Assembly: GCA_015664885.1 (NCBI GenBank)
Contig: DQPL01000062.1
Coordinates: 1-51,122 of the forward strand
Direction: 5' to 3'
Length of the DNA: 51,122 bases
Origin: Gemmatimonadota bacterium
GTDB taxonomy: Bacteria > Gemmatimonadota > Gemmatimonadetes > Longimicrobiales > Gaopeijiaceae
Shown in pieces: positions 1 to 51,122 of this stretch. The notes under the pieces were generated by a model. It made no database searches. It saw nothing but the letters and a program-made list of their open reading frames with translations, and was not told where the DNA came from. The position numbers and the translations under genes were made by a program. Each line of letters opens with the position of its first letter. Position 1 is the first letter of the stretch.

Positions 1-1
1 C

Positions 2-682
2 CGCCCCCGCTTAGCACTCCTGCTCTACGCCGTGGCGATGGGCTATCTCGAAGCCGCGGTCGTCGTCTACCTCAGAGCGCTGTACTACCCGGAGGGCTTC
101 TCCTTCCCGCTGGTGCCCATGGAAAGCCGGCTCGTGGCCATAGAAATTGGCCGCGAAGCCGCGACCGTGGTCATGATCTTCGCGATCGCGTGGGCGGCGG
201 CGCGCTCCGGCTGGCAGACGCTGACTGGCTTCGCGTTGGTCTTCGGTGTATGGGACATCGTGTACTACGTCGGGCTGTGGTTTCTGCTGGGCTGGCCGGC
301 GTCTCTGGTAGAGCCAGATGTGCTCTTTCTCATCCCGGCCGTCTGGGTCGGACCGGTGCTAGCCCCGTCGCTGATCGCCCTCTCCATGTCGGTCGCGGCT
401 TGGGTGCTTTGGCCGATGGACTATCGGGTCATCGCACCGCGTGCTTGGGAGTGGGCGCTGATGGCGGTGGCCGGCGTCGTGTTGGTCGCGACGTTCATCG
501 TGCCGGCTGCCTCGGCTGGGGTGACCCACCTGGGGGAGGGAATCTCACTGCCGGAGGTGAGCTATCCATGGTGGGGTTGGATGATTGGAGAGGGTACGGC
601 GGTGTTCCTAGCGGTGCGATGGTGGATGAGGGGGCGAGCTGGCCATGGGGATCTTCTGGGCTCAAACGTGAGCACCAAATAG
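2..682 (+). CDS. Integral membrane protein, 5' end outside window
   Basis: The frame is open to the left edge, so the start lies outside the window; GTG 32 and ATG 38 are in frame but nothing marks either as the start. Counting from GTG 32, six hydrophobic stretches are visible (about residues 1-18, 41-58, 64-88, 97-127, 139-160, 180-198), with tryptophan-rich ends such as 'YPWWGWMIGEG'. This is a polytopic inner-membrane protein of unknown function; I do not recognise the family. Its stop at 680-682 lies inside the block that is duplicated in front of the gene at 3127, so the duplication boundary falls near the end of this gene. Confidence 0.7.
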   Translation, partial: RPRLALLLYAVAMGYLEAAVVVYLRALYYPEGFSFPLVPMESRLVAIEIGREAATVVMIFAIAWAAARSGWQTLTGFALVFGVWDIVYYVGLWFLLGWPASLVEPDVLFLIPAVWVGPVLAPSLIALSMSVAAWVLWPMDYRVIAPRAWEWALMAVAGVVLVATFIVPAASAGVTHLGEGISLPEVSYPWWGWMIGEGTAVFLAVRWWMRGRAGHGDLLGSNVSTK

Positions 683-740
683 AGCGCATGTCGGATTCAA
701 GTAGGCGACCATGAGACTCTCTCATTCGGACCTGATCCCT
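671..740 (+). repeat. Duplicated 5' cassette, copy 1
   Basis: About 40 bases before the ATG at 711 match, with few changes, the bases before the ATG at 3127. The shared core is 'GTCGGATTCAAG' followed by a GGCGACC-ATGAG start region, and the similarity continues into the coding sequence as a shared N-terminal anchor. The block includes the likely ribosome binding site. It looks like an old tandem duplication of leader plus N-terminus whose downstream coding parts then diverged or were exchanged. Confidence 0.6.
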
Positions 741-1202
741 TTGCTGGTCATCATGGGTAGTGGAGCCGTCGGCGTGGTTTCGTCCGCCGCGCTCGTGCTC
801 TGGATGAGCCCCGCACTTGCCTCTGCGCCCGTCCCGGCGATAGTCGAGGCCGCGCCTACGGCCGCTGCGCCCCTCCGGGAGAGCGCTGCACCCGTGCGCG
901 TGGTCTTTTCGGTGCGTGCGCCCGTGCCCGACGTGTCCGAGTCTGCGCGGCACGCCTGGCCTGGGCCTGCGCCCGTTCGACTTGTGTGGACGTCTGACGG
1001 AGGGAAAATCGTCGTCCTGTGTCGCGAAAACGACGCGGACCGGCCACTGACCGCTCACGGAGCGGACGAATGGGTCCTCAAGAGCCTCCGGGACTCCGGG
1101 CAGTCCTTGGAGCGGGTGCGTTCAAGCCTGAGACAGGTCGGCTACAATCCGGGGATCGCAAATCGTTATTTCGATCTATTGGAGGCTGAACGGGCATGCT
1201 AG
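711..1202 (+). CDS. Small membrane-anchored hypothetical protein, duplicated N-terminus
   Basis: A 163-residue protein with one N-terminal hydrophobic segment (about residues 10-40) that works as a signal anchor, followed by a proline/alanine-rich linker and a soluble region of about 70 residues ending in Cys. No known domain is recognised. The first 25 residues ('MRLSHSDLIPLLVIMGSGAV') are clearly related to those of the protein at 3127 ('MRLNRTDIFPLFVIIGAGVV'), and the leader DNA matches too, but the rest does not align by eye. The partner at 3127 carries a TonB plug-like C-terminus; this one does not. Start chosen because the ATG sits at the same point of the duplicated leader in both copies. 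Confidence 0.65.
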   Translation: MRLSHSDLIPLLVIMGSGAVGVVSSAALVLWMSPALASAPVPAIVEAAPTAAAPLRESAAPVRVVFSVRAPVPDVSESARHAWPGPAPVRLVWTSDGGKIVVLCRENDADRPLTAHGADEWVLKSLRDSGQSLERVRSSLRQVGYNPGIANRYFDLLEAERAC

Positions 1203-1235
1203 AGGGGCGGCGCCACCGCCGTTGATGGGGAGCGC

Positions 1236-1916
1236 ATGATCATTCACCCAGCGATTTCCGTGGCATGGCGTCGGAGTGGTTTCGCGTTGGTCGTGCCGCT
1301 GGCGCTCGTCCTCGCCATGCCGTCACCGGGCGAAGCGCAGGCCTCGGTCCTTCACCCAACCGAGCTCTGCCGCGATCACGCCGACGCGTCCATCGTGACA
1401 TTCGAGGACGCGCTCCTGGAGGCACGAGTTCGAGAGTCCCTCCGGCTCGATGAGCAGGACGATCTCACCTGCGACTTGGTCTCGGACCTAACTGCGTTGA
1501 ATGTTCGCCCCGCCGGAATCGAGAGCTTGGCGGGAATCCAGAATCTCTCGGGCCTGACGTCCCTCTATGTGCGTGGCACGTCGATCACTGACGTCAGTGC
1601 GCTGAGCGGGCTCGAGCGGCTGACGTACCTGAATCTCAACCGCAACTCGATCACCGACATCAGCGCATTGAGTGGCCTCACACGCCTGACCAAACTCGGT
1701 CTCTCAGGCAACTCGATCACCGACGTCAGCGCACTGAGCGAACTCACCGCCCTGACCGAGTTACGCCTCAGCAGCAACCCGGGCTTCAGCAACATCGAAC
1801 CTCTGCTCGACCACAGGGAGATCGACAGTGTCTCCCTTCTGGACACCAGAGTGAGTTGCGCGAACGTCGCCCGGCTGCAGAGCAACGGACTGTTCGTATT
1901 CTCCGCCTGCCAGTGA
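1236..1916 (+). CDS. Secreted leucine-rich repeat (internalin-type) protein
   Basis: 226 residues with an N-terminal signal peptide (about residues 12-36, ending 'PGEAQA'). A capping region (about 55-100) has the internalin-like pattern of an acidic helix followed by 'LTALNV...IESLAGIQNL'. Three near-identical 22-residue LRR units (107-172) carry the core 'NSITDISALSGL', followed by a degenerate fourth unit and a C-terminal cap with Cys208 and Cys225, which may form a disulfide as may Cys45/Cys79. Such LRRs bind proteins or glycans; the partner is unknown. There is no C-terminal anchor, so it is probably free in the periplasm or secreted. A GGGGAG ribosome binding site precedes the ATG. Confidence 0.85.
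   Translation: MIIHPAISVAWRRSGFALVVPLALVLAMPSPGEAQASVLHPTELCRDHADASIVTFEDALLEARVRESLRLDEQDDLTCDLVSDLTALNVRPAGIESLAGIQNLSGLTSLYVRGTSITDVSALSGLERLTYLNLNRNSITDISALSGLTRLTKLGLSGNSITDVSALSELTALTELRLSSNPGFSNIEPLLDHREIDSVSLLDTRVSCANVARLQSNGLFVFSACQ
1554..1751 (+). repeat. Three tandem 66-bp coding repeats (LRR units)
   Basis: Three in-frame 66-base units encode residues 107-172 of the LRR protein. The DNA is similar unit to unit (for example 'AACTCGATCACCGACATCAG' recurs with one change), which suggests recent unit duplication and possible copy-number variation. It is a coding repeat, not CRISPR: units abut without spacers. Confidence 0.75.
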
Positions 1917-2004
1917 ACAACGGCCGCGCTTGATTTCTGACTGAGCGGCGGCTATTCAGGACCGAGAAGCGAAGCAGATACCGAGAGCAAGGAGTCGTCG
2001 CCAA

Positions 2005-2949
2005 ATGGACCTGAGCCCGAGCCGTACCGATGCATCAACATCGCCCTCCGCGCGTGCACTGCGGCCTGCGTTTCTCCTGGCCGCACTCGCCTTCGCGGCG
2101 GCGGTGAGCGCACCGAACGTGGACGCGCAGGCGGTGACCCCACGACCCGGGCAGCAGGTCGTCCTCGTAACGGGCTCGACGAGCGGACTGGGACGCGAGG
2201 TCGCGCGCAGACTTGCAGCGACGGGTGCCTTCGTCATCGTGCACGGCCGCAACCGTGAGCGGGGCATGAAGGTCGTCGAAGCGATCGAGAGCGAGGGGAT
2301 CGGGAACGCGCGCTTCTACGCCGTGGACCTTGCATCGTTCGAGCAGGTCCGAGAATTCGGTGAGACGATCCTGCGCGACTACGACCGACTCGATGTACTC
2401 GTCAACAACGCCGGCTTCGGGAGGGCGCCCGACGAGCGCATGGTCACGGAGGATGGGCACGAGCTGCGCTTTCAGGTGAACCACCTCTCGCACTTTCTGC
2501 TCACGCGGATGTGGCTGCCTCGGCTGCGTGAGTCGGCTCCCTCACGCATCGTCAACGTATCGTCGGGTGCTCAGCAGCCCATCGACTTCGACGACGTGAT
2601 GATCGAGAACGACTTCAGCGGTGGCCGCGCCTACGCCCAGAGCAAGCTCGCCCAGATCATGTTCACCATCGATCTCGCTGAGGAGCTGGAGGGAGCGGAT
2701 GTGATCGTGAACTCACTGCATCCGGCGACGTACATGGATACGGGGATGGTGAGGAGGGCCGGGCTCACGCCGAGGGCCACCGTCGGCGAAGGTGCAGACG
2801 CGGTGATGCAGCTGATCACTTCATCCGATATCGGGAGTGGCGGTTATTTCAACCGACTGCGGCCGGCGCGCGCGAACGCCCAGGCGTACGACGAGGAGGC
2901 TCGGAATAAGCTTCGCGAGTTGAGTGAGGAGCTGACCCGGGGGCGCTGA
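2005..2949 (+). CDS. Exported short-chain dehydrogenase/reductase
   Basis: 314-residue classical SDR preceded by a hydrophobic export or anchor segment (about residues 20-42). The Rossmann signature 'TGSTSGLG' is at 56-63, 'NNAG' at 134-137, the catalytic serine at 186/187 in 'NVSSGAQ', and Tyr210-x-x-x-Lys214 in 'YAQSKLAQ'. The layout resembles the retinol dehydrogenase/WWOX-like group that acts on hydrophobic alcohols or ketones with NADP(H); the substrate is unknown. It is odd for an NAD(P)H enzyme to carry a Sec-like signal, because the periplasm lacks free NADPH, so the segment may be an inner-membrane anchor with the domain in the cytoplasm. RBS AAGGAG lies about 12 bases before the ATG. 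Confidence 0.88.
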   Translation: MDLSPSRTDASTSPSARALRPAFLLAALAFAAAVSAPNVDAQAVTPRPGQQVVLVTGSTSGLGREVARRLAATGAFVIVHGRNRERGMKVVEAIESEGIGNARFYAVDLASFEQVREFGETILRDYDRLDVLVNNAGFGRAPDERMVTEDGHELRFQVNHLSHFLLTRMWLPRLRESAPSRIVNVSSGAQQPIDFDDVMIENDFSGGRAYAQSKLAQIMFTIDLAEELEGADVIVNSLHPATYMDTGMVRRAGLTPRATVGEGADAVMQLITSSDIGSGGYFNRLRPARANAQAYDEEARNKLRELSEELTRGR

Positions 2950-3072
2950 GGATACGTCTTAGTCTCAATGCAGTCCGGAGCAGATGAGTCCTCCTGCACT
3001 GGTTCGAGGAACTGAAGGCGCGCGCAGGTAACTGATGGGACGTTTTGCTCAACTCCTGACTAGGGATCTCCG

Positions 3073-3153
3073 ATACTCTAAGGTGAGTATTCAGATAGAC
3101 CGCACGTCGGATTCAAGGGGGCGACCATGAGGCTCAATCGCACGGACATCTTT
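3073..3153 (+). repeat. Duplicated 5' cassette, copy 2, with a small inverted repeat
   Basis: The second copy of the leader seen before 711 starts near 3084 and runs through the ATG at 3127 into the N-terminal anchor. Just upstream is a 6-bp inverted repeat, 'ATACTC' (3073-3078) and 'GAGTAT' (3085-3090), with a 6-base gap, which could be an operator; the equivalent position in copy 1 has only a weak match. Confidence 0.5.
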
Positions 3154-3777
3154 CCACTGTTCGTCATCATAGGCGCCGGCGTCGTCGCGGTCGGTGTGTC
3201 CGGCGCCCTGGTCGCCTCGGCTAGCCACCACCAGGTGTCTGCGTCGCTTCAACCCGTGGTTGCGCCAGAGTCTACGCCGGTTGAACCTGTCGTAGAGTCT
3301 GGGCCCACGCGGGTTGAACCCGTGTGGTCGCCGGACGGCACCACGTTGATGTGGTCTGCCGGCGGCACGTGGGGGGCATTGGAGTGCAGCGCAGGCGACG
3401 CGTCAGCCAGCCGCCTGCCGAGGAGTGAAGTGGAACCGTTCTACGTGGCCGTGTCGCCGGATGGGCGATGGCTCACGTACGAGAACCGTCACCGCCAAGT
3501 GCAAGTGCGTCCGCGCGGCAATGAGCAGCTGTGCGTAGGCACCGATGGGAAAGCGCGCATCGTTCGTCGCGTCGCCGAAGTCACGGTCCGATCAACCCCG
3601 ATCACGTTCGTCGATGGCGTGCGGGTCGACGGGGCCTTCTTCATGCAGAGCGTGAACCCAGACGACATCGACAACATCGAGGTCATCAAGGGGAAAGCGG
3701 CGGTCGGACTGTACGGGCAAGCCGCCTCCGAAGGCGTGATTCTGATCAGGCTCAAGCAGGGGCGCCAACGACGTTGA
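3127..3777 (+). CDS. Anchored protein with orphan TonB-receptor plug-like C-terminus
   Basis: 216 residues: an N-terminal signal anchor (about 10-32) shared with the protein at 711; a middle part with two 'SPDG' turns (68-71, 110-113) like fragments of a Tol/WD-type propeller; and a C-terminal region (157-210) that matches the SusC/RagA-type plug core, 'PITFVDGVRVDG', 'VNPDDIDNIEVIKG', 'AVGLYGQAASEGVILI'. No beta-barrel follows. Plug cores normally close an outer-membrane barrel and touch TonB; here the plug hangs from the inner membrane. Some M56/BlaR-type sensors of Gemmatimonadota and Bacteroidota carry such plugs, but no M56 domain is present. The next gene starts inside this stop codon (TTGA), so the two are translationally coupled. 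Confidence 0.8.
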   Translation: MRLNRTDIFPLFVIIGAGVVAVGVSGALVASASHHQVSASLQPVVAPESTPVEPVVESGPTRVEPVWSPDGTTLMWSAGGTWGALECSAGDASASRLPRSEVEPFYVAVSPDGRWLTYENRHRQVQVRPRGNEQLCVGTDGKARIVRRVAEVTVRSTPITFVDGVRVDGAFFMQSVNPDDIDNIEVIKGKAAVGLYGQAASEGVILIRLKQGRQRR

Positions 3778-4523
3778 AAAGAGTGACTCTGGCGTGGATC
3801 GCGGTGGTGTTGGCGCTGCCGCCGCAGGTCGGGGCCCAAGAGCCCGGGCTCGTCCGGGGCAGAGTCATCGATCGACAGAGCCTGGCCCCGGTCGGCTTGG
3901 CTTTCGTCTCCCAGGTTACGTCGGACCGCGGAGTTCTCACCGACGCTCTCGGGCAGTTCGCCCTCCCAATCGACCCGGCGTTCCCTTCCAGGGTCCAAGT
4001 CTCGGTGCTCGGTTACCGCGTTCTGCAGACCGACATCCCGACTGGTCGAGCCGGTCAGATGCTCACGGTCATGCTTGCGCCGGACCCCGTAGAGATCGAG
4101 GGGCTGACCGTGCTGGCAGAGCGCCTCGCCGACCGGCGGCGGGGGGTCTATGGAGTGGCCGACATCTTGGAGCGGGAGCAGTTGCTCGCGGCTCCTGACG
4201 CATCCGGTTATGAGCTGGTCCGGCGCATGCTGCCGTTCGTGCAGCCCTGTGGGGCTGACACCGAGGCGTTATGCCTTGAAGGTCGCGGTGTCAGGGGCGA
4301 AAGGCGCACGGTCTCGGTGTGCTATGATGGGCATCAGGTGCCCGAGTCCATGGTCGAAAGCGCGTTGTCTCCGGTCGACCCGACGGGGCTCTATCTGGTG
4401 GAGGTGTACAGCAGGGTCGGGGCGGTTTACATGTATTCGCCCGGCTACATGAAACGCCTCATCGCAGAGGGACCCGATCTGCCGCCGCTGTCCTTCGGGT
4501 GCAGGGACGCGGGCATCAGATAG
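3774..4523 (+). CDS. Carboxypeptidase-regulatory-like / plug-like periplasmic protein
   Basis: 249 residues from TTG 3774, which overlaps the previous stop TGA (3775-3777); GTG 3783 is an alternative. The signal peptide ends around 'QVGAQ'. A CarboxypepD_reg-like beta-sandwich follows ('VRGRVIDRQSLAPVGLAFV' to 'VMLAPDPVEIEGLTVLA'), then a plug-like region with a helix resembling 'REQLLAAPDASGYELVRRML', cysteines around 'CGADTEALCLEGRG', and the barrel-edge style 'LYLVEVYSRVGAVYMY'. Gemmatimonadota encode many such receptor halves without a barrel; function is unknown. The frame is open upstream to 3531, but that part is antiphase to the real gene at 3127 and is not coding. Confidence 0.75.
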   Translation: MKRVTLAWIAVVLALPPQVGAQEPGLVRGRVIDRQSLAPVGLAFVSQVTSDRGVLTDALGQFALPIDPAFPSRVQVSVLGYRVLQTDIPTGRAGQMLTVMLAPDPVEIEGLTVLAERLADRRRGVYGVADILEREQLLAAPDASGYELVRRMLPFVQPCGADTEALCLEGRGVRGERRTVSVCYDGHQVPESMVESALSPVDPTGLYLVEVYSRVGAVYMYSPGYMKRLIAEGPDLPPLSFGCRDAGIR

Positions 4524-4545
4524 GCCCGCGACGCGACCGGATAGT

Positions 4546-4574
4546 TTGTCCGGTCTTTCTGTCCGAATCGGACA
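4546..4574 (+). promoter_or_regulatory. Perfect 15-bp palindrome plus extra half-site upstream of HD-GYP gene
   Basis: 'TGTCCGAATCGGACA' (4560-4574) is a perfect 7+1+7 palindrome, and a further half-site 'TTGTCCG' (4546-4552) lies 8 bases before it. Such spacing fits cooperative dimer binding by a transcription factor. About 85-95 bases downstream, 'TAGCATCGCTCTTGCC' (4652-4667) has the TTGC part and spacing of a sigma-54 -24/-12 element but lacks the -24 GG, so a sigma-54 reading is weak. Regulator unknown. Confidence 0.45.
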
Positions 4575-4667
4575 AGATGGCGTAACGCGTATCAGGTGAG
4601 CTGCCGCGCCTAACTCGTTACCCCCAAGTGCCTTCCATAATCTGATCTCTCTAGCATCGCTCTTGCC

Positions 4668-5165
4668 ATGATCCGAGCTTGCACGCCCCCCACCACCAGT
4701 TCGGAGGCAGACATTACGGCGGTGGCCAATCTTCATGTGCTCGGCGAAGCCGCGATTCTGCACGATGTGGGTAAGGCCCGCGTACCCGCCGACATCGTCG
4801 GCAAGCCCGGTGAGCTCTCGCCCGAAGAGTGGAGGGTCCTTCAGAAGCATCCCGCCGAGGGCGCTCGCATGCTTCTCAACTCCGGCCCCGACATGGAGCT
4901 CGCGGCGATCGTCGCATACGAGCACCACATCAAGTACGACGGCAGCGGTTACCCGGGCGTCAGGTACCAACGCAAGCTCCATCGCGTAACGCAGTTGTTC
5001 CAGGTCTGCGACGTCTATCGTGCTCTGCGCACCGGGCGTCCCTTCCGGGACCCCTGGCCGCTCGCGGAAATCGTGCCGCATTTGCAGATGGAAAGCGGCA
5101 AGACCCTGTATCCGGCCGCTGTGGAGGCGTTCACCGGCATGCTACGCGAATGGGAGACTCTCTAG
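4668..5165 (+). CDS. HD-GYP-domain protein, N-terminally shortened
   Basis: 165 residues containing most of an HD-GYP phosphodiesterase core, a family that hydrolyses cyclic di-GMP or related dinucleotides: 'LHDVGKARVP' (His32-Asp33), 'HPAEGA' (His61), 'EHHIKYDGSGYP' (His86-His87, GYP at 94-96) and the late Asp115 in 'VCDVYRAL'. The first HD-GYP helices with the usual N-terminal His are missing: residues 1-22 do not resemble them, and a stop lies at 4638-4640 in frame. No sensor domain is attached. It may be a truncated remnant or a compact variant. The stop (5163-5165) overlaps the convergent amidohydrolase stop in the tetranucleotide CTAG. Confidence 0.75.
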   Translation: MIRACTPPTTSSEADITAVANLHVLGEAAILHDVGKARVPADIVGKPGELSPEEWRVLQKHPAEGARMLLNSGPDMELAAIVAYEHHIKYDGSGYPGVRYQRKLHRVTQLFQVCDVYRALRTGRPFRDPWPLAEIVPHLQMESGKTLYPAAVEAFTGMLREWETL

Positions 5166-6448
5166 CCCCCCGCGGCCAGTAGTCGCGCGCTGATCGCTTC
5201 GCGATCCACCTCTGAGCCGCGCAGGTAGACCGACGCGATCCTGCGCGTGTTGGTGATGTCATTGAGCGGGTTGGCGTCGAGCACCACGAAGTCCGCGCTC
5301 TGGCCCGAGGCGAGTGTTCCGACGTCGGACAGGTGCAACAGCTCGGCCGACGTGCTCGTGGCGGCCACGATCGCGTCGCTCGGTGTCATGCCAGCGGACA
5401 CCATGTCCTCGAGCTCCTGGTGCACCGCCCAGGGCGCGCCGCCATCTGTCCCGAATCCGATGCGGACGCCGGCCTCGGAGAGCCGCGCAAGGTTGCGTGC
5501 CTGGATGCCGAACGATTCCTGCGCCTGCGGGTTGCCCGTCGCTCGCGCCTGCATGGCCGAGAGCTGGTCGGCGGGCACGGTCCCGCTGAGCCAACTCAAG
5601 TCTGCCGCCACGCCTGGGTTGGGCAGGTTGGGGACTAGCACGAAGTCAGGGCGCTCCCGCACGAGCGCGACGAACTCGTCGTCTACGTCCCTGTCCCGCA
5701 CGCTGTGCGCGAACGCGTCGACACCGGCGCGTAGCAGTCCCTTCGCGTCACTCAACGCAAAGATGTGTGCTGTCACCTGGAGGTCGTGCTCGTGTGCCTC
5801 GTCGATGATGGCACCGAACAGGGCAGGCGTGAGCTTCTCGTACTGCCCGCCTCGGTCATCCACCCAGATCTTGACGATGTCGACCTGCAGGCTGGCCAGC
5901 TCCTGGACGGCCGCGCGTGCCTCGTCTTCGGTATTGACCCAGTGCGGAACCTCTGACCTTCCTGGCTCAGGGCGCGTGATGCCGGGGCCCGAGCTGAGAA
6001 ATCGCGCCGCGCCGGAAATCGCGCCATCACGCAGCGCGAGCGTCTCGTCCCCCGCGTCGCTGCCCAGGCTCACCGCTGCTCCGACGCCGTAGTAGGCGAG
6101 GTGTTCGAGCTGGCCGACGAGATCCGCGCGCGTGGTGCCGAGATGCATGTGTGTGTTGATGAGCGCAGGGATGATGGTCTTCCCGCTCAGGTCCATGCGC
6201 GCGGCGCCTTCCGGCACGTCCACGTCCCCCGCGGCACCGACGCTGGTAATGCGTCCGCCATCGACCACGATGGTGGCGTTCGCGATGACGGTCCCGTCCC
6301 CTACGATCACCCGGGCCCCTTCGAAAGCGATGGCGGTCGACGACGCGCCCTCATCGGAGGCGGCACAGCCGGCCAGGGGGAGGAGCAGGGCTAGCAGCAG
6401 CCGGCGAAAAGCCGACTGAAATCGAGGAGCAGGGCTGACGATGCTCAT
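5162..6448 (-). CDS. Lipoprotein metal-dependent amidohydrolase
   Basis: 428 residues; the lipoprotein signal ends in 'LAGC' with lipid-accepting Cys28. Amidohydrolase-superfamily TIM barrel with flanking beta-sandwich: 'NTHMHLG' (His100, His102), probable carbamylated Lys193 in 'VKIWVDDRG', 'TAHIF' (His228), 'AHSVRD' (His248), 'GFGTDGG' (Asp335), and the C-terminal 'GTLASGQSADFVVLDANPL'. It belongs to the imidazolonepropionase/prolidase-like exported group that cleaves amide or dipeptide bonds; the substrate is not predictable. A GGAGG site lies 5-6 bases before the ATG. Probably anchored in the outer or inner membrane facing the periplasm. Confidence 0.88.
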   Translation of the reverse strand: MSIVSPAPRFQSAFRRLLLALLLPLAGCAASDEGASSTAIAFEGARVIVGDGTVIANATIVVDGGRITSVGAAGDVDVPEGAARMDLSGKTIIPALINTHMHLGTTRADLVGQLEHLAYYGVGAAVSLGSDAGDETLALRDGAISGAARFLSSGPGITRPEPGRSEVPHWVNTEDEARAAVQELASLQVDIVKIWVDDRGGQYEKLTPALFGAIIDEAHEHDLQVTAHIFALSDAKGLLRAGVDAFAHSVRDRDVDDEFVALVRERPDFVLVPNLPNPGVAADLSWLSGTVPADQLSAMQARATGNPQAQESFGIQARNLARLSEAGVRIGFGTDGGAPWAVHQELEDMVSAGMTPSDAIVAATSTSAELLHLSDVGTLASGQSADFVVLDANPLNDITNTRRIASVYLRGSEVDREAISARLLAAGG

Positions 6449-6601
6449 GGGAGCCTCCGGGGGAAGTGCGGGATCTACGGACCGGTTACACGATGGCTCG
6501 CACGGTAGGCGGGCGACTATAGTTTGCGCCAGGCCGAGCTTCCTTGCATCCCACTCCTGTGCATCAGCATGTCGCCCCTCGTCTGATCCTCCGATTCAGA
6601 G

Positions 6602-6770
6602 GACACCCCCCTACCCATTGCGGACGCGATTCGCATCACCGAACAGGTGGCGTCGGCGCTGACCTACACGCACGAGTGTGGCGTGGTCCATCGAGACATC
6701 AAGCCGGAGAACATCCTGCTCAGCCGAGACCAGGCGATAGTGGCGGACTTCGGGATCGCCAGAGCTGGAC
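6602..6770 (+). pseudogene. Serine/threonine protein kinase fragment
   Basis: A single open stretch carries the central part of a Hanks-type kinase: the helix before the catalytic loop ('IRITEQVASALTYTHECG'), the catalytic loop 'VVHRDIKPENILL' and the 'ADFGIARAG' metal-binding motif. The N-lobe (P-loop, Lys) and everything after DFG are missing. The join at about 6770 leads directly into TPR-like sequence in another frame. It is the core of the kinase-TPR proteins common in Gemmatimonadota and Acidobacteriota, left as debris with no plausible start codon or RBS. Confidence 0.8.
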
Positions 6771-6893
6771 CCATTGAATGCCTGGTTTCAGGCGCTCTAC
6801 GGCGTTGTACTGCATATGACCCGCCGCTATGACGAGGCCATAGAGGCCCTCAACGGTGCATTGCGGCTCTCTTCGCGGTCCTCTTTTCAGTGA
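6771..6893 (+). pseudogene. TPR fragment from kinase-TPR protein
   Basis: In a different frame from the kinase piece the DNA encodes 'NAWFQALYGVVLHMTRRYDE' followed by 'AIEALNGALRL', the pattern of the TPR region that follows the kinase domain in the same protein type. It ends at TGA 6891-6893. Most of the intervening C-lobe and linker has therefore been deleted and the two remnants joined out of frame. Confidence 0.65.
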
Positions 6894-7087
6894 CCGGCGC
6901 GTGGACCTTCTACACGGCCTACTCCGTGCGCAGCATCGTAGAGACCGAGGGCCAGGACATCTCGCACCTCATGTTCGCGCTGCGCAGCATGCGTAATCTG
7001 CTGTCGCTGGCGGTGGTTCTCGTCTTGTTTCTGCTGACCTTCGACGCGCGCGAGCTGCTCACTTCAGTGTTCGGCGAATTCTTTTAA
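6860..7087 (+). pseudogene. C-terminal piece of a membrane protein
   Basis: A third frame, overlapping the end of the TPR fragment, encodes 'IAALFAVLFSVTGAW', a polar loop, and 'LLSLAVVLVLFLLTF', ending 'VFGEFF' at the TAA 7085-7087. Two membrane segments are seen. It starts in the middle of a hydrophobic helix with no start codon in a sensible place, so it looks like the 3' end of a gene joined to the kinase debris. GTG 6890 would give a 65-residue product if it were expressed. Confidence 0.5.
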
Positions 7088-8343
7088 CGCGGCTCGTCGA
7101 CGATCGCCTGGTAGACCAGTCGCTTGAATTGGTTTCTGAAGGGAATGTCGCGTCCGGAAATCTGCACCATGAACACGCCGATCAGGTCCTCGGTCGGGTC
7201 GATCCAGAACGACGTGCCGCGCACGCCCCACCAATAGTAGTTGCCGACCGAGCCGGGCATGCCGTCGAGGCCCGCCGCCGTCTTCACGTTGAAGCCGAGC
7301 CCCCACCCCCAGCCGCTTGCTCGTGAGCCGTACTGCGCGTCGCCGAGGTGATCCGCGGTCATCAACTCGATGGTCTTTCTACCGAGGATGCGCGCACCGT
7401 CGAGCTCGCCCCCGTTGAGAAGCATCTGTGCGAAACGGGAATAGTCATCCGCGGTAGATGCGAGTCCGCCACCGCCGGAAGGGAAGCCGCCGGGCCGCAT
7501 GCATCCGTACGCGTCACTGACGGCGAGCGGGGCTCCTCCTGATCGACCGTAGGAGCGCGCACGTCGGGACGTCTCACTGGCAGGCACGGAGAATCCCGTG
7601 TCCTTCATACCGAGCGGCTCGAAGATTCGTTCTTCGAGGAAGACGTCGAGCGGCTTTCCAGAGATGACCTCGACGAAGCGGCCGAGCACGTCGACGGAGA
7701 CGCTGTAGTTCCACCGTGTGCCAGGCTGATAGAGCAGCGGAATCTCGGACAGCTTGCTGATGAAGTCGTTGAGCGTCGGCTGGCCGAGCACATTGGCCGC
7801 CCGGTATGCCTGGTCGACCGGCGTGTTCCCGAAGCTGCCATAGGTGAGCCCTGAAGTATGTCGCAGCAGGTCTTGCACCGTGATCGGCCTGCGGGCGCGC
7901 TCCGTGGGAATCTCGCCGTTCGTGGCCTCGCCAGTCGTTGCGACCGGGAGGCCAGCCAGCTCCGGTATGTAGCGGCCGACGGGATCCGTCAGGAAGAAGT
8001 GTCCCTCCTCGTACAACATCATCACCGCGACGCTGACGATCGGCTTGGTCATCGAGCAGATGCTGAAGATATCGGTGCTCTCCACGGGATCACCGGCCTC
8101 GAGGTCGCGCATGCCCCATTCATCCACCCAAGCGACCTTGCCGTGCCGTATCACCATACCCACCGCGCCGGCGATTCTGCCTTCGTCTACGTAACCCTGG
8201 AAGGCGTCTCCAATGCGCTGCAAGCGCTCGGACGACAAGCCTAGGCTTTCCGGCGAGGCGGTCGGGAGCCGTTGCGCTGAGAGTGGCGCGCACAGGGCGA
8301 GGGCAACACCGAGAACGAACGCTTGCTTCAGCTTCATGATCAC
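7084..8343 (-). CDS. Exported serine hydrolase (class C beta-lactamase/esterase family)
   Basis: 419 residues from GTG 8343 (ATG 8337 is equally possible) with a signal peptide ending 'PLSAQ'. Beta-lactamase/DD-peptidase fold: nucleophile motif Ser97-Met-Thr-Lys100 in 'SMTKPIVSV' and the second motif at Tyr213 ('WNYSVSVDVLG', YSV in place of the usual YxN). The late region 'GSRASGWGWGLGFNVKT' sits where the KTG-like motif is expected. Members of this group are mostly esterases or peptidases acting on D-amino acid or small ester substrates rather than true antibiotic resistance enzymes. It is divergent from the fusion gene at 8480, which carries a second copy of the same fold. Confidence 0.88.
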   Translation of the reverse strand: MIMKLKQAFVLGVALALCAPLSAQRLPTASPESLGLSSERLQRIGDAFQGYVDEGRIAGAVGMVIRHGKVAWVDEWGMRDLEAGDPVESTDIFSICSMTKPIVSVAVMMLYEEGHFFLTDPVGRYIPELAGLPVATTGEATNGEIPTERARRPITVQDLLRHTSGLTYGSFGNTPVDQAYRAANVLGQPTLNDFISKLSEIPLLYQPGTRWNYSVSVDVLGRFVEVISGKPLDVFLEERIFEPLGMKDTGFSVPASETSRRARSYGRSGGAPLAVSDAYGCMRPGGFPSGGGGLASTADDYSRFAQMLLNGGELDGARILGRKTIELMTADHLGDAQYGSRASGWGWGLGFNVKTAAGLDGMPGSVGNYYWWGVRGTSFWIDPTEDLIGVFMVQISGRDIPFRNQFKRLVYQAIVDEPR

Positions 8344-8479
8344 ATCCGGCTGGACGGTGGTTCACTGCGTGCAGGAACATCATGTGCTCTAGGTCGGAGA
8401 GCCCGCAACCGAGCCGTGCGCGTAGCGCAAAGCCCCCCTATCATGGCGAGGCACACAGGACCCGGATGGAGGTGCTGGA

Positions 8480-10759
8480 ATGTTCACGCCGAAGCGATAT
8501 TCGCTGACATGCCTCGCGGCTCTTGTCACCCTGATTGCCGGCGACGATGCATCCGCTCAATCGACCTACTTCCCGACGAGTGACGACACGTGGCAGCGGG
8601 TTGCCCCGGCGTCCGTTGGCTGGGATGCGGAGGCTCTGTCGGCGGCGCTCGACGTAGCGGGTGGTCGCAGCTCCAGCGGTGTGCTCATACTGCACCGCGG
8701 GCGCATTCTGGCCGAGCGATATTGGGAGCTCGATAGCCCGTCGGCCCGATACAGCAATTTCGTACAGGGCGAGGACCCTGACGGCAATGCGATCGAGGAC
8801 GTGGCTTCGGCGCAGAAGAGCGTCGTTGCCTTCTTGCTGGGCATCGCGCAGGAGCGAGGCTTGCTGCGCCTGGACGATTCGGTCAGCGAGCACCTGGGGA
8901 GCGGTTGGTCACAGGCTTCGGCCGAGCAGGAGCAGGCGATCACGATCCGGCATCTGATGAGCATGAACAGCGGACTGGCCACCGACATGAGCTATGCGGC
9001 CGAGGCTGGAAGCACGTGGCTCTACAACACGCCTGCGTATCACAATTTGATGCACGTGATCGAGGCGGTGACTGGGCGCGATCGCAACGCTGTGACGGGC
9101 GATTGGCTCACCGCCAAGCTGGGCATGGAGCACTCCTCCTGGACCCGCCGCCGCAACGCCGACCCAGCCATAGGCTGGGGATTTTCTACGACGGCCCGCG
9201 ACCTGGCCCGCTTCGGGCTGATGGTGCAGGCCGGTGGCCGGTGGGGCGATCAGATCGTCATCGGGGACACGGAGTATCTGCGGGACATGCTGAGCTCCAG
9301 TCAGTCGCTCAACCCCGCCTACGGGTACCTGTGGTGGCTCAACGGGCAAGAGGATCGTGTGGGTGCGGGCCCGCGGGCCGCCCGCGCCGACGGGCCGCTG
9401 ATCCCGTCGGCTCCGTCTGATCTGGTGAGCATGATGGGGGCCTTGGATCGCAAGCTGTACAGCGTGCCGAGCCTCGATCTGGTCATCACGCGGCTCGGTG
9501 ACGCCGGCGGTGTGGACCGCGTGAGCTTCAACGAGGCGTTTTGGCAGGCGTTGATGAAGGCCAAGCCTGCTCAGCCGCAGCGCCAGGCGAGACCGCGTTT
9601 CCGACAGTGGCAGGGTGTGCCGCGGGTCCCGTTGCCGGCGGAGCCACTCACGCTCCATACCGCCGAGCAGCCCAACATCCGCGTGACCGTGGTTGCTCGC
9701 GGTCTCGACCATCCCTGGAGCCTCGCGTTTCTGCCGGGCGGTGACATGCTCGTCACCGAGCGTGACGGACAGCTGCGGGTGATCCGCGGGGGCGTGCTCG
9801 ACCCGGTACCCGTCACGGGCGTGCCGGCCGTGTACACGGAAGCCCAACTCTCGGGGCTGATGGAGGTCGCGCTGCATCCGCAGTTCGAGGAAAACAGACA
9901 GATCTATCTTACGTATTCGGTTGCGGGAGAGGACGGCACGCTCGCCCTGGCCCGAGCGCATTTCGACGGCAAGGCGCTGACTGACTTGCATGAAGTCTTC
10001 GTGGTCGAGTCGCCTGGGCACACCGCTGCCGCGCGGCTCGCGTTTGCGCCGGATGGCATGCTCTTCATGACGGTCGGTGGTGCCTTCAACTCAACCACCA
10101 GCGGTAGGCGTGCGCAGAACCCCGATGACCATCGCGGCAAGGTGCTTCGCTTGCGGGACGACGGCAGCGCACCCGAGGACAACCCCTTCTTCGGCAAGGC
10201 CGGGCACAAGCCGGAGGTCTATTCCCTCGGGCATCGCAACCCGATGGGCCTCACCATCCACCCCGAGACCGGTGCCGTCTGGGCGCACGAGCATTCGACG
10301 CAGGGCGGCGATGAGGTCAACATCATCCTGCCCGGTCGCAACTACGGCTGGCCGGTTGTTTCCTACGGTCGTCAGTACTCGGGCGCACGCGTGTCGGAGC
10401 GACCCTGGCAGGAGGAAATGGAGCAGCCTGTCGTCGTTTGGCTGCCGTCGGTCGCCCCCTCGGGCATGGTGTTCTACACGGGCGACCGGTTCCCCGCGTG
10501 GAAGGGCAACCTCTTCGTCGGATCGCTGATGACAGGACGCATCGGACGGACGGGGCACTTGGAGCGGATCGTATTCAACGCCGAGGGAGAGGAGATTCGC
10601 CGCGAGTCGATGCTCACCGAGCTGAAGCAGCGCATCCGAGATGTTCGCCAGGGGCCCGACGGACTGCTCTACGTGCTCACCGAAGATGGCCACCGCCCTG
10701 ATCTGGAAGGGGGCCTGCCGGACGGTGCCGCTCTTCTGAGGATTGAACCTGTGAGGTAG
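8480..10759 (+). CDS. Fusion: serine hydrolase (beta-lactamase fold) + PQQ-type sugar dehydrogenase
   Basis: 759 residues with a signal peptide (to about residue 26). Residues 40-360 form a class C beta-lactamase-like hydrolase: Ser110-Ala-Gln-Lys113 ('VASAQKSVVAF') and Tyr187-His-Asn189. After a Gln/Arg/Pro-rich linker (about 362-395), residues 400-759 form a GSDH/YliI-type six-bladed propeller: 'LDHPWSLAFLPGGDMLVTER', probable catalytic His514 in 'SPGHTAAARLAF', 'GHRNPMGL' (584-591) and 'HEHSTQGGDEVN'. The second domain would oxidise an aldose with PQQ in the periplasm. The first could release or deacylate the sugar substrate. GGAGG lies 7 bases before the ATG. One continuous frame without a stop, so the fusion appears real. 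Confidence 0.9.
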   Translation: MFTPKRYSLTCLAALVTLIAGDDASAQSTYFPTSDDTWQRVAPASVGWDAEALSAALDVAGGRSSSGVLILHRGRILAERYWELDSPSARYSNFVQGEDPDGNAIEDVASAQKSVVAFLLGIAQERGLLRLDDSVSEHLGSGWSQASAEQEQAITIRHLMSMNSGLATDMSYAAEAGSTWLYNTPAYHNLMHVIEAVTGRDRNAVTGDWLTAKLGMEHSSWTRRRNADPAIGWGFSTTARDLARFGLMVQAGGRWGDQIVIGDTEYLRDMLSSSQSLNPAYGYLWWLNGQEDRVGAGPRAARADGPLIPSAPSDLVSMMGALDRKLYSVPSLDLVITRLGDAGGVDRVSFNEAFWQALMKAKPAQPQRQARPRFRQWQGVPRVPLPAEPLTLHTAEQPNIRVTVVARGLDHPWSLAFLPGGDMLVTERDGQLRVIRGGVLDPVPVTGVPAVYTEAQLSGLMEVALHPQFEENRQIYLTYSVAGEDGTLALARAHFDGKALTDLHEVFVVESPGHTAAARLAFAPDGMLFMTVGGAFNSTTSGRRAQNPDDHRGKVLRLRDDGSAPEDNPFFGKAGHKPEVYSLGHRNPMGLTIHPETGAVWAHEHSTQGGDEVNIILPGRNYGWPVVSYGRQYSGARVSERPWQEEMEQPVVVWLPSVAPSGMVFYTGDRFPAWKGNLFVGSLMTGRIGRTGHLERIVFNAEGEEIRRESMLTELKQRIRDVRQGPDGLLYVLTEDGHRPDLEGGLPDGAALLRIEPVR

Positions 10760-10785
10760 GTGGGAGGGTAGGTCTGTAGTGCGCT

Positions 10786-11742
10786 GTGCCTTTCTTGCCT
10801 CCGTGCCCAACCGTAGGATGGTCCGGCCCGGTTGATCCCTTGACCTACGAACACCACACCTTGTCCGAAGCCACGACCCGTCTGAAACCGACTCGCCAGC
10901 CCCACTGGCTTCACGCTTTCGCGCCCAGCGTCGTGGTCGTCGGCTCGGTGCTCGTCGCCTCGTTGACCGTGCCGACCGCTACGTCCGCCCAGATCTGGCG
11001 GTCACAGGAGGGTCGCTACCGCACACCCATGCGCACCGGGCTGCCCAAGTACACGAGCTCCTTCATGTTCTGCCGTCTCTGGTACGATGCGACCCGCAGC
11101 ATGCGTTCGGGGCTCGGATGGAGCACCGACTATCCGGCTGCGGATATCAATTTCATGACCCGGGTGGAGGAGCTGACGCCCACGCACATCGAACGATGGG
11201 ACAACGGGGACCCGGGTATCGCAGCGGTCCGCGCCACCGATCCCGACATCTTCAAATGCCCGTTCCTATTCATGACGGATCCCGGCTCGGTCACCTTCAC
11301 CGAGGCGGAGATCGAGGGTCTGCGACTCTATCTGCTCAAGGGCGGATTCCTCTGGGCCGACGACCTCTGGGGCAACGAGGCCTGGCGCTATTTCGAGGAT
11401 GAGATGAGTCGGCTCTTCCCCGATCGCGCGATCGAAGAGCTTACGCCCGAGCATCGTCTCTTTTCCGCACTCTACGCCGTGGAGGAGGTCCCCCAGATCC
11501 CGTCGTACCAGTCTTGGCGGCGCAGCGGCGGAGCGACCTCGGAATTCGGAGCCGAGACCGCCGTTCCACACATGCGCGCCATCTTCGATGACGAGCGACG
11601 ACCCCTCGTCATCGTCAGCTTCAACACCGACATCGCGGACGGCTGGGAGCGCGAGGGCGACGTGCCCCACTTCTTCTACAACTTCTCGCCGGCAGCGTAC
11701 GGCCTCGGCATCAATATCCTCATCTGGGCGATGACCCACTGA
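10786..11742 (+). CDS. DUF4159-domain exported protein
   Basis: About 318 residues from GTG 10786, though the true start may be TTG 10861, closer to the hydrophobic segment 'SVVVVGSVLVASLTV' that ends in 'TSAQ'. DUF4159 features: 'WSTDYPAADINFMTRVEELT', 'PFLFMTDPGSVTFTEAEIEG', 'YLLKGGFLWADDLWG', 'LFPDRAIEELTPEHRLF' and a C-terminal 'GINILIWAMTH'. The domain has a glutamine-amidotransferase-like (flavodoxin-like) fold of unknown function; in many bacteria it sits with MoxR/aerotolerance genes, which are not present here. It lies 26 bases after the fusion gene on the same strand and may be cotranscribed with it. Confidence 0.85.
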   Translation: MPFLPPCPTVGWSGPVDPLTYEHHTLSEATTRLKPTRQPHWLHAFAPSVVVVGSVLVASLTVPTATSAQIWRSQEGRYRTPMRTGLPKYTSSFMFCRLWYDATRSMRSGLGWSTDYPAADINFMTRVEELTPTHIERWDNGDPGIAAVRATDPDIFKCPFLFMTDPGSVTFTEAEIEGLRLYLLKGGFLWADDLWGNEAWRYFEDEMSRLFPDRAIEELTPEHRLFSALYAVEEVPQIPSYQSWRRSGGATSEFGAETAVPHMRAIFDDERRPLVIVSFNTDIADGWEREGDVPHFFYNFSPAAYGLGINILIWAMTH

Positions 11743-11945
11743 TTCCGTCCTGCATGTAGCTTCCAAGCAGGAGGACGCACAAAGAGGCGAGGAACAGCGG
11801 TGATCGAGCGTTCATGGGACGACTGGGTGAGGGGATCTTGATAGTTGGATGCGCTCGGACGCTGTCACGTTGCCGGTCGGGGTCGAAGCCCTTCGAACTG
11901 TCCAATGCAGGGGCAGGGGCATAGGATGAGGCGGGAGGCTGATAC

Positions 11946-12644
11946 GTGATGGAGACGAAGGCGAGCGAGCACAAACCGCCCGTTGCTCCGCTTGGGCACG
12001 AGGTGCGGCAGAAGACGATCGACGTCCTCTGCGAATCCTTTGCTCAGGACGAGTTGGACGTGGAGGAGTTCGAGAATCGGGTCGAGCTCGTCGGGCGGGC
12101 CAGCAGCATGGATCAGCTACGCGCGATCCTCGCGGACTTGCCCAGCGCGACCCTCCCCACGCCATCGGTCGGGGTGGCGCCAAGACCTGCGCTTTCACCG
12201 GATAGAGTTCCCGGACACTCGGTCGCGGTAGGCGTGCTGGGTGGCGGGGGCAGGGCCGGTGCTTGGGTAGCGGCGCGCAACAACTGGGCGGTTAGTGTCC
12301 TCGGTGGCTGCAAGTTGGACCTTAGGGAGGCGCAGCTTGGACCAGGGGTAACCGAGGTGCGCGTACTGGGGATTTTGGGCGGAATAGACGTATTGGTTCC
12401 GCCCGACGTTCGTGTTGAGTGCTCGGGAATCGGGATCTTGGGCGGCTTTGGGCACCATGGTGCGGCGGACTCTACTCAGGATCCCGACGCTCCGGTGATC
12501 CGGGTCAGCGGGTTGGCCATCTTGGGGGGTGTAAGCGTCAAAGTCCGACATCCCGGGGAGTCTGCTCGCGACGCGCGGATCCGGAGGAGAGCGGAACGGA
12601 AAGCCAAGAAACTGCTGGAGAAACGGCAGAGGAACGAGTCATGA
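11946..12644 (+). CDS. DUF1707 plus LiaF-like C-terminal domain protein
   Basis: 232 residues (GTG 11946, or ATG 11949 after a GGGAGG site). Residues 20-65 form a DUF1707/SHOCT-like helical unit ('DVEEFENRVELVGRASSMDQ'). Residues 95-200 form a right-handed beta-solenoid like the LiaF/VraT C-terminal domain, with repeating 'VLGILGGIDV', 'GIGILGGFG', 'LAILGGVSVKV' turns. The C-terminus is a basic helix (205-230). There is no membrane segment. Related proteins sense or respond to envelope stress. The stop overlaps the ATG of the next gene (ATGA, 12641-12644), coupling it to the PDLQGNW protein. Confidence 0.85.
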   Translation: MMETKASEHKPPVAPLGHEVRQKTIDVLCESFAQDELDVEEFENRVELVGRASSMDQLRAILADLPSATLPTPSVGVAPRPALSPDRVPGHSVAVGVLGGGGRAGAWVAARNNWAVSVLGGCKLDLREAQLGPGVTEVRVLGILGGIDVLVPPDVRVECSGIGILGGFGHHGAADSTQDPDAPVIRVSGLAILGGVSVKVRHPGESARDARIRRRAERKAKKLLEKRQRNES

Positions 12645-13681
12645 GCGTACGGGCCCGCACCTCGCTTCTGGGGCTCTGCCTCGTGACGGCGGCCGCCGGG
12701 ATCTTCCATTCGGCCGCGGCTCAGGAGTGGGTCGCGCCTCGAACGCCCGATGGTCATCCGGACCTCCAGGGAAACTGGAGTAACGCGACGCTCACTCCGT
12801 TCGAGCGTAGAGCCGGGCAGCCCGCGGTCATGACGCGGGACGAAATCGATAGACTCGAGGGCAGGGCGGGGGCTGTAGTCACGGGAGGCGCCGTTCCCAG
12901 CGACCCGACCCGTGGGCCACCCCCGATAACGGGAGCGATCGGCCGAAGCTACAACGAGATCTACTACGATCGCGGGGACCGGTTGGCCGTCGTCAACGGA
13001 GAGACCCGCAGTTCGCTCGTCACGTTTCCCGCAGACGGTCGCATTCCAGAACTGACGCCGGAGGGCAAGAGGCGGAAGCACGAGTACGAGAAATTTCGCT
13101 CCCAGTTCAACCAGTACGACCACCCCGAGTTACGGCCTCTGGCTGAGCGCTGCATCGTTTTCTACGGATCGAGCTCCGCCAGCGTCATGGGACCACCCAT
13201 GACTCCCACTAGGGGATACAACAACAACTTCACCATCGTACAGAACGCCGACTACGTGTTGATCAGGTCGGAGATGATCCACGACACGCGCATCATTCGA
13301 CTGGGACGCCCCGAGAGGCTGCCGAAGCATGTGCGCCCCTGGTTTGGCGACTCCTGGGGCCATTTTGAGGGCAACACGCTGGTAGTCGAGACCACCAACA
13401 TCCACCCCCTCCACGGCCCCAGGGAGCAGACCGACAAGATCCCGCAGTCGGAGGATGCCAGGGCGATCGAGCGCTTCACGCGCCTCGACGACGACACCAT
13501 CCTCTACGAATTCGAGATCCACGACCCGCGGACCTACAGCGAGGTCTGGGGTGGCCAGGTGCCGTGGCGCAGGTACGACGACCTGCTCTATGAATATGCA
13601 TGCCACGAGGGAAACTACGCGCTTACCAATGTTTTGAGCGGCGCCCGCTATCAGGAGAGACAGGCCGGCCGCCGCGAGTGA
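12641..13681 (+). CDS. Exported 'PDLQGNW' family protein, paralog A
   Basis: 346 residues from ATG 12641, which overlaps the preceding stop; the frame is open further upstream but that stretch is out of phase with the DUF1707 gene. The signal peptide ends 'HSAAAQ'. Blocks shared with the copies at 20421 and 47366: 'HPDLQGNWSNATLTPFER' (39-56), 'GDRLAVVNGE', 'ADGRIPELTPEGK', 'HPELRPLAERC' (Cys171), 'YNNNFTIVQNADYVLIRSEM', 'WFGDSWGHFEGNTLVVETTN', and the end block 'ACHEGNYALTNVLSGARYQE' (Cys321). The two cysteines are conserved in all three and could form a disulfide. The family is common in Acidobacteriota and Gemmatimonadota but uncharacterised; a beta-rich periplasmic protein is likely. Confidence 0.88.
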   Translation: MSVRARTSLLGLCLVTAAAGIFHSAAAQEWVAPRTPDGHPDLQGNWSNATLTPFERRAGQPAVMTRDEIDRLEGRAGAVVTGGAVPSDPTRGPPPITGAIGRSYNEIYYDRGDRLAVVNGETRSSLVTFPADGRIPELTPEGKRRKHEYEKFRSQFNQYDHPELRPLAERCIVFYGSSSASVMGPPMTPTRGYNNNFTIVQNADYVLIRSEMIHDTRIIRLGRPERLPKHVRPWFGDSWGHFEGNTLVVETTNIHPLHGPREQTDKIPQSEDARAIERFTRLDDDTILYEFEIHDPRTYSEVWGGQVPWRRYDDLLYEYACHEGNYALTNVLSGARYQERQAGRRE

Positions 13682-13694
13682 GTACCACGCCCGG

Positions 13695-14855
13695 ATGAAG
13701 CTAGACGGCATTCGCGTGTTGGATCTGACCCAGTTCCTTCCCGGTCCTTTTCTGACACAGATGATGGCCGATCACGGTGCTGAGGTCGTGAAGGTCGAGC
13801 ATCCGCGCCGTCCTGAGCCGACCCGTACCATCGGAAGCGAGCGTGGCGGCGTGAGTGTCTACTTCGCCGCCACGCAGAGGGGCAAGAGGAGCCTGACCCT
13901 CGATCTCAAGACTGCGCACGGCCGCGAGGTATTCATGAAGTTGGCCGAGCGTTGCGATGTCGTGGTGGAGTCGTTTCGCCCCGGCGTGGTCGGTCGCCTC
14001 GGGGTCGACTACGAGGCGGTGCGCGCGGTCAAAGGCGACATCGTCTACGCGTCCATCTCCGCATTCGGTCAGGACGGTCCGTGGAAGGACCGTCCAGCGC
14101 ACGACCTCGCCGTGTCCGCTATGAGCGGCGTGCTGGCGAACAGCCGCGACGAGAGTGGTCGCCCCGTGATCCCCGGGCTTGTGGCAGCCGATATGCTGTC
14201 GGCGACGCTCGCGCTCGGGGCCATCGCGATGGCATTGCTGCGGCGCGAACGCACCGGGGAGGGCGACTATGTCGATCTCGCCATGATGGACAGCTTGCTC
14301 GCAGCGTCGGCCAACAACGTGGGTCCGGTATTCGCCGAAGGCGTTGCGCCCCGCAGTGGCAGCGAGCGACTGCTCGGCGGTGCGGCCATGTATCAGATCT
14401 ACGAAACCTCTGATGGTGCACACGTGGTGCTGGCAGGCACCGAGGCCAAGTTCGCGCAGAATCTGTTTCGCGCGCTCGATCGAGAAGATCTGGCGGAGAT
14501 CTGTGAGCAACCACCCGGCGCTGAGCAACGCAGCGCCATGGAATTCCTGCGCGAGCTCTTCAAGACGCGCACGCAGGCGGAGTGGGTGCAGTGGTTTGAG
14601 CCGCTCGATGTCTGCTTCGCGCCGGTCAATGATCTGCGGCAGGGCTTCGATCACCCTCAAGCGAGCAGCCGGGACATGTTGCTGAAGGATGAGCAAGGCC
14701 ACGAGCACATCGGCGTGCCCATCAAGTTCGCGCGGGAGCCCGCGCAGCCGCGCTTGCATGCGCCGGCTCATGGGGAGCACACGGACAGCATCCTCAGGGA
14801 ACTCGGGTACGAGCCCTCGGAAATCGCGGACCTGCGCGAGCGAGGGATCGTCTGA
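13695..14855 (+). CDS. Class III (CaiB/BaiF) CoA-transferase
   Basis: 386 residues. Hallmarks: 'GIRVLDLTQFLPGPF' at the N-terminus, 'VVKVEHPRR', 'RGKRSLTLDLK', 'FRPGVVGRLGVDYEAV', 'ASISAFGQDGPW', and the catalytic Asp166 in 'VAADMLSATLALG', where family members form an aspartyl-CoA thioester. It transfers CoA between a carboxylic acid and an acyl-CoA, by family knowledge; the acids are unknown, with carnitine, bile-acid, 2-methylacyl-CoA racemase and formyl-CoA types all sharing these motifs. Cytoplasmic. It starts 13 bases after the PDLQGNW paralog A, so they probably share a transcript. Confidence 0.92.
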   Translation: MKLDGIRVLDLTQFLPGPFLTQMMADHGAEVVKVEHPRRPEPTRTIGSERGGVSVYFAATQRGKRSLTLDLKTAHGREVFMKLAERCDVVVESFRPGVVGRLGVDYEAVRAVKGDIVYASISAFGQDGPWKDRPAHDLAVSAMSGVLANSRDESGRPVIPGLVAADMLSATLALGAIAMALLRRERTGEGDYVDLAMMDSLLAASANNVGPVFAEGVAPRSGSERLLGGAAMYQIYETSDGAHVVLAGTEAKFAQNLFRALDREDLAEICEQPPGAEQRSAMEFLRELFKTRTQAEWVQWFEPLDVCFAPVNDLRQGFDHPQASSRDMLLKDEQGHEHIGVPIKFAREPAQPRLHAPAHGEHTDSILRELGYEPSEIADLRERGIV

Positions 14856-14906
14856 GGTGCCAGGCTCCCCGGCGCGTGATAGTCTGAGAACAGGAGGTAA
14901 CATTTC

Positions 14907-15437
14907 ATGAAATGGACACTGCGGATTCTGGGTGGCTTCGTTCTCCTGGTGGTGGTCTTGGTGGTCGGGCTCTTTGCGGTGGCGCGCATCCACGACGGTC
15001 CCTTGGAGGGTGGCCTCGCGATCGTAGCCGCCGGCGCCTTCAAATCGGGCGACCTACAGAGCGACCCCGAAGAGCCGGATTGGTCATTCCTGCGGGACTA
15101 TTCCACGGTGGAGTTCCAGCTGCTGGACCCGGTACGCTCACGGACCACGTGGATCATGGAGCACGAAGGTCGGATCTTCATTCCTTCCGGCTATATGAAC
15201 TCGATCGGAGGCAAGATCTGGAAGCACTGGCCCAAGGAAGCGGAAGAGGACGGTCGTGCGCTCCTACGAGTGGACGGCAAGCTGTACGAACGCCAGTTGG
15301 TGCGGATCCGCGAGGGAGACGTCGTGCCCGCCATACTTGCTGAATTGGGGAGGAAGTACGTGCCCGGAGGTGATATCCCCGTGGAGCAGGTAACATCTGG
15401 GAACCTCTGGCTGTTCGAGCTGCGGCCTAGGGGCTAG
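14907..15437 (+). CDS. Membrane-anchored small protein, possible split-barrel fold
   Basis: 176 residues with one N-terminal membrane anchor (7-26) and an AGGAGG site 7-8 bases before the ATG. The soluble part has 'VEFQLLDPVRSRTTWIMEHE', 'RIFIPSGYMNS', 'WPKEAEEDGRALLRVDGKLY' and 'RQLVRIREGD', an order that resembles PNPOx/F420-type split-barrel proteins (beta-hairpins, then a basic strand near a cofactor phosphate), but this is a pattern impression only. It follows the CoA-transferase by 51 bases on the same strand. Confidence 0.75.
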   Translation: MKWTLRILGGFVLLVVVLVVGLFAVARIHDGPLEGGLAIVAAGAFKSGDLQSDPEEPDWSFLRDYSTVEFQLLDPVRSRTTWIMEHEGRIFIPSGYMNSIGGKIWKHWPKEAEEDGRALLRVDGKLYERQLVRIREGDVVPAILAELGRKYVPGGDIPVEQVTSGNLWLFELRPRG

Positions 15438-15554
15438 GAGGTCGCGCACCGCCTTGCCCTCCGGCCGCGCAGCCACATCTTGCCTGAGCAGGACCGGCCC
15501 GGACGACGGATGGCTACTACGGTAGGAAGGGTTGGTGCTCTTTTTTTCGTGCCT

Positions 15555-15629
15555 TGACGTGACCCCCTGAAACGAGACCTGCGCCTCATCCTAACATTCG
15601 CGCTGGTCTCGTTTCAGGGGGTCACGTCA
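15555..15629. repeat. Perfect 25-bp inverted repeat with 25-base loop, in a gene-free stretch
   Basis: The left arm (15555-15579, beginning 'TGACGTGACCCCCTGAAACG') and the right arm (15605-15629) are exact reverse complements over 25 bases, separated by 25 bases. A run of seven T lies just left of the left arm, which is the wrong side for a plus-strand terminator and gives A, not U, in a minus-strand transcript. No flanking direct repeat is evident. It could be a miniature element, a transposon end pair or a recombination site. The remaining gap (15438-15808) shows no convincing gene; its minus strand (15627-15780) reads 'RRVAFGIRFRL' near the end of an open frame, which could be an outer-membrane protein tail. 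Confidence 0.8.
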
Positions 15630-15808
15630 CATACCGCATAGCCGGAAACGGATACCGAAAGCGACCCGCCTCGAGGCGCTCCGGAATGGAATCGACGATC
15701 CGGCGCGATCGATACGGCGGTTGAGTCGGGTGCTCAAGTCGACGAGGCTTTCGCCCTGCCGTAGGTTGACCAAACCCCAGATTGGACTCCCAACCCCGGA
15801 GCCTCCCG

Positions 15809-17257
15809 ATGTCATCCGTTCGCCCCCTGCTGCTTTTGACGATCCTGGTCTCAGCGCTTCCGATATCCGCGCAAACCACGGCCACTGAACTCGCAGCGGC
15901 ACACGACATCGTACGACAGATCGATGAACTGCAGGCGCGATTGCAGCCCGCCCGCCTGGCCAGCGATCTGGTCGGCCGATCCGATGCCGCCCGGGACGCG
16001 ATCGTCCGCCGTACGACCGAGCTGTGGGACTCGGAGATGCAGTCCCTGAGCGACTTCATCGGGCACAATCCAGAGGTGGGCTGGCAGGAATTCAGCACGG
16101 TGGACACGCTTACGGCGATCCTCCGGACGCGAGGATGGGACGTCGAGGTCGGTGTGGCGGGGCTGGAAACCGCGTTCGTCGCGACGTGGACGTCGCCCGC
16201 GGGCTCCGGAGACCTGACTCTCGGCTTGATCGGCGAGTACGACGCGCTTCGCGACGCAGATGGCCCGTTCCACGGAGATCAGCACAACGCGCAAACGCCC
16301 ATCGTATTCGCTTCGGCTTTCGCGATGGCCGAGCACATGGCGAGCAGCGGCACGGCCGGCCGCCTGCGCATCTATGGAACCCCGGCCGAAGAGGTGGGTC
16401 CCCCCGCCAAGATCATCATGCACGAGGCCGGGGTGTTCGACGGCGCTGACCTCCTGATTCGCAGCCACGGCGTCACTCAGACCTCGCGGGCCCGGGTGGG
16501 CTTCGGTAGCTGCTGCCTCAACATCAACGAGGTGAAGTACACCTTCCTCGGGAAGCCGTCGCACCAGCTGTCCTCGTGGCACGGACGCAACGCGCTCGAG
16601 GCTGCGGTGCACTTCTACACTCTAGTCGACGGCCTTCGTTCGACGCTCCGCCCAGAGGCCTCGATCCAGGGCGTGATCCCCGAGGGCGGTGTGGCCCCGA
16701 ATGTCGTGCCCCAGCGAGCCGTGGTGGACTACTACATCCGCTATCCCGACCCCGTGTACTTGGAGCACATCAACCGCATGATAGATGACGCCGCGCGCGG
16801 CGCTGCATTGGCCACGGGCACCCGGGTCGAGATCGACCGGTACGGTGAATACCGCGACGGCATCTCCCTGGGCACGCTTCACGAGCTCTCTTTCGCATAT
16901 GCTCAGAGCTTCGACGCGGGCAACGTCAGTCCGGAGCATAGTCGCCCATCGGGCTACGAGGAAACGGGGGTCGTCACGAAGGACATTCCGGGGATCGGCA
17001 TCAGCGTGTTCAGCTCGCGCGAAGCCAATCACACACGCGGCATGCTCGAAGACACCTTCAGCGAAATCGGCCATACGGGCTTCAGGATCAGCGCCGAGAC
17101 GATGTCGTCGGTGCTGTACGACTTCCTCACTCGACCAGAACTGCGCGCGGCCGTGCTAGAGGAGCACACGACCCTGGCCGGCCTACTGGATCAGTATCAC
17201 GAGACTCTCCGCAGGGCTTATGCGGGGGAGGTGGGGGGACCGATCTCCCAGCGCTGA
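15809..17257 (+). CDS. Exported M20-type amidohydrolase (AbgB-like)
   Basis: 482 residues from ATG 15809, preceded by GGAG; TTG 15782 upstream is unlikely because it lengthens the signal peptide. The signal peptide ends 'PISAQ'. Fold features: 'HNPEVGWQEF', 'LIGEYDALRD', 'GTPAEEVGPPAKIIM', 'FLGKPSHQLSSWHGRNALEA' (dimerisation-domain start) and 'PEGGVAPNVVPQRAVVDYYI'. The usual HxCGHN metal loop reads 'FHGDQHN', so the Cys is lost and the spacing altered, although the two His are kept. The family hydrolyses N-acyl or p-aminobenzoyl-glutamate-like amides. Likely periplasmic. Confidence 0.88.
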   Translation: MSSVRPLLLLTILVSALPISAQTTATELAAAHDIVRQIDELQARLQPARLASDLVGRSDAARDAIVRRTTELWDSEMQSLSDFIGHNPEVGWQEFSTVDTLTAILRTRGWDVEVGVAGLETAFVATWTSPAGSGDLTLGLIGEYDALRDADGPFHGDQHNAQTPIVFASAFAMAEHMASSGTAGRLRIYGTPAEEVGPPAKIIMHEAGVFDGADLLIRSHGVTQTSRARVGFGSCCLNINEVKYTFLGKPSHQLSSWHGRNALEAAVHFYTLVDGLRSTLRPEASIQGVIPEGGVAPNVVPQRAVVDYYIRYPDPVYLEHINRMIDDAARGAALATGTRVEIDRYGEYRDGISLGTLHELSFAYAQSFDAGNVSPEHSRPSGYEETGVVTKDIPGIGISVFSSREANHTRGMLEDTFSEIGHTGFRISAETMSSVLYDFLTRPELRAAVLEEHTTLAGLLDQYHETLRRAYAGEVGGPISQR

Positions 17258-17354
17258 GGGGCTGCCCTCACGCATCCGATCCCCAGCGCAACCCCGGTAG
17301 GCGTGGGTCCCACATGTCGATTCGACTCCTAAGCGCCGGCAACATGTCTGCTCC

Positions 17355-19376
17355 TTATCGTCCCGCCGTGATCCTGATTGTCGGGAGCACGCCGCTCACG
17401 CGGTAGTCGTTACCCAGCCGCAAGCTCACCGTCGAGTTCCCATCGGCGGACGAGTCCGATTCCTCGAAGATCACGAGCAGCGGATGAGCCACGCCCTCGA
17501 CCGCAGCCACGCCACTGAGCGACGCCCAACCCTCCGTCACCTGGAGCACACCGAGGTCTCCGGTATCGATCGAGAGACCACTCCTCGAATCTGTCAGTCT
17601 GACCCTGCCACGGGCGGTCCTCCCTCCCGCGGCTTGTTCGATCTCCATCGAAACGGAGACCCCGGTGGACGCGCCGCCTAGCTCGAGCTTGCCCGCAGCT
17701 CGGACGCTCCGCGCTACGTCGTGGCTCATCGCGCGACTCGGTAGGCGGTCGGCCCGCACGAGCACCTGGCCCGCCCGTGCTCCAGTCGGCGAACCGTCGC
17801 GCAGGGCGAAGCGCCCGTTCACCAGCACGTGCCGAATCCCCGTCGAGGGCACCGTCGGATTCTCGAACGTCGCGTGGTCGATCACCGTCTCGGGATCGAA
17901 GACCGTGAGGTCGGCTGCCATCCCGGGCGCGAGGAAGCCTCGATCCACCATGCCGATCGTGGTGGCGGGTAGGCCCGTCATCTTTCGAATCGCGTCCTCC
18001 CAGGTGAGGTGTCCCTGCTCCCGGACGTAACGCCCCAGAACGCGTGGGTAGCTTCCGAAGTAGCGCGGATGCGAGGCCCGGCCGTCGGTTGCACCGCAGT
18101 CGCAGGCCACGGACGTCGTTGGTCCCTGCAGGATCGCCACGAGGTCGGCCTCGGAGCCGAAGCGCAGGATCGCTCCGCGATTGGCCTCGGCGAGCGTTCG
18201 CACGACTGCCTCGCCGGGTGATACACCACCCATATCACGCATCAGCTCGGTTAGCTCGACGTCGAGCCCTGTGACGAACACACCTTCCGGCCCACTGAAT
18301 CGGGCGGTCATCGCGGCCTGCACCTCCCCCACGATGCGCTCCCGTGATTCGGCATCCGTGAACCGCTGGAGCATCGCCTCGCGGCCACCCTCCAAGGCCC
18401 ATCCTGGGATCAGAAGCGCGCCCAAACCCGACTGGCCCGCTAGATAGGGATACGCATCGGCTGCTGCTACGCTCCCAGGCTCGGCCGAACCCACGATGAG
18501 ATCGATGAGCTCCGCCGCGGTGCCCTGCTCATGGCCCTGCGCCTTCATGTGCGTGACGATGGGGACGAGGCCCGCGCGCTTGCCTATCTCGAGGGTCTCC
18601 GCTACCCCGACCCTTGAGCTGAAGTTGGATTCGGGAGCAAGGCGGTCGTGGTTCGTGAAGTTGGTCCGCCACCCTCCAGCGGCGCCGACGACCTCGACGA
18701 CCTGGTCGGTCGTCGCGAAGTATGCCGGCTTGTAGTCGAGGCCCGCGGAGACGCCCCATGCGCCCATCGTGAGGCCCTCGACGACGAGGTCACGCATGCG
18801 CTCGATCTCGACGGATGTCGCCGGCCGGTCGTCGCGGCCCACCACCTCGGTCCAGATGCGGTTGAAGCCGATGTTGGCACCGATGTTCAGGGCCAGTCCA
18901 GATTCCCGCAGGTCGGATAGCTGACCTGCGATGTCGAGCGGACCTCCACCGTCAGGGTTGAGAATCTCGGTCGTAACGCCCTGCGTGAGCATGTTCGAGG
19001 CGAGCTGGAGCCCGCTTCCCCGCGGGTGGCTGTGGAGATTGACGAAGCCCGGGGTCACGAAGAGACCGTGCACGTCGATGTCCGTTTCGGCCTCGGCGCC
19101 GGTGAGGTCCCCCACCCGAGCGATGAAGCCATCGATCACCCCGACGTCGGCCGCGAACCGTGGACTTCCGCTCCCGTCCAGAACCGTGCCGCCTCGAAGA
19201 ACTACGTCGTAGCGGGCTTGCTGCGCGACGGCGTCAGCCGGGTCGATCCCCGCAGACGTTGCTATGGCAGCCAGCAGGCCGCTCAACGAGAGCAGCCGGG
19301 CGCACCGACGTCGCGTCACGATCCTCCGGGGGCGCCTCGGAGACGCGTGGGGGTCGCTCAGGCTAGTCTCGCGCAC
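17355..19376 (-). CDS. Exported D-aminoacylase-like amidohydrolase
   Basis: 673 residues from GTG 19376; GTG 19319 is an alternative, preceded by GGAGG only 3 bases away, and would remove the overlap with the FtsK fragment. An arginine-rich N-terminus leads into a hydrophobic signal. Urease-like barrel: 'FVNLHSHPRGSG' (His115, His117), 'VTHMKAQGHEQG' with the metal His, 'ADAYPYLAG', and the end block 'GFLAPGMAADLTVFDPE'. N-acyl-D-amino acid deacylases share this pattern. A C-terminal extra region of about 125 residues (after 'TGARAGQVLVR') is beta-rich and not typical of the family. It is convergent with the M20 gene, with 97 bases between. Confidence 0.88.
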   Translation of the reverse strand: MRETSLSDPHASPRRPRRIVTRRRCARLLSLSGLLAAIATSAGIDPADAVAQQARYDVVLRGGTVLDGSGSPRFAADVGVIDGFIARVGDLTGAEAETDIDVHGLFVTPGFVNLHSHPRGSGLQLASNMLTQGVTTEILNPDGGGPLDIAGQLSDLRESGLALNIGANIGFNRIWTEVVGRDDRPATSVEIERMRDLVVEGLTMGAWGVSAGLDYKPAYFATTDQVVEVVGAAGGWRTNFTNHDRLAPESNFSSRVGVAETLEIGKRAGLVPIVTHMKAQGHEQGTAAELIDLIVGSAEPGSVAAADAYPYLAGQSGLGALLIPGWALEGGREAMLQRFTDAESRERIVGEVQAAMTARFSGPEGVFVTGLDVELTELMRDMGGVSPGEAVVRTLAEANRGAILRFGSEADLVAILQGPTTSVACDCGATDGRASHPRYFGSYPRVLGRYVREQGHLTWEDAIRKMTGLPATTIGMVDRGFLAPGMAADLTVFDPETVIDHATFENPTVPSTGIRHVLVNGRFALRDGSPTGARAGQVLVRADRLPSRAMSHDVARSVRAAGKLELGGASTGVSVSMEIEQAAGGRTARGRVRLTDSRSGLSIDTGDLGVLQVTEGWASLSGVAAVEGVAHPLLVIFEESDSSADGNSTVSLRLGNDYRVSGVLPTIRITAGR

Positions 19377-19810
19377 TGCAGGCGGATCGGCTCCTCACCG
19401 GACAGTCTCAAGAAGGCGTCGCCGTTTCCGGCGAGGGTCTCCGCCCCGGGTGACTCCATGATCACTCGGCTATCCGTGGCGCTCCGGACCCTCAGCGCCA
19501 ACTGCGCGCCTAGATTTGATCGAGTCGTCGTGCTGATGACTTCGGCAGACGGCTTTTGAGTAGCGGCGATCAGGTGAATCCCACAGGCTCGAGCCTTCTG
19601 GGCGATCCGCTGTAGCAGTGCTTCGATCGTCTTCTTCTGAGATGGGTCCGATGTGAGGTCCGCGAATTCGTCCAGGACCAGGACGATCCACTTGAATCGC
19701 TTCTCGGGCTCGACGAGTTGGTTGTAGTTGGCAATGTCTCTGACACGCGTCTTCATCGATCGACTGAGCTCCTTAGAATGCCCCAACTTCTGGGACCACC
19801 GATGCCTCAA
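19358..19810 (-). pseudogene. FtsK/HerA-type DNA translocase motor fragment
   Basis: 150 codons from TTG 19810, with a stop (19814-19816) just before it. It holds only the second half of an FtsK motor: Walker B 'WIVLVLDEFADL' (41-52), 'QRIAQKARACGIHLIAATQK', and the end block 'SNLGAQLALRVRSATDSRVI' with 'PGAETLAGNGDAFLR'. The Walker A half is missing, as is any gamma domain. The loss occurs next to the AT-rich stretch at 19811-20420. It cannot hydrolyse ATP as it stands. The 3' end overlaps the amidohydrolase GTG by 19 bases. Debris of a chromosomal FtsK-like or mobile-element translocase. Confidence 0.78.
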
Positions 19811-20420
19811 TGTCTAACATAGGGAGTGGTACCACACCTGGGGGCACGTCACTCGCAGGATGGACCCTTCTTCCAATTCCGATAGACGATAATGACATAG
19901 ATGAGTCCCCACACTGCAATGAGATCAGCACGACCTGAATACAACACTAGTGCAAGGGCACCATATAACAGCAACTGCTGTGGAGGTTTTTGACCTCAGA
20001 GTGATTTCATTTTTTCTCCATAAGATTCGTTAGGTGTGTCTATTCAGTTTACAGCACTCATCGTTTGAGCAAAACACTGTTCATAGGTTCAGCGGTGGTG
20101 GCGGTGAAATAGGGGGGGGGGGGTACCCCACTGGGGGTCTCGCCTGTCGGCAAAAGGGACCCGCCCGAGCTACCAAATATTTTTCGGGGAACGGTATTGC
20201 ACTGGCGTCGATGTGTGCGGCCCTGCACTAGTACCACCCCGTCCGGTGAGCAGGCGGGGGGGGGTAAGCAGTCGGAAACCCCATGGAAAGTGAGTGTTTC
20301 GCAAGACCGAATGTGTGATGAAGTGTGTGATGTTAAATAATTATGGGTTCCGTATCGTGCGTAAGTAATTGTACTACAACCATTTAGAATATTATCGCCC
20401 AACTACGGTAGGGAGGAATC
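19811..20420. other. Atypical AT-rich, low-coding stretch with long G-runs
   Basis: About 600 bases with clearly lower GC than the rest of the window and no recognisable gene on either strand. It contains runs of 12 G (20112-20123) and 9 G (20256-20264), the palindromic 'GGTACC' beside the first run, and T-rich tracts around 20010. The longest frame (20058-20402 minus) reads as noise. The rightmost 40 bases, with 'TTGTAC' (20369-20374) and 'TATTAT' (20390-20395, spacing 15), may hold a promoter for the gene at 20421. It may be foreign DNA or an assembly join; the truncated FtsK gene ends against it. Confidence 0.7.
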
Positions 20421-21512
20421 ATGATCCCGCGCACCCCGAAGCTTCTCATTCTCGCTCTCGCAGTCGTATCGATGGGGCTCTTGTTCTCTGTCGATGCGCT
20501 GGCGCAGGACAGGTCCTCGCGCTGGGATCCGGACTGGGATCCTCCCCGGACCGCCTGGGGCCATCCCGACCTCCAGGGCAACTGGAGCAACGTGACACTC
20601 ACGCCCTTCGAGCGGCCTCAGGGCACGGGCCCGGTATACACGTGGGCCCAAGTCGACAGTATTGCCGGTCGGGAGGGGGCGAGGGTCGACCGGGGCTTCG
20701 AGGCAAGTGACCCGAACCGCGCCGCACCCCGGGTGACGGGCAGCGTCGGGGGATACAACGAGGTCTACTTCGATCGCGGCGACGGGGTGGCGATGGTCGA
20801 CGGAGAGCCGCGAACGTCGCTCATCACGTGGCCGGCCGACGGCCGCATCCCTGCGCTTTCGGCGGAGGGCCAGAAGCGAAAAGACGACTACGACGAGTTC
20901 AGATCCCAGTTCGCCCTGTACGATCATCCCGAACTGCGGCCGCTCGCCGAGCGTTGCATCATCTACTACGGATCGAGCACCACCGGTGTGCTCGGCTCTC
21001 CGATGACGCCCACCCGGGCGTACAACAACAACCTCACGATCGTGCAGAACGCCGACCACGTGCTTATCCGGTCGGAGATGATCCACGACGTACGCATCAT
21101 CCGACTGGGCGAGCCGGACGAGCTGCCGAAGGACATGCGAGTCTGGTTCGGCGACGCCTGGGGCCATTGGGAGGGCAATACCCTCGTGGTCGAGACCACC
21201 AATCAGCACCCCGACCAGGGAATCAGCTTGAGGAGGCCCGGGGGCGTGTCCGGTAGCATGATCCGGCATTCAGAGGACTTGAGGGTGCTCGAGCGCTTCA
21301 CGCGAGTGGATGACGACACGATCCTGTACGAATTCGAGATCGACGATCCCAGGACGTACAGTGAGCCTTGGGGCGGGCAGATCCCCTGGGAGAGGTTCGA
21401 CCAGGAGATCCTCGAGTACGCATGTCATGAGGGGAACTACGCGCTTTCGAACATCTTGAGCGGTGCGCGTTACCAGGAGCGGCAGGGCGGGGTAAATCAG
21501 CCCGATGCGTAG
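20421..21512 (+). CDS. Exported 'PDLQGNW' family protein, paralog B
   Basis: 363 residues; a GGGAGG site lies 6 bases before the ATG. The signal peptide ends 'VDALAQ'. Shares all blocks with paralogs A and C: 'WGHPDLQGNWSNVTLTPFER', 'HPELRPLAERC' (Cys179), 'NNNLTIVQNADHVLIRSEMI', 'GHWEGNTLVVETTN', 'DDDTILYEFEIDDPRTYSEP' and 'ACHEGNYALSNILSGARYQE' (Cys335). It is the first gene of a compact operon: its stop overlaps the start of quinoprotein I by 8 bases, and that gene overlaps quinoprotein II. This suggests equal expression and possibly a shared complex with the dehydrogenases. Molecular function unknown. Confidence 0.9.
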   Translation: MIPRTPKLLILALAVVSMGLLFSVDALAQDRSSRWDPDWDPPRTAWGHPDLQGNWSNVTLTPFERPQGTGPVYTWAQVDSIAGREGARVDRGFEASDPNRAAPRVTGSVGGYNEVYFDRGDGVAMVDGEPRTSLITWPADGRIPALSAEGQKRKDDYDEFRSQFALYDHPELRPLAERCIIYYGSSTTGVLGSPMTPTRAYNNNLTIVQNADHVLIRSEMIHDVRIIRLGEPDELPKDMRVWFGDAWGHWEGNTLVVETTNQHPDQGISLRRPGGVSGSMIRHSEDLRVLERFTRVDDDTILYEFEIDDPRTYSEPWGGQIPWERFDQEILEYACHEGNYALSNILSGARYQERQGGVNQPDA

Positions 21513-23307
21513 ACGCGCTCCCGTCGCGGGGGCTGGCTTCACGGCAAGCGCGGTCGTGCTGCTGCTGGCGCCGCTTGCTGCAGAGCTTCAAGCGCAGTCG
21601 TCCGACGACTTCGTCCCGGTTACCGACGCCATGCTCCAGAACCCGGCGCCCGAGGACTGGCTCATGTGGCGTCGCACGCTCGACAGTTGGGGCTACAGCC
21701 CGCTCGATCAGGTCAATCGCGAGAACGTTGGTGAGCTCCAGATGGTGTGGACGCGCGACCTCGAACCGAGAACCGGTGAGATCACTCCGTTGGCGTACGG
21801 GGGGCTGCTCTACGTGCCGCAGGCGTCGGACGTCATTCAGGCGCTCGATGCGGTGACGGGTGACTTCGTCTGGGAGTATTCCCGCGACATCCCGGAAGAC
21901 CTCTACACCATGGTCGGGGGCAATGCCCGCAACAATCGCAACATCGCCATCTACGACCGCACGATCATCAATACCAGCGACGACAACTTCGTATTCGCGA
22001 TCGATGCGCTGACGGGTGAGACGGTCTGGGAAACCAAGATCTTCGACTATAAGGTCAACTCGGCCACGCACAGCTCCGGCCCCATTATCGCGGACGGCAA
22101 GGTCATTTCGGGGCGTAGCTGCCGGCCCTGGGGCGGACCGAACGCGTGCATCATCGCGGCCCACGACGCTCGTACGGGCGAGGAGTTGTGGCGGCGGCGC
22201 CTGATTCCAGCACCCGGTGAGCCCGGCGACGAGACATGGGGTGACGTGCCCTTCGAGGGGCGACAACACGTCGGCGCGTGGATGGTACCGAGCTACGACC
22301 CTGAGTTGCGATTGCTCTTCATGGGCACGTCGGTCACGTCGCCCGCGCCCAAGTTTCTGCTGGGCGGGCCGGAAGAAACGCACCTGTACCACAACTCCAC
22401 GCTCGCGCTCGAGATCGATACCGGGGAGATCAGGTGGTACTACCAGCACTTGAACGATCACTGGGACTTGGATCATCCCTTCGAGCGGCTGCTCGTGGAA
22501 ACGCGGGTCACGCCCAACCCTTCGGAGGTGAGCTGGATCAACCCGAGGCTGCAGTCGGGAGAGGTGCGTAAGGTCATCACTGGCATCCCGGGCAAGACCG
22601 GCATCGTCTACACCCTGGATCGCGAAACCGGTGAGTTCCTGTGGGCGACGCCGACCAACTACCAGAACGTGATCCTCGACATCGACGGAGCTACCGGGGC
22701 CGTCACGATCAACCCGGAAGTCATCTTCCGCGAGCTCGAGCAGGAGGTCTTCGTTTGCCCTACTTGGGCCGGCGGCAAGGACTGGGAAGCCGGGGCGTAC
22801 AGCCCGCTGACGCACACGATGTACTACCCGCTGCGGAATACCTGCGGGCAGATGTTGGCCACGAGCAACTTCGAGAGCGAGCGGGCGAGGGAGCTGACCA
22901 GAGGAGGGCAGGGCGGACTCGCGATTTATTCGCTCGCCTCACGGCACCAGATCACGCCTGGTACGGACTATCTCGGCACCGTTCGAGCTATCTCCGTGGA
23001 GACCGGCGAGACTACGTGGCTGCATGAGCAACGCGCCCACACCATGTCTCTGGTGGCGACCGGCGGTGGGCTTGTCTTCGGGGGTGACGCCAATGGGCGC
23101 TTCAAAGCCTTCGACGACCGAACGGGCGAAGTCCTGTGGGAAATCAATCTGGGTTCGTCGGTCAGCGGCTATCCGATTACCTATGCCGTGGACGGACGCC
23201 AATACGTTGCGGTCAACACCGGGTCCGGATCGATCAATCTGACCCCCGAGCTACGCCCGAGCAGAGGCACCAGCCTGTTCGTCTTCGCGCTGCCGAGCCG
23301 AGAGTGA
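21505..23307 (+). CDS. PQQ-dependent dehydrogenase I (alcohol-dehydrogenase-like quinoprotein)
   Basis: 600 residues starting at ATG 21505 inside the preceding gene. The signal peptide ends 'AELQAQ'. Eight-bladed quinoprotein propeller with repeated 'ALDAVTGDFVWEY', 'AIDALTGETVWETK' and 'AHDARTGEELWRR' tryptophan-docking motifs. 'NDHWDLDHPFERLL' gives the expected catalytic Asp321 and a second Asp323 two residues on, the position used for lanthanide binding in XoxF-type enzymes. The vicinal disulfide of methanol dehydrogenases is absent; Cys206 and Cys215 lie in the same area. No cytochrome c domain is fused. Likely oxidises an alcohol or sugar in the periplasm. GTGA overlap with the next gene. 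Confidence 0.92.
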   Translation: MRRRAPVAGAGFTASAVVLLLAPLAAELQAQSSDDFVPVTDAMLQNPAPEDWLMWRRTLDSWGYSPLDQVNRENVGELQMVWTRDLEPRTGEITPLAYGGLLYVPQASDVIQALDAVTGDFVWEYSRDIPEDLYTMVGGNARNNRNIAIYDRTIINTSDDNFVFAIDALTGETVWETKIFDYKVNSATHSSGPIIADGKVISGRSCRPWGGPNACIIAAHDARTGEELWRRRLIPAPGEPGDETWGDVPFEGRQHVGAWMVPSYDPELRLLFMGTSVTSPAPKFLLGGPEETHLYHNSTLALEIDTGEIRWYYQHLNDHWDLDHPFERLLVETRVTPNPSEVSWINPRLQSGEVRKVITGIPGKTGIVYTLDRETGEFLWATPTNYQNVILDIDGATGAVTINPEVIFRELEQEVFVCPTWAGGKDWEAGAYSPLTHTMYYPLRNTCGQMLATSNFESERARELTRGGQGGLAIYSLASRHQITPGTDYLGTVRAISVETGETTWLHEQRAHTMSLVATGGGLVFGGDANGRFKAFDDRTGEVLWEINLGSSVSGYPITYAVDGRQYVAVNTGSGSINLTPELRPSRGTSLFVFALPSRE

Positions 23308-25274
23308 AGCATCTCCTGATGACGACCAGACGCGGTCCCGCGCTTGCGTTGGTTTGCGCCGGCCTGGCATGGGCAGGTCCGGTCTCGGCGCAGTATGGCG
23401 CTGTCGATGGCGAGTGGAGGGTCTACGGCGGCGACGGCGGGCACACCCAGTACACGGGCCTGGATCAGATCGACGCGCAAAACGTTGGTGACCTCGAGGT
23501 GGCCTGGCGCTGGAAGGCGGAAAACTCCTCTGACCGCCCGATCTACAACCTCGAGTCGACCCCCATCATGATCGGGGGCGTGCTCTATACGACGACCGGC
23601 GCCAGTGAAGTCGCCGCCATCGATGCAGCTACAGGCGAGACGATTTGGATTTTCACTCCTGAGCCGAGAACCGATGCGGGGGGTGAGCCCGGTCCCGCGC
23701 CCTCAGGCTCCGGTCGCGGCGTCGCCTACTGGACCGATGGCGAGCAGGAGAGGATCTTTCACAACATCAGCGACGCTCGCCTGGTCGCGCTCGATGCGAA
23801 GACGGGCGTGCCCGTGGCCGACTTCGGGGAAAACGGATATGTGGATCTCGCCCGGGATCTCGTGAAGCCGGGAGCACGGGTACGCTGCATTTCCACCCCC
23901 ATCGTCTCCCACGACGTCGTGGTCTCCCAAGTGATTCCGGTGGGAGGCCCCAATGCCATCGAGTCGACACCGGGCCACATCCAGGGGTACGACGTTCGCA
24001 CCGGCAAACGGGTCTGGATCTTCCATGTCATTCCTCAAGGGGATGAATTCGGCGCGGACACCTGGCTGGACAATTCCTGGGAGTATTCCGGCCATGCAGG
24101 TGTGTGGACCCAGCTCACGGTGGACGAGGAGTTGGGCTACCTGTATCTGCCCACGGAGACCGGGTCGAACGATTGGTACGGAGGCCACCGGCCCGGCGAC
24201 AACCTGTTCGCCGAGAGCATCGTTTGCCTCGACATCCGTACCGGCGAGCGCATCTGGCACTATCAGCTCGTCCATCACGGCATCTGGGACTTCGACAACC
24301 CCGCTCCGCCTACGCTGCTCGACGTGACGCACGACGGACGCCGCATCAAAGCGGTCGCGGTCGTGACGAAGCAGGGCTACACGTACGTCTTCGACCGTGT
24401 GGATGGCACGCCGCTCTGGCCCATCATCGAGATGCCGATGCCGCCATCGGACGTTCCTGGGGAATGGACTTCTCCGACTCAACCCATCCCCTCGCGGCCG
24501 GCCCCGTTCGACCGCCAGGGCTTCACGGTCGACGACCTGATCGACTTCACGCCCGAGATCCGCGCCGAGGCTATGGAGATCGCGGCCCAATTCCGCATGG
24601 GTTCGCTGTTCACGCCCCCATCGCGGATCGATGATCCGGATGGAACGAAGGGTACGCTGGTCCTTCCCGGATGGGGCGGAGGCGCCAGTTGGCCAGGGGC
24701 CGGAGTCGATGTCGAGTCGGGCATCCTCTTCATCCCCTCGCTGACCGTGCCCATCGTGGCAGCGCTGGAAAAGAGTGAGCCGGGGGCGGGCGGGACCGAC
24801 TACTTCCGCTCGGGGGAGATCTATCCCGCAGGCCCGCGCGGACTGCCCCTGGTGAAGCCACCGTGGGGGCGCATCACCGCGATCGACCTCAATACCGGGG
24901 ACCACCTTTGGATGAAGCCGCTTGGTGGGGCACCTCGAGAGGTTCGTGAGCACCCCGACCTGCAGGGTCTGGGCTTGGACTTCTCGAGCATGGGGCAAAA
25001 CGGTCGGCCGGGTGCGCTAGTGACGAAGACTCTGCTCTTTATGGGGGAGGGTGGCGGCGTGCGGGGTGGCGTGGCTTCGCGCTATGGCGCCGGCGGGCCA
25101 ACCTTCCGCGCCTACGAGAAGCGAACGGGTGAGGTCGTTGCCGAGATCATCCTGCCGGCCAACCCGACTGGCAGCCCGATGTCGTACATGCTGAACGGCC
25201 GGCAGTACATCGTTGTCGCGGCGGCCACGCTGAATAGTCCGGCCGAGTTCATTGCCTTGGTGCTGCCAGACTGA
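23304..25274 (+). CDS. PQQ-dependent dehydrogenase II (glucose-dehydrogenase-like, soluble)
   Basis: 656 residues from GTG 23304, which overlaps the previous TGA; ATG 23319 is an alternative. The signal peptide ends 'GPVSAQ'. It matches the periplasmic part of membrane glucose dehydrogenase: 'WRVYGGDGGHTQY', 'GYDVRTGKRVWIFHVIP', 'DNSWEYSGHAGVW', 'VHHGIWDFDNPAPPTLLDV' (Asp329, Asp331), 'VTKQGYTYVFDR' (Lys356), 'GEWTSPTQPIPSRPAPFDRQ' and a final 'NGRQYIVVAAATLNSPAEF'. The five N-terminal membrane helices of E. coli Gcd are absent, so it must pass electrons to a separate carrier. Last gene of the overlapping three-gene operon. Confidence 0.93.
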   Translation: MKHLLMTTRRGPALALVCAGLAWAGPVSAQYGAVDGEWRVYGGDGGHTQYTGLDQIDAQNVGDLEVAWRWKAENSSDRPIYNLESTPIMIGGVLYTTTGASEVAAIDAATGETIWIFTPEPRTDAGGEPGPAPSGSGRGVAYWTDGEQERIFHNISDARLVALDAKTGVPVADFGENGYVDLARDLVKPGARVRCISTPIVSHDVVVSQVIPVGGPNAIESTPGHIQGYDVRTGKRVWIFHVIPQGDEFGADTWLDNSWEYSGHAGVWTQLTVDEELGYLYLPTETGSNDWYGGHRPGDNLFAESIVCLDIRTGERIWHYQLVHHGIWDFDNPAPPTLLDVTHDGRRIKAVAVVTKQGYTYVFDRVDGTPLWPIIEMPMPPSDVPGEWTSPTQPIPSRPAPFDRQGFTVDDLIDFTPEIRAEAMEIAAQFRMGSLFTPPSRIDDPDGTKGTLVLPGWGGGASWPGAGVDVESGILFIPSLTVPIVAALEKSEPGAGGTDYFRSGEIYPAGPRGLPLVKPPWGRITAIDLNTGDHLWMKPLGGAPREVREHPDLQGLGLDFSSMGQNGRPGALVTKTLLFMGEGGGVRGGVASRYGAGGPTFRAYEKRTGEVVAEIILPANPTGSPMSYMLNGRQYIVVAAATLNSPAEFIALVLPD

Positions 25275-25354
25275 CGCCTGTTGCGGCTGACTTCCCAGCC
25301 GCATGTTTGCCCCCTGGTAGCGTCGCAGTCCACGTCAAAAGCGGGAGGAGACTC

Positions 25355-26440
25355 ATGCGCATCATCCCAAGCATCCTCGGGGCGGCCGTGCTGACCGTCA
25401 TCGTTCTGGCCGCGTTCATGATGCGGGCCCCTGAGCCCCCACCCGCCGACTCAAGCGCCCGCATGGCGACTGCAGCCGAAGCTTACATGGGAACCCTCGG
25501 AAGCGCCGAGCGCGATCGCGGTACTTGGGCGCTGGACGCCGAACAGCGTTTCGATTGGCATTTCGTCCCTTGGGAGCGATATGGGGTCCGCCTCAAGGAC
25601 ATGAACCCGGAGCAACGCACCGTTGCCCACGGGCTCCTGCAAAGCGCGCTCAGCTCCCAGGGCTACCTGAAGGCGACCGGCGTCATGCAGCTGGAGGGGA
25701 TCCTCGGCCAGATCGAGGACCGGCCGGATCGACGTGATCCGGAGGACTACTATTTCAACGTCTTCGGCACGCCGTCCGAGAGCGGGGCATGGGCCTGGCG
25801 CTTCGAGGGACACCACATCTCGATGAACTTCACTTCGGCGGGGTCAGGGCCTCCGTCCGTGACACCGGCGTTCATGGGATCGAATCCGCACGTGGTTGGA
25901 GAGGGCCCGAACGCCGGGCGACGCCTGCTTGGAGCCGAGGAAGATCTGGCGCGCGATCTCATGGCCCTGCTCACTGATGCCCAACTCCAAAGAGTCATCA
26001 TCGAGGCGGAAGCTCCCCGCGACATCGTTACCGGGAACGCGCGCATAGTCGAACTGGATGAGTTCGAAGGCCTGCCCGTCTCGGAAATGAACGACGAACA
26101 GCGTCAGGCGTTGATGCACGTCATCGAGGAATACCTGAACAATGCGGTGGCCGACATTGCCGACGCCGAGATGGATCGCATCCACGAGGCGGGGCTCGAG
26201 AACCTCCATTTCGCGTGGGCGGGCAGCACCGAGCGCGGCGAGGGTCACTACTACCGCATCCACGGGCCCACCGTGTTGATTGAGTACGACAACGTGCAGG
26301 GTGGAGCCAACCACGTGCATTCGGTGTGGCGCGATCCCTCCAACGACTTCGGAGACGATCTGCTGCGGCGGCACTACGAAGAGGCGGAGCACCACCAGAA
26401 CGACCGCCTCCCGGCGGGACCCGGGGGAGGAGGGCGATAG
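25355..26440 (+). CDS. DUF3500-family exported protein
   Basis: 361 residues from ATG 25355 with a strong GGGAGGAG site; the frame is open to 25307 but the RBS favours this ATG. N-terminal signal anchor (about 5-27). DUF3500 hallmarks: 'RFDWHFVPWERYGVRLKDMN', 'AWRFEGHHISMNFT', 'LDEFEGLPVSEMNDEQRQ' and the C-terminal 'GPTVLIEYDNVQGGANHVHS' with 'NDFGDDLLRRHYEE'. The His-rich conserved turns ('GHHISMNF', 'NHVHSVW') suggest metal binding, but the family has no known function. It lies 80 bases after quinoprotein II and may belong to the same transcript. Confidence 0.88.
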   Translation: MRIIPSILGAAVLTVIVLAAFMMRAPEPPPADSSARMATAAEAYMGTLGSAERDRGTWALDAEQRFDWHFVPWERYGVRLKDMNPEQRTVAHGLLQSALSSQGYLKATGVMQLEGILGQIEDRPDRRDPEDYYFNVFGTPSESGAWAWRFEGHHISMNFTSAGSGPPSVTPAFMGSNPHVVGEGPNAGRRLLGAEEDLARDLMALLTDAQLQRVIIEAEAPRDIVTGNARIVELDEFEGLPVSEMNDEQRQALMHVIEEYLNNAVADIADAEMDRIHEAGLENLHFAWAGSTERGEGHYYRIHGPTVLIEYDNVQGGANHVHSVWRDPSNDFGDDLLRRHYEEAEHHQNDRLPAGPGGGGR

Positions 26441-26447
26441 GCGGCGG

Positions 26448-26476
26448 TTGACACAGAGTACTTGGCAATACAAAGT
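26448..26476 (+). promoter_or_regulatory. Candidate sigma-70-like promoter
   Basis: 'TTGACA' (26448-26453) is a perfect -35 hexamer, followed after exactly 17 bases by 'CAAAGT' (26471-26476), which matches only three of six -10 positions. It sits 41 bases before the ATG of the DUF4173 gene and would give that gene its own transcript. Confidence 0.35.
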
Positions 26477-26517
26477 CAAAGTCACGTGCGAAGTCGCTCT
26501 GTTGCGGAGAGGTGCCC

Positions 26518-28011
26518 ATGTCGATGCGTCTGGTGACTCGAGTCCTAGCGTCCGCGCTCGCTTTGGGGCTCTTGGGTGACTGGCTCTTGGAGACAGACGC
26601 CTTCGCCCTAAACGTCTTCGTGGGCATCGCCGCCCTCATGGTTTCCGCGACGCTGCTCGTTCGCTCGGAGGGCCAAGGGATGCCTCCCTGGGTTCCGGCG
26701 CTCATGCTCGTGCCCCCGCTCGTCGCGTTCGGACTCGTGTGGCGGGCCGCGCCCGCGCTCGGCGCTGCGAACCTGCTCGCGCTCGTGGCGGTGCTCTCGC
26801 TGCCCGTGCTCGGGACGGGGCGTGTGCGCCTCACCGTGGCGAGGCTCACCGACTACGCCGCCGGGCTGGCGGTGACCGGGACCCGAACCTTCGCTGGCCC
26901 GCTTCATTTTGCATCGTCCAAAGTGCCGTGGCATGAGGCGCTGGAGGGACTGCGCCGGCGTCGGGCGACCTCGGTATTTGTTGGGCTTTTGCTCGCCGCG
27001 CCCCTGCTGGTGGTCTTCTCCGGGCTGTTCGCTTCTGCCGACGCTGGGTTCGAGCGCGCCTTACAATCTGTCTTCAACATCGACTTCGAATCCCTCATCG
27101 CTCATGGCTTCCGTACCGCCTTCGTCGGCTGGCTTTCCGCCGGATACTTGATGGCCGCTATCAACGGCGCAGGCGCCCGCTCCGAGGCGTGGCGCAGGGT
27201 CGAGTGGCCGCGGCTGGGTGTGCTCGAGCTGGGCATTCCGTTGGGGGCGTTGACCCTGCTGTTCACGACCTTCGTGGTTATGCAGGCGGGATATGTTTTC
27301 GGGGGGGAGCAGCTCGTCCAAAACTCGGAGGGGCTCGGGTACGCGGAGTACGCACGCAGGGGCTTCTCCGAGCTGGTCGCCGTGGCGGTGCTGGTGCTCC
27401 CGGTCCTGCTGGGGGCGAATTGGCTCACCGACCGCACGAATCCCATTTCCTGCAAAGTGGTGAGGGGACTTTCAGGAGCGCTGCTGATCCCGTTGGCGAT
27501 GATCATGGGGTCGGCGCTGCACCGAATGGGGCTCTATGTGGACGCCTACGGCCTGACGCAGGACCGCATCTATGCCACCGCTATGCTCTTATGGGCCGGT
27601 GCGACTCTCGGCTGGCTCGGCGTCACCGTCCTGCGTAGCAGAGCCGAGCGCTTCGCTTTCGGCGCGATGGTGAGCGCGTTCGCGGTTCTCGGGGCTCTCA
27701 ACTTCGTGAATCCGGATGCGATGGTAGTACGCGTCAACCTGGCGCGGGCGGAGAGCGGTCAGGAGCTCGACGTCGCCTATCTGGCCACGTTGAGCGCCGA
27801 TGCCGCACCGGCGCTCGCCTCCTTCCTTACGTCGGACGCGGCGCCGTCGCTGCTCTCCGATACCGACGCGTGCTTCCTCCGTGAAGAGCTCCACCGTCTT
27901 TTGGAGGATGAGGGCCCTCGTGACTGGAGGAGCTGGAACGTGGGCCGTGAGCGAGCGGTCCGTGCGGTAGCGTCTTTGGAGCTGGCGGGCGCGGCGGATT
28001 CGTGCGAGTGA
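26518..28011 (+). CDS. DUF4173 (former DUF4153) multi-spanning membrane protein
   Basis: 497 residues from ATG 26518 after GGAGAGG; GTG 26512 is in frame. About eleven to twelve hydrophobic helices span residues 8-410. DUF4173 marks include 'EYARRGFSELVAVAVLVLPV', 'SALHRMGLYVDAYGLTQDRI' and the following membrane segment. A soluble C-terminal tail of about 85 residues follows ('ARAESGQELDVAYLATLSAD' to 'RAVASLELAG'), as is usual for this family. In other bacteria it neighbours two-component genes; none is here. Function unknown. Confidence 0.9.
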   Translation: MSMRLVTRVLASALALGLLGDWLLETDAFALNVFVGIAALMVSATLLVRSEGQGMPPWVPALMLVPPLVAFGLVWRAAPALGAANLLALVAVLSLPVLGTGRVRLTVARLTDYAAGLAVTGTRTFAGPLHFASSKVPWHEALEGLRRRRATSVFVGLLLAAPLLVVFSGLFASADAGFERALQSVFNIDFESLIAHGFRTAFVGWLSAGYLMAAINGAGARSEAWRRVEWPRLGVLELGIPLGALTLLFTTFVVMQAGYVFGGEQLVQNSEGLGYAEYARRGFSELVAVAVLVLPVLLGANWLTDRTNPISCKVVRGLSGALLIPLAMIMGSALHRMGLYVDAYGLTQDRIYATAMLLWAGATLGWLGVTVLRSRAERFAFGAMVSAFAVLGALNFVNPDAMVVRVNLARAESGQELDVAYLATLSADAAPALASFLTSDAAPSLLSDTDACFLREELHRLLEDEGPRDWRSWNVGRERAVRAVASLELAGAADSCE

Positions 28012-28167
28012 CGGGAGTCAGCGCCTGACGTCGGTGGGCACCGGTCCCGGTGCGTGCCCGCGGGGTCCGACGTACTTTGCTCCCGCGTCGAGCGTCGTCC
28101 TGACTCGCGGCGTAGGCCCCAACGCACGGGCCCCGTGAGCCCATCTGTTCTGGGGAAGGAAGACTCC

Positions 28168-30153
28168 GTGATCCGCAGGTCGTTGTACGCAGGGACGTGG
28201 ACCGTAGCTGTGGGTGCTCTGCTCGCGGCACCTGTGCTCGCCCAGCAGGGCGCTACCGACGGGCAGTGGCGAGCGTTCGCAGGCGACCCTGGCGCGACGA
28301 AGTATTCGTCGCTCGGTCAGATCACGAAGGACAACGTAGCCGACCTGACCGTCGTCTGGCGTCGTCCGACCGTCGACACGTCGATCCTTCAGCACGTTCC
28401 GGAGGCCGGCGAGCGTAGCCTCATTGGGACCCCGCTCATGGTCGATGGCGTGCTCTACAGCCCGAATGGTGTGGGTCTGGTGGAGGCTTTCGATCCGGGA
28501 ACGGGTAGGACGCTTTGGGTTCAGGAGCCGGTGGTCGAAGGACCGGATGGGGATCTGCTCGATGCGTACCTGACCGGCGCGTCTACGCGCGGCGTGGCGC
28601 ACTGGAGCGACGGCACCGATTCGCGAATCCTCGTGCAGCGCGGTGAATATCTGTACGTCCTCGACGCTCGTACCGGACAGCCGATTGCCGAGTTCGGAAC
28701 CGATGGCCGCATCGACCTGACGGCGGGCCTCCAAGAGGGTGCCCGCTACCGTTGGCCGGGAGCACCCACCGTTGTAGGCAACGTAGTCGTGTTGGGCAAT
28801 GCCATGCGCGACGTCTTCAGGAGCAAGGAGTTCGTGAGGGGCGACGTGCAAGCGTTCGACGTGCGCACCGGCGAGCTTCGCTGGATGTTTCATACGGTCC
28901 CACAGGATGGCGAGCTCGGCATCGACACCTGGGAAAACGACTCCTGGCGATACTCGGGGCACGCCCCTGTCTGGTCTCTGTTCAGTGCCGACCCGGAACT
29001 GGGGCTGGTCTACATGCCGGTGTCTTCGTCGACCAACGACATGTACGGCGGCCATCGCCTCGGAGACAATCTCTTCAGCCAGAGCCTGGTCTGCGTCGAC
29101 GCCGAGACCGGGGAGCGCGTGTGGCATTATCAGTTCGTGCACCACGGATTGTGGGACTACGATACTCCTGCCGCCCCGATCCTGATGGACCTGGTCGTCG
29201 ATGGGCGGCCCGTCAGCGCGGTCGCGCAGATTACGAAGCAGGCGTTCGTCTACGTGTTCGACCGCGTGACCGGCGAGCCCGTCTGGCCAATCGAAGAGCG
29301 GCCCGTGCCACGGTCGCAGACGCCGGGGGAGCGTACGTCACCGACGCAGCCATTCCCCACCAAGCCGCCGCCCTTCGACCGGCAGGGCTCGACCGAGGAC
29401 AACCTGATCGACTTTACGCCGGAGCTGCGCGCCGAGGCGCTCGACATCGTTTCTCGGTATACGACCGGTCCGCTCTTCACACCACCCTCGATCCGCGTCG
29501 AGGAGCCGGACGGAAATCTCGGGACCATCCAGCTTCCCGGGTCCCAGGGCGGTGCCGACGTGCAGGGCGCCGCGTTCGATCCCGAGACCAACACGCTCTA
29601 CGTGCCCTCGATCACGTCGCCGTTTGTCGCGGACATCGTGCCCGGGGATCCCGACGGCGATCTGAACTACGTGTTGGGCGGCAGGCAGTGGATTGCGGGG
29701 CCACGGGGACTGCCTCTCTTCAAGCCGCCTTACGGGCGCATCACCGCTTTGGATATGAACGCGGGCGAGATCCTCTGGCAGGTGCCGAACGGACACGGGC
29801 CCCGCGATCATCCCGCCATCAGGCATCTCGGACTGGACCGGCTGGGCTCGCCGGGTCGCCCGTCGCCTCTGGCCACCGGGACCCTACTCTTCATCGGCGA
29901 AGGTTCCGATCTCGTCGGTGGGCCGAGAGTCCCAGAAGGGATGCCGCTCGAGATCTCGACCAACTACGGTGAGCCGTGGTTCCGCGCGTACGACAAGGAG
30001 ACGGGTGACGTCGTATGGGAGATGGAACTTCCGGCCGGGACCACCGGGGCGCCCATGACCTACATGCACGAGGGTCGGCAGTACATCGTCGTGGCGGTGA
30101 ACGGTCGGGACGTACCTGCCCAATTCCTCGCGTTTAGTTTGCCTCAGCGGTAA
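28168..30153 (+). CDS. PQQ-dependent dehydrogenase III (glucose-dehydrogenase-like, soluble)
   Basis: 661 residues from GTG 28168 with AAGGAAG upstream; the open frame reaches back to 28054 but lacks a signal there. The signal peptide ends 'APVLAQ'. Same architecture as quinoproteins II and IV: 'WRAFAGDPGATKYSSLGQIT', 'ENDSWRYSGHAPVW', 'VHHGLWDYDTPAAPIL' (Asp330, Asp332), 'ITKQAFVYVFDR' (Lys357), 'ERTSPTQPFPTKPPPFDRQG' and 'EGRQYIVVAVNGRDVPAQF'. The substrate loop around 'PVVEGPDGDLLDAYLTGAST' differs from the other copies, so the substrate is probably different. Monocistronic by layout; convergent with the NHL gene with 12 bases between. Confidence 0.92.
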   Translation: MIRRSLYAGTWTVAVGALLAAPVLAQQGATDGQWRAFAGDPGATKYSSLGQITKDNVADLTVVWRRPTVDTSILQHVPEAGERSLIGTPLMVDGVLYSPNGVGLVEAFDPGTGRTLWVQEPVVEGPDGDLLDAYLTGASTRGVAHWSDGTDSRILVQRGEYLYVLDARTGQPIAEFGTDGRIDLTAGLQEGARYRWPGAPTVVGNVVVLGNAMRDVFRSKEFVRGDVQAFDVRTGELRWMFHTVPQDGELGIDTWENDSWRYSGHAPVWSLFSADPELGLVYMPVSSSTNDMYGGHRLGDNLFSQSLVCVDAETGERVWHYQFVHHGLWDYDTPAAPILMDLVVDGRPVSAVAQITKQAFVYVFDRVTGEPVWPIEERPVPRSQTPGERTSPTQPFPTKPPPFDRQGSTEDNLIDFTPELRAEALDIVSRYTTGPLFTPPSIRVEEPDGNLGTIQLPGSQGGADVQGAAFDPETNTLYVPSITSPFVADIVPGDPDGDLNYVLGGRQWIAGPRGLPLFKPPYGRITALDMNAGEILWQVPNGHGPRDHPAIRHLGLDRLGSPGRPSPLATGTLLFIGEGSDLVGGPRVPEGMPLEISTNYGEPWFRAYDKETGDVVWEMELPAGTTGAPMTYMHEGRQYIVVAVNGRDVPAQFLAFSLPQR

Positions 30154-30165
30154 AGTCGACTGGCC

Positions 30166-31260
30166 TCAGCTGCCGTCCGACGTGATTCGTCGAGACTGGA
30201 TCAACAGCTTCTGCACCCGCCAGTTGTTCATGTCGGCCACCCAGAGGATGCCTTCGTCCATCTGCGAGCAGTCCAGACCGTGCACCCAGTTGAATTGACC
30301 CGGCCCGCGACCTGAGCTGCCTAGCCAACCCTTGATCTCGCCATCCAGCGTCATCTGGTAGATGCGGCCAGGCTCGTTGTCTGAGACCCAGATCTCCTGA
30401 GGCGTCGAGTCGGTGATGCACATCGACCAGGGCTGGGTGGCATCCGGGAGCCGCCGATTCGGGTTGATCGCGGTGTAAGGCGGCTGATAGTCCGCGGGGT
30501 AGGGCACGTTCATGAGCAGCACGCGCAGGAAGTTACCGTCGGAGTCGAACACCTGAATTCGTCGGTTCGAGCGATCCCCCACGTAGATGTTACCCTCGCG
30601 GTCAGCTTGCATGGTGTGCGGCAGATTGAATTGGCCGATGTCCGAGCCGTAGGAGCCCCAGTCCATCAGGAAGTTCCCGTTCATGTCGAACTTCACCATG
30701 CGCGAGTTCACATAGCCGTCGCTGACGAAGATGTTGCCGTCCGGATCCCAGGCCACATCGGTGGGCCCGTTGAAGTAGCCGCCGACGGCCCTCGCTTCGC
30801 GCTGGTTGGGAAGCTCGACGTCGCCATGGTACCCCTCTTCCCGGCGCCCCAGGTTCATGCTGACATAACCATCTGGGTCGAACTTGATGACCGTATTGGC
30901 AGCCTTGTCTACGACCCAGAGGTTGTCCTCGTCATCGAAGCGCACCTGGTGGGCATAGGCGATGCCGTACACGCCCTTCCCGATCTCTCCCACGTAGTAG
31001 CCGTCCTGGTCGAACTCGAGCAGCTGCGTAGTGGAATTCGACCAGATCGGACCCTGATTTGCACTACCCGGGTGATTGAGAATCACGATGTGTCCCACGG
31101 AATTCACTGCAATACCGAGGATTTCGCCCAGATTCATGTCAGGGGAGTACTTGAGCGGCCGGGGAAGCGACTCGAACGGAATCTCGGGTGCGGACTGCTG
31201 TGAGAATGCCGGGGTGGCGACCATCGCTGTCAGCGTGAGGATCAGGCAGAGGCGTTTCAC
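30166..31260 (-). CDS. Exported NHL-repeat beta-propeller protein
   Basis: 364 residues from GTG 31260 with TTAGGAG about 7 bases upstream. The signal peptide ends 'TPAFSQ'. At least five NHL blades are visible, each with the 'GPTDVAWDPDGNIFVSDGY' or 'LPHTMQADREGNIYVGD' pattern followed by 'RIQVFDSDGNFL', plus a final 'GQFNWVHGLDCSQMDEGILW'. This propeller type occurs in peptidyl-alpha-hydroxyglycine amidating lyases and in many binding proteins; the lyase metal ligands cannot be confirmed by eye. It follows the acetoacetyl-CoA synthetase gene on the same strand after 107 bases. Confidence 0.88.
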   Translation of the reverse strand: MKRLCLILTLTAMVATPAFSQQSAPEIPFESLPRPLKYSPDMNLGEILGIAVNSVGHIVILNHPGSANQGPIWSNSTTQLLEFDQDGYYVGEIGKGVYGIAYAHQVRFDDEDNLWVVDKAANTVIKFDPDGYVSMNLGRREEGYHGDVELPNQREARAVGGYFNGPTDVAWDPDGNIFVSDGYVNSRMVKFDMNGNFLMDWGSYGSDIGQFNLPHTMQADREGNIYVGDRSNRRIQVFDSDGNFLRVLLMNVPYPADYQPPYTAINPNRRLPDATQPWSMCITDSTPQEIWVSDNEPGRIYQMTLDGEIKGWLGSSGRGPGQFNWVHGLDCSQMDEGILWVADMNNWRVQKLLIQSRRITSDGS

Positions 31261-31281
31261 AGTCAGTCTCCTAAGCTCGTG

Positions 31282-31365
31282 TTATTGGCGAAGATACTCG
31301 CCGAACCAGTCGATCGCGAGTGACGCTGCGGCATGATGTCCTCCGTCTCGAGGGGTCGCGACAGC
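31282..31365 (-). pseudogene. C-terminal tail of an alpha/beta hydrolase (prolyl oligopeptidase or esterase type)
   Basis: In the gap between the synthetase and NHL genes the minus strand encodes 'DGGHHAAASLAIDWFGEYLR' followed by a glutamine and TAA (31282-31284). The pattern, a 'DGGH' catalytic-His turn followed by a closing amphipathic helix, is the usual end of S9 peptidases and dienelactone-type hydrolases. The rest of the gene is missing: to the right the frame enters the 3' end of the synthetase. Probably the remnant of a gene deleted by insertion of its neighbour. Confidence 0.4.
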
Positions 31366-31367
31366 CG

Positions 31368-33392
31368 TCAGCCTTGCAGCTCGACGAGGTCCTGAAAGTG
31401 GGCGAGGGACTCCGGATTCGCGAGCGCATCGGCGTTCTCCACAGGGAGCCCGTGGATTGCTCGGCGCACAGCTATCTCACTGATTTTTCCGCTTATTGTG
31501 CGCGGGATCGCGGGTACGGCGAGCATGACTTTCGGTATATGGCGCGGTGAGCTGTTCAACTTGATCTCGCTCCGGATGCGGGCTCGGAGTTCGTCGTCGA
31601 GCTCCACTCCGGCGCGAAGCACCACGAACAAGACGATGCGTTCGTCGCCGTCCCATTGCTGCCCGACGGCTACGCTCTCGACGATCTCGTCTAGTCGCTC
31701 GACTTGCCGGTAGATCTCAGCCGTCCCGATCCGGACTCCTCCCGGATTGAGCGTGGCGTCCGAACGGCCGTGGATGACGAAGCCACCGTGCGCGGTTCTC
31801 TCGATCCAGTCGCCGTGACGCCAGGCCGGACGCGCCGTGTGCTCGAAGTACGCCGCTCTGAAGCGCATGTCATCGGGATCGTTCCAGAAGCGGACGGGCA
31901 CAGAGGGGAAGGCTCGAGTGCAGACGAGCTCACCCTGCTGGCCGGGCGGCAGCTCGACCGCCTCGGAGTCCCACACCTCGACGCTCATGCCCAATGCGGG
32001 CGCCTGGATTTCTCCGCGGTAGACCGGTGCGGTTGGGTTTCCTCCTACCAAGCACGCGACGAGGTCGGTGCCGCCGGCAATGGACGCGAGGTGCACGTCC
32101 GCCTTGACCCTGCCATAGACCCAGTCGAACGACTGGGGCAGCAAAGGTGAGCCGGTTGACAGGATCGTGCGCAGCGAAGACAGATCGTGCGTCTCCCTCG
32201 GGCACAACCCCTCCTTCTCCGCCAGCGCGAGGTACTTCGCGCTCGTCCCGAATACGTGCACGTGCTCGGCGTCGGCCACGTCCCACATGCGTGTCGGCGT
32301 CGCCTGGAACGGAGAGCCGTCGTATAGCACGATGCTCACGCCGGATGCGAGCGCCGAGACCATCCAGTTCCACATCATCCAGCCGCAGGTCGTGTAGTAG
32401 AACAGCGTGTCGCCGGGCCGCAGGTCGCAGTGCAGCACATGCTCCTTGAGGTGCTGGATGAGCGTGCCGCCCTGTCCGTGCACGATGCATTTGGGAATGC
32501 CCGTCGTGCCGGAGGAGTAGAGCACGTAGAGCGGGTGGTCGAACGGGAGTTGGGCGAAGTCGGGCGTCGGCTGGTCCGACGGGCTCGCGAACTCGTTCCA
32601 CGGGATCGCGTGCGGGATACCGACTAGGTCACCGGATCCAGCTTTGCCCCCGTAGTCGGCGACGACGACCGCGCCCAAAGACGGTAGGCGCTCGGAGATC
32701 GCTCGCACACGCTCTAGCGAGCCCATCCAGGATCCGTTCCACATCGCGCCCCTCGCGCAGACGAGCACCTTGGGCTCGATCTGGGAGAAACGATCCAGAA
32801 CGCCGTCGACGCCGAAGTCCGGTGAAGAAGACGACCACATCGCGCCGAGGCTCGAGGTGGCGAGCATCGCGATGACCGCCTCGGGAATGTTCGGCAGGAA
32901 GCCCGCGACTCGGTCACCGGGGGCGACACCGGCCCGCTGGAGTCCGGCCGCGAAGTGCGCGACCTGTACCCTCAGGTCCGCCCACGTGACCGAGGTGGTC
33001 GGTCCGTCTTCGTTCCAGGCGACGATCGCTTGTGGGCGACGCTCGGCGACGTGCCGATCCGCGAGCAAGTTCTCGGCGAAGTTGAGCCGGGAGCCGCTGA
33101 ACCATCGCGCGCCCGGCATGCGCGTGGGGTCGTCGACTACCTCGGTGGCCGGTTGCGAAGCCCGCACGTCGCAGAAGTCCCACAGTTCGGACCAGAACTC
33201 CGATGGCTCGCGGATCGACCACTCGTGGAGAGGTGCGATGGAGTCGGACTCAATCACCTCGGTCGCTTCATGCCCCAGGTGGGCGCCGACCTGCTCGGCG
33301 AAGCGCACGAGATTGGTTGTCGCGACGCGCTCGGGCGAAGGGCGCCACATCAGCCTCCGGTCATCGGCCGAGGACGATGCTTCAGATGACAT
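31368..33392 (-). CDS. Acetoacetyl-CoA synthetase
   Basis: 674 residues from ATG 33392; an internal ATG at 33350 ('MWRPSPERV...') matches the usual family start better and gives 660 residues. Adenylate-forming enzyme: 'LYSSGTTGIPKCIVHGQGG' (P-loop), 'GWMMWNWMVSALASG', 'STGSPLLPQSFDWVY', 'RHGDWIERTAHGGFVIHGRS', and the C-terminal 'PAIPRTISGKISEIAVRRA' with the catalytic Lys. The ending 'PVENADALANPESL' is specific to acetoacetate-CoA ligases. It activates acetoacetate with ATP and CoA for ketone-body or polyhydroxybutyrate use, in the cytoplasm. Divergent from quinoprotein IV. Confidence 0.94.
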   Translation of the reverse strand: MSSEASSSADDRRLMWRPSPERVATTNLVRFAEQVGAHLGHEATEVIESDSIAPLHEWSIREPSEFWSELWDFCDVRASQPATEVVDDPTRMPGARWFSGSRLNFAENLLADRHVAERRPQAIVAWNEDGPTTSVTWADLRVQVAHFAAGLQRAGVAPGDRVAGFLPNIPEAVIAMLATSSLGAMWSSSSPDFGVDGVLDRFSQIEPKVLVCARGAMWNGSWMGSLERVRAISERLPSLGAVVVADYGGKAGSGDLVGIPHAIPWNEFASPSDQPTPDFAQLPFDHPLYVLYSSGTTGIPKCIVHGQGGTLIQHLKEHVLHCDLRPGDTLFYYTTCGWMMWNWMVSALASGVSIVLYDGSPFQATPTRMWDVADAEHVHVFGTSAKYLALAEKEGLCPRETHDLSSLRTILSTGSPLLPQSFDWVYGRVKADVHLASIAGGTDLVACLVGGNPTAPVYRGEIQAPALGMSVEVWDSEAVELPPGQQGELVCTRAFPSVPVRFWNDPDDMRFRAAYFEHTARPAWRHGDWIERTAHGGFVIHGRSDATLNPGGVRIGTAEIYRQVERLDEIVESVAVGQQWDGDERIVLFVVLRAGVELDDELRARIRSEIKLNSSPRHIPKVMLAVPAIPRTISGKISEIAVRRAIHGLPVENADALANPESLAHFQDLVELQG

Positions 33393-33463
33393 TATTGGGG
33401 AGCGGGTCTTTCACGTGGCGCTTCCGCAGGCGTATGATGGCCGGAACATCAGGGAGGCATCGT
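33393..33463. promoter_or_regulatory. Short divergent control region
   Basis: Seventy-one bases separate the start of the acetoacetyl-CoA synthetase (minus) from that of quinoprotein IV (plus). They must hold the plus-strand RBS 'GGGAGG' (33452-33457) and at least one promoter. 'TATGAT' (33433-33438) is a plausible plus-strand -10, but no clear -35 precedes it. If the synthetase starts at 33350 the region is 42 bases longer. Confidence 0.45.
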
Positions 33464-35443
33464 ATGGTCACACGCTCGTCACCGCGACTTCTCGTGCTGG
33501 GTGCGCTATCACTCGTCTCGGTGGCGCTGGTTGCGCCGCCCTCCGCCCAAGCGCAATCGGCCAGGCCGGCAGGCGAGTGGCACGCCACGGGAGGAGACCA
33601 CACCAATACGAAGTACTCACCGCTCGACCAGATCACGGCTGAGAACTTCACCGATCTGGAGATCGCTTGGCGCTGGACCTCGATCTCCACCGATGTCACC
33701 GACCGACTGGAATCGGTCCGCCCCAACGGGTTCAAGACCACCCCGCTCATGGCGGACGGGCTCGTCTACCTGAGCACTTCGGTCGGCCAGGTGGCCGCGC
33801 TCGACGCCGGCACGGGCGACCTGGTCTGGTCCTACGATCCCCGCAGCTACGAAAGGATGGAGTTTCCCCCGGCCAGCATGGGGTGGCAGCATCGAGGCGT
33901 AGCCTATTGGCAGGATGACCAGAGCGATGACGCGCGCATCTTCATCGCGTTGCACGACCTGCGCTTGCTCGCGCTCAACGCCCGGACCGGTGAACTCTAT
34001 CCCGACTTCGGCGACGCCGGCTTGGTCGACCTCAGCGGCAGCCTGGGGCGCGAGGTCAACCCTGTGCGATTGACCCACTCCTCACCGGTCGCGATCGCGC
34101 GGGATGTCGTGGTCATCGGCAGCATCGTTCAGGACACCAACCTGACGCTCAAAGAAGCGTCACCGGGACACGTGCGTGGTTTCGACGCGCGGACCGGCGA
34201 GATGAAATGGATCTTCCACACCATCCCGCAGGAAGGAGAGTTGGGCGTCGACACTTGGGAGGACGACTCCTGGCGCTACAGCGGCCACACCAACGTGTGG
34301 GGGACGCTGGCGGTCGACGATGAGCTCGGTCTCGTTTACCTGCCTACCGGCACGCCCACCAACGACTACTACGGCGGCATGCGGCGCGGTGACAACCTGT
34401 TTGCCGAGAGCATCGTAGCAGTCGACATCGAGACCGGGGAGCGCGTTTGGCACTTCCAGGCAGTACACCACGGGCTCTGGGACTACGACTTTCCGACCGC
34501 GGGCAACCTGCTCGACATCACGGTCGACGGACGCGTGATCAAGGCGATCGCGCAAACCAGTAAGCAGGCGTTCGTCTATGTTCTCGATCGAGCGACCGGG
34601 GAGCCGGTCTGGCCCATCGAGGAGCGGCCGGTCCCGCAGGGCGACGTGCCCGGCGAGTGGTACTCGCCCACGCAGCCGTTCCCGACCAAGCCTGCCGCGT
34701 TCGACCTGCAGGGCGTGACCGAGGACGACCTCATCGACTTCACGCCCGAGCTGCGCGCAGAAGCGCTGCAGATCGTCGCCGAGAGCGCACGCCTGGGGCC
34801 GCTCTTCGAACCGCCGGTGCTGCGCGGCAGCAGGAAGCCGGTCATCCAGGCACCTGGCACCGGTGGCGGCGTGAACTGGCCGGGCTCAGCGGTCGATCCC
34901 GAGACCGGTCGCATCTTCATTCCGTCGCAGACCAGACTGCGCACGGTCGAGTTGGTCCCCTACGAGGCGCCCGCCACTACCGGGTACTTCACCGATCCCT
35001 GGGCGAGCGCGATCCCGGGGCCGCAGGGGCTGCCCATCGTCAAGCCGCCGTACAAGCGCATTACCGCGATCGACCTGAACACCGGGGAGCACGTCTGGAT
35101 GACCGCGCATGGCGACGGACCGAGGAACCATCCGGCGCTGAAGGGCCTCGACTTGCCGGCGTTGGGCGGCCACCTGGGGCCGAACGCCGGGGGGCCGCTA
35201 GTCACCAAGACGCTCTTGATCGTGAACTCGGGCGCTCGGGACGTGCCCAGCATCGAAGACGTCGCCGCCACGCTCACCGCTTACGACAAGGACACCGGTG
35301 AGTACCTCGGGTCGGTCAGGCTTCCCGCAGTGCCGCAGGGGAACCCGATCACCTATCTGCACGAGGGTAAGCAGTACATCATGGTGGCCATCGGCGGGCG
35401 CAGGAATGCCGCGCCGGAGCTGATTGCGCTGGCGCTGCGGTAG
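33464..35443 (+). CDS. PQQ-dependent dehydrogenase IV (glucose-dehydrogenase-like, soluble)
   Basis: 659 residues from ATG 33464 after GGGAGG; the longer open frame to 33203 runs antisense through the synthetase. The signal peptide ends 'PPSAQA'. Core motifs: 'WHATGGDHTNTKYSPLDQIT', 'EDDSWRYSGHTNVW', 'VHHGLWDYDFPTAGNLLDI' (Asp340, Asp342), 'SKQAFVYVLDR' (Lys367), 'GEWYSPTQPFPTKPAAFDLQ' and 'EGKQYIMVAIGGRRNAAPEL'. No membrane or heme domain. Within the set it keeps the longer lid around 'LRGSRKPVIQAPGTGGG'. Convergent with the ankyrin gene, stops 25 bases apart. Confidence 0.93.
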   Translation: MVTRSSPRLLVLGALSLVSVALVAPPSAQAQSARPAGEWHATGGDHTNTKYSPLDQITAENFTDLEIAWRWTSISTDVTDRLESVRPNGFKTTPLMADGLVYLSTSVGQVAALDAGTGDLVWSYDPRSYERMEFPPASMGWQHRGVAYWQDDQSDDARIFIALHDLRLLALNARTGELYPDFGDAGLVDLSGSLGREVNPVRLTHSSPVAIARDVVVIGSIVQDTNLTLKEASPGHVRGFDARTGEMKWIFHTIPQEGELGVDTWEDDSWRYSGHTNVWGTLAVDDELGLVYLPTGTPTNDYYGGMRRGDNLFAESIVAVDIETGERVWHFQAVHHGLWDYDFPTAGNLLDITVDGRVIKAIAQTSKQAFVYVLDRATGEPVWPIEERPVPQGDVPGEWYSPTQPFPTKPAAFDLQGVTEDDLIDFTPELRAEALQIVAESARLGPLFEPPVLRGSRKPVIQAPGTGGGVNWPGSAVDPETGRIFIPSQTRLRTVELVPYEAPATTGYFTDPWASAIPGPQGLPIVKPPYKRITAIDLNTGEHVWMTAHGDGPRNHPALKGLDLPALGGHLGPNAGGPLVTKTLLIVNSGARDVPSIEDVAATLTAYDKDTGEYLGSVRLPAVPQGNPITYLHEGKQYIMVAIGGRRNAAPELIALALR

Positions 35444-35468
35444 CGGCGGTCCCAGCTGCGGCCGCTGC

Positions 35469-36989
35469 TTACGGGATTCGGCGTCCCCGCTCATAGATAT
35501 CCACGATGGCAGGTCGTTCGCCTTCCGTCGTCATCCCGGCCGCAAAGAGAAGCGTCTCGAGCACTTGGATCACCTCGCGGGACGGTCTGGGAAGTCCGAA
35601 CCGGTAGCCCTCGGCAATGAAGAGCGGCGTCCATCCCTGCTCGTTTTTCTGATTCCAGGTGAGCGGGTCGGCGCCATGGTCAGCGAGTAACTGAACGATG
35701 CTCGGAAAGCTCCCATACGCCGCGCCATGCATCGCCGTATCGCCCTCGTCGTTCATCGCGTTGACCTCCGCACCCAGCTCGAGCATCAGCTGTGTGGCGA
35801 TCAGCGCTTCCGGCTCCGTCCCAGCCTCTTCCTCCGGGGCGGTCGTACCCAGGCCGGCTGCCGCCATCAGAGCCGTGGTGCCGCGCGTGTTTGGAATGAA
35901 CGGATCAGCGCCCAACTCCATGAGTAGACGCATCAATGCGGCGTCTGCCCGGTCGGCGGCCAGCAGGAAGGGGGTGGTGCCTCCCGATCTGATTCGAGAC
36001 GCCGAGTTCGGCTGGCGACGAGCGCCTTCCGCCAAGCGCCAGTTCACATCAGCTCCCAGCGCCACCAGCGTCCGTACGAAGTCGAGGCTACTCACGTTCC
36101 CCGATCCGACTGGGGCTGGATCGCCTCGATCGCTTTCATCCGGCTTGCGCACCCAACTCATGGTGTGCAGCGGCGTGAATCCAGTGCGCTCGTCGTTCAC
36201 ATCGGCCCCGGCTTTCACGAGTTCGATCGCTAGCTCGAAGTGGCCGTTCCTGACCGCCATGAGCAACGGACTCATGCCGTCGTCGATAGGCTGGAATGTG
36301 GCGTTGTTGGCCCCCCGATTTCCCACATTCTTCGTGGCCTCTAGAAGCGCGTTAACGTCCACGCCGGCCTCGAGCAGATTGAGCGCCACGTCGATGTGGC
36401 CGGCGCGCACCGCGAAAAACATTGAGGTGAACCCAGACCCCAGCGTGGCGTGCGCGTCGGCACCGGCGTCGATGAGGGCCCTGACGACCGATGGGTGTCC
36501 TTCGGCCGCTGCCCACATGAGCGCCGTCTGATCGCGTCCCTCCTGCGCGTTGGCGTCGGCGCCTTGGGCGAGCAGCTGCTGCACCACCTCGAGGCTGCCG
36601 GTACGGGCGGCGAGCATGAGCACGGTTTCCCCGCCTGCTAGTGACGCGTTCGCATCGGCGCCCCCGTCGAGCAGGAGGTCCACGACGGTTGCGCTGCCGT
36701 TGGTGCACGCCAGGGCGAGTGGCGGTACGCCGTAGTCGTTCTCGGTGTTGACGTCGGCGCCCGCGCGAACGAGCAGTTGCACCATATCTGCGTCGTCACG
36801 GTAGACGGCCCAGAGCAGGGCGGTCATGCCACCTACCTGTGGCACATTGACGTCCGCACCCTCGTGCACCAGGCCGCGGACGAGCGCCTGATCACCGTGC
36901 TCGGCCGCTGATGCGATCGGTGTCTCCTGGGCCTGCACAGCCACGGTGGTACTGACCAGGGCCAGAAGCACGATTCTCCCGATAGCCAT
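35469..36989 (-). CDS. Exported ankyrin-repeat protein
   Basis: 506 residues; the signal peptide ends 'VAVQAQ'. About nine to ten ankyrin units fill the protein, with consensus cores 'GGMTALLWAVYRDDADMVQL', 'LLVRAGADVNTEN', 'TALMWAAAEGHPSVVRALID' and 'GDTAMHGAAYGSFPSIVQLL'. Two longer insertions occur, around 'LEATKNVGNRGANNATFQPI' and 'APVGSGNVSSLDF'. Periplasmic ankyrins act as protein-binding scaffolds. It begins only 4 bases after the DUF1552 stop and is the third gene of the DUF1592-DUF1552-ankyrin operon, so its likely partners are those two proteins. Confidence 0.92.
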   Translation of the reverse strand: MAIGRIVLLALVSTTVAVQAQETPIASAAEHGDQALVRGLVHEGADVNVPQVGGMTALLWAVYRDDADMVQLLVRAGADVNTENDYGVPPLALACTNGSATVVDLLLDGGADANASLAGGETVLMLAARTGSLEVVQQLLAQGADANAQEGRDQTALMWAAAEGHPSVVRALIDAGADAHATLGSGFTSMFFAVRAGHIDVALNLLEAGVDVNALLEATKNVGNRGANNATFQPIDDGMSPLLMAVRNGHFELAIELVKAGADVNDERTGFTPLHTMSWVRKPDESDRGDPAPVGSGNVSSLDFVRTLVALGADVNWRLAEGARRQPNSASRIRSGGTTPFLLAADRADAALMRLLMELGADPFIPNTRGTTALMAAAGLGTTAPEEEAGTEPEALIATQLMLELGAEVNAMNDEGDTAMHGAAYGSFPSIVQLLADHGADPLTWNQKNEQGWTPLFIAEGYRFGLPRPSREVIQVLETLLFAAGMTTEGERPAIVDIYERGRRIP

Positions 36990-36993
36990 CGCC

Positions 36994-38340
36994 TTAGACC
37001 GGTACAGGATCGAAGAGATCTTCGATCTTGCCTGTGCTATCGCCGAATGAGTCGAGCTGCACTCCGACCCGGTCCAGCAGCGTCATGTGGAGGTTGGCCA
37101 AGGGTGTGCCATTCTCGTACTCGATGTGCCGCCCACCTCTCATGCCGCACGAGGCGCCCCCCGCGACGAGAATCGGGAGGTTGATGTGGTCGTGCAGGCT
37201 GGGGTTGCCCATCCCGCTTCCGTACAAGAGCACGGTGTTGTCGAGCAGAGAGCCCTCGCCGTCCGGCGTGGCCTGCAGCTTCCCGAGGAAATCGGCGAAC
37301 AGCGACACATGGAACGTGCCGATCTGGGCGATCTTCTCGACCTTCACCGGATCGTTGCCGTGATGGCTGGTCGGATGGTGAGGCTCCGGGACGCCAATCT
37401 CGGGATAAGTACGGTTGCTGAGCTCGCGCGTAAGCTGGAAGGTGCTGACCCTTGTGATATCGGCCTGGAACGCCAGCAGCTGCAGGTCGAACATGAGCGC
37501 GGCGTGATCGGCGAACCCCGCCGGTACGCCAACAGGACGATCGAAATCGCGTCCCTCCAGGTTCTCCTCGGCCGCTGCCTCCGCAAGCTGGATCTGACGC
37601 TCGATCTCTCGCACGCTGTCGAGGTACTGGTCGATGCGGGCGCCGTCGCCCACTCCTACCAACCGCTTGAGACGCGCGATGTCCTCGTGGAACGAATCGA
37701 GGAGGCTGGCGCGACTCCGGAGTGCTGCGCGACGCTCGGCCTGGCTTCCGCCCTCGCCGAATAGGCGCTCGAATACGATGCGCGGATGCGCTTCGGACGG
37801 AAGCGGTGTCGTGGGTGAAGACCAGGAGAGGTTGTTGGTATAGACGCACGCGTATCCGTTGTTGCAAACGCCCGCGAGCGGATTCAGGTCCATCGACATC
37901 TCGAGCGACGGTAGTTGCGTGTCCTGACCGATTGCTTTCGCCGCGATTTGGTCGGCGGTGGTTCCCAAATGGTAGTCCGAGCTCTCGGTGTGCTTGGCGA
38001 AGGCCGCGCTCAAGAATCCGGAGTTCGAAGTGTCGTGCGTGCCTGGGTAGGAGTTCTGGAGCTCCAGATTGGTGACGACCGATACGTGGTCCTTCACTTT
38101 CTCCAGGGGGCTGAGCACAGGCGGCAGCTCGCCGAGAATCTCCCCACCCTGCGGTGTCCAGCGGGCGATGTCCGTCCCCATGGGCATGAACACGTAGCTG
38201 AGCCGGGGCGTGGGGCTGGCCGCGGTATTGGCTAGGGCGGTCGCCGCGGGAATCATCGCGTCGAGCAGAGGCAGCGCCAGCGTAGCCTGCATGCCCTTCA
38301 GGAACGTGCGCCGCGGTAGGGCCTTCTTGGTGATGATCAT
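36994..38340 (-). CDS. DUF1552-family Tat-exported protein
   Basis: 448 residues from ATG 38340, which overlaps the DUF1592 stop (ATGA); the frame is open further back but that is shadow sequence. Twin-arginine signal 'PRRTFLKGMQATLALPLL' (Arg10-Arg11). DUF1552 blocks: 'PRLSYVFMPMGTDIARWTPQ', 'GTHDTSNSGFLSAAFAKH', 'FHEDIARLKRLVGVGDGARI', 'HPTSHHGNDPVKVEKIAQIG', 'LLDNTVLLYGSGMGNPSLHD' and 'GGRHIEYENGTPLANLHMTL'. The fold is related to the sulfatase/alkaline phosphatase-like DUF1501 group. Always paired with DUF1592 proteins in Planctomycetota, Acidobacteriota and relatives; function unproven. Confidence 0.92.
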   Translation of the reverse strand: MIITKKALPRRTFLKGMQATLALPLLDAMIPAATALANTAASPTPRLSYVFMPMGTDIARWTPQGGEILGELPPVLSPLEKVKDHVSVVTNLELQNSYPGTHDTSNSGFLSAAFAKHTESSDYHLGTTADQIAAKAIGQDTQLPSLEMSMDLNPLAGVCNNGYACVYTNNLSWSSPTTPLPSEAHPRIVFERLFGEGGSQAERRAALRSRASLLDSFHEDIARLKRLVGVGDGARIDQYLDSVREIERQIQLAEAAAEENLEGRDFDRPVGVPAGFADHAALMFDLQLLAFQADITRVSTFQLTRELSNRTYPEIGVPEPHHPTSHHGNDPVKVEKIAQIGTFHVSLFADFLGKLQATPDGEGSLLDNTVLLYGSGMGNPSLHDHINLPILVAGGASCGMRGGRHIEYENGTPLANLHMTLLDRVGVQLDSFGDSTGKIEDLFDPVPV

Positions 38341-40724
38341 CGTGCTGCCCTCATCTGAAACGGTACGCTCTCGACGATACCCAAAATGAGCGACGAGAGT
38401 CGATATCCACCGGGCTCGGCCTCGCGCAGAATCTGGCGGATCGCCGGAGCATCGTAGTACTCGACTCCACGTCCGAGCGCAAAAGTGAGCAACTTCTCGG
38501 TGACGGCACCCGCGAACAGCTCCGGGCGGCTCAGCAAGGCCGCTTCGAGGCCGGCTACGCCTTCGAATTCGCCGACGCCGGGCAGGCCGCCCGAAACGTC
38601 GATGGGCCCGCTCTCTCCTTCGTTGTCCCGCCAACGACCCACGGCATCGAAATTCTCTAAGGCGAACCCCACTGGGTCGATGGTGCTGTGACATCTCGCG
38701 CACACCGGGTTGCTGCGATGCTCGGCGAGCCTCTCCCGCATGCCGAGAGCTGCGGATACCGAGTTGTCGTCGAGCGCAGGCACGTTCGGCAGCGGAGGCG
38801 GTGGTGGTGCGCCGTAGAGCTTGTCCAACACGAACTTGCCGCGAAGCACCGGCGAGGTACGCGTGGCGTAGGATGTCACGGCGAGTATGCTACCGTGCCG
38901 TAACAGGCCGCCGCGCTGGCTATCGTTCGCAAGCGCGACGTGCCGAAAGCGGCTGCCGATCACGCCGGGTATGTCGTAGTGCCTCGCTAAGCGCTCGTTG
39001 AGGAACGTGTAGTCGGCGCTGAGCAGTTCGAGCACGCTTCGATCTTCGCGCACCACGTGGTCGAAGAACCGCTCCGTCTCCTCACGCAGCGCGCGACGAA
39101 GGTTGTCGTCGAAGTCCGGGTAGAGACGGATGTTGGGGATGAAGGACTCCAGATTGCGCAGCTGGAGCCACTGGCCAGCGAAGTTGCTGGCGAGGTTGTA
39201 AGAGCGTTGATCGGCGAGTAGTCGTCGGACTTGCCTCTCGAGCTTGCGTGGCTCGCTCAGCTCTCCTCGGATTGCCACATCCAGCAGCTCTTCGTCGGGG
39301 ATGCTGCTCCACAGGAAGAACGACAGGCGGGAGGCCAGCTCCAGGTCGCTGATCCGGTAGGCTGCGCCTGACGCTGCCGCGTCCGAATCCAGCTCCACCC
39401 GGAACAGGAACTCCGGGTTGATGAGCACGGCGCTCAAGGCGTTCCCTATGCCAGCATCGAAATCTCCCTCGGCCCGGGCTTCCCGGTAGAAGGCCATCGA
39501 GCTCGCCACATCCGCGTCGGAGACGGGTCGACGGTAGGCGCGCCGCATGAGCGTGGAGAGGATCTCCCTCGCACACGCCTCTTCCTCGGAGGACTCGGTC
39601 GGCTGGCATCCGAAGATTCGGCGGCGGCTCGGTGTGAGTTCGGCGCCCCCCGGCGCGTACGGTCCGGTGATCGATACTTGATAGACCGCGGGCGTCAGGC
39701 GCGGATGGCGCTGCTCGTTGAAATGCGATTGCAGCGGCTGCCGCTCGGTCTCGAGGAGCGACGACGATTGCTTGTGGAACGCGACGCCCACTTCGTGGGG
39801 ACCGGCCGTCACGCCGGTGCGAATCCTCAGGTATTTGTCCACTACGGAATGATCGGGTCCGTCGGGCCTCGCGACTGGGAAGGTCGCGACGAGCTTGCGG
39901 TCGAGCAGCAAATCCAACTTGTGCTTTTGCGAGCCCCTCAAGCCCCCGACATTGCCGGTCCGATTGCGCGCGAGCCGGATCTGGATGTCATACGCCCCGT
40001 CCTGCGCGAACGTGTAGGGGAAGGACACACCGCCGCGCGTTCCGATCGGGAGGCCGGCCACATGCTCTTCTTGCGTGAAGTCCGCCGGCACACGGATCAC
40101 ATCGCTTTGCAGTGACGTCTGGGTAGTGCCGACCGCAAGGCGGCTGATCTTTTGCGCAGCCGAGATGTACCGGTCCAATAAGACCGGCGGAAGGTCGCCC
40201 ACCGTGACGTTATCGAAGCCGTAACCGCTCTCATCGGAGGGGAGCAGCGACGTGGCATCGATGTCGAGAGACAATAGGTCGCGAATGGAATTCTGGTACT
40301 CCGTACGGTTGAGACGCCGCAGCGTCTCGGTGCGGCCAGGATTCGGATCCGCCGCCGACACCGCGTCGAGCGATGCCTCTAGCCGTGAAGCCATGGCGTT
40401 CCGGTCGTCAACGGGCGGCTGCGGCCTGCCGGGAGGCGGCATGAGACCCGTGCGGAGCTTACGCACGACCTTCTCCCATACCTCGGCGTGTTCGCCGACT
40501 TCGGCCGCGTCGATGAGGTCGAGCCTCAAGCCCGCTCGCTCGAGCCGGGCGTCGTGGCAGGCCACGCAGTATCCGTGGATCAACTCACGGCTGCTGGATG
40601 AGGACGGGGGCGCCTGCGCGGAGAGCTCAGCTTGCAGACAAAACGATACACTCAGTGCCAACGCGGCAGAAAGCACCGTGACGAGCGGGAGGGTCCTGAG
40701 CGTCCCGTTTCTCATGGGGTGCAT
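38337..40724 (-). CDS. DUF1592/DUF1588 multidomain c-type cytochrome protein
   Basis: 795 residues with a signal peptide (to about residue 37) and GGGAG before the ATG. Order: heme-binding 'CVACH' (53-57); DUF1587 ('LNRTEYQNSIRDLLSLDIDA'); a carbohydrate-binding-like beta-sandwich (about 205-340, 'YTFAQDGAYDIQIRLARNR'); DUF1595 ('LMRRAYRRPVSDADV'); DUF1592 ('LSFFLWSSIPDEELLDVAIR'); DUF1588 with a second 'CARCH' ('VCARCHSTIDPVGFALENFD'); DUF1585 at the end ('LLTFALGRGVEYYDAPAIRQ'). It is a periplasmic electron-transfer protein of unknown substrate, first gene of the three-gene operon, and a possible acceptor for the quinoproteins. Confidence 0.93.
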   Translation of the reverse strand: MHPMRNGTLRTLPLVTVLSAALALSVSFCLQAELSAQAPPSSSSSRELIHGYCVACHDARLERAGLRLDLIDAAEVGEHAEVWEKVVRKLRTGLMPPPGRPQPPVDDRNAMASRLEASLDAVSAADPNPGRTETLRRLNRTEYQNSIRDLLSLDIDATSLLPSDESGYGFDNVTVGDLPPVLLDRYISAAQKISRLAVGTTQTSLQSDVIRVPADFTQEEHVAGLPIGTRGGVSFPYTFAQDGAYDIQIRLARNRTGNVGGLRGSQKHKLDLLLDRKLVATFPVARPDGPDHSVVDKYLRIRTGVTAGPHEVGVAFHKQSSSLLETERQPLQSHFNEQRHPRLTPAVYQVSITGPYAPGGAELTPSRRRIFGCQPTESSEEEACAREILSTLMRRAYRRPVSDADVASSMAFYREARAEGDFDAGIGNALSAVLINPEFLFRVELDSDAAASGAAYRISDLELASRLSFFLWSSIPDEELLDVAIRGELSEPRKLERQVRRLLADQRSYNLASNFAGQWLQLRNLESFIPNIRLYPDFDDNLRRALREETERFFDHVVREDRSVLELLSADYTFLNERLARHYDIPGVIGSRFRHVALANDSQRGGLLRHGSILAVTSYATRTSPVLRGKFVLDKLYGAPPPPPLPNVPALDDNSVSAALGMRERLAEHRSNPVCARCHSTIDPVGFALENFDAVGRWRDNEGESGPIDVSGGLPGVGEFEGVAGLEAALLSRPELFAGAVTEKLLTFALGRGVEYYDAPAIRQILREAEPGGYRLSSLILGIVESVPFQMRAAR

Positions 40725-40764
40725 TGTACTCCCGGGGCGGCGGAGATGCCAACGGATTCTAGGG

Positions 40765-41327
40765 TTAAGCGTTCCCTATGTAGCCCTCGTTCTCCAGGTG
40801 CAGAACCAGACGGTGCACGGCTTCTTCGGAGCTGACCTCCCTCGTGTCGATCACGACCTCGGCGTCGGTGGGCTCCTCGTAGGGATCGGATATGCCGGTG
40901 AACCCCTCGATGATGCCCGCCCGAGTCTTTGCGTAAAGGTCTTTGCGGTCCCGTTGCTCGCAAACGTCCAGCGGTGTGCGACGTGTACCAGACTGAAGCC
41001 GCCGCCAGACTCGACCAAGGCGCGCACCTCCCGCTGCGTCGCCCCGTACGGCGCGATCGGCGCACACAAGGCGATGCCGCCGTTCTTCGTGACCTCGCTG
41101 GCCACGAAGCCCGCGAGAGGCGAGAAGGCCCCGTTCAGCAGCAGCTCGAGGTCGCAGATCTGGCGCTCGGTGAGGTCCCAGGACGGCCAATCCCGCGAGG
41201 ACTCTTTTAGCTCCTGGGCGCGGCCGTCGGACACAATGAGGTTGTGCAGCACGCCGCCGTGGGGCGTGATCAGATTGGCATCAGGGGCCGATGCGTGGGG
41301 TGGATGCGGGGAGAGTCGAGCGAGCAA
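40765..41327 (-). pseudogene. Collapsed sulfate adenylyltransferase-APS kinase (Sat-CysC) gene
   Basis: The first frame (from 41327) begins like the N-terminal domain of bifunctional ATP sulfurylase ('LIVSDGRAQELKESSRDWPS', 'LLLNGAFSPLAGF'). At about 41105 it jumps in frame to the end of the APS kinase domain ('VASEVTKNGGIALCAPIAPY', 'ALVESGGGFSLVHVA'). The residues GF are shared by both parents at the join, suggesting microhomology deletion of over 1 kb. At about 40977 one base is missing; the sequence continues in another frame as 'PLDVCEQRDRKDLYAKTRAG', 'FTGISDPYEEPTDAEVVIDT' and 'LHLENEGYIGNA' to TAA 40765-40767. No activity is possible. Confidence 0.88.
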
Positions 41328-41390
41328 GGTAGCTACGGCGCGGAGCTGGAGGCTAGACGTATCGCGACCGACCGTCCAGCCGTGAGATCG

Positions 41391-42287
41391 CTACCGGCCC
41401 TCGCTCACCTCGTCGAACACGTTCTGAAGTCGGACCGGCGCGAGCGGCCAGTCCAGATCGGCGGTTTCGACCCTAGAGGCGATGTCGTCGCGGGTCGCGC
41501 CCGCCGCGACTTCAGCGCGCACGCGATCGATGACGGTCTCGAGCTTGCTGCGGAAGACCCTGATGTCGTCCTTGCTCAGGACCGGGCCGTGCCCCGGGAT
41601 CACCGTATCGAAGTCGAGCGCTAGCAGACCGGTCAGCGTGGCCGGCCATTCGAGCACGCTGCCCCCGTTGCCGAAGTCCCAGAACGGAGACAGGGTGCTG
41701 CCGTCCAACCGTTCGCCGAAGACGAAGAGATCGCCGGTGTGCACCGCGCGCAGGTCGGGGAAGTAGACCACGGCATCCCCGTTGGTATGGCCGCGCCCAA
41801 AGTGGTGCATCTGGACTTCGGCATCGCCCAGAAATACCGCGGTTTCGTCCGCGAAGATGACGCGCGGCGCCCCGGCCAGGTTGTTTCGGATGATGTTCGC
41901 GCGGGCGTTTTTGTGTGCGATCACCTCCGCTGACTGCATGAAGTCGGGATTGCTGCCGGCGTGGTCCCCGTGGTGATGGGTGTTGAGCACGTACTTGATG
42001 GGCTGGTCGGTGACGCTGCGAACCTGCTCGGTGATGAAGTCGAAGCTGTAGGGGAACTTGTCGTCGACGATGATGACGCCGTCGCCGGTCACCCGCACCG
42101 CGACGTTGCCACCCGACTGCCCACCGTCGAAGCCAGGAATGACGTAGAGGCCGTCCATGATTTCGCGAATCTGCAGCCGCGCCTCCTGCTCGGGCGAGAG
42201 CACGGGGCGTTGCTGACCTGCGACTACCGTAAGCCACGAACCGAGGCCGACGATCGTCAGCCATCCGACTATCTGCCAGGTGCGCAT
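41391..42287 (-). CDS. Exported metallo-beta-lactamase-fold hydrolase
   Basis: 298 residues with a signal anchor ending 'TVVAGQ'. MBL motifs: 'NTHHHGDHAGSNPDF' (His104, His106, Asp108, His109), 'GRGHTNGDAVVYFP' (His167), 'VHTGDLF' (Asp186) and 'IPGHGPVL' (His233). All ligands for a binuclear zinc site are present. The pattern resembles the SoxH/quinoprotein-relay-related and class B-like periplasmic hydrolases; the substrate is unknown. It follows the dienelactone hydrolase gene after 25 bases on the same strand and is probably cotranscribed. Confidence 0.9.
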   Translation of the reverse strand: MRTWQIVGWLTIVGLGSWLTVVAGQQRPVLSPEQEARLQIREIMDGLYVIPGFDGGQSGGNVAVRVTGDGVIIVDDKFPYSFDFITEQVRSVTDQPIKYVLNTHHHGDHAGSNPDFMQSAEVIAHKNARANIIRNNLAGAPRVIFADETAVFLGDAEVQMHHFGRGHTNGDAVVYFPDLRAVHTGDLFVFGERLDGSTLSPFWDFGNGGSVLEWPATLTGLLALDFDTVIPGHGPVLSKDDIRVFRSKLETVIDRVRAEVAAGATRDDIASRVETADLDWPLAPVRLQNVFDEVSEGR

Positions 42288-42312
42288 CTGGGTACCTCGC
42301 TAGGGAATCAGC

Positions 42313-43203
42313 TCAGCGTAGGTGCTGATCGAAAAAGGCGATCGTGCGCTCCTGCGCGAGCGTGGCCGCGTCCTCATCGAACCGGGGCGTAGTGTCGTTG
42401 TGGAATCCGTGGTTCACGCCTTCATACATGTGCATCGTGTACGCCTTCCCGGACGCATCGAGCGCCTCCTGATAGCCAGGCCACCGCCCGTTGATTCGTT
42501 CGTCCAGTCCGGCGTAGTGGATGAGTAGGGGAGCCTGGATTTGCGCCACACTCTCGGACGCGGGAGCCGAACCGTAGAAGGGGGCGCCTGCTCCGAGGTT
42601 CGGCAGACGCACCGCCAGCTGATTGACCACGCCACCGCCGTAGCAGAACCCCACGGCTCCAACGCGGCCGGTAGAAGTGGAGTGCGTACGAAGGAACTCG
42701 AATGCGGCGACCCAATCTTCCATCATCACGTCGCGGTCCATCTGGCGCTGCATCGCGCGACCGTCGTCGTCGTTTCCGGGGTAGCCGCCGAGCGGCGTCA
42801 GCGCGTCAGGACCCAGCGCGACGAAGTCGGCCGCGGCGAAGCGCCGTACGACGTCCTCGATGTACGGATTTAGGCCACGGTTTTCGTGGATGACCAGGAC
42901 AGCCGGCTTAGGCCCCGTAGCCCCTTCCGGCTCGGCCATGTAACCACGCATTGTGCCGGAACCGTTGGGCGATGCGTATTCCACGTACTCAGCCCGAATA
43001 CGCTCGTCCGCCTCCGGGACCTGTGCGGCCCACGCGTATTGCGGCTGCAGCGCATCGAGCACCGCCACCGCTGCGGTTCCGCCCCCGACCACCTTCGCGG
43101 TGCCTTCTAGGAAGGAGCGGCGATCGATGAACCCGTGTATGTACCCGTCGAAGAGGGCCAACACCTCTTTCGGGAAATCACTCGCCTTCTTTCTCTCAGC
43201 CAT
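42313..43203 (-). CDS. Tat-exported dienelactone hydrolase family protein
   Basis: 296 residues from ATG 43203, preceded by GAGGGGG; ATG 43248 in frame has no RBS. A Tat-like segment 'DRRSFLEGTAKVVGGG' (28-42) lies after a 27-residue lead. The DLH domain has Cys187 in 'GFCYGGG', Asp234 in 'AGLDERING', His265 in 'NHGFHND', and the activating Glu107 in 'VIHENRGL'. The Cys-Asp-His triad is complete. Dienelactone hydrolases open lactones from aromatic degradation, but exported members often act on other esters. First gene of a two-gene unit with the MBL hydrolase. Confidence 0.9.
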   Translation of the reverse strand: MAERKKASDFPKEVLALFDGYIHGFIDRRSFLEGTAKVVGGGTAAVAVLDALQPQYAWAAQVPEADERIRAEYVEYASPNGSGTMRGYMAEPEGATGPKPAVLVIHENRGLNPYIEDVVRRFAAADFVALGPDALTPLGGYPGNDDDGRAMQRQMDRDVMMEDWVAAFEFLRTHSTSTGRVGAVGFCYGGGVVNQLAVRLPNLGAGAPFYGSAPASESVAQIQAPLLIHYAGLDERINGRWPGYQEALDASGKAYTMHMYEGVNHGFHNDTTPRFDEDAATLAQERTIAFFDQHLR

Positions 43204-43377
43204 TTCTTGCCCCCTCGAGTTCTCGGCGTCCGTACCGCGGTTCCGCATCTACGGGTGTCATTATCCGATGCCGAGACTCCGATGCGCAAGCGAGCTCAGT
43301 TACCGCGGTAACTGCGGAGGCCTTCGGGCGCGGGGAGCGCTGCGGGGACCGTAGCGCAATGGCTCGGCCGCGCGACC

Positions 43378-43752
43378 GCCCTTGGAATCGGCGACTTCTA
43401 CACGGGGAAGCTCGACCGGCTCACGGGACGGGTGAGTTGGAAGCCCTCGGCGACATTCTCCTTGACTCTGAGCGGTACCCGAAACAGCGGCCGACTTCCT
43501 CAGAGCGACTTTCTCCAGGAACTCGTCGGCGCCCGCGTCGAGGTGAACGCCTCCCCGGATCTGCAGCTGAATGCGTTCGTGCAGTACGACAACGAGTCGG
43601 GCACGGTGGACGCGCACACGAGGCTCCGGTGGACGTTCGACCGCGGGGCGACGTCTTTCTCGTGCATAACCACAACTTGCGTGATGTCGGGGATCGGTGG
43701 CTCAAGGAGTCCAATCAATTCCTGATCAAGGTCCAATACGCCATCGTGTCAG
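43378..43752 (+). pseudogene. DUF5916-type outer-membrane barrel remnant with frameshift
   Basis: The first frame (about 43378-43650) reads 'ALGIGDFYTGKLDR', 'GRVSWKPSATFSLTLSGTRN', 'VEVNASPDLQLNAFVQYDN' and 'TRLRWTFDR', which are the alternating beta-strands at the end of DUF5916 proteins. Near 43650 one base has been lost; the reading continues in another frame as 'RGDVFLVHNHNLRDVGDRWL' and 'KESNQFLIKVQYAI', the family's usual last strands. The N-terminal two thirds (carbohydrate-binding CBM9-like domain) are absent. A dead fragment on the plus strand between the DLH gene and the DUF1330 gene. Confidence 0.72.
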
Positions 43753-43894
43753 GTACGTCCCTCAGGTTGTCAGGGGCTCGCTGTTGCGCCAAGATCGCCT
43801 CGCGTTTTCCGAGTGAATCACACAGTCGCGCGAGCGACTGTCGGCGCTCGATCGGACATCAGGCTGAGAATCACCCACACAACGGAGTGGACCC

Positions 43895-44311
43895 ATGGTG
43901 TATCTGATCGCGATCATCGAGGTGACGAATGATGAGTGGATTCCGGACTACGCAGGAAACGTCCACGACATCGTTCATAAGCACGGGGGCAAATACTTGT
44001 CACGTAGCGGCAACATCACGACTGTCGAAGGGGAAGCGACGGCGGCCAACTTGATTGCCCTCCTGCAGTTCCCGTCCATGGAAGCAGTCGAAGCGTTTGC
44101 GAGCGACCCCGAATACGCTCCGTATGGCGAGGCCCCAGTTAGGATTTGCGCTCCAGGCTCTCGAGCGCATCGGACCATCGGATCATATCTCGTCTTCCGC
44201 TCGGTGAGAGCTCGTAGTGCCCAGTCTTCACTCGCTCGAACCACCCGTAGTGATTGTCTCGAAGGATGGGTCCGGCTCGGGAGACTTCGGCACGCTCGCG
44301 GATCACGCTGA
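43895..44311 (+). CDS. DUF1330-like protein with replaced C-terminus
   Basis: 138 residues. The first 85 match DUF1330, a small dimeric alpha-beta barrel: 'YLIAIIEVTNDEWIPDYAG', 'HKHGGKYLSRSGNITTVEGE' and 'QFPSMEAVEAFASDPEYAPY'. Family proteins end soon after this point with an arginine and a short hydrophobic strand. Here the frame runs on for about 50 residues through the convergent DUF2161 gene, overlapping it by 173 bases, which gives an Arg/Ser-rich tail typical of antisense sequence. The gene probably lost its natural 3' end when the DUF2161 gene arrived. ATG context is weak. Confidence 0.7.
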   Translation: MVYLIAIIEVTNDEWIPDYAGNVHDIVHKHGGKYLSRSGNITTVEGEATAANLIALLQFPSMEAVEAFASDPEYAPYGEAPVRICAPGSRAHRTIGSYLVFRSVRARSAQSSLARTTRSDCLEGWVRLGRLRHARGSR

Positions 44312-44825
44312 CCTTCAGTACGCGCTCATTGGTCAATTCTCGTGCGCACCGCACCGCGTCCTGCCGATAAGCGGTCAGCCGTTGACGCGAGGTAGAGCCT
44401 CCGGTCTCCGGATCGCCAACTCGTTCGGCGAACTCCCTGAGCAAGCGCGTGCGGCGTCCCGTGTCTAGCCTCGGTCGGTACGGGGCGGGATCCAAGACCG
44501 CAACGACGCTGCCGCTTGCCGAAACAGTGAGCAGGCCCAGGCCCAAGCGCCGAAGAAGGCTCGTCACTTGCTTCCGTCGCGAACGCCACGACGCGCTGTG
44601 GCCTTTTCCGATACGGAACGCGACATAGACCGCGTCCGAAACCCGGAGTCGGTCGACTGCCTGGAGGAGGAGCGCGAGGTTCAGCCGCTCTTTCAACTCG
44701 ACTACGACTGGGCCCTCGTCTCCTCGCACTGCCACGATGTCACATGCGCCGATCTCGCCCTTCACCGCGTAGCCCTGAGATTCCAGGAACTGTTTGATCG
44801 GGCCGTAAAGGTCGACTTCAGCCAT
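44139..44825 (-). CDS. DUF2161 putative PD-(D/E)xK nuclease-fold protein
   Basis: 228 residues. DUF2161 start: 'DLYGPIKQFLESQGYAVKGE' then 'CDIVAVRGDEGPVVVELK', where the Glu in the GE turn, Asp28 of 'CDIV' and 'ELK' form the PD-(D/E)xK-type site, followed by 'NLALLLQAVDRLRVSDAVYV'. The C-terminal half is helical, with 'QRLTAYRQDAVRCARELTNE' and a winged-helix-like 'HYGWFERVKTGHYELSPSGR'. Nuclease activity is predicted by fold only. There is no restriction or toxin partner next to it. It overlaps the DUF1330 gene tail to tail. Confidence 0.88.
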   Translation of the reverse strand: MAEVDLYGPIKQFLESQGYAVKGEIGACDIVAVRGDEGPVVVELKERLNLALLLQAVDRLRVSDAVYVAFRIGKGHSASWRSRRKQVTSLLRRLGLGLLTVSASGSVVAVLDPAPYRPRLDTGRRTRLLREFAERVGDPETGGSTSRQRLTAYRQDAVRCARELTNERVLKVSVIRERAEVSRAGPILRDNHYGWFERVKTGHYELSPSGRRDMIRWSDALESLERKS

Positions 44826-44945
44826 TCACTGCCATTGAGCCGCTCTCTCCTCTCTCAGCGCACGGGCCCCCGCCCGCACACGCTGACGCAGGATTCTACC
44901 TCGCCGGGAACGGTGATGGCCAGTTTGCAGGCGGGGCGCTGGGAG

Positions 44946-44981
44946 GCCCCATGGAGGGATCGTGATGTCCCTCCATGGGGC
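44946..44981. repeat. 14-bp perfect hairpin
   Basis: The arms 'GCCCCATGGAGGGA' (44946-44959) and 'TCCCTCCATGGGGC' (44968-44981) are exact reverse complements around an 8-base loop. There is no T-run on either side, so it is not a standard Rho-independent terminator, though it lies downstream of the minus-strand genes at 45024-45837 and could stabilise or end that transcript. The rest of the gap 44826-45023 holds nothing recognisable. Confidence 0.65.
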
Positions 44982-45023
44982 TAATGGCCACCCAGGCCAA
45001 ACTGATCTTGATGCCGTACCTGG

Positions 45024-45194
45024 CTATTCGTCATCCATCCCGATTTCCAATTCCGGGTCGCAGGAATAGTCGTGGTTGCCGACCTGGAAAGTGACCGGAT
45101 ATTTGATGCTCGTGTGTTGCCCGTGGAGGCTCGCCGGAATGGTTGCGACGTAGGTTCGATCGTCATTTTGTGGCGCTTTGGACGAATCCGACAC
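45024..45194 (-). CDS. Small acidic protein, 56 residues
   Basis: GTG 45194 is preceded by a perfect AGGAGG (45200-45205) at 5-base spacing. The product starts 'MSDSSKAPQNDDRTYVATIP', contains 'SIKYPVTFQVGNHDYSCD' and ends 'PELEIGMDDE'. It is acidic at both ends with a central beta-like stretch and one Cys; no signal peptide. I do not recognise the family. Codons look ordinary for the window, unlike the arginine-rich shadow frames on both strands at this place, which supports this frame. It lies 100 bases after the GNAT gene on the same strand. Confidence 0.55.
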   Translation of the reverse strand: MSDSSKAPQNDDRTYVATIPASLHGQHTSIKYPVTFQVGNHDYSCDPELEIGMDDE

Positions 45195-45294
45195 TTCCAC
45201 CTCCTGAGCGGCAGTTCAGGGCACATCTTCTGGCTTCAGCAGAGAAAGCGCCAGAGGTCGATCAGATTGTGAACGTGGAGGCCGAAGCGCCACT

Positions 45295-45837
45295 TCAGCC
45301 GTGATGTCGGTCCGACTCTAGCACCGCGTATAAAACCAGATCTTCCAGCTCGTCATCCTTGAGCACGTGCTCTCGACGGACGGCCTCCAGCGTCATGCCC
45401 AGCTTCTCCATCACCCGCCCCGAGGCCGGATTCCGCGCGAAGTGTCCAGCTTGGATTCGGTTCAGGCCCAACTCGTCGAAGCCGAACCTCATCACGGCCT
45501 CGGCAGCCTCCGTCGCGTAGCCTCGGTTCCAGAACGGGACTCCGATCCAGTATCCGAGCTCGGCGCGTAGGTGCTCCAGCTTCAGATGGAGTCCGACCGC
45601 GCCCACCAGCCCATCTGTTTCTGTGGTGACCGCCAGGATCAGCGCCGTCCTCTCAGCCCAGTTGCTTGCATGCCCCTCGATCCAGGCCTCGGCCATGCCG
45701 CCCTCGTAGGGGTGCGGGATGGTCAGCGTGGTCGACGCCACCTCGCGATCGCCGGCCAAGCGCTGGACGGTCGGCGCGTCGTCTGCACTGAACGCACGCA
45801 GCACTAGGCGTTCCGTTCTCAGCCTGGGCGTGGACAT
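45295..45837 (-). CDS. GNAT-family N-acetyltransferase (RimJ/RimL type)
   Basis: 180 residues, single domain: 'LRTERLVLRAFSADDAPTVQ' at the start, 'GAVGLHLKLEHLRAELGYWI' for the central strands, 'FWNRGYATEAAEAVMRFGF' for the acetyl-CoA pyrophosphate loop, and 'LGLNRIQAGHFARNPASGRV' then 'MEKLGMTLEAVRREHVLKD'. The type acetylates protein N-termini or small amines in the cytoplasm; the substrate is unknown. The start lies 3 bases after the stop of the copper monooxygenase gene, so both are on one transcript. Confidence 0.92.
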   Translation of the reverse strand: MSTPRLRTERLVLRAFSADDAPTVQRLAGDREVASTTLTIPHPYEGGMAEAWIEGHASNWAERTALILAVTTETDGLVGAVGLHLKLEHLRAELGYWIGVPFWNRGYATEAAEAVMRFGFDELGLNRIQAGHFARNPASGRVMEKLGMTLEAVRREHVLKDDELEDLVLYAVLESDRHHG

Positions 45838-45840
45838 CCA

Positions 45841-47214
45841 TCAATCCACGTAGTATGCGCCGAAGAGAATCATCATTTCGTCAACGCTGAGCAGGCCAAA
45901 GCGAAGAGTCCTATTCGTCGTGTTGTTGTAGGTAGCCTCCAGCCTCAATCCCTGACCTGGTTCCAGGATTAACGGCGGATCCAGTTCGAGAATGGGTGGG
46001 TGCTCCCAGTCATACGCGATGTAGACCAGCTCGCCGCTGCGCGAGCCGCCATCGATGAACGCCTTGAACTCGGTCATGTGCTCATGAGCGTGCGAAAAGA
46101 GCTGGAAGATGTGAATGCGCTCGTCTGTTCGAAACGTCCTTGTTACGGTGGTGACCGCGTTCGGGGGCAGGCTGAAGTCCAGATTGTTCATGTTGAGCAG
46201 CTCGGCCACGTGCTCGACCTCCCGGCTCTCGATCGTGTGCAGATTGACGTAGTTCTCGCCCTGCGTGACCTCGCCTGTGCGATTGATGCTGTGCGCGTTC
46301 AAGTCGAAGCCGCTGTTGCTCGGGATGCGCAGGGCGACACCGGGCGGGAAGTGATAGTTCATCAAAGGCCACTGCGTGCCAGTCACGAATTCGTGGTACT
46401 GGGTAACCAACAGGTTGAGCAGGTTGGTGCTGCCGCTGGGGTCTCGTATGTCCCGAAAGACGTTCGGCTCCGGCATGAGAACCGCTGGCACGTCATCGGA
46501 AAATCCGTACAGAATCAGGTGATGGCTGCCGGAGCGCATCGCGATATCGACCCGGTTGACGAAGAGTTCCTCGTCGTTGTCGAGCGGTTGGTAGTAGTAG
46601 AACTCCCTCTCGAAATTCGGCGCGACGTCGTACGGACCGAGGTGCAATTGGATACCCAGGGCGGGCACCGGCGGCGCTTCAAATTCTGGCGGCTCGTAGC
46701 GCTCCGTATTGTTGAGCAGCGCTTGATCGGCTACGTGCTCGGTCTCGGGCGCGCCGGCCAGAATCCATTGCAGAACGTATTCCAACTCCCCGTTGGTCAG
46801 GGGCGGCTTCCCTAGGGGCATCAAAGCGCCGTAGCCGGCGTGGTCGAAATAGTGCAACTGATTGGGAGCGTTGATCTTCTCCCATAAGAAGCTCTTGTCT
46901 ACGCTCGCCAAGCCCTCTGTTCCGACCAGGAAGAGACCGTCGGTGCGAGCCGCAGCGTTGTGGGGTGCACGGTTCACCAGCTGGCTGTACGCGACGTCCG
47001 GCGTCAGGATCAAGCCCGATTGCCGGGCGAAGGATGACCCCGCGACGTGACATTCGACACAGTTGGTACTCAGGATGGTCGCCTGAATGACGTCCCAGGT
47101 GGAGTTCAGATCACTGGATGGTGACTCGGGTTCGGTAGCATTCGAGCTGTCCCCGCATCCCCAGGCGATCGCACAGGTCAGCGATGCGAGCAAAGCCGTA
47201 CGAATGGCCTTCAT
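45841..47214 (-). CDS. Heme c plus PHM-type copper monooxygenase-like lipoprotein
   Basis: 457 residues. The N-terminal signal ends 'AIAWGC' (Cys20), a likely though imperfect lipobox. The cytochrome part has 'CVECH' (Cys52, Cys55, His56) with the later 'ALMPLGKPPLTNGELEYVLQ' that supplies the distal Met. The C-terminal part resembles copper type II ascorbate-dependent monooxygenases: 'SGSHHLILYG' (His231-His232) and 'LNAHSINRTG' (His308) for one copper; 'LFSHAHEHMTEF' (His375, His377) and 'LLSVDEMM' (Met447 or Met448) for the other. It could hydroxylate or oxidise a substrate at the cell surface using electrons from the heme. Divergent from PDLQGNW paralog C. Confidence 0.85.
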   Translation of the reverse strand: MKAIRTALLASLTCAIAWGCGDSSNATEPESPSSDLNSTWDVIQATILSTNCVECHVAGSSFARQSGLILTPDVAYSQLVNRAPHNAAARTDGLFLVGTEGLASVDKSFLWEKINAPNQLHYFDHAGYGALMPLGKPPLTNGELEYVLQWILAGAPETEHVADQALLNNTERYEPPEFEAPPVPALGIQLHLGPYDVAPNFEREFYYYQPLDNDEELFVNRVDIAMRSGSHHLILYGFSDDVPAVLMPEPNVFRDIRDPSGSTNLLNLLVTQYHEFVTGTQWPLMNYHFPPGVALRIPSNSGFDLNAHSINRTGEVTQGENYVNLHTIESREVEHVAELLNMNNLDFSLPPNAVTTVTRTFRTDERIHIFQLFSHAHEHMTEFKAFIDGGSRSGELVYIAYDWEHPPILELDPPLILEPGQGLRLEATYNNTTNRTLRFGLLSVDEMMILFGAYYVD

Positions 47215-47365
47215 GGCCTCCTCCTCGGTATCCCAATCATGGCTTCAAGCTCGCAGGATGTGCGCGCGAGCAGGAGGGGAGTCTTGCACTCCACACCCCG
47301 AGCGGCATCTTGGCTGAAGCATCACCGGTCCGAGACAACGGACCGAACCAGCCATAGGGGGAATG

Positions 47366-48433
47366 ATGATCCCACGGGCATCGAAGCTGATCGCGCTCGC
47401 CATCGCCGTCTCGTCGACGGGACTTTTCGCGTCGGTAGCGGCTCAGTCGGTGCCGCGAAACCAACGATGGGATCCCAACTATCAGCCGGGTCGCACCGCT
47501 TGGGGTCATCCGAATCTTCAGGGCGACTGGACCAATGCGACGCTCACGCCGCTCGAGCGCCGGCAAGGTACGGACGCGGTGTACAGCTGGGAGCAGGCTG
47601 ACCGAATCGCAGGTGGCCAATTGGCACGAAACCAGCGCGGCGCGGAGCCGAGTGACCCGAATCGCCCACCGCCTGAACCGGGCAACATCGGCGCATACAA
47701 TACGATTTTCTTCGAGCAGGGTGATGGCCCCGCGATCGTCAACGGTGAGCCCCGGGCCTCGCTCATCACGTTTCCGTCAGACGGTAGGATCCCTGCGCTG
47801 TCGGCGGAAGGTCAGAGACGGAAGCAGGAATACGACGCATTCCGGGCCCGGTTCGGTGACTTCGACCATCCGGAGCTGCGGCCCTTGGTCGAGCGTTGTG
47901 TCGTCTACTACGCGTCGAGTCGTACCGGCACCATGGGACCTCCGATGACGCCCACCGGGGGATACAACAACAACCTCACCATCCTGCAGACACCCGACCA
48001 TGTGTTGATCAGGGCGGAGATGATCCACGACACTCGCATCATCCGACTAGGCGAGCCAAATCGCTTGCCGAAGCACGTTCGTCCCTGGTTTGGCGACTCG
48101 TGGGGTCATTGGGAGGGCAATACGCTCGTGGTCGAGACCACCAACGTGCACCCCGACCAGGGCTACAACGAGTCCTTCGACAAGGTCCCGTACTCCGAGG
48201 ACTACCGCGTGATCGAGCGCTTCACGCAGGTCGACGACGACACGATTCTCTACGAGTTCGAGATCGATGACCCGCGGACGTATAGCGAGCCGTGGGGCGG
48301 GGAGATTCCCTGGGAGAGATTCGACCAGCAGATCCTCGAGTACGCCTGTCACGAAGGCAACTACGCTCTGGGCAACGTGCTGAGCGGCGCGCGCTACCAG
48401 GAGCGCCAGGGCGGGGGAAACGAAGACGAGTAG
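47366..48433 (+). CDS. Exported 'PDLQGNW' family protein, paralog C
   Basis: 355 residues from ATG 47366, chosen because 'MIPRASKLI' aligns with 'MIPRTPKLL' of paralog B; ATG 47363 is one codon upstream and AGGGGGA precedes both. The signal peptide ends 'SVAAQ'. The blocks match paralogs A and B: 'WGHPNLQGDWTNATLTPLER' (PDLQGNW here read as PNLQGDW), 'HPELRPLVERC', 'NNNLTILQTPDHVLIRAEMI', 'GHWEGNTLVVETTNVHPDQG' and 'ACHEGNYALGNVLSGARYQE'. Closest to B by eye. It is followed by a convergent dehydrogenase gene at 48459. Function unknown. Confidence 0.9.
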   Translation: MIPRASKLIALAIAVSSTGLFASVAAQSVPRNQRWDPNYQPGRTAWGHPNLQGDWTNATLTPLERRQGTDAVYSWEQADRIAGGQLARNQRGAEPSDPNRPPPEPGNIGAYNTIFFEQGDGPAIVNGEPRASLITFPSDGRIPALSAEGQRRKQEYDAFRARFGDFDHPELRPLVERCVVYYASSRTGTMGPPMTPTGGYNNNLTILQTPDHVLIRAEMIHDTRIIRLGEPNRLPKHVRPWFGDSWGHWEGNTLVVETTNVHPDQGYNESFDKVPYSEDYRVIERFTQVDDDTILYEFEIDDPRTYSEPWGGEIPWERFDQQILEYACHEGNYALGNVLSGARYQERQGGGNEDE

Positions 48434-48458
48434 ACATGAGCTGCGCCCGGCGGTGTAA

Positions 48459-49880
48459 CTAGCGCACGATCTCGCGCACCACGCCGTCCCACTTGTTCAG
48501 AATGAAGACGCGACCGGCCGGGCCGCGTCCGAAATGCAAATCGGCGCGGGTCGTCGGCTCGCGGCCCTGGTCGGCCATCTTCGCTTGCACGAGCTCGAGC
48601 AGCGTCTTGGTGCCTCCACCATCGCGGAAGAGCACACGCCGGATGGCGGCTTGTCCTCCACCCTGCAGACCGTCCGCAGGCACATGGAAGACCTCTCCGC
48701 TCGGCAGGTCGCCCCAGAGCACGTGGTCCGTTAGCTGAGGGATCGCACTGTCACGATATGCCACAACACCTGTTGCTGCGGATCCGGGCTGGAGCAGGGG
48801 GTCGTTCTGGTCGTACTCGGCCACCGGGTAGGTAATCCAGGGCTCCCCCCTCGCACCTGATGGATCGACACGAATGTTGGTTACCACGCGGTAGCTGCCC
48901 TCCCATGTATTCCAGCCGAGGTCGCCGCCTGCGGGCACGGTGCTGAGCTTCTCGACCGTGCTCTGTCCGATGTCGGCTACGAGCAGGTCACCCGTTGCCG
49001 CGTCCCAGTCGAAGCCCTGCGGGTTGCGAAGGCCCGACGCGTAGATCTCACCCAGCGTGCGCTGGACGCCGTCGCGCGCGTAGGGGTTGTCCGCCGGTAT
49101 GCCGTAGCGCCCGTTCGCGCTGTTGGAGCCCAGCGGGTGCACGCGCAGCATCTTGCCGAACACCGAGCCCAGGTTCTGCGCTAAATCCAGTAAGTCGCCC
49201 GCGGCGCCGCCATCCGCGAGGCCGATATACAGAAGGCCGAAATCGGCATCGCCCGGTGCAGAGAGCGGATTGAAACCCATGCGGCCGCCGTTGTGATTGT
49301 CGAAGGGCTGTTCCACGCGGAACAGCTCCCTTGGCGGCCCGCCGTCGTAGGCCGCCGCCGTCGGGTCGCGTGCCGTCCACTCGAAGAGCACGATGTCGTG
49401 CGTATCATCGCCCCCGCCCGGCACGAAGTCGGGTTCCGGAGCGTTGTCGTCCGTGTCGATCCAGGTGTAGAGCTTCCCGTATCCCGTGGTGCCGGGCTCA
49501 TTGAAATGCGGATGGAACGCGAAGCTCTGTAGCCCGACTTCCATGATGCGCACGACCTCCGGGGGTGTCTGCACGGCAACGCCCCATCTTGGCTCGCGCA
49601 CGTCGAGGTACTGGGTCACGTCACCGCTGTAGCTGATGCCGTAGAGCAGGCCCCACATGTCGTTTACGAAGAGCCGCTCGGAGCTCGGTTCGTCTACGAG
49701 CACCATCGGGCGCGCAGCTGCGCCGTCGATGTCGGGGAGCGTCGCGAACTCTTCCAAGCCGACCACGATCATGCCTTCCGAGGCCGGAATCGGGTCTGGA
49801 AAGGGGTTGTTCGTGGTCTCCTGAGCGGCGACCGGGCCAGCGATCAGCAAGGCTGCGACAACGGGTCGAATCGTGGACAT
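48459..49880 (-). CDS. PQQ-type sugar dehydrogenase (GSDH family)
   Basis: 473 residues from ATG 49880 with GAGGAG upstream; the open frame back to 50117 lacks a signal and overlaps the next gene's leader. The signal peptide ends 'GPVAAQ'. Six-bladed GSDH propeller: 'GLQSFAFHPHFNEPGTTGYG', 'FDNHNGGRMGFNPLSAPGDA' with the catalytic-type His, 'LGEIYASGLRNPQGFDWDAA', 'LVADIGQSTVEKLS' and 'TGVVAYRDSAIPQLTDHVLW'. Close in type to the HHIP-like/aldose group that oxidises sugars with PQQ or binds glycans without it. No fused heme. Divergent from the Tat reductase. Confidence 0.88.
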   Translation of the reverse strand: MSTIRPVVAALLIAGPVAAQETTNNPFPDPIPASEGMIVVGLEEFATLPDIDGAAARPMVLVDEPSSERLFVNDMWGLLYGISYSGDVTQYLDVREPRWGVAVQTPPEVVRIMEVGLQSFAFHPHFNEPGTTGYGKLYTWIDTDDNAPEPDFVPGGGDDTHDIVLFEWTARDPTAAAYDGGPPRELFRVEQPFDNHNGGRMGFNPLSAPGDADFGLLYIGLADGGAAGDLLDLAQNLGSVFGKMLRVHPLGSNSANGRYGIPADNPYARDGVQRTLGEIYASGLRNPQGFDWDAATGDLLVADIGQSTVEKLSTVPAGGDLGWNTWEGSYRVVTNIRVDPSGARGEPWITYPVAEYDQNDPLLQPGSAATGVVAYRDSAIPQLTDHVLWGDLPSGEVFHVPADGLQGGGQAAIRRVLFRDGGGTKTLLELVQAKMADQGREPTTRADLHFGRGPAGRVFILNKWDGVVREIVR

Positions 49881-50053
49881 GCGATGCGGCTCCTCAGGTG
49901 CTGGGAAGGGACACATATCGCGCTCGACGCTCTGAGAGACAAGGCCGCCTCGTGGCACTGCGTCTCGGTACCGGATCGCCTTGTCCCATCGGCTTCTGAC
50001 CCATACGGTGCAGGGTGGGGGCACGGTCGAGAGACGCAGTACAGGAGGCAGGC

Positions 50054-50821
50054 ATGAGCGAACCGGATACCAAGGGCGAGAGCAAGCAGTCCCGTCGTGA
50101 CTTTCTTCTAACGGCAAGTGCCACGGCCACCGGTTTGGTGCTCGCGCCAGCGCTGCTACCTCGAGGCCTCGATGCGAGCGCCGCTCGGCCCGGCACCATG
50201 CGCATCGGGATCATCGGCTCGGGGCTGATCGGCGGGGCCGTGGGCCTCCAGTGGGCGCGGGCCGGACACGAGATCCTCTTCTCCTCACGCCATCCGGAGG
50301 AGCTCATGGACCTCGTGCAGCGGGCCGGGTCACGGACGCGCGCTGGACTCCCTGCGGAGGCGGCCGAGTTCGGGGACGTCGTCTTCGTCGCGGTGCCGTA
50401 TGCGGCGCTCCCCCAGGTGGGCCGAGACTACGCGCCCTTGATGGAGGGCAAGGTGGTCATCGACTGCGGGAATCCGTACCCGAGGCGCGACGGTCCCATG
50501 GCGGCCGAAGCGCTGGAGAAAGGCACAGGGGTCGCGTCTGCCGAATTCTTGCCTGGTGTACGACTCGTGCGGGCCTTCAACGCGATCGGATCTCGGTCCG
50601 TGGACCGCGAGGCCCACCGCGAGGGGGAAAAGGTCGCTATTCCGATTGCCGGAGACGATGAGGAGGCCGTGCGCATCGCGTCCGAGCTCGTAGTGGATGC
50701 TGGGTTTGACCCAGTCGTGGTCGGGGGGCTATCCCGGGCGAGGGAGTTCGATCAAGGCTCAGCGGTCTATGTAAGGGACATGACAGCTGCGGAGCTCCGG
50801 GAGGCTTTGGGGTTGGGTTGA
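50054..50821 (+). CDS. Tat-exported F420/NADP-oxidoreductase-like protein
   Basis: 255 residues from ATG 50054 with a perfect AGGAGG 5 bases upstream. Twin-arginine signal 'SRRDFLLTASATATGLVL' (Arg14-Arg15). A Rossmann domain follows: 'MRIGIIGSGLIGGAVGLQWA' (GxGxxG at 55-60), 'FSSRHPEELMDLV', 'GDVVFVAVPYAALPQVG', 'KVVIDCGNPYPRRDG' and 'RLVRAFNAIGSRSVDREAHR', the last being typical of F420H2:NADP oxidoreductase-type enzymes. A cofactor loaded before Tat export would explain the signal. The natural reaction is uncertain; STEAP-like ferric reductase domains share this fold. Confidence 0.9.
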   Translation: MSEPDTKGESKQSRRDFLLTASATATGLVLAPALLPRGLDASAARPGTMRIGIIGSGLIGGAVGLQWARAGHEILFSSRHPEELMDLVQRAGSRTRAGLPAEAAEFGDVVFVAVPYAALPQVGRDYAPLMEGKVVIDCGNPYPRRDGPMAAEALEKGTGVASAEFLPGVRLVRAFNAIGSRSVDREAHREGEKVAIPIAGDDEEAVRIASELVVDAGFDPVVVGGLSRAREFDQGSAVYVRDMTAAELREALGLG

Positions 50822-50832
50822 GCAGGATTCTT

Positions 50833-50869
50833 GCGATGGGACACCAGGACCCGCTCGCCACTCTTTTTT
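50833..50869 (+). terminator. Weak Rho-independent terminator candidate
   Basis: 'GCGA' plus 'GGG' pair with 'CCC' plus 'TCGC' (50833-50858) with a small internal mismatch, followed by 'CACTCTTTTTTG' containing six T (50864-50869). It lies 12 bases after the stop at 50821. The stem is imperfect and the spacing to the T-run is 5 bases. Confidence 0.35.
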
Positions 50870-50921
50870 GTCACGATTGAATCTCTATCCCACACTTGCG
50901 TCCGTTCTTTTGATCGGAGGG

Positions 50922-51011
50922 TTAACCCTTCACGTATTTCTCGAACCAGCCGAGAAAGCGCTCGAAGAGGGGCCCTCGGCTCTTGTCCTGGCCGGCGGCC
51001 CGCCCATCGAT
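50922..51011 (-). pseudogene. C-terminal fragment of a peptidase/hydrolase-type protein
   Basis: The minus strand reads 29 codons ending 'LFERFLGWFEKYVKG' and TAA (50922-50924), with a stop immediately before the stretch (51012-51014). The closing helix with alternating Phe/Trp/Leu is the usual end of S9 peptidases and related alpha/beta hydrolases. The body of the gene is missing, so this is a cut-off end. A second orphan end of similar type lies at 31282. Confidence 0.35.
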
Positions 51012-51082
51012 TCAATTGTCCGATGACCGAGGCCCCGCTCGTATCACGGAGCTGGATCCACTGACCTCAACTCCCTTTCGTC

Positions 51083-51122
51083 ATGATGCGCAGTCGCATA
51101 TTCCCGGCTCTCGCCGTCGTCG
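51083..51122 (+). CDS. Start of an exported protein, cut by the window edge
   Basis: ATG 51083 (or ATG 51086) opens a frame 'MMRSRIFPALAVV' that runs off the right edge: two arginines followed by a hydrophobic stretch, as in a signal peptide. No clear RBS precedes it. The product cannot be named. Confidence 0.35.
   Translation, partial: MMRSRIFPALAVV

Follow-up and report, generated by a model that had tools for sequence, protein, structure and literature searches.

A paralogue of an expanded exported protein family, with a predicted barrel fold, shares a predicted operon with two PQQ quinoproteins in a Gemmatimonadota bacterium

The window analyzed here, a stretch of 51,122 nucleotides from a Gemmatimonadota bacterium of the Gaopeijiaceae (contig DQPL01000062.1), carries three closely packed genes at 20421-25274. 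The first encodes an exported protein of what we term the PDLQGNW family and the other two encode quinoproteins, henceforth QI and QII. These genes and their immediate surroundings comprise the following features:

20410..20416, + strand: Shine-Dalgarno-like AGGGAGG ahead of the PDLQGNW gene, inferred from the sequence
20421..21512, + strand: PDLQGNW-family exported protein, paralogue B, 363 aa (ATG 20421, stop 21510-21512)
21505..21512, + strand: 8 nt shared by the PDLQGNW gene and QI, from the ORF coordinates
21505..23307, + strand: QI, 600 aa, with a signal peptide and an eight-bladed PQQ propeller (ATG 21505, stop 23305-23307)
23304..23307, + strand: GTGA overlap of QI and QII in the sequence, if the GTG start is used
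23304..25274, + strand: QII, 656 aa from GTG 23304, with a signal peptide and a full-length PF01011 domain (alternative ATG 23319)
25355..26440, + strand: DUF3500 protein (PF12006, E 1.7e-92) with its own Shine-Dalgarno-like site, after an 80-nt gap behind QII

The 8-nt overlap between paralogue B and QI, described in the first-pass annotation, is borne out by the reading frames: the next in-frame start of QI after ATG 21505 is GTG 21556, from which the signal peptide would be lost, and no alternative start retains it. The GTGA overlap that the same annotation placed between QI and QII depends on the choice of start codon: it exists as a 4-nt overlap if QII begins at GTG 23304, whereas the in-frame ATG 23319, which is as plausible and equally leaves the signal peptide intact, turns the junction into an 11-nt gap. 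Signal-peptide-like N termini are found alike in the PDLQGNW protein, QI and QII, and a check of the three sequences recovered no CxxCH motif in any of them. Short gene overlaps are ordinary operon junctions and are a sign of co-transcription and translational coupling, not of complex formation. Judged by its layout, the trio constitutes one predicted operon of exported proteins, of which the DUF3500 gene is a possible continuation. No terminator-like site was predicted on the + strand from 23304 to 26440; a consensus promoter scan returned no sigma-70 site, a result without bearing on the limits of the operon.

Both quinoproteins match the PQQ propeller domain PF01011 far above the Pfam cut-off (QI, E 1.8e-61; QII, E 5.8e-182), and Pfam detected neither a cytochrome nor any other membrane domain in them, in keeping with the earlier observation that both lack heme and membrane domains. 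The closest solved relatives of QI are the heme-free PQQ alcohol/sorbose dehydrogenases (9m2c, 4cvb, 4mh1 and 7wmd; E about 1e-120), which it matches along its entire mature length; it shares with them the cysteine pairs C206/C215 and C418/C447 and the aspartate of the WD motif, and differs from them in that its gene follows a PDLQGNW gene. QII spans the full PF01011 model and resembles both the PQQ domain of the membrane glucose/quinate dehydrogenases (TIGR03074; 363 bits against a cut-off of 832) and the first half of the quinoheme alcohol dehydrogenases (1kv9, 1yiq), including the WD aspartate and the TKQG lysine; unlike these two sets of enzymes, it has neither a membrane nor a heme domain. 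The WD aspartate, which we take to be catalytic in PQQ quinoproteins, is residue 321 of QI (HWDLD, 319-323) and residue 329 of QII (IWDFD, 327-331) and aligns with the WD of 4mh1, 4cvb and 1kv9, while the lysine in the blade that follows (QI 364, QII 356) aligns with that of solved PQQ dehydrogenases or quinoheme alcohol dehydrogenases. The Glu and Asn that serve as metal ligands in the quinoheme alcohol dehydrogenases have no evident counterparts in QI and QII, and are equally absent from the aligned positions of 4mh1. Neither protein reaches an NCBIfam subfamily cut-off: QI scores 325 bits against the methanol/ethanol family (cut-off 480), and QI and QII score 233 and 192 bits against the acido-empty-quinoprotein group A (TIGR04528, cut-off 650). 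By these resemblances, QI and QII are probably soluble periplasmic quinoproteins that oxidize alcohols or sugars using scavenged PQQ; alternatively, they could be non-PQQ relatives comparable to the NCBIfam ‘acido-empty-quinoprotein’ group. Because neither contains heme, each would need a separate cytochrome as acceptor. In the window as a whole, four quinoproteins fall within 14 kb (21505-35443), namely QI, QII and the products of 28054-30153 and 33203-35443.

About 40 quinoproteins are encoded in the host genome, which spans 3.96 Mb and is 99.3% complete. No pqqC was found in it, and its best pqqB candidate (G000:C31:45844-46710) is full length and reaches 125 bits where the cut-off is 245; the same searches returned clear pqqB and pqqC genes in two members of the host's order (G011 and G014). 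A PqqB-like protein resembling the host candidate is also present in several relatives that have no true pqqB. The pqqE-like genes of the host fall far under the cut-off, in a search run without a positive control. One TonB-dependent receptor of the host (G000:C5:75480-77459) resembles E. coli PqqU, with 30% identity and an E-value of 6.6e-74, the next best being 2.4e-17. PqqU is reported to be widespread in Gemmatimonadetes, where scavenging of PQQ has been described, and only 23% of its bearers possess PQQ biosynthesis (PMC12124388). The conjunction of about 40 quinoproteins, a PqqU homologue and no detected pqqB, pqqC or pqqE equivalogs thus suggests that the host is probably a heavy user of PQQ that scavenges the cofactor instead of making it.

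The PDLQGNW protein itself finds no matching family in Pfam or NCBIfam, and one-by-one Pfam scans of 39 and of 96 of its relatives were equally without a match, which agrees with the first-pass annotation, where no assigned role for the family was known. Profile searches recovered no solved relative. The window protein has only two cysteines, C179 and C335, which are invariant in the family, a pattern that would be compatible with a disulfide, as may occur in an exported protein. Nearly invariant across the family are E219, H222, D223, R225, E291, R292, Y303 and a CHEGNY motif, and E219, R225, E291, Y303, C335 and E337 are invariant in the 96-row set. Two AlphaFold models (the first with pLDDT 78.6 and pTM 0.77; the second, from the 96-sequence alignment, with pLDDT 85.0 and pTM 0.85) both present an antiparallel beta-barrel like that of the fatty-acid-binding (FABP) and retinol-binding proteins. 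The best structural matches of both are to FABPs and cellular retinol-binding proteins over about 120 of 136 residues, with Z-scores of 8.1 and 8.2, a level of about 8 being common with this aligner for models without a clear relative; for FABP5 at these scores the rmsd is 3.1-3.2 over 120-121 residues. Foldseek gave a probability of 0.99 for the two models with E-values of 1.8e-3 and 1.3e-2, and no match with E under 0.001. A calycin-type barrel is thus likely on the strength of the models, and the binding of a small molecule by it stays a prediction, given a fold match of only Z about 8. The predicted barrel is what the protein has in common with the calycins (the fatty-acid-binding and cellular retinol-binding proteins; avidin and NanoLuc are further structural neighbors); it departs from them in being an exported bacterial protein of 338 residues in its mature form that has long insertions as well as conserved cysteines and polar residues, and in showing no sequence relation. 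A relationship to streptavidin, hinted at by first-profile matches with E-values of 0.26 to 0.6, was discarded when these disappeared with a deeper alignment.

The near-invariant polar residues and the CHEGNY motif exceed the needs of a generic lipid-binding barrel. This favors a reading in which the family consists of enzymes, for instance isomerases, cyclases or hydrolases on a barrel scaffold, that act in sequence with dehydrogenases or other periplasmic catabolic enzymes. The acyl-CoA dehydrogenase, thiolase and SDR genes that occur among PDLQGNW neighbors elsewhere, in the survey of 80 loci described below, point in the same direction; against it, the family matches no known catalytic family, and we consider an enzymatic function rather unlikely.

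The PDLQGNW family occurs at about 20 places in the host genome, three of which lie in the window, and about 17 of its copies there are solitary paralogues. Apart from paralogue B, these are:

12641..13681, + strand: paralogue A; the next gene is a CoA-transferase family III gene, and no quinoprotein is adjacent
47366..48433, + strand: paralogue C, 70% identical to B, with no PF01011 quinoprotein beside it

The nearest relatives of paralogue B (70, 65 and 64% identity) are all without a quinoprotein neighbor. The gene at 45841-47214, divergent from paralogue C, encodes a protein that contains a CVECH motif and weakly resembles the copper monooxygenase C-terminal domain (E 0.0096), and a larger protein of similar make-up adjoins PDLQGNW members elsewhere (L110). 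Some loci (L033, L036 on G004:C62, and L101) carry as many as five PDLQGNW genes in tandem, which points to recent local duplication.

From the tight coupling of the three genes, the first-pass annotation had proposed a stoichiometric periplasmic unit in which the PDLQGNW protein would insert the cofactor, deliver substrate or pass electrons for QI and QII. The gene overlaps, the export signals of all three products and the lack of heme in both quinoproteins favor such a complex. There is also a precedent in MxaJ/XoxJ, periplasmic accessories that are encoded in operons of PQQ dehydrogenases. A survey of PDLQGNW neighborhoods had been set as the test beforehand, and its outcome weakens the proposal: quinoproteins show a modest regional excess in related genomes, with a P of about 0.001 against a uniform null, and none locally across phyla. 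The first of these results comes from the host and four relatives, which together hold 48 PDLQGNW members and 128 quinoproteins; distances were taken from search-match coordinates and expected counts from a uniform null that is blind to contig breaks and gene islands, such that the P-values are only indicative. Nine of the 48 members have a quinoprotein within 2 kb against 2.6 expected (P 0.0014 under this null), with corresponding figures of 5 against 1.8 within 1 kb and 20 against 8.2 within 10 kb. From 300 bp to 10 kb, the observed count exceeds the expected one by a factor that never leaves the range 2.3-3.5 (2.3-fold at 300 bp, 3.5-fold at 2 kb and 2.4-fold at 10 kb), and this failure to sharpen indicates regional clustering, not pairing. 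Conversely, only 10 of the 128 quinoproteins have a PDLQGNW member within 2 kb, and in G014 the relatives of QI adjoin QII/QIII-like genes with no PDLQGNW member present (L135, L136). Mapped onto a 39-member tree, adjacency to a quinoprotein takes about seven changes to account for nine cases.

These patterns bring in a simpler possibility, namely that a PDLQGNW paralogue and a quinoprotein pair merely came to share a promoter without a common task, both families having expanded and spread across the same catabolic islands. Besides the absence of sharpening with distance, it is favored by the closest paralogues of B, which have no quinoprotein neighbor. It is opposed by the 8-nt overlap, which places a start codon inside the upstream gene and is tighter than expected of chance neighbors, and by one PDLQGNW-quinoprotein arrangement that has been kept between two species (G000:C45 and G001:C4).

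The wider survey bears on the same choice. A contig search with a single-protein query gave no matches and one with an alignment query succeeded, yielding 80 named PDLQGNW loci from Gemmatimonadota, Acidobacteriota, and Gamma- and Alphaproteobacteria. A quinoprotein lies within 2 kb in 10 of these loci. Quinoproteins account for 15 of the 413 genes within three genes of a family member and for 14 of the 448 genes at least five genes away, so that near and far genes are alike and no local excess beside the family is seen across phyla in the 80 loci; this is as a fortuitous operon would predict. At the level of whole genomes, quinoproteins number 6 to 40 in the five host-clade genomes that have the family, as against 0 to 4 matches in eleven relatives without it. 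In a wider sample the ranges overlap (3 to 17 matches with the family, 0 to 12 without), and G089 breaks the trend, having 12 quinoproteins and not a single PDLQGNW member. The genome-level co-occurrence reads as a shared life style, which again fits a fortuitous operon.

A different partnership recurs much more regularly. In 17 of the 80 loci the PDLQGNW gene lies directly between a gene for a short homologue and a DUF6152 gene, and two DUF6644 membrane genes accompany 10 of the 20 loci that hold all three of these genes as opposed to none of the 60 others (Fisher 1e-7). Such cassettes occur in several phyla (L063, L064, L065, L069, L070, L071, L072, L074, L101 and L114, with L010 in addition). 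The host has one (L010:439-2894, on G000:C136), of which only the first three genes are visible at the contig end. Paralogue B belongs to the family of the cassette's middle gene, but it is a solitary copy with none of the partners: neither DUF6152 nor the short homologue was found adjoining 20421-21512 on either the upstream or the downstream side. In three Gemmatimonadota genomes a quinohemoprotein gene directly precedes the short homologue (L065, L069, L074), a further point against mere co-location, which on balance we regard as a serious contender without favoring it.

In 19 of 23 DUF6152 reading frames, HHAF follows straight after the signal peptide (e.g., L063, L074, L133, L094 and L131), in the pattern HHAF(G/A/S)xEFD, and the mature protein would accordingly be predicted to start with His-His. 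An N-terminal His-His is the pattern of some copper sites. A copper-handling analogy of DUF6152/DUF6644 to E. coli YobA/YebZ (CopC/CopD) was rejected, as the profile comparisons gave probabilities of 7.6 and 0.2 percent and no homology. Within the body of papers searched, there was no mention of DUF6152, DUF6644 or ‘empty quinoprotein’. As a doubtful generalization, the PDLQGNW proteins might form a new class of exported barrels that were ancestrally partnered with the short homologue, DUF6152 and the DUF6644 pair, with single paralogues redeployed beside various periplasmic oxidoreductases as interchangeable ligand-binding modules.

With the nearest relatives of paralogue B devoid of quinoproteins, close pairing confined to a minority of members, quinoproteins and loci, and the recurring partners being DUF6152 and the short homologue, the stoichiometric unit fails as a property of the family. 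The absence of a redox motif in the PDLQGNW protein also weighs against an obligate complex, which we judge quite improbable at this locus. Of the partner roles proposed earlier, substrate delivery is possible given the predicted ligand-binding-type barrel, and electron transfer was rejected as unlikely for a protein with no heme motif and only two cysteines.

The reading that we prefer, with a probability of roughly 0.45, is that the window PDLQGNW protein is a periplasmic accessory that binds a substrate or product and is co-transcribed with QI and QII. Under this proposal, one of many solitary paralogues would have come under co-transcription with a quinoprotein pair, and its calycin-kind barrel would hold a small substrate or product, which may be hydrophobic, in the periplasm, the oxidation being left to the two soluble enzymes; the protein would thus act as an accessory linked to certain conditions and would not be required as a stoichiometric subunit. 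Like MxaJ/XoxJ, it is an exported non-redox protein encoded with quinoproteins; it is unlike them in having no Pfam match, in its gene standing before instead of after the dehydrogenase, and in a pairing that is not conserved. Both the ligand binding and the functional link to QI and QII are what we infer, and the latter may be just chance co-location in a quinoprotein-rich region, given the roughly seven changes on the tree. We therefore rank the accessory role first, mere co-location close behind it, and an obligate complex as unlikely; none of these is wholly exclusive of the PDLQGNW protein being an enzyme.

For the family, the proposed three-protein complex is thus without support as a general feature. 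The PDLQGNW proteins extend over several phyla and are expanded in a 4-Mb host while being covered by no Pfam or NCBIfam model, and the predicted ligand-binding-type fold, together with the conserved cassette, offers the first testable handles on their role. For the organism, about 40 quinoproteins alongside no detected PQQ biosynthesis equivalogs make the host a good case for PQQ scavenging.
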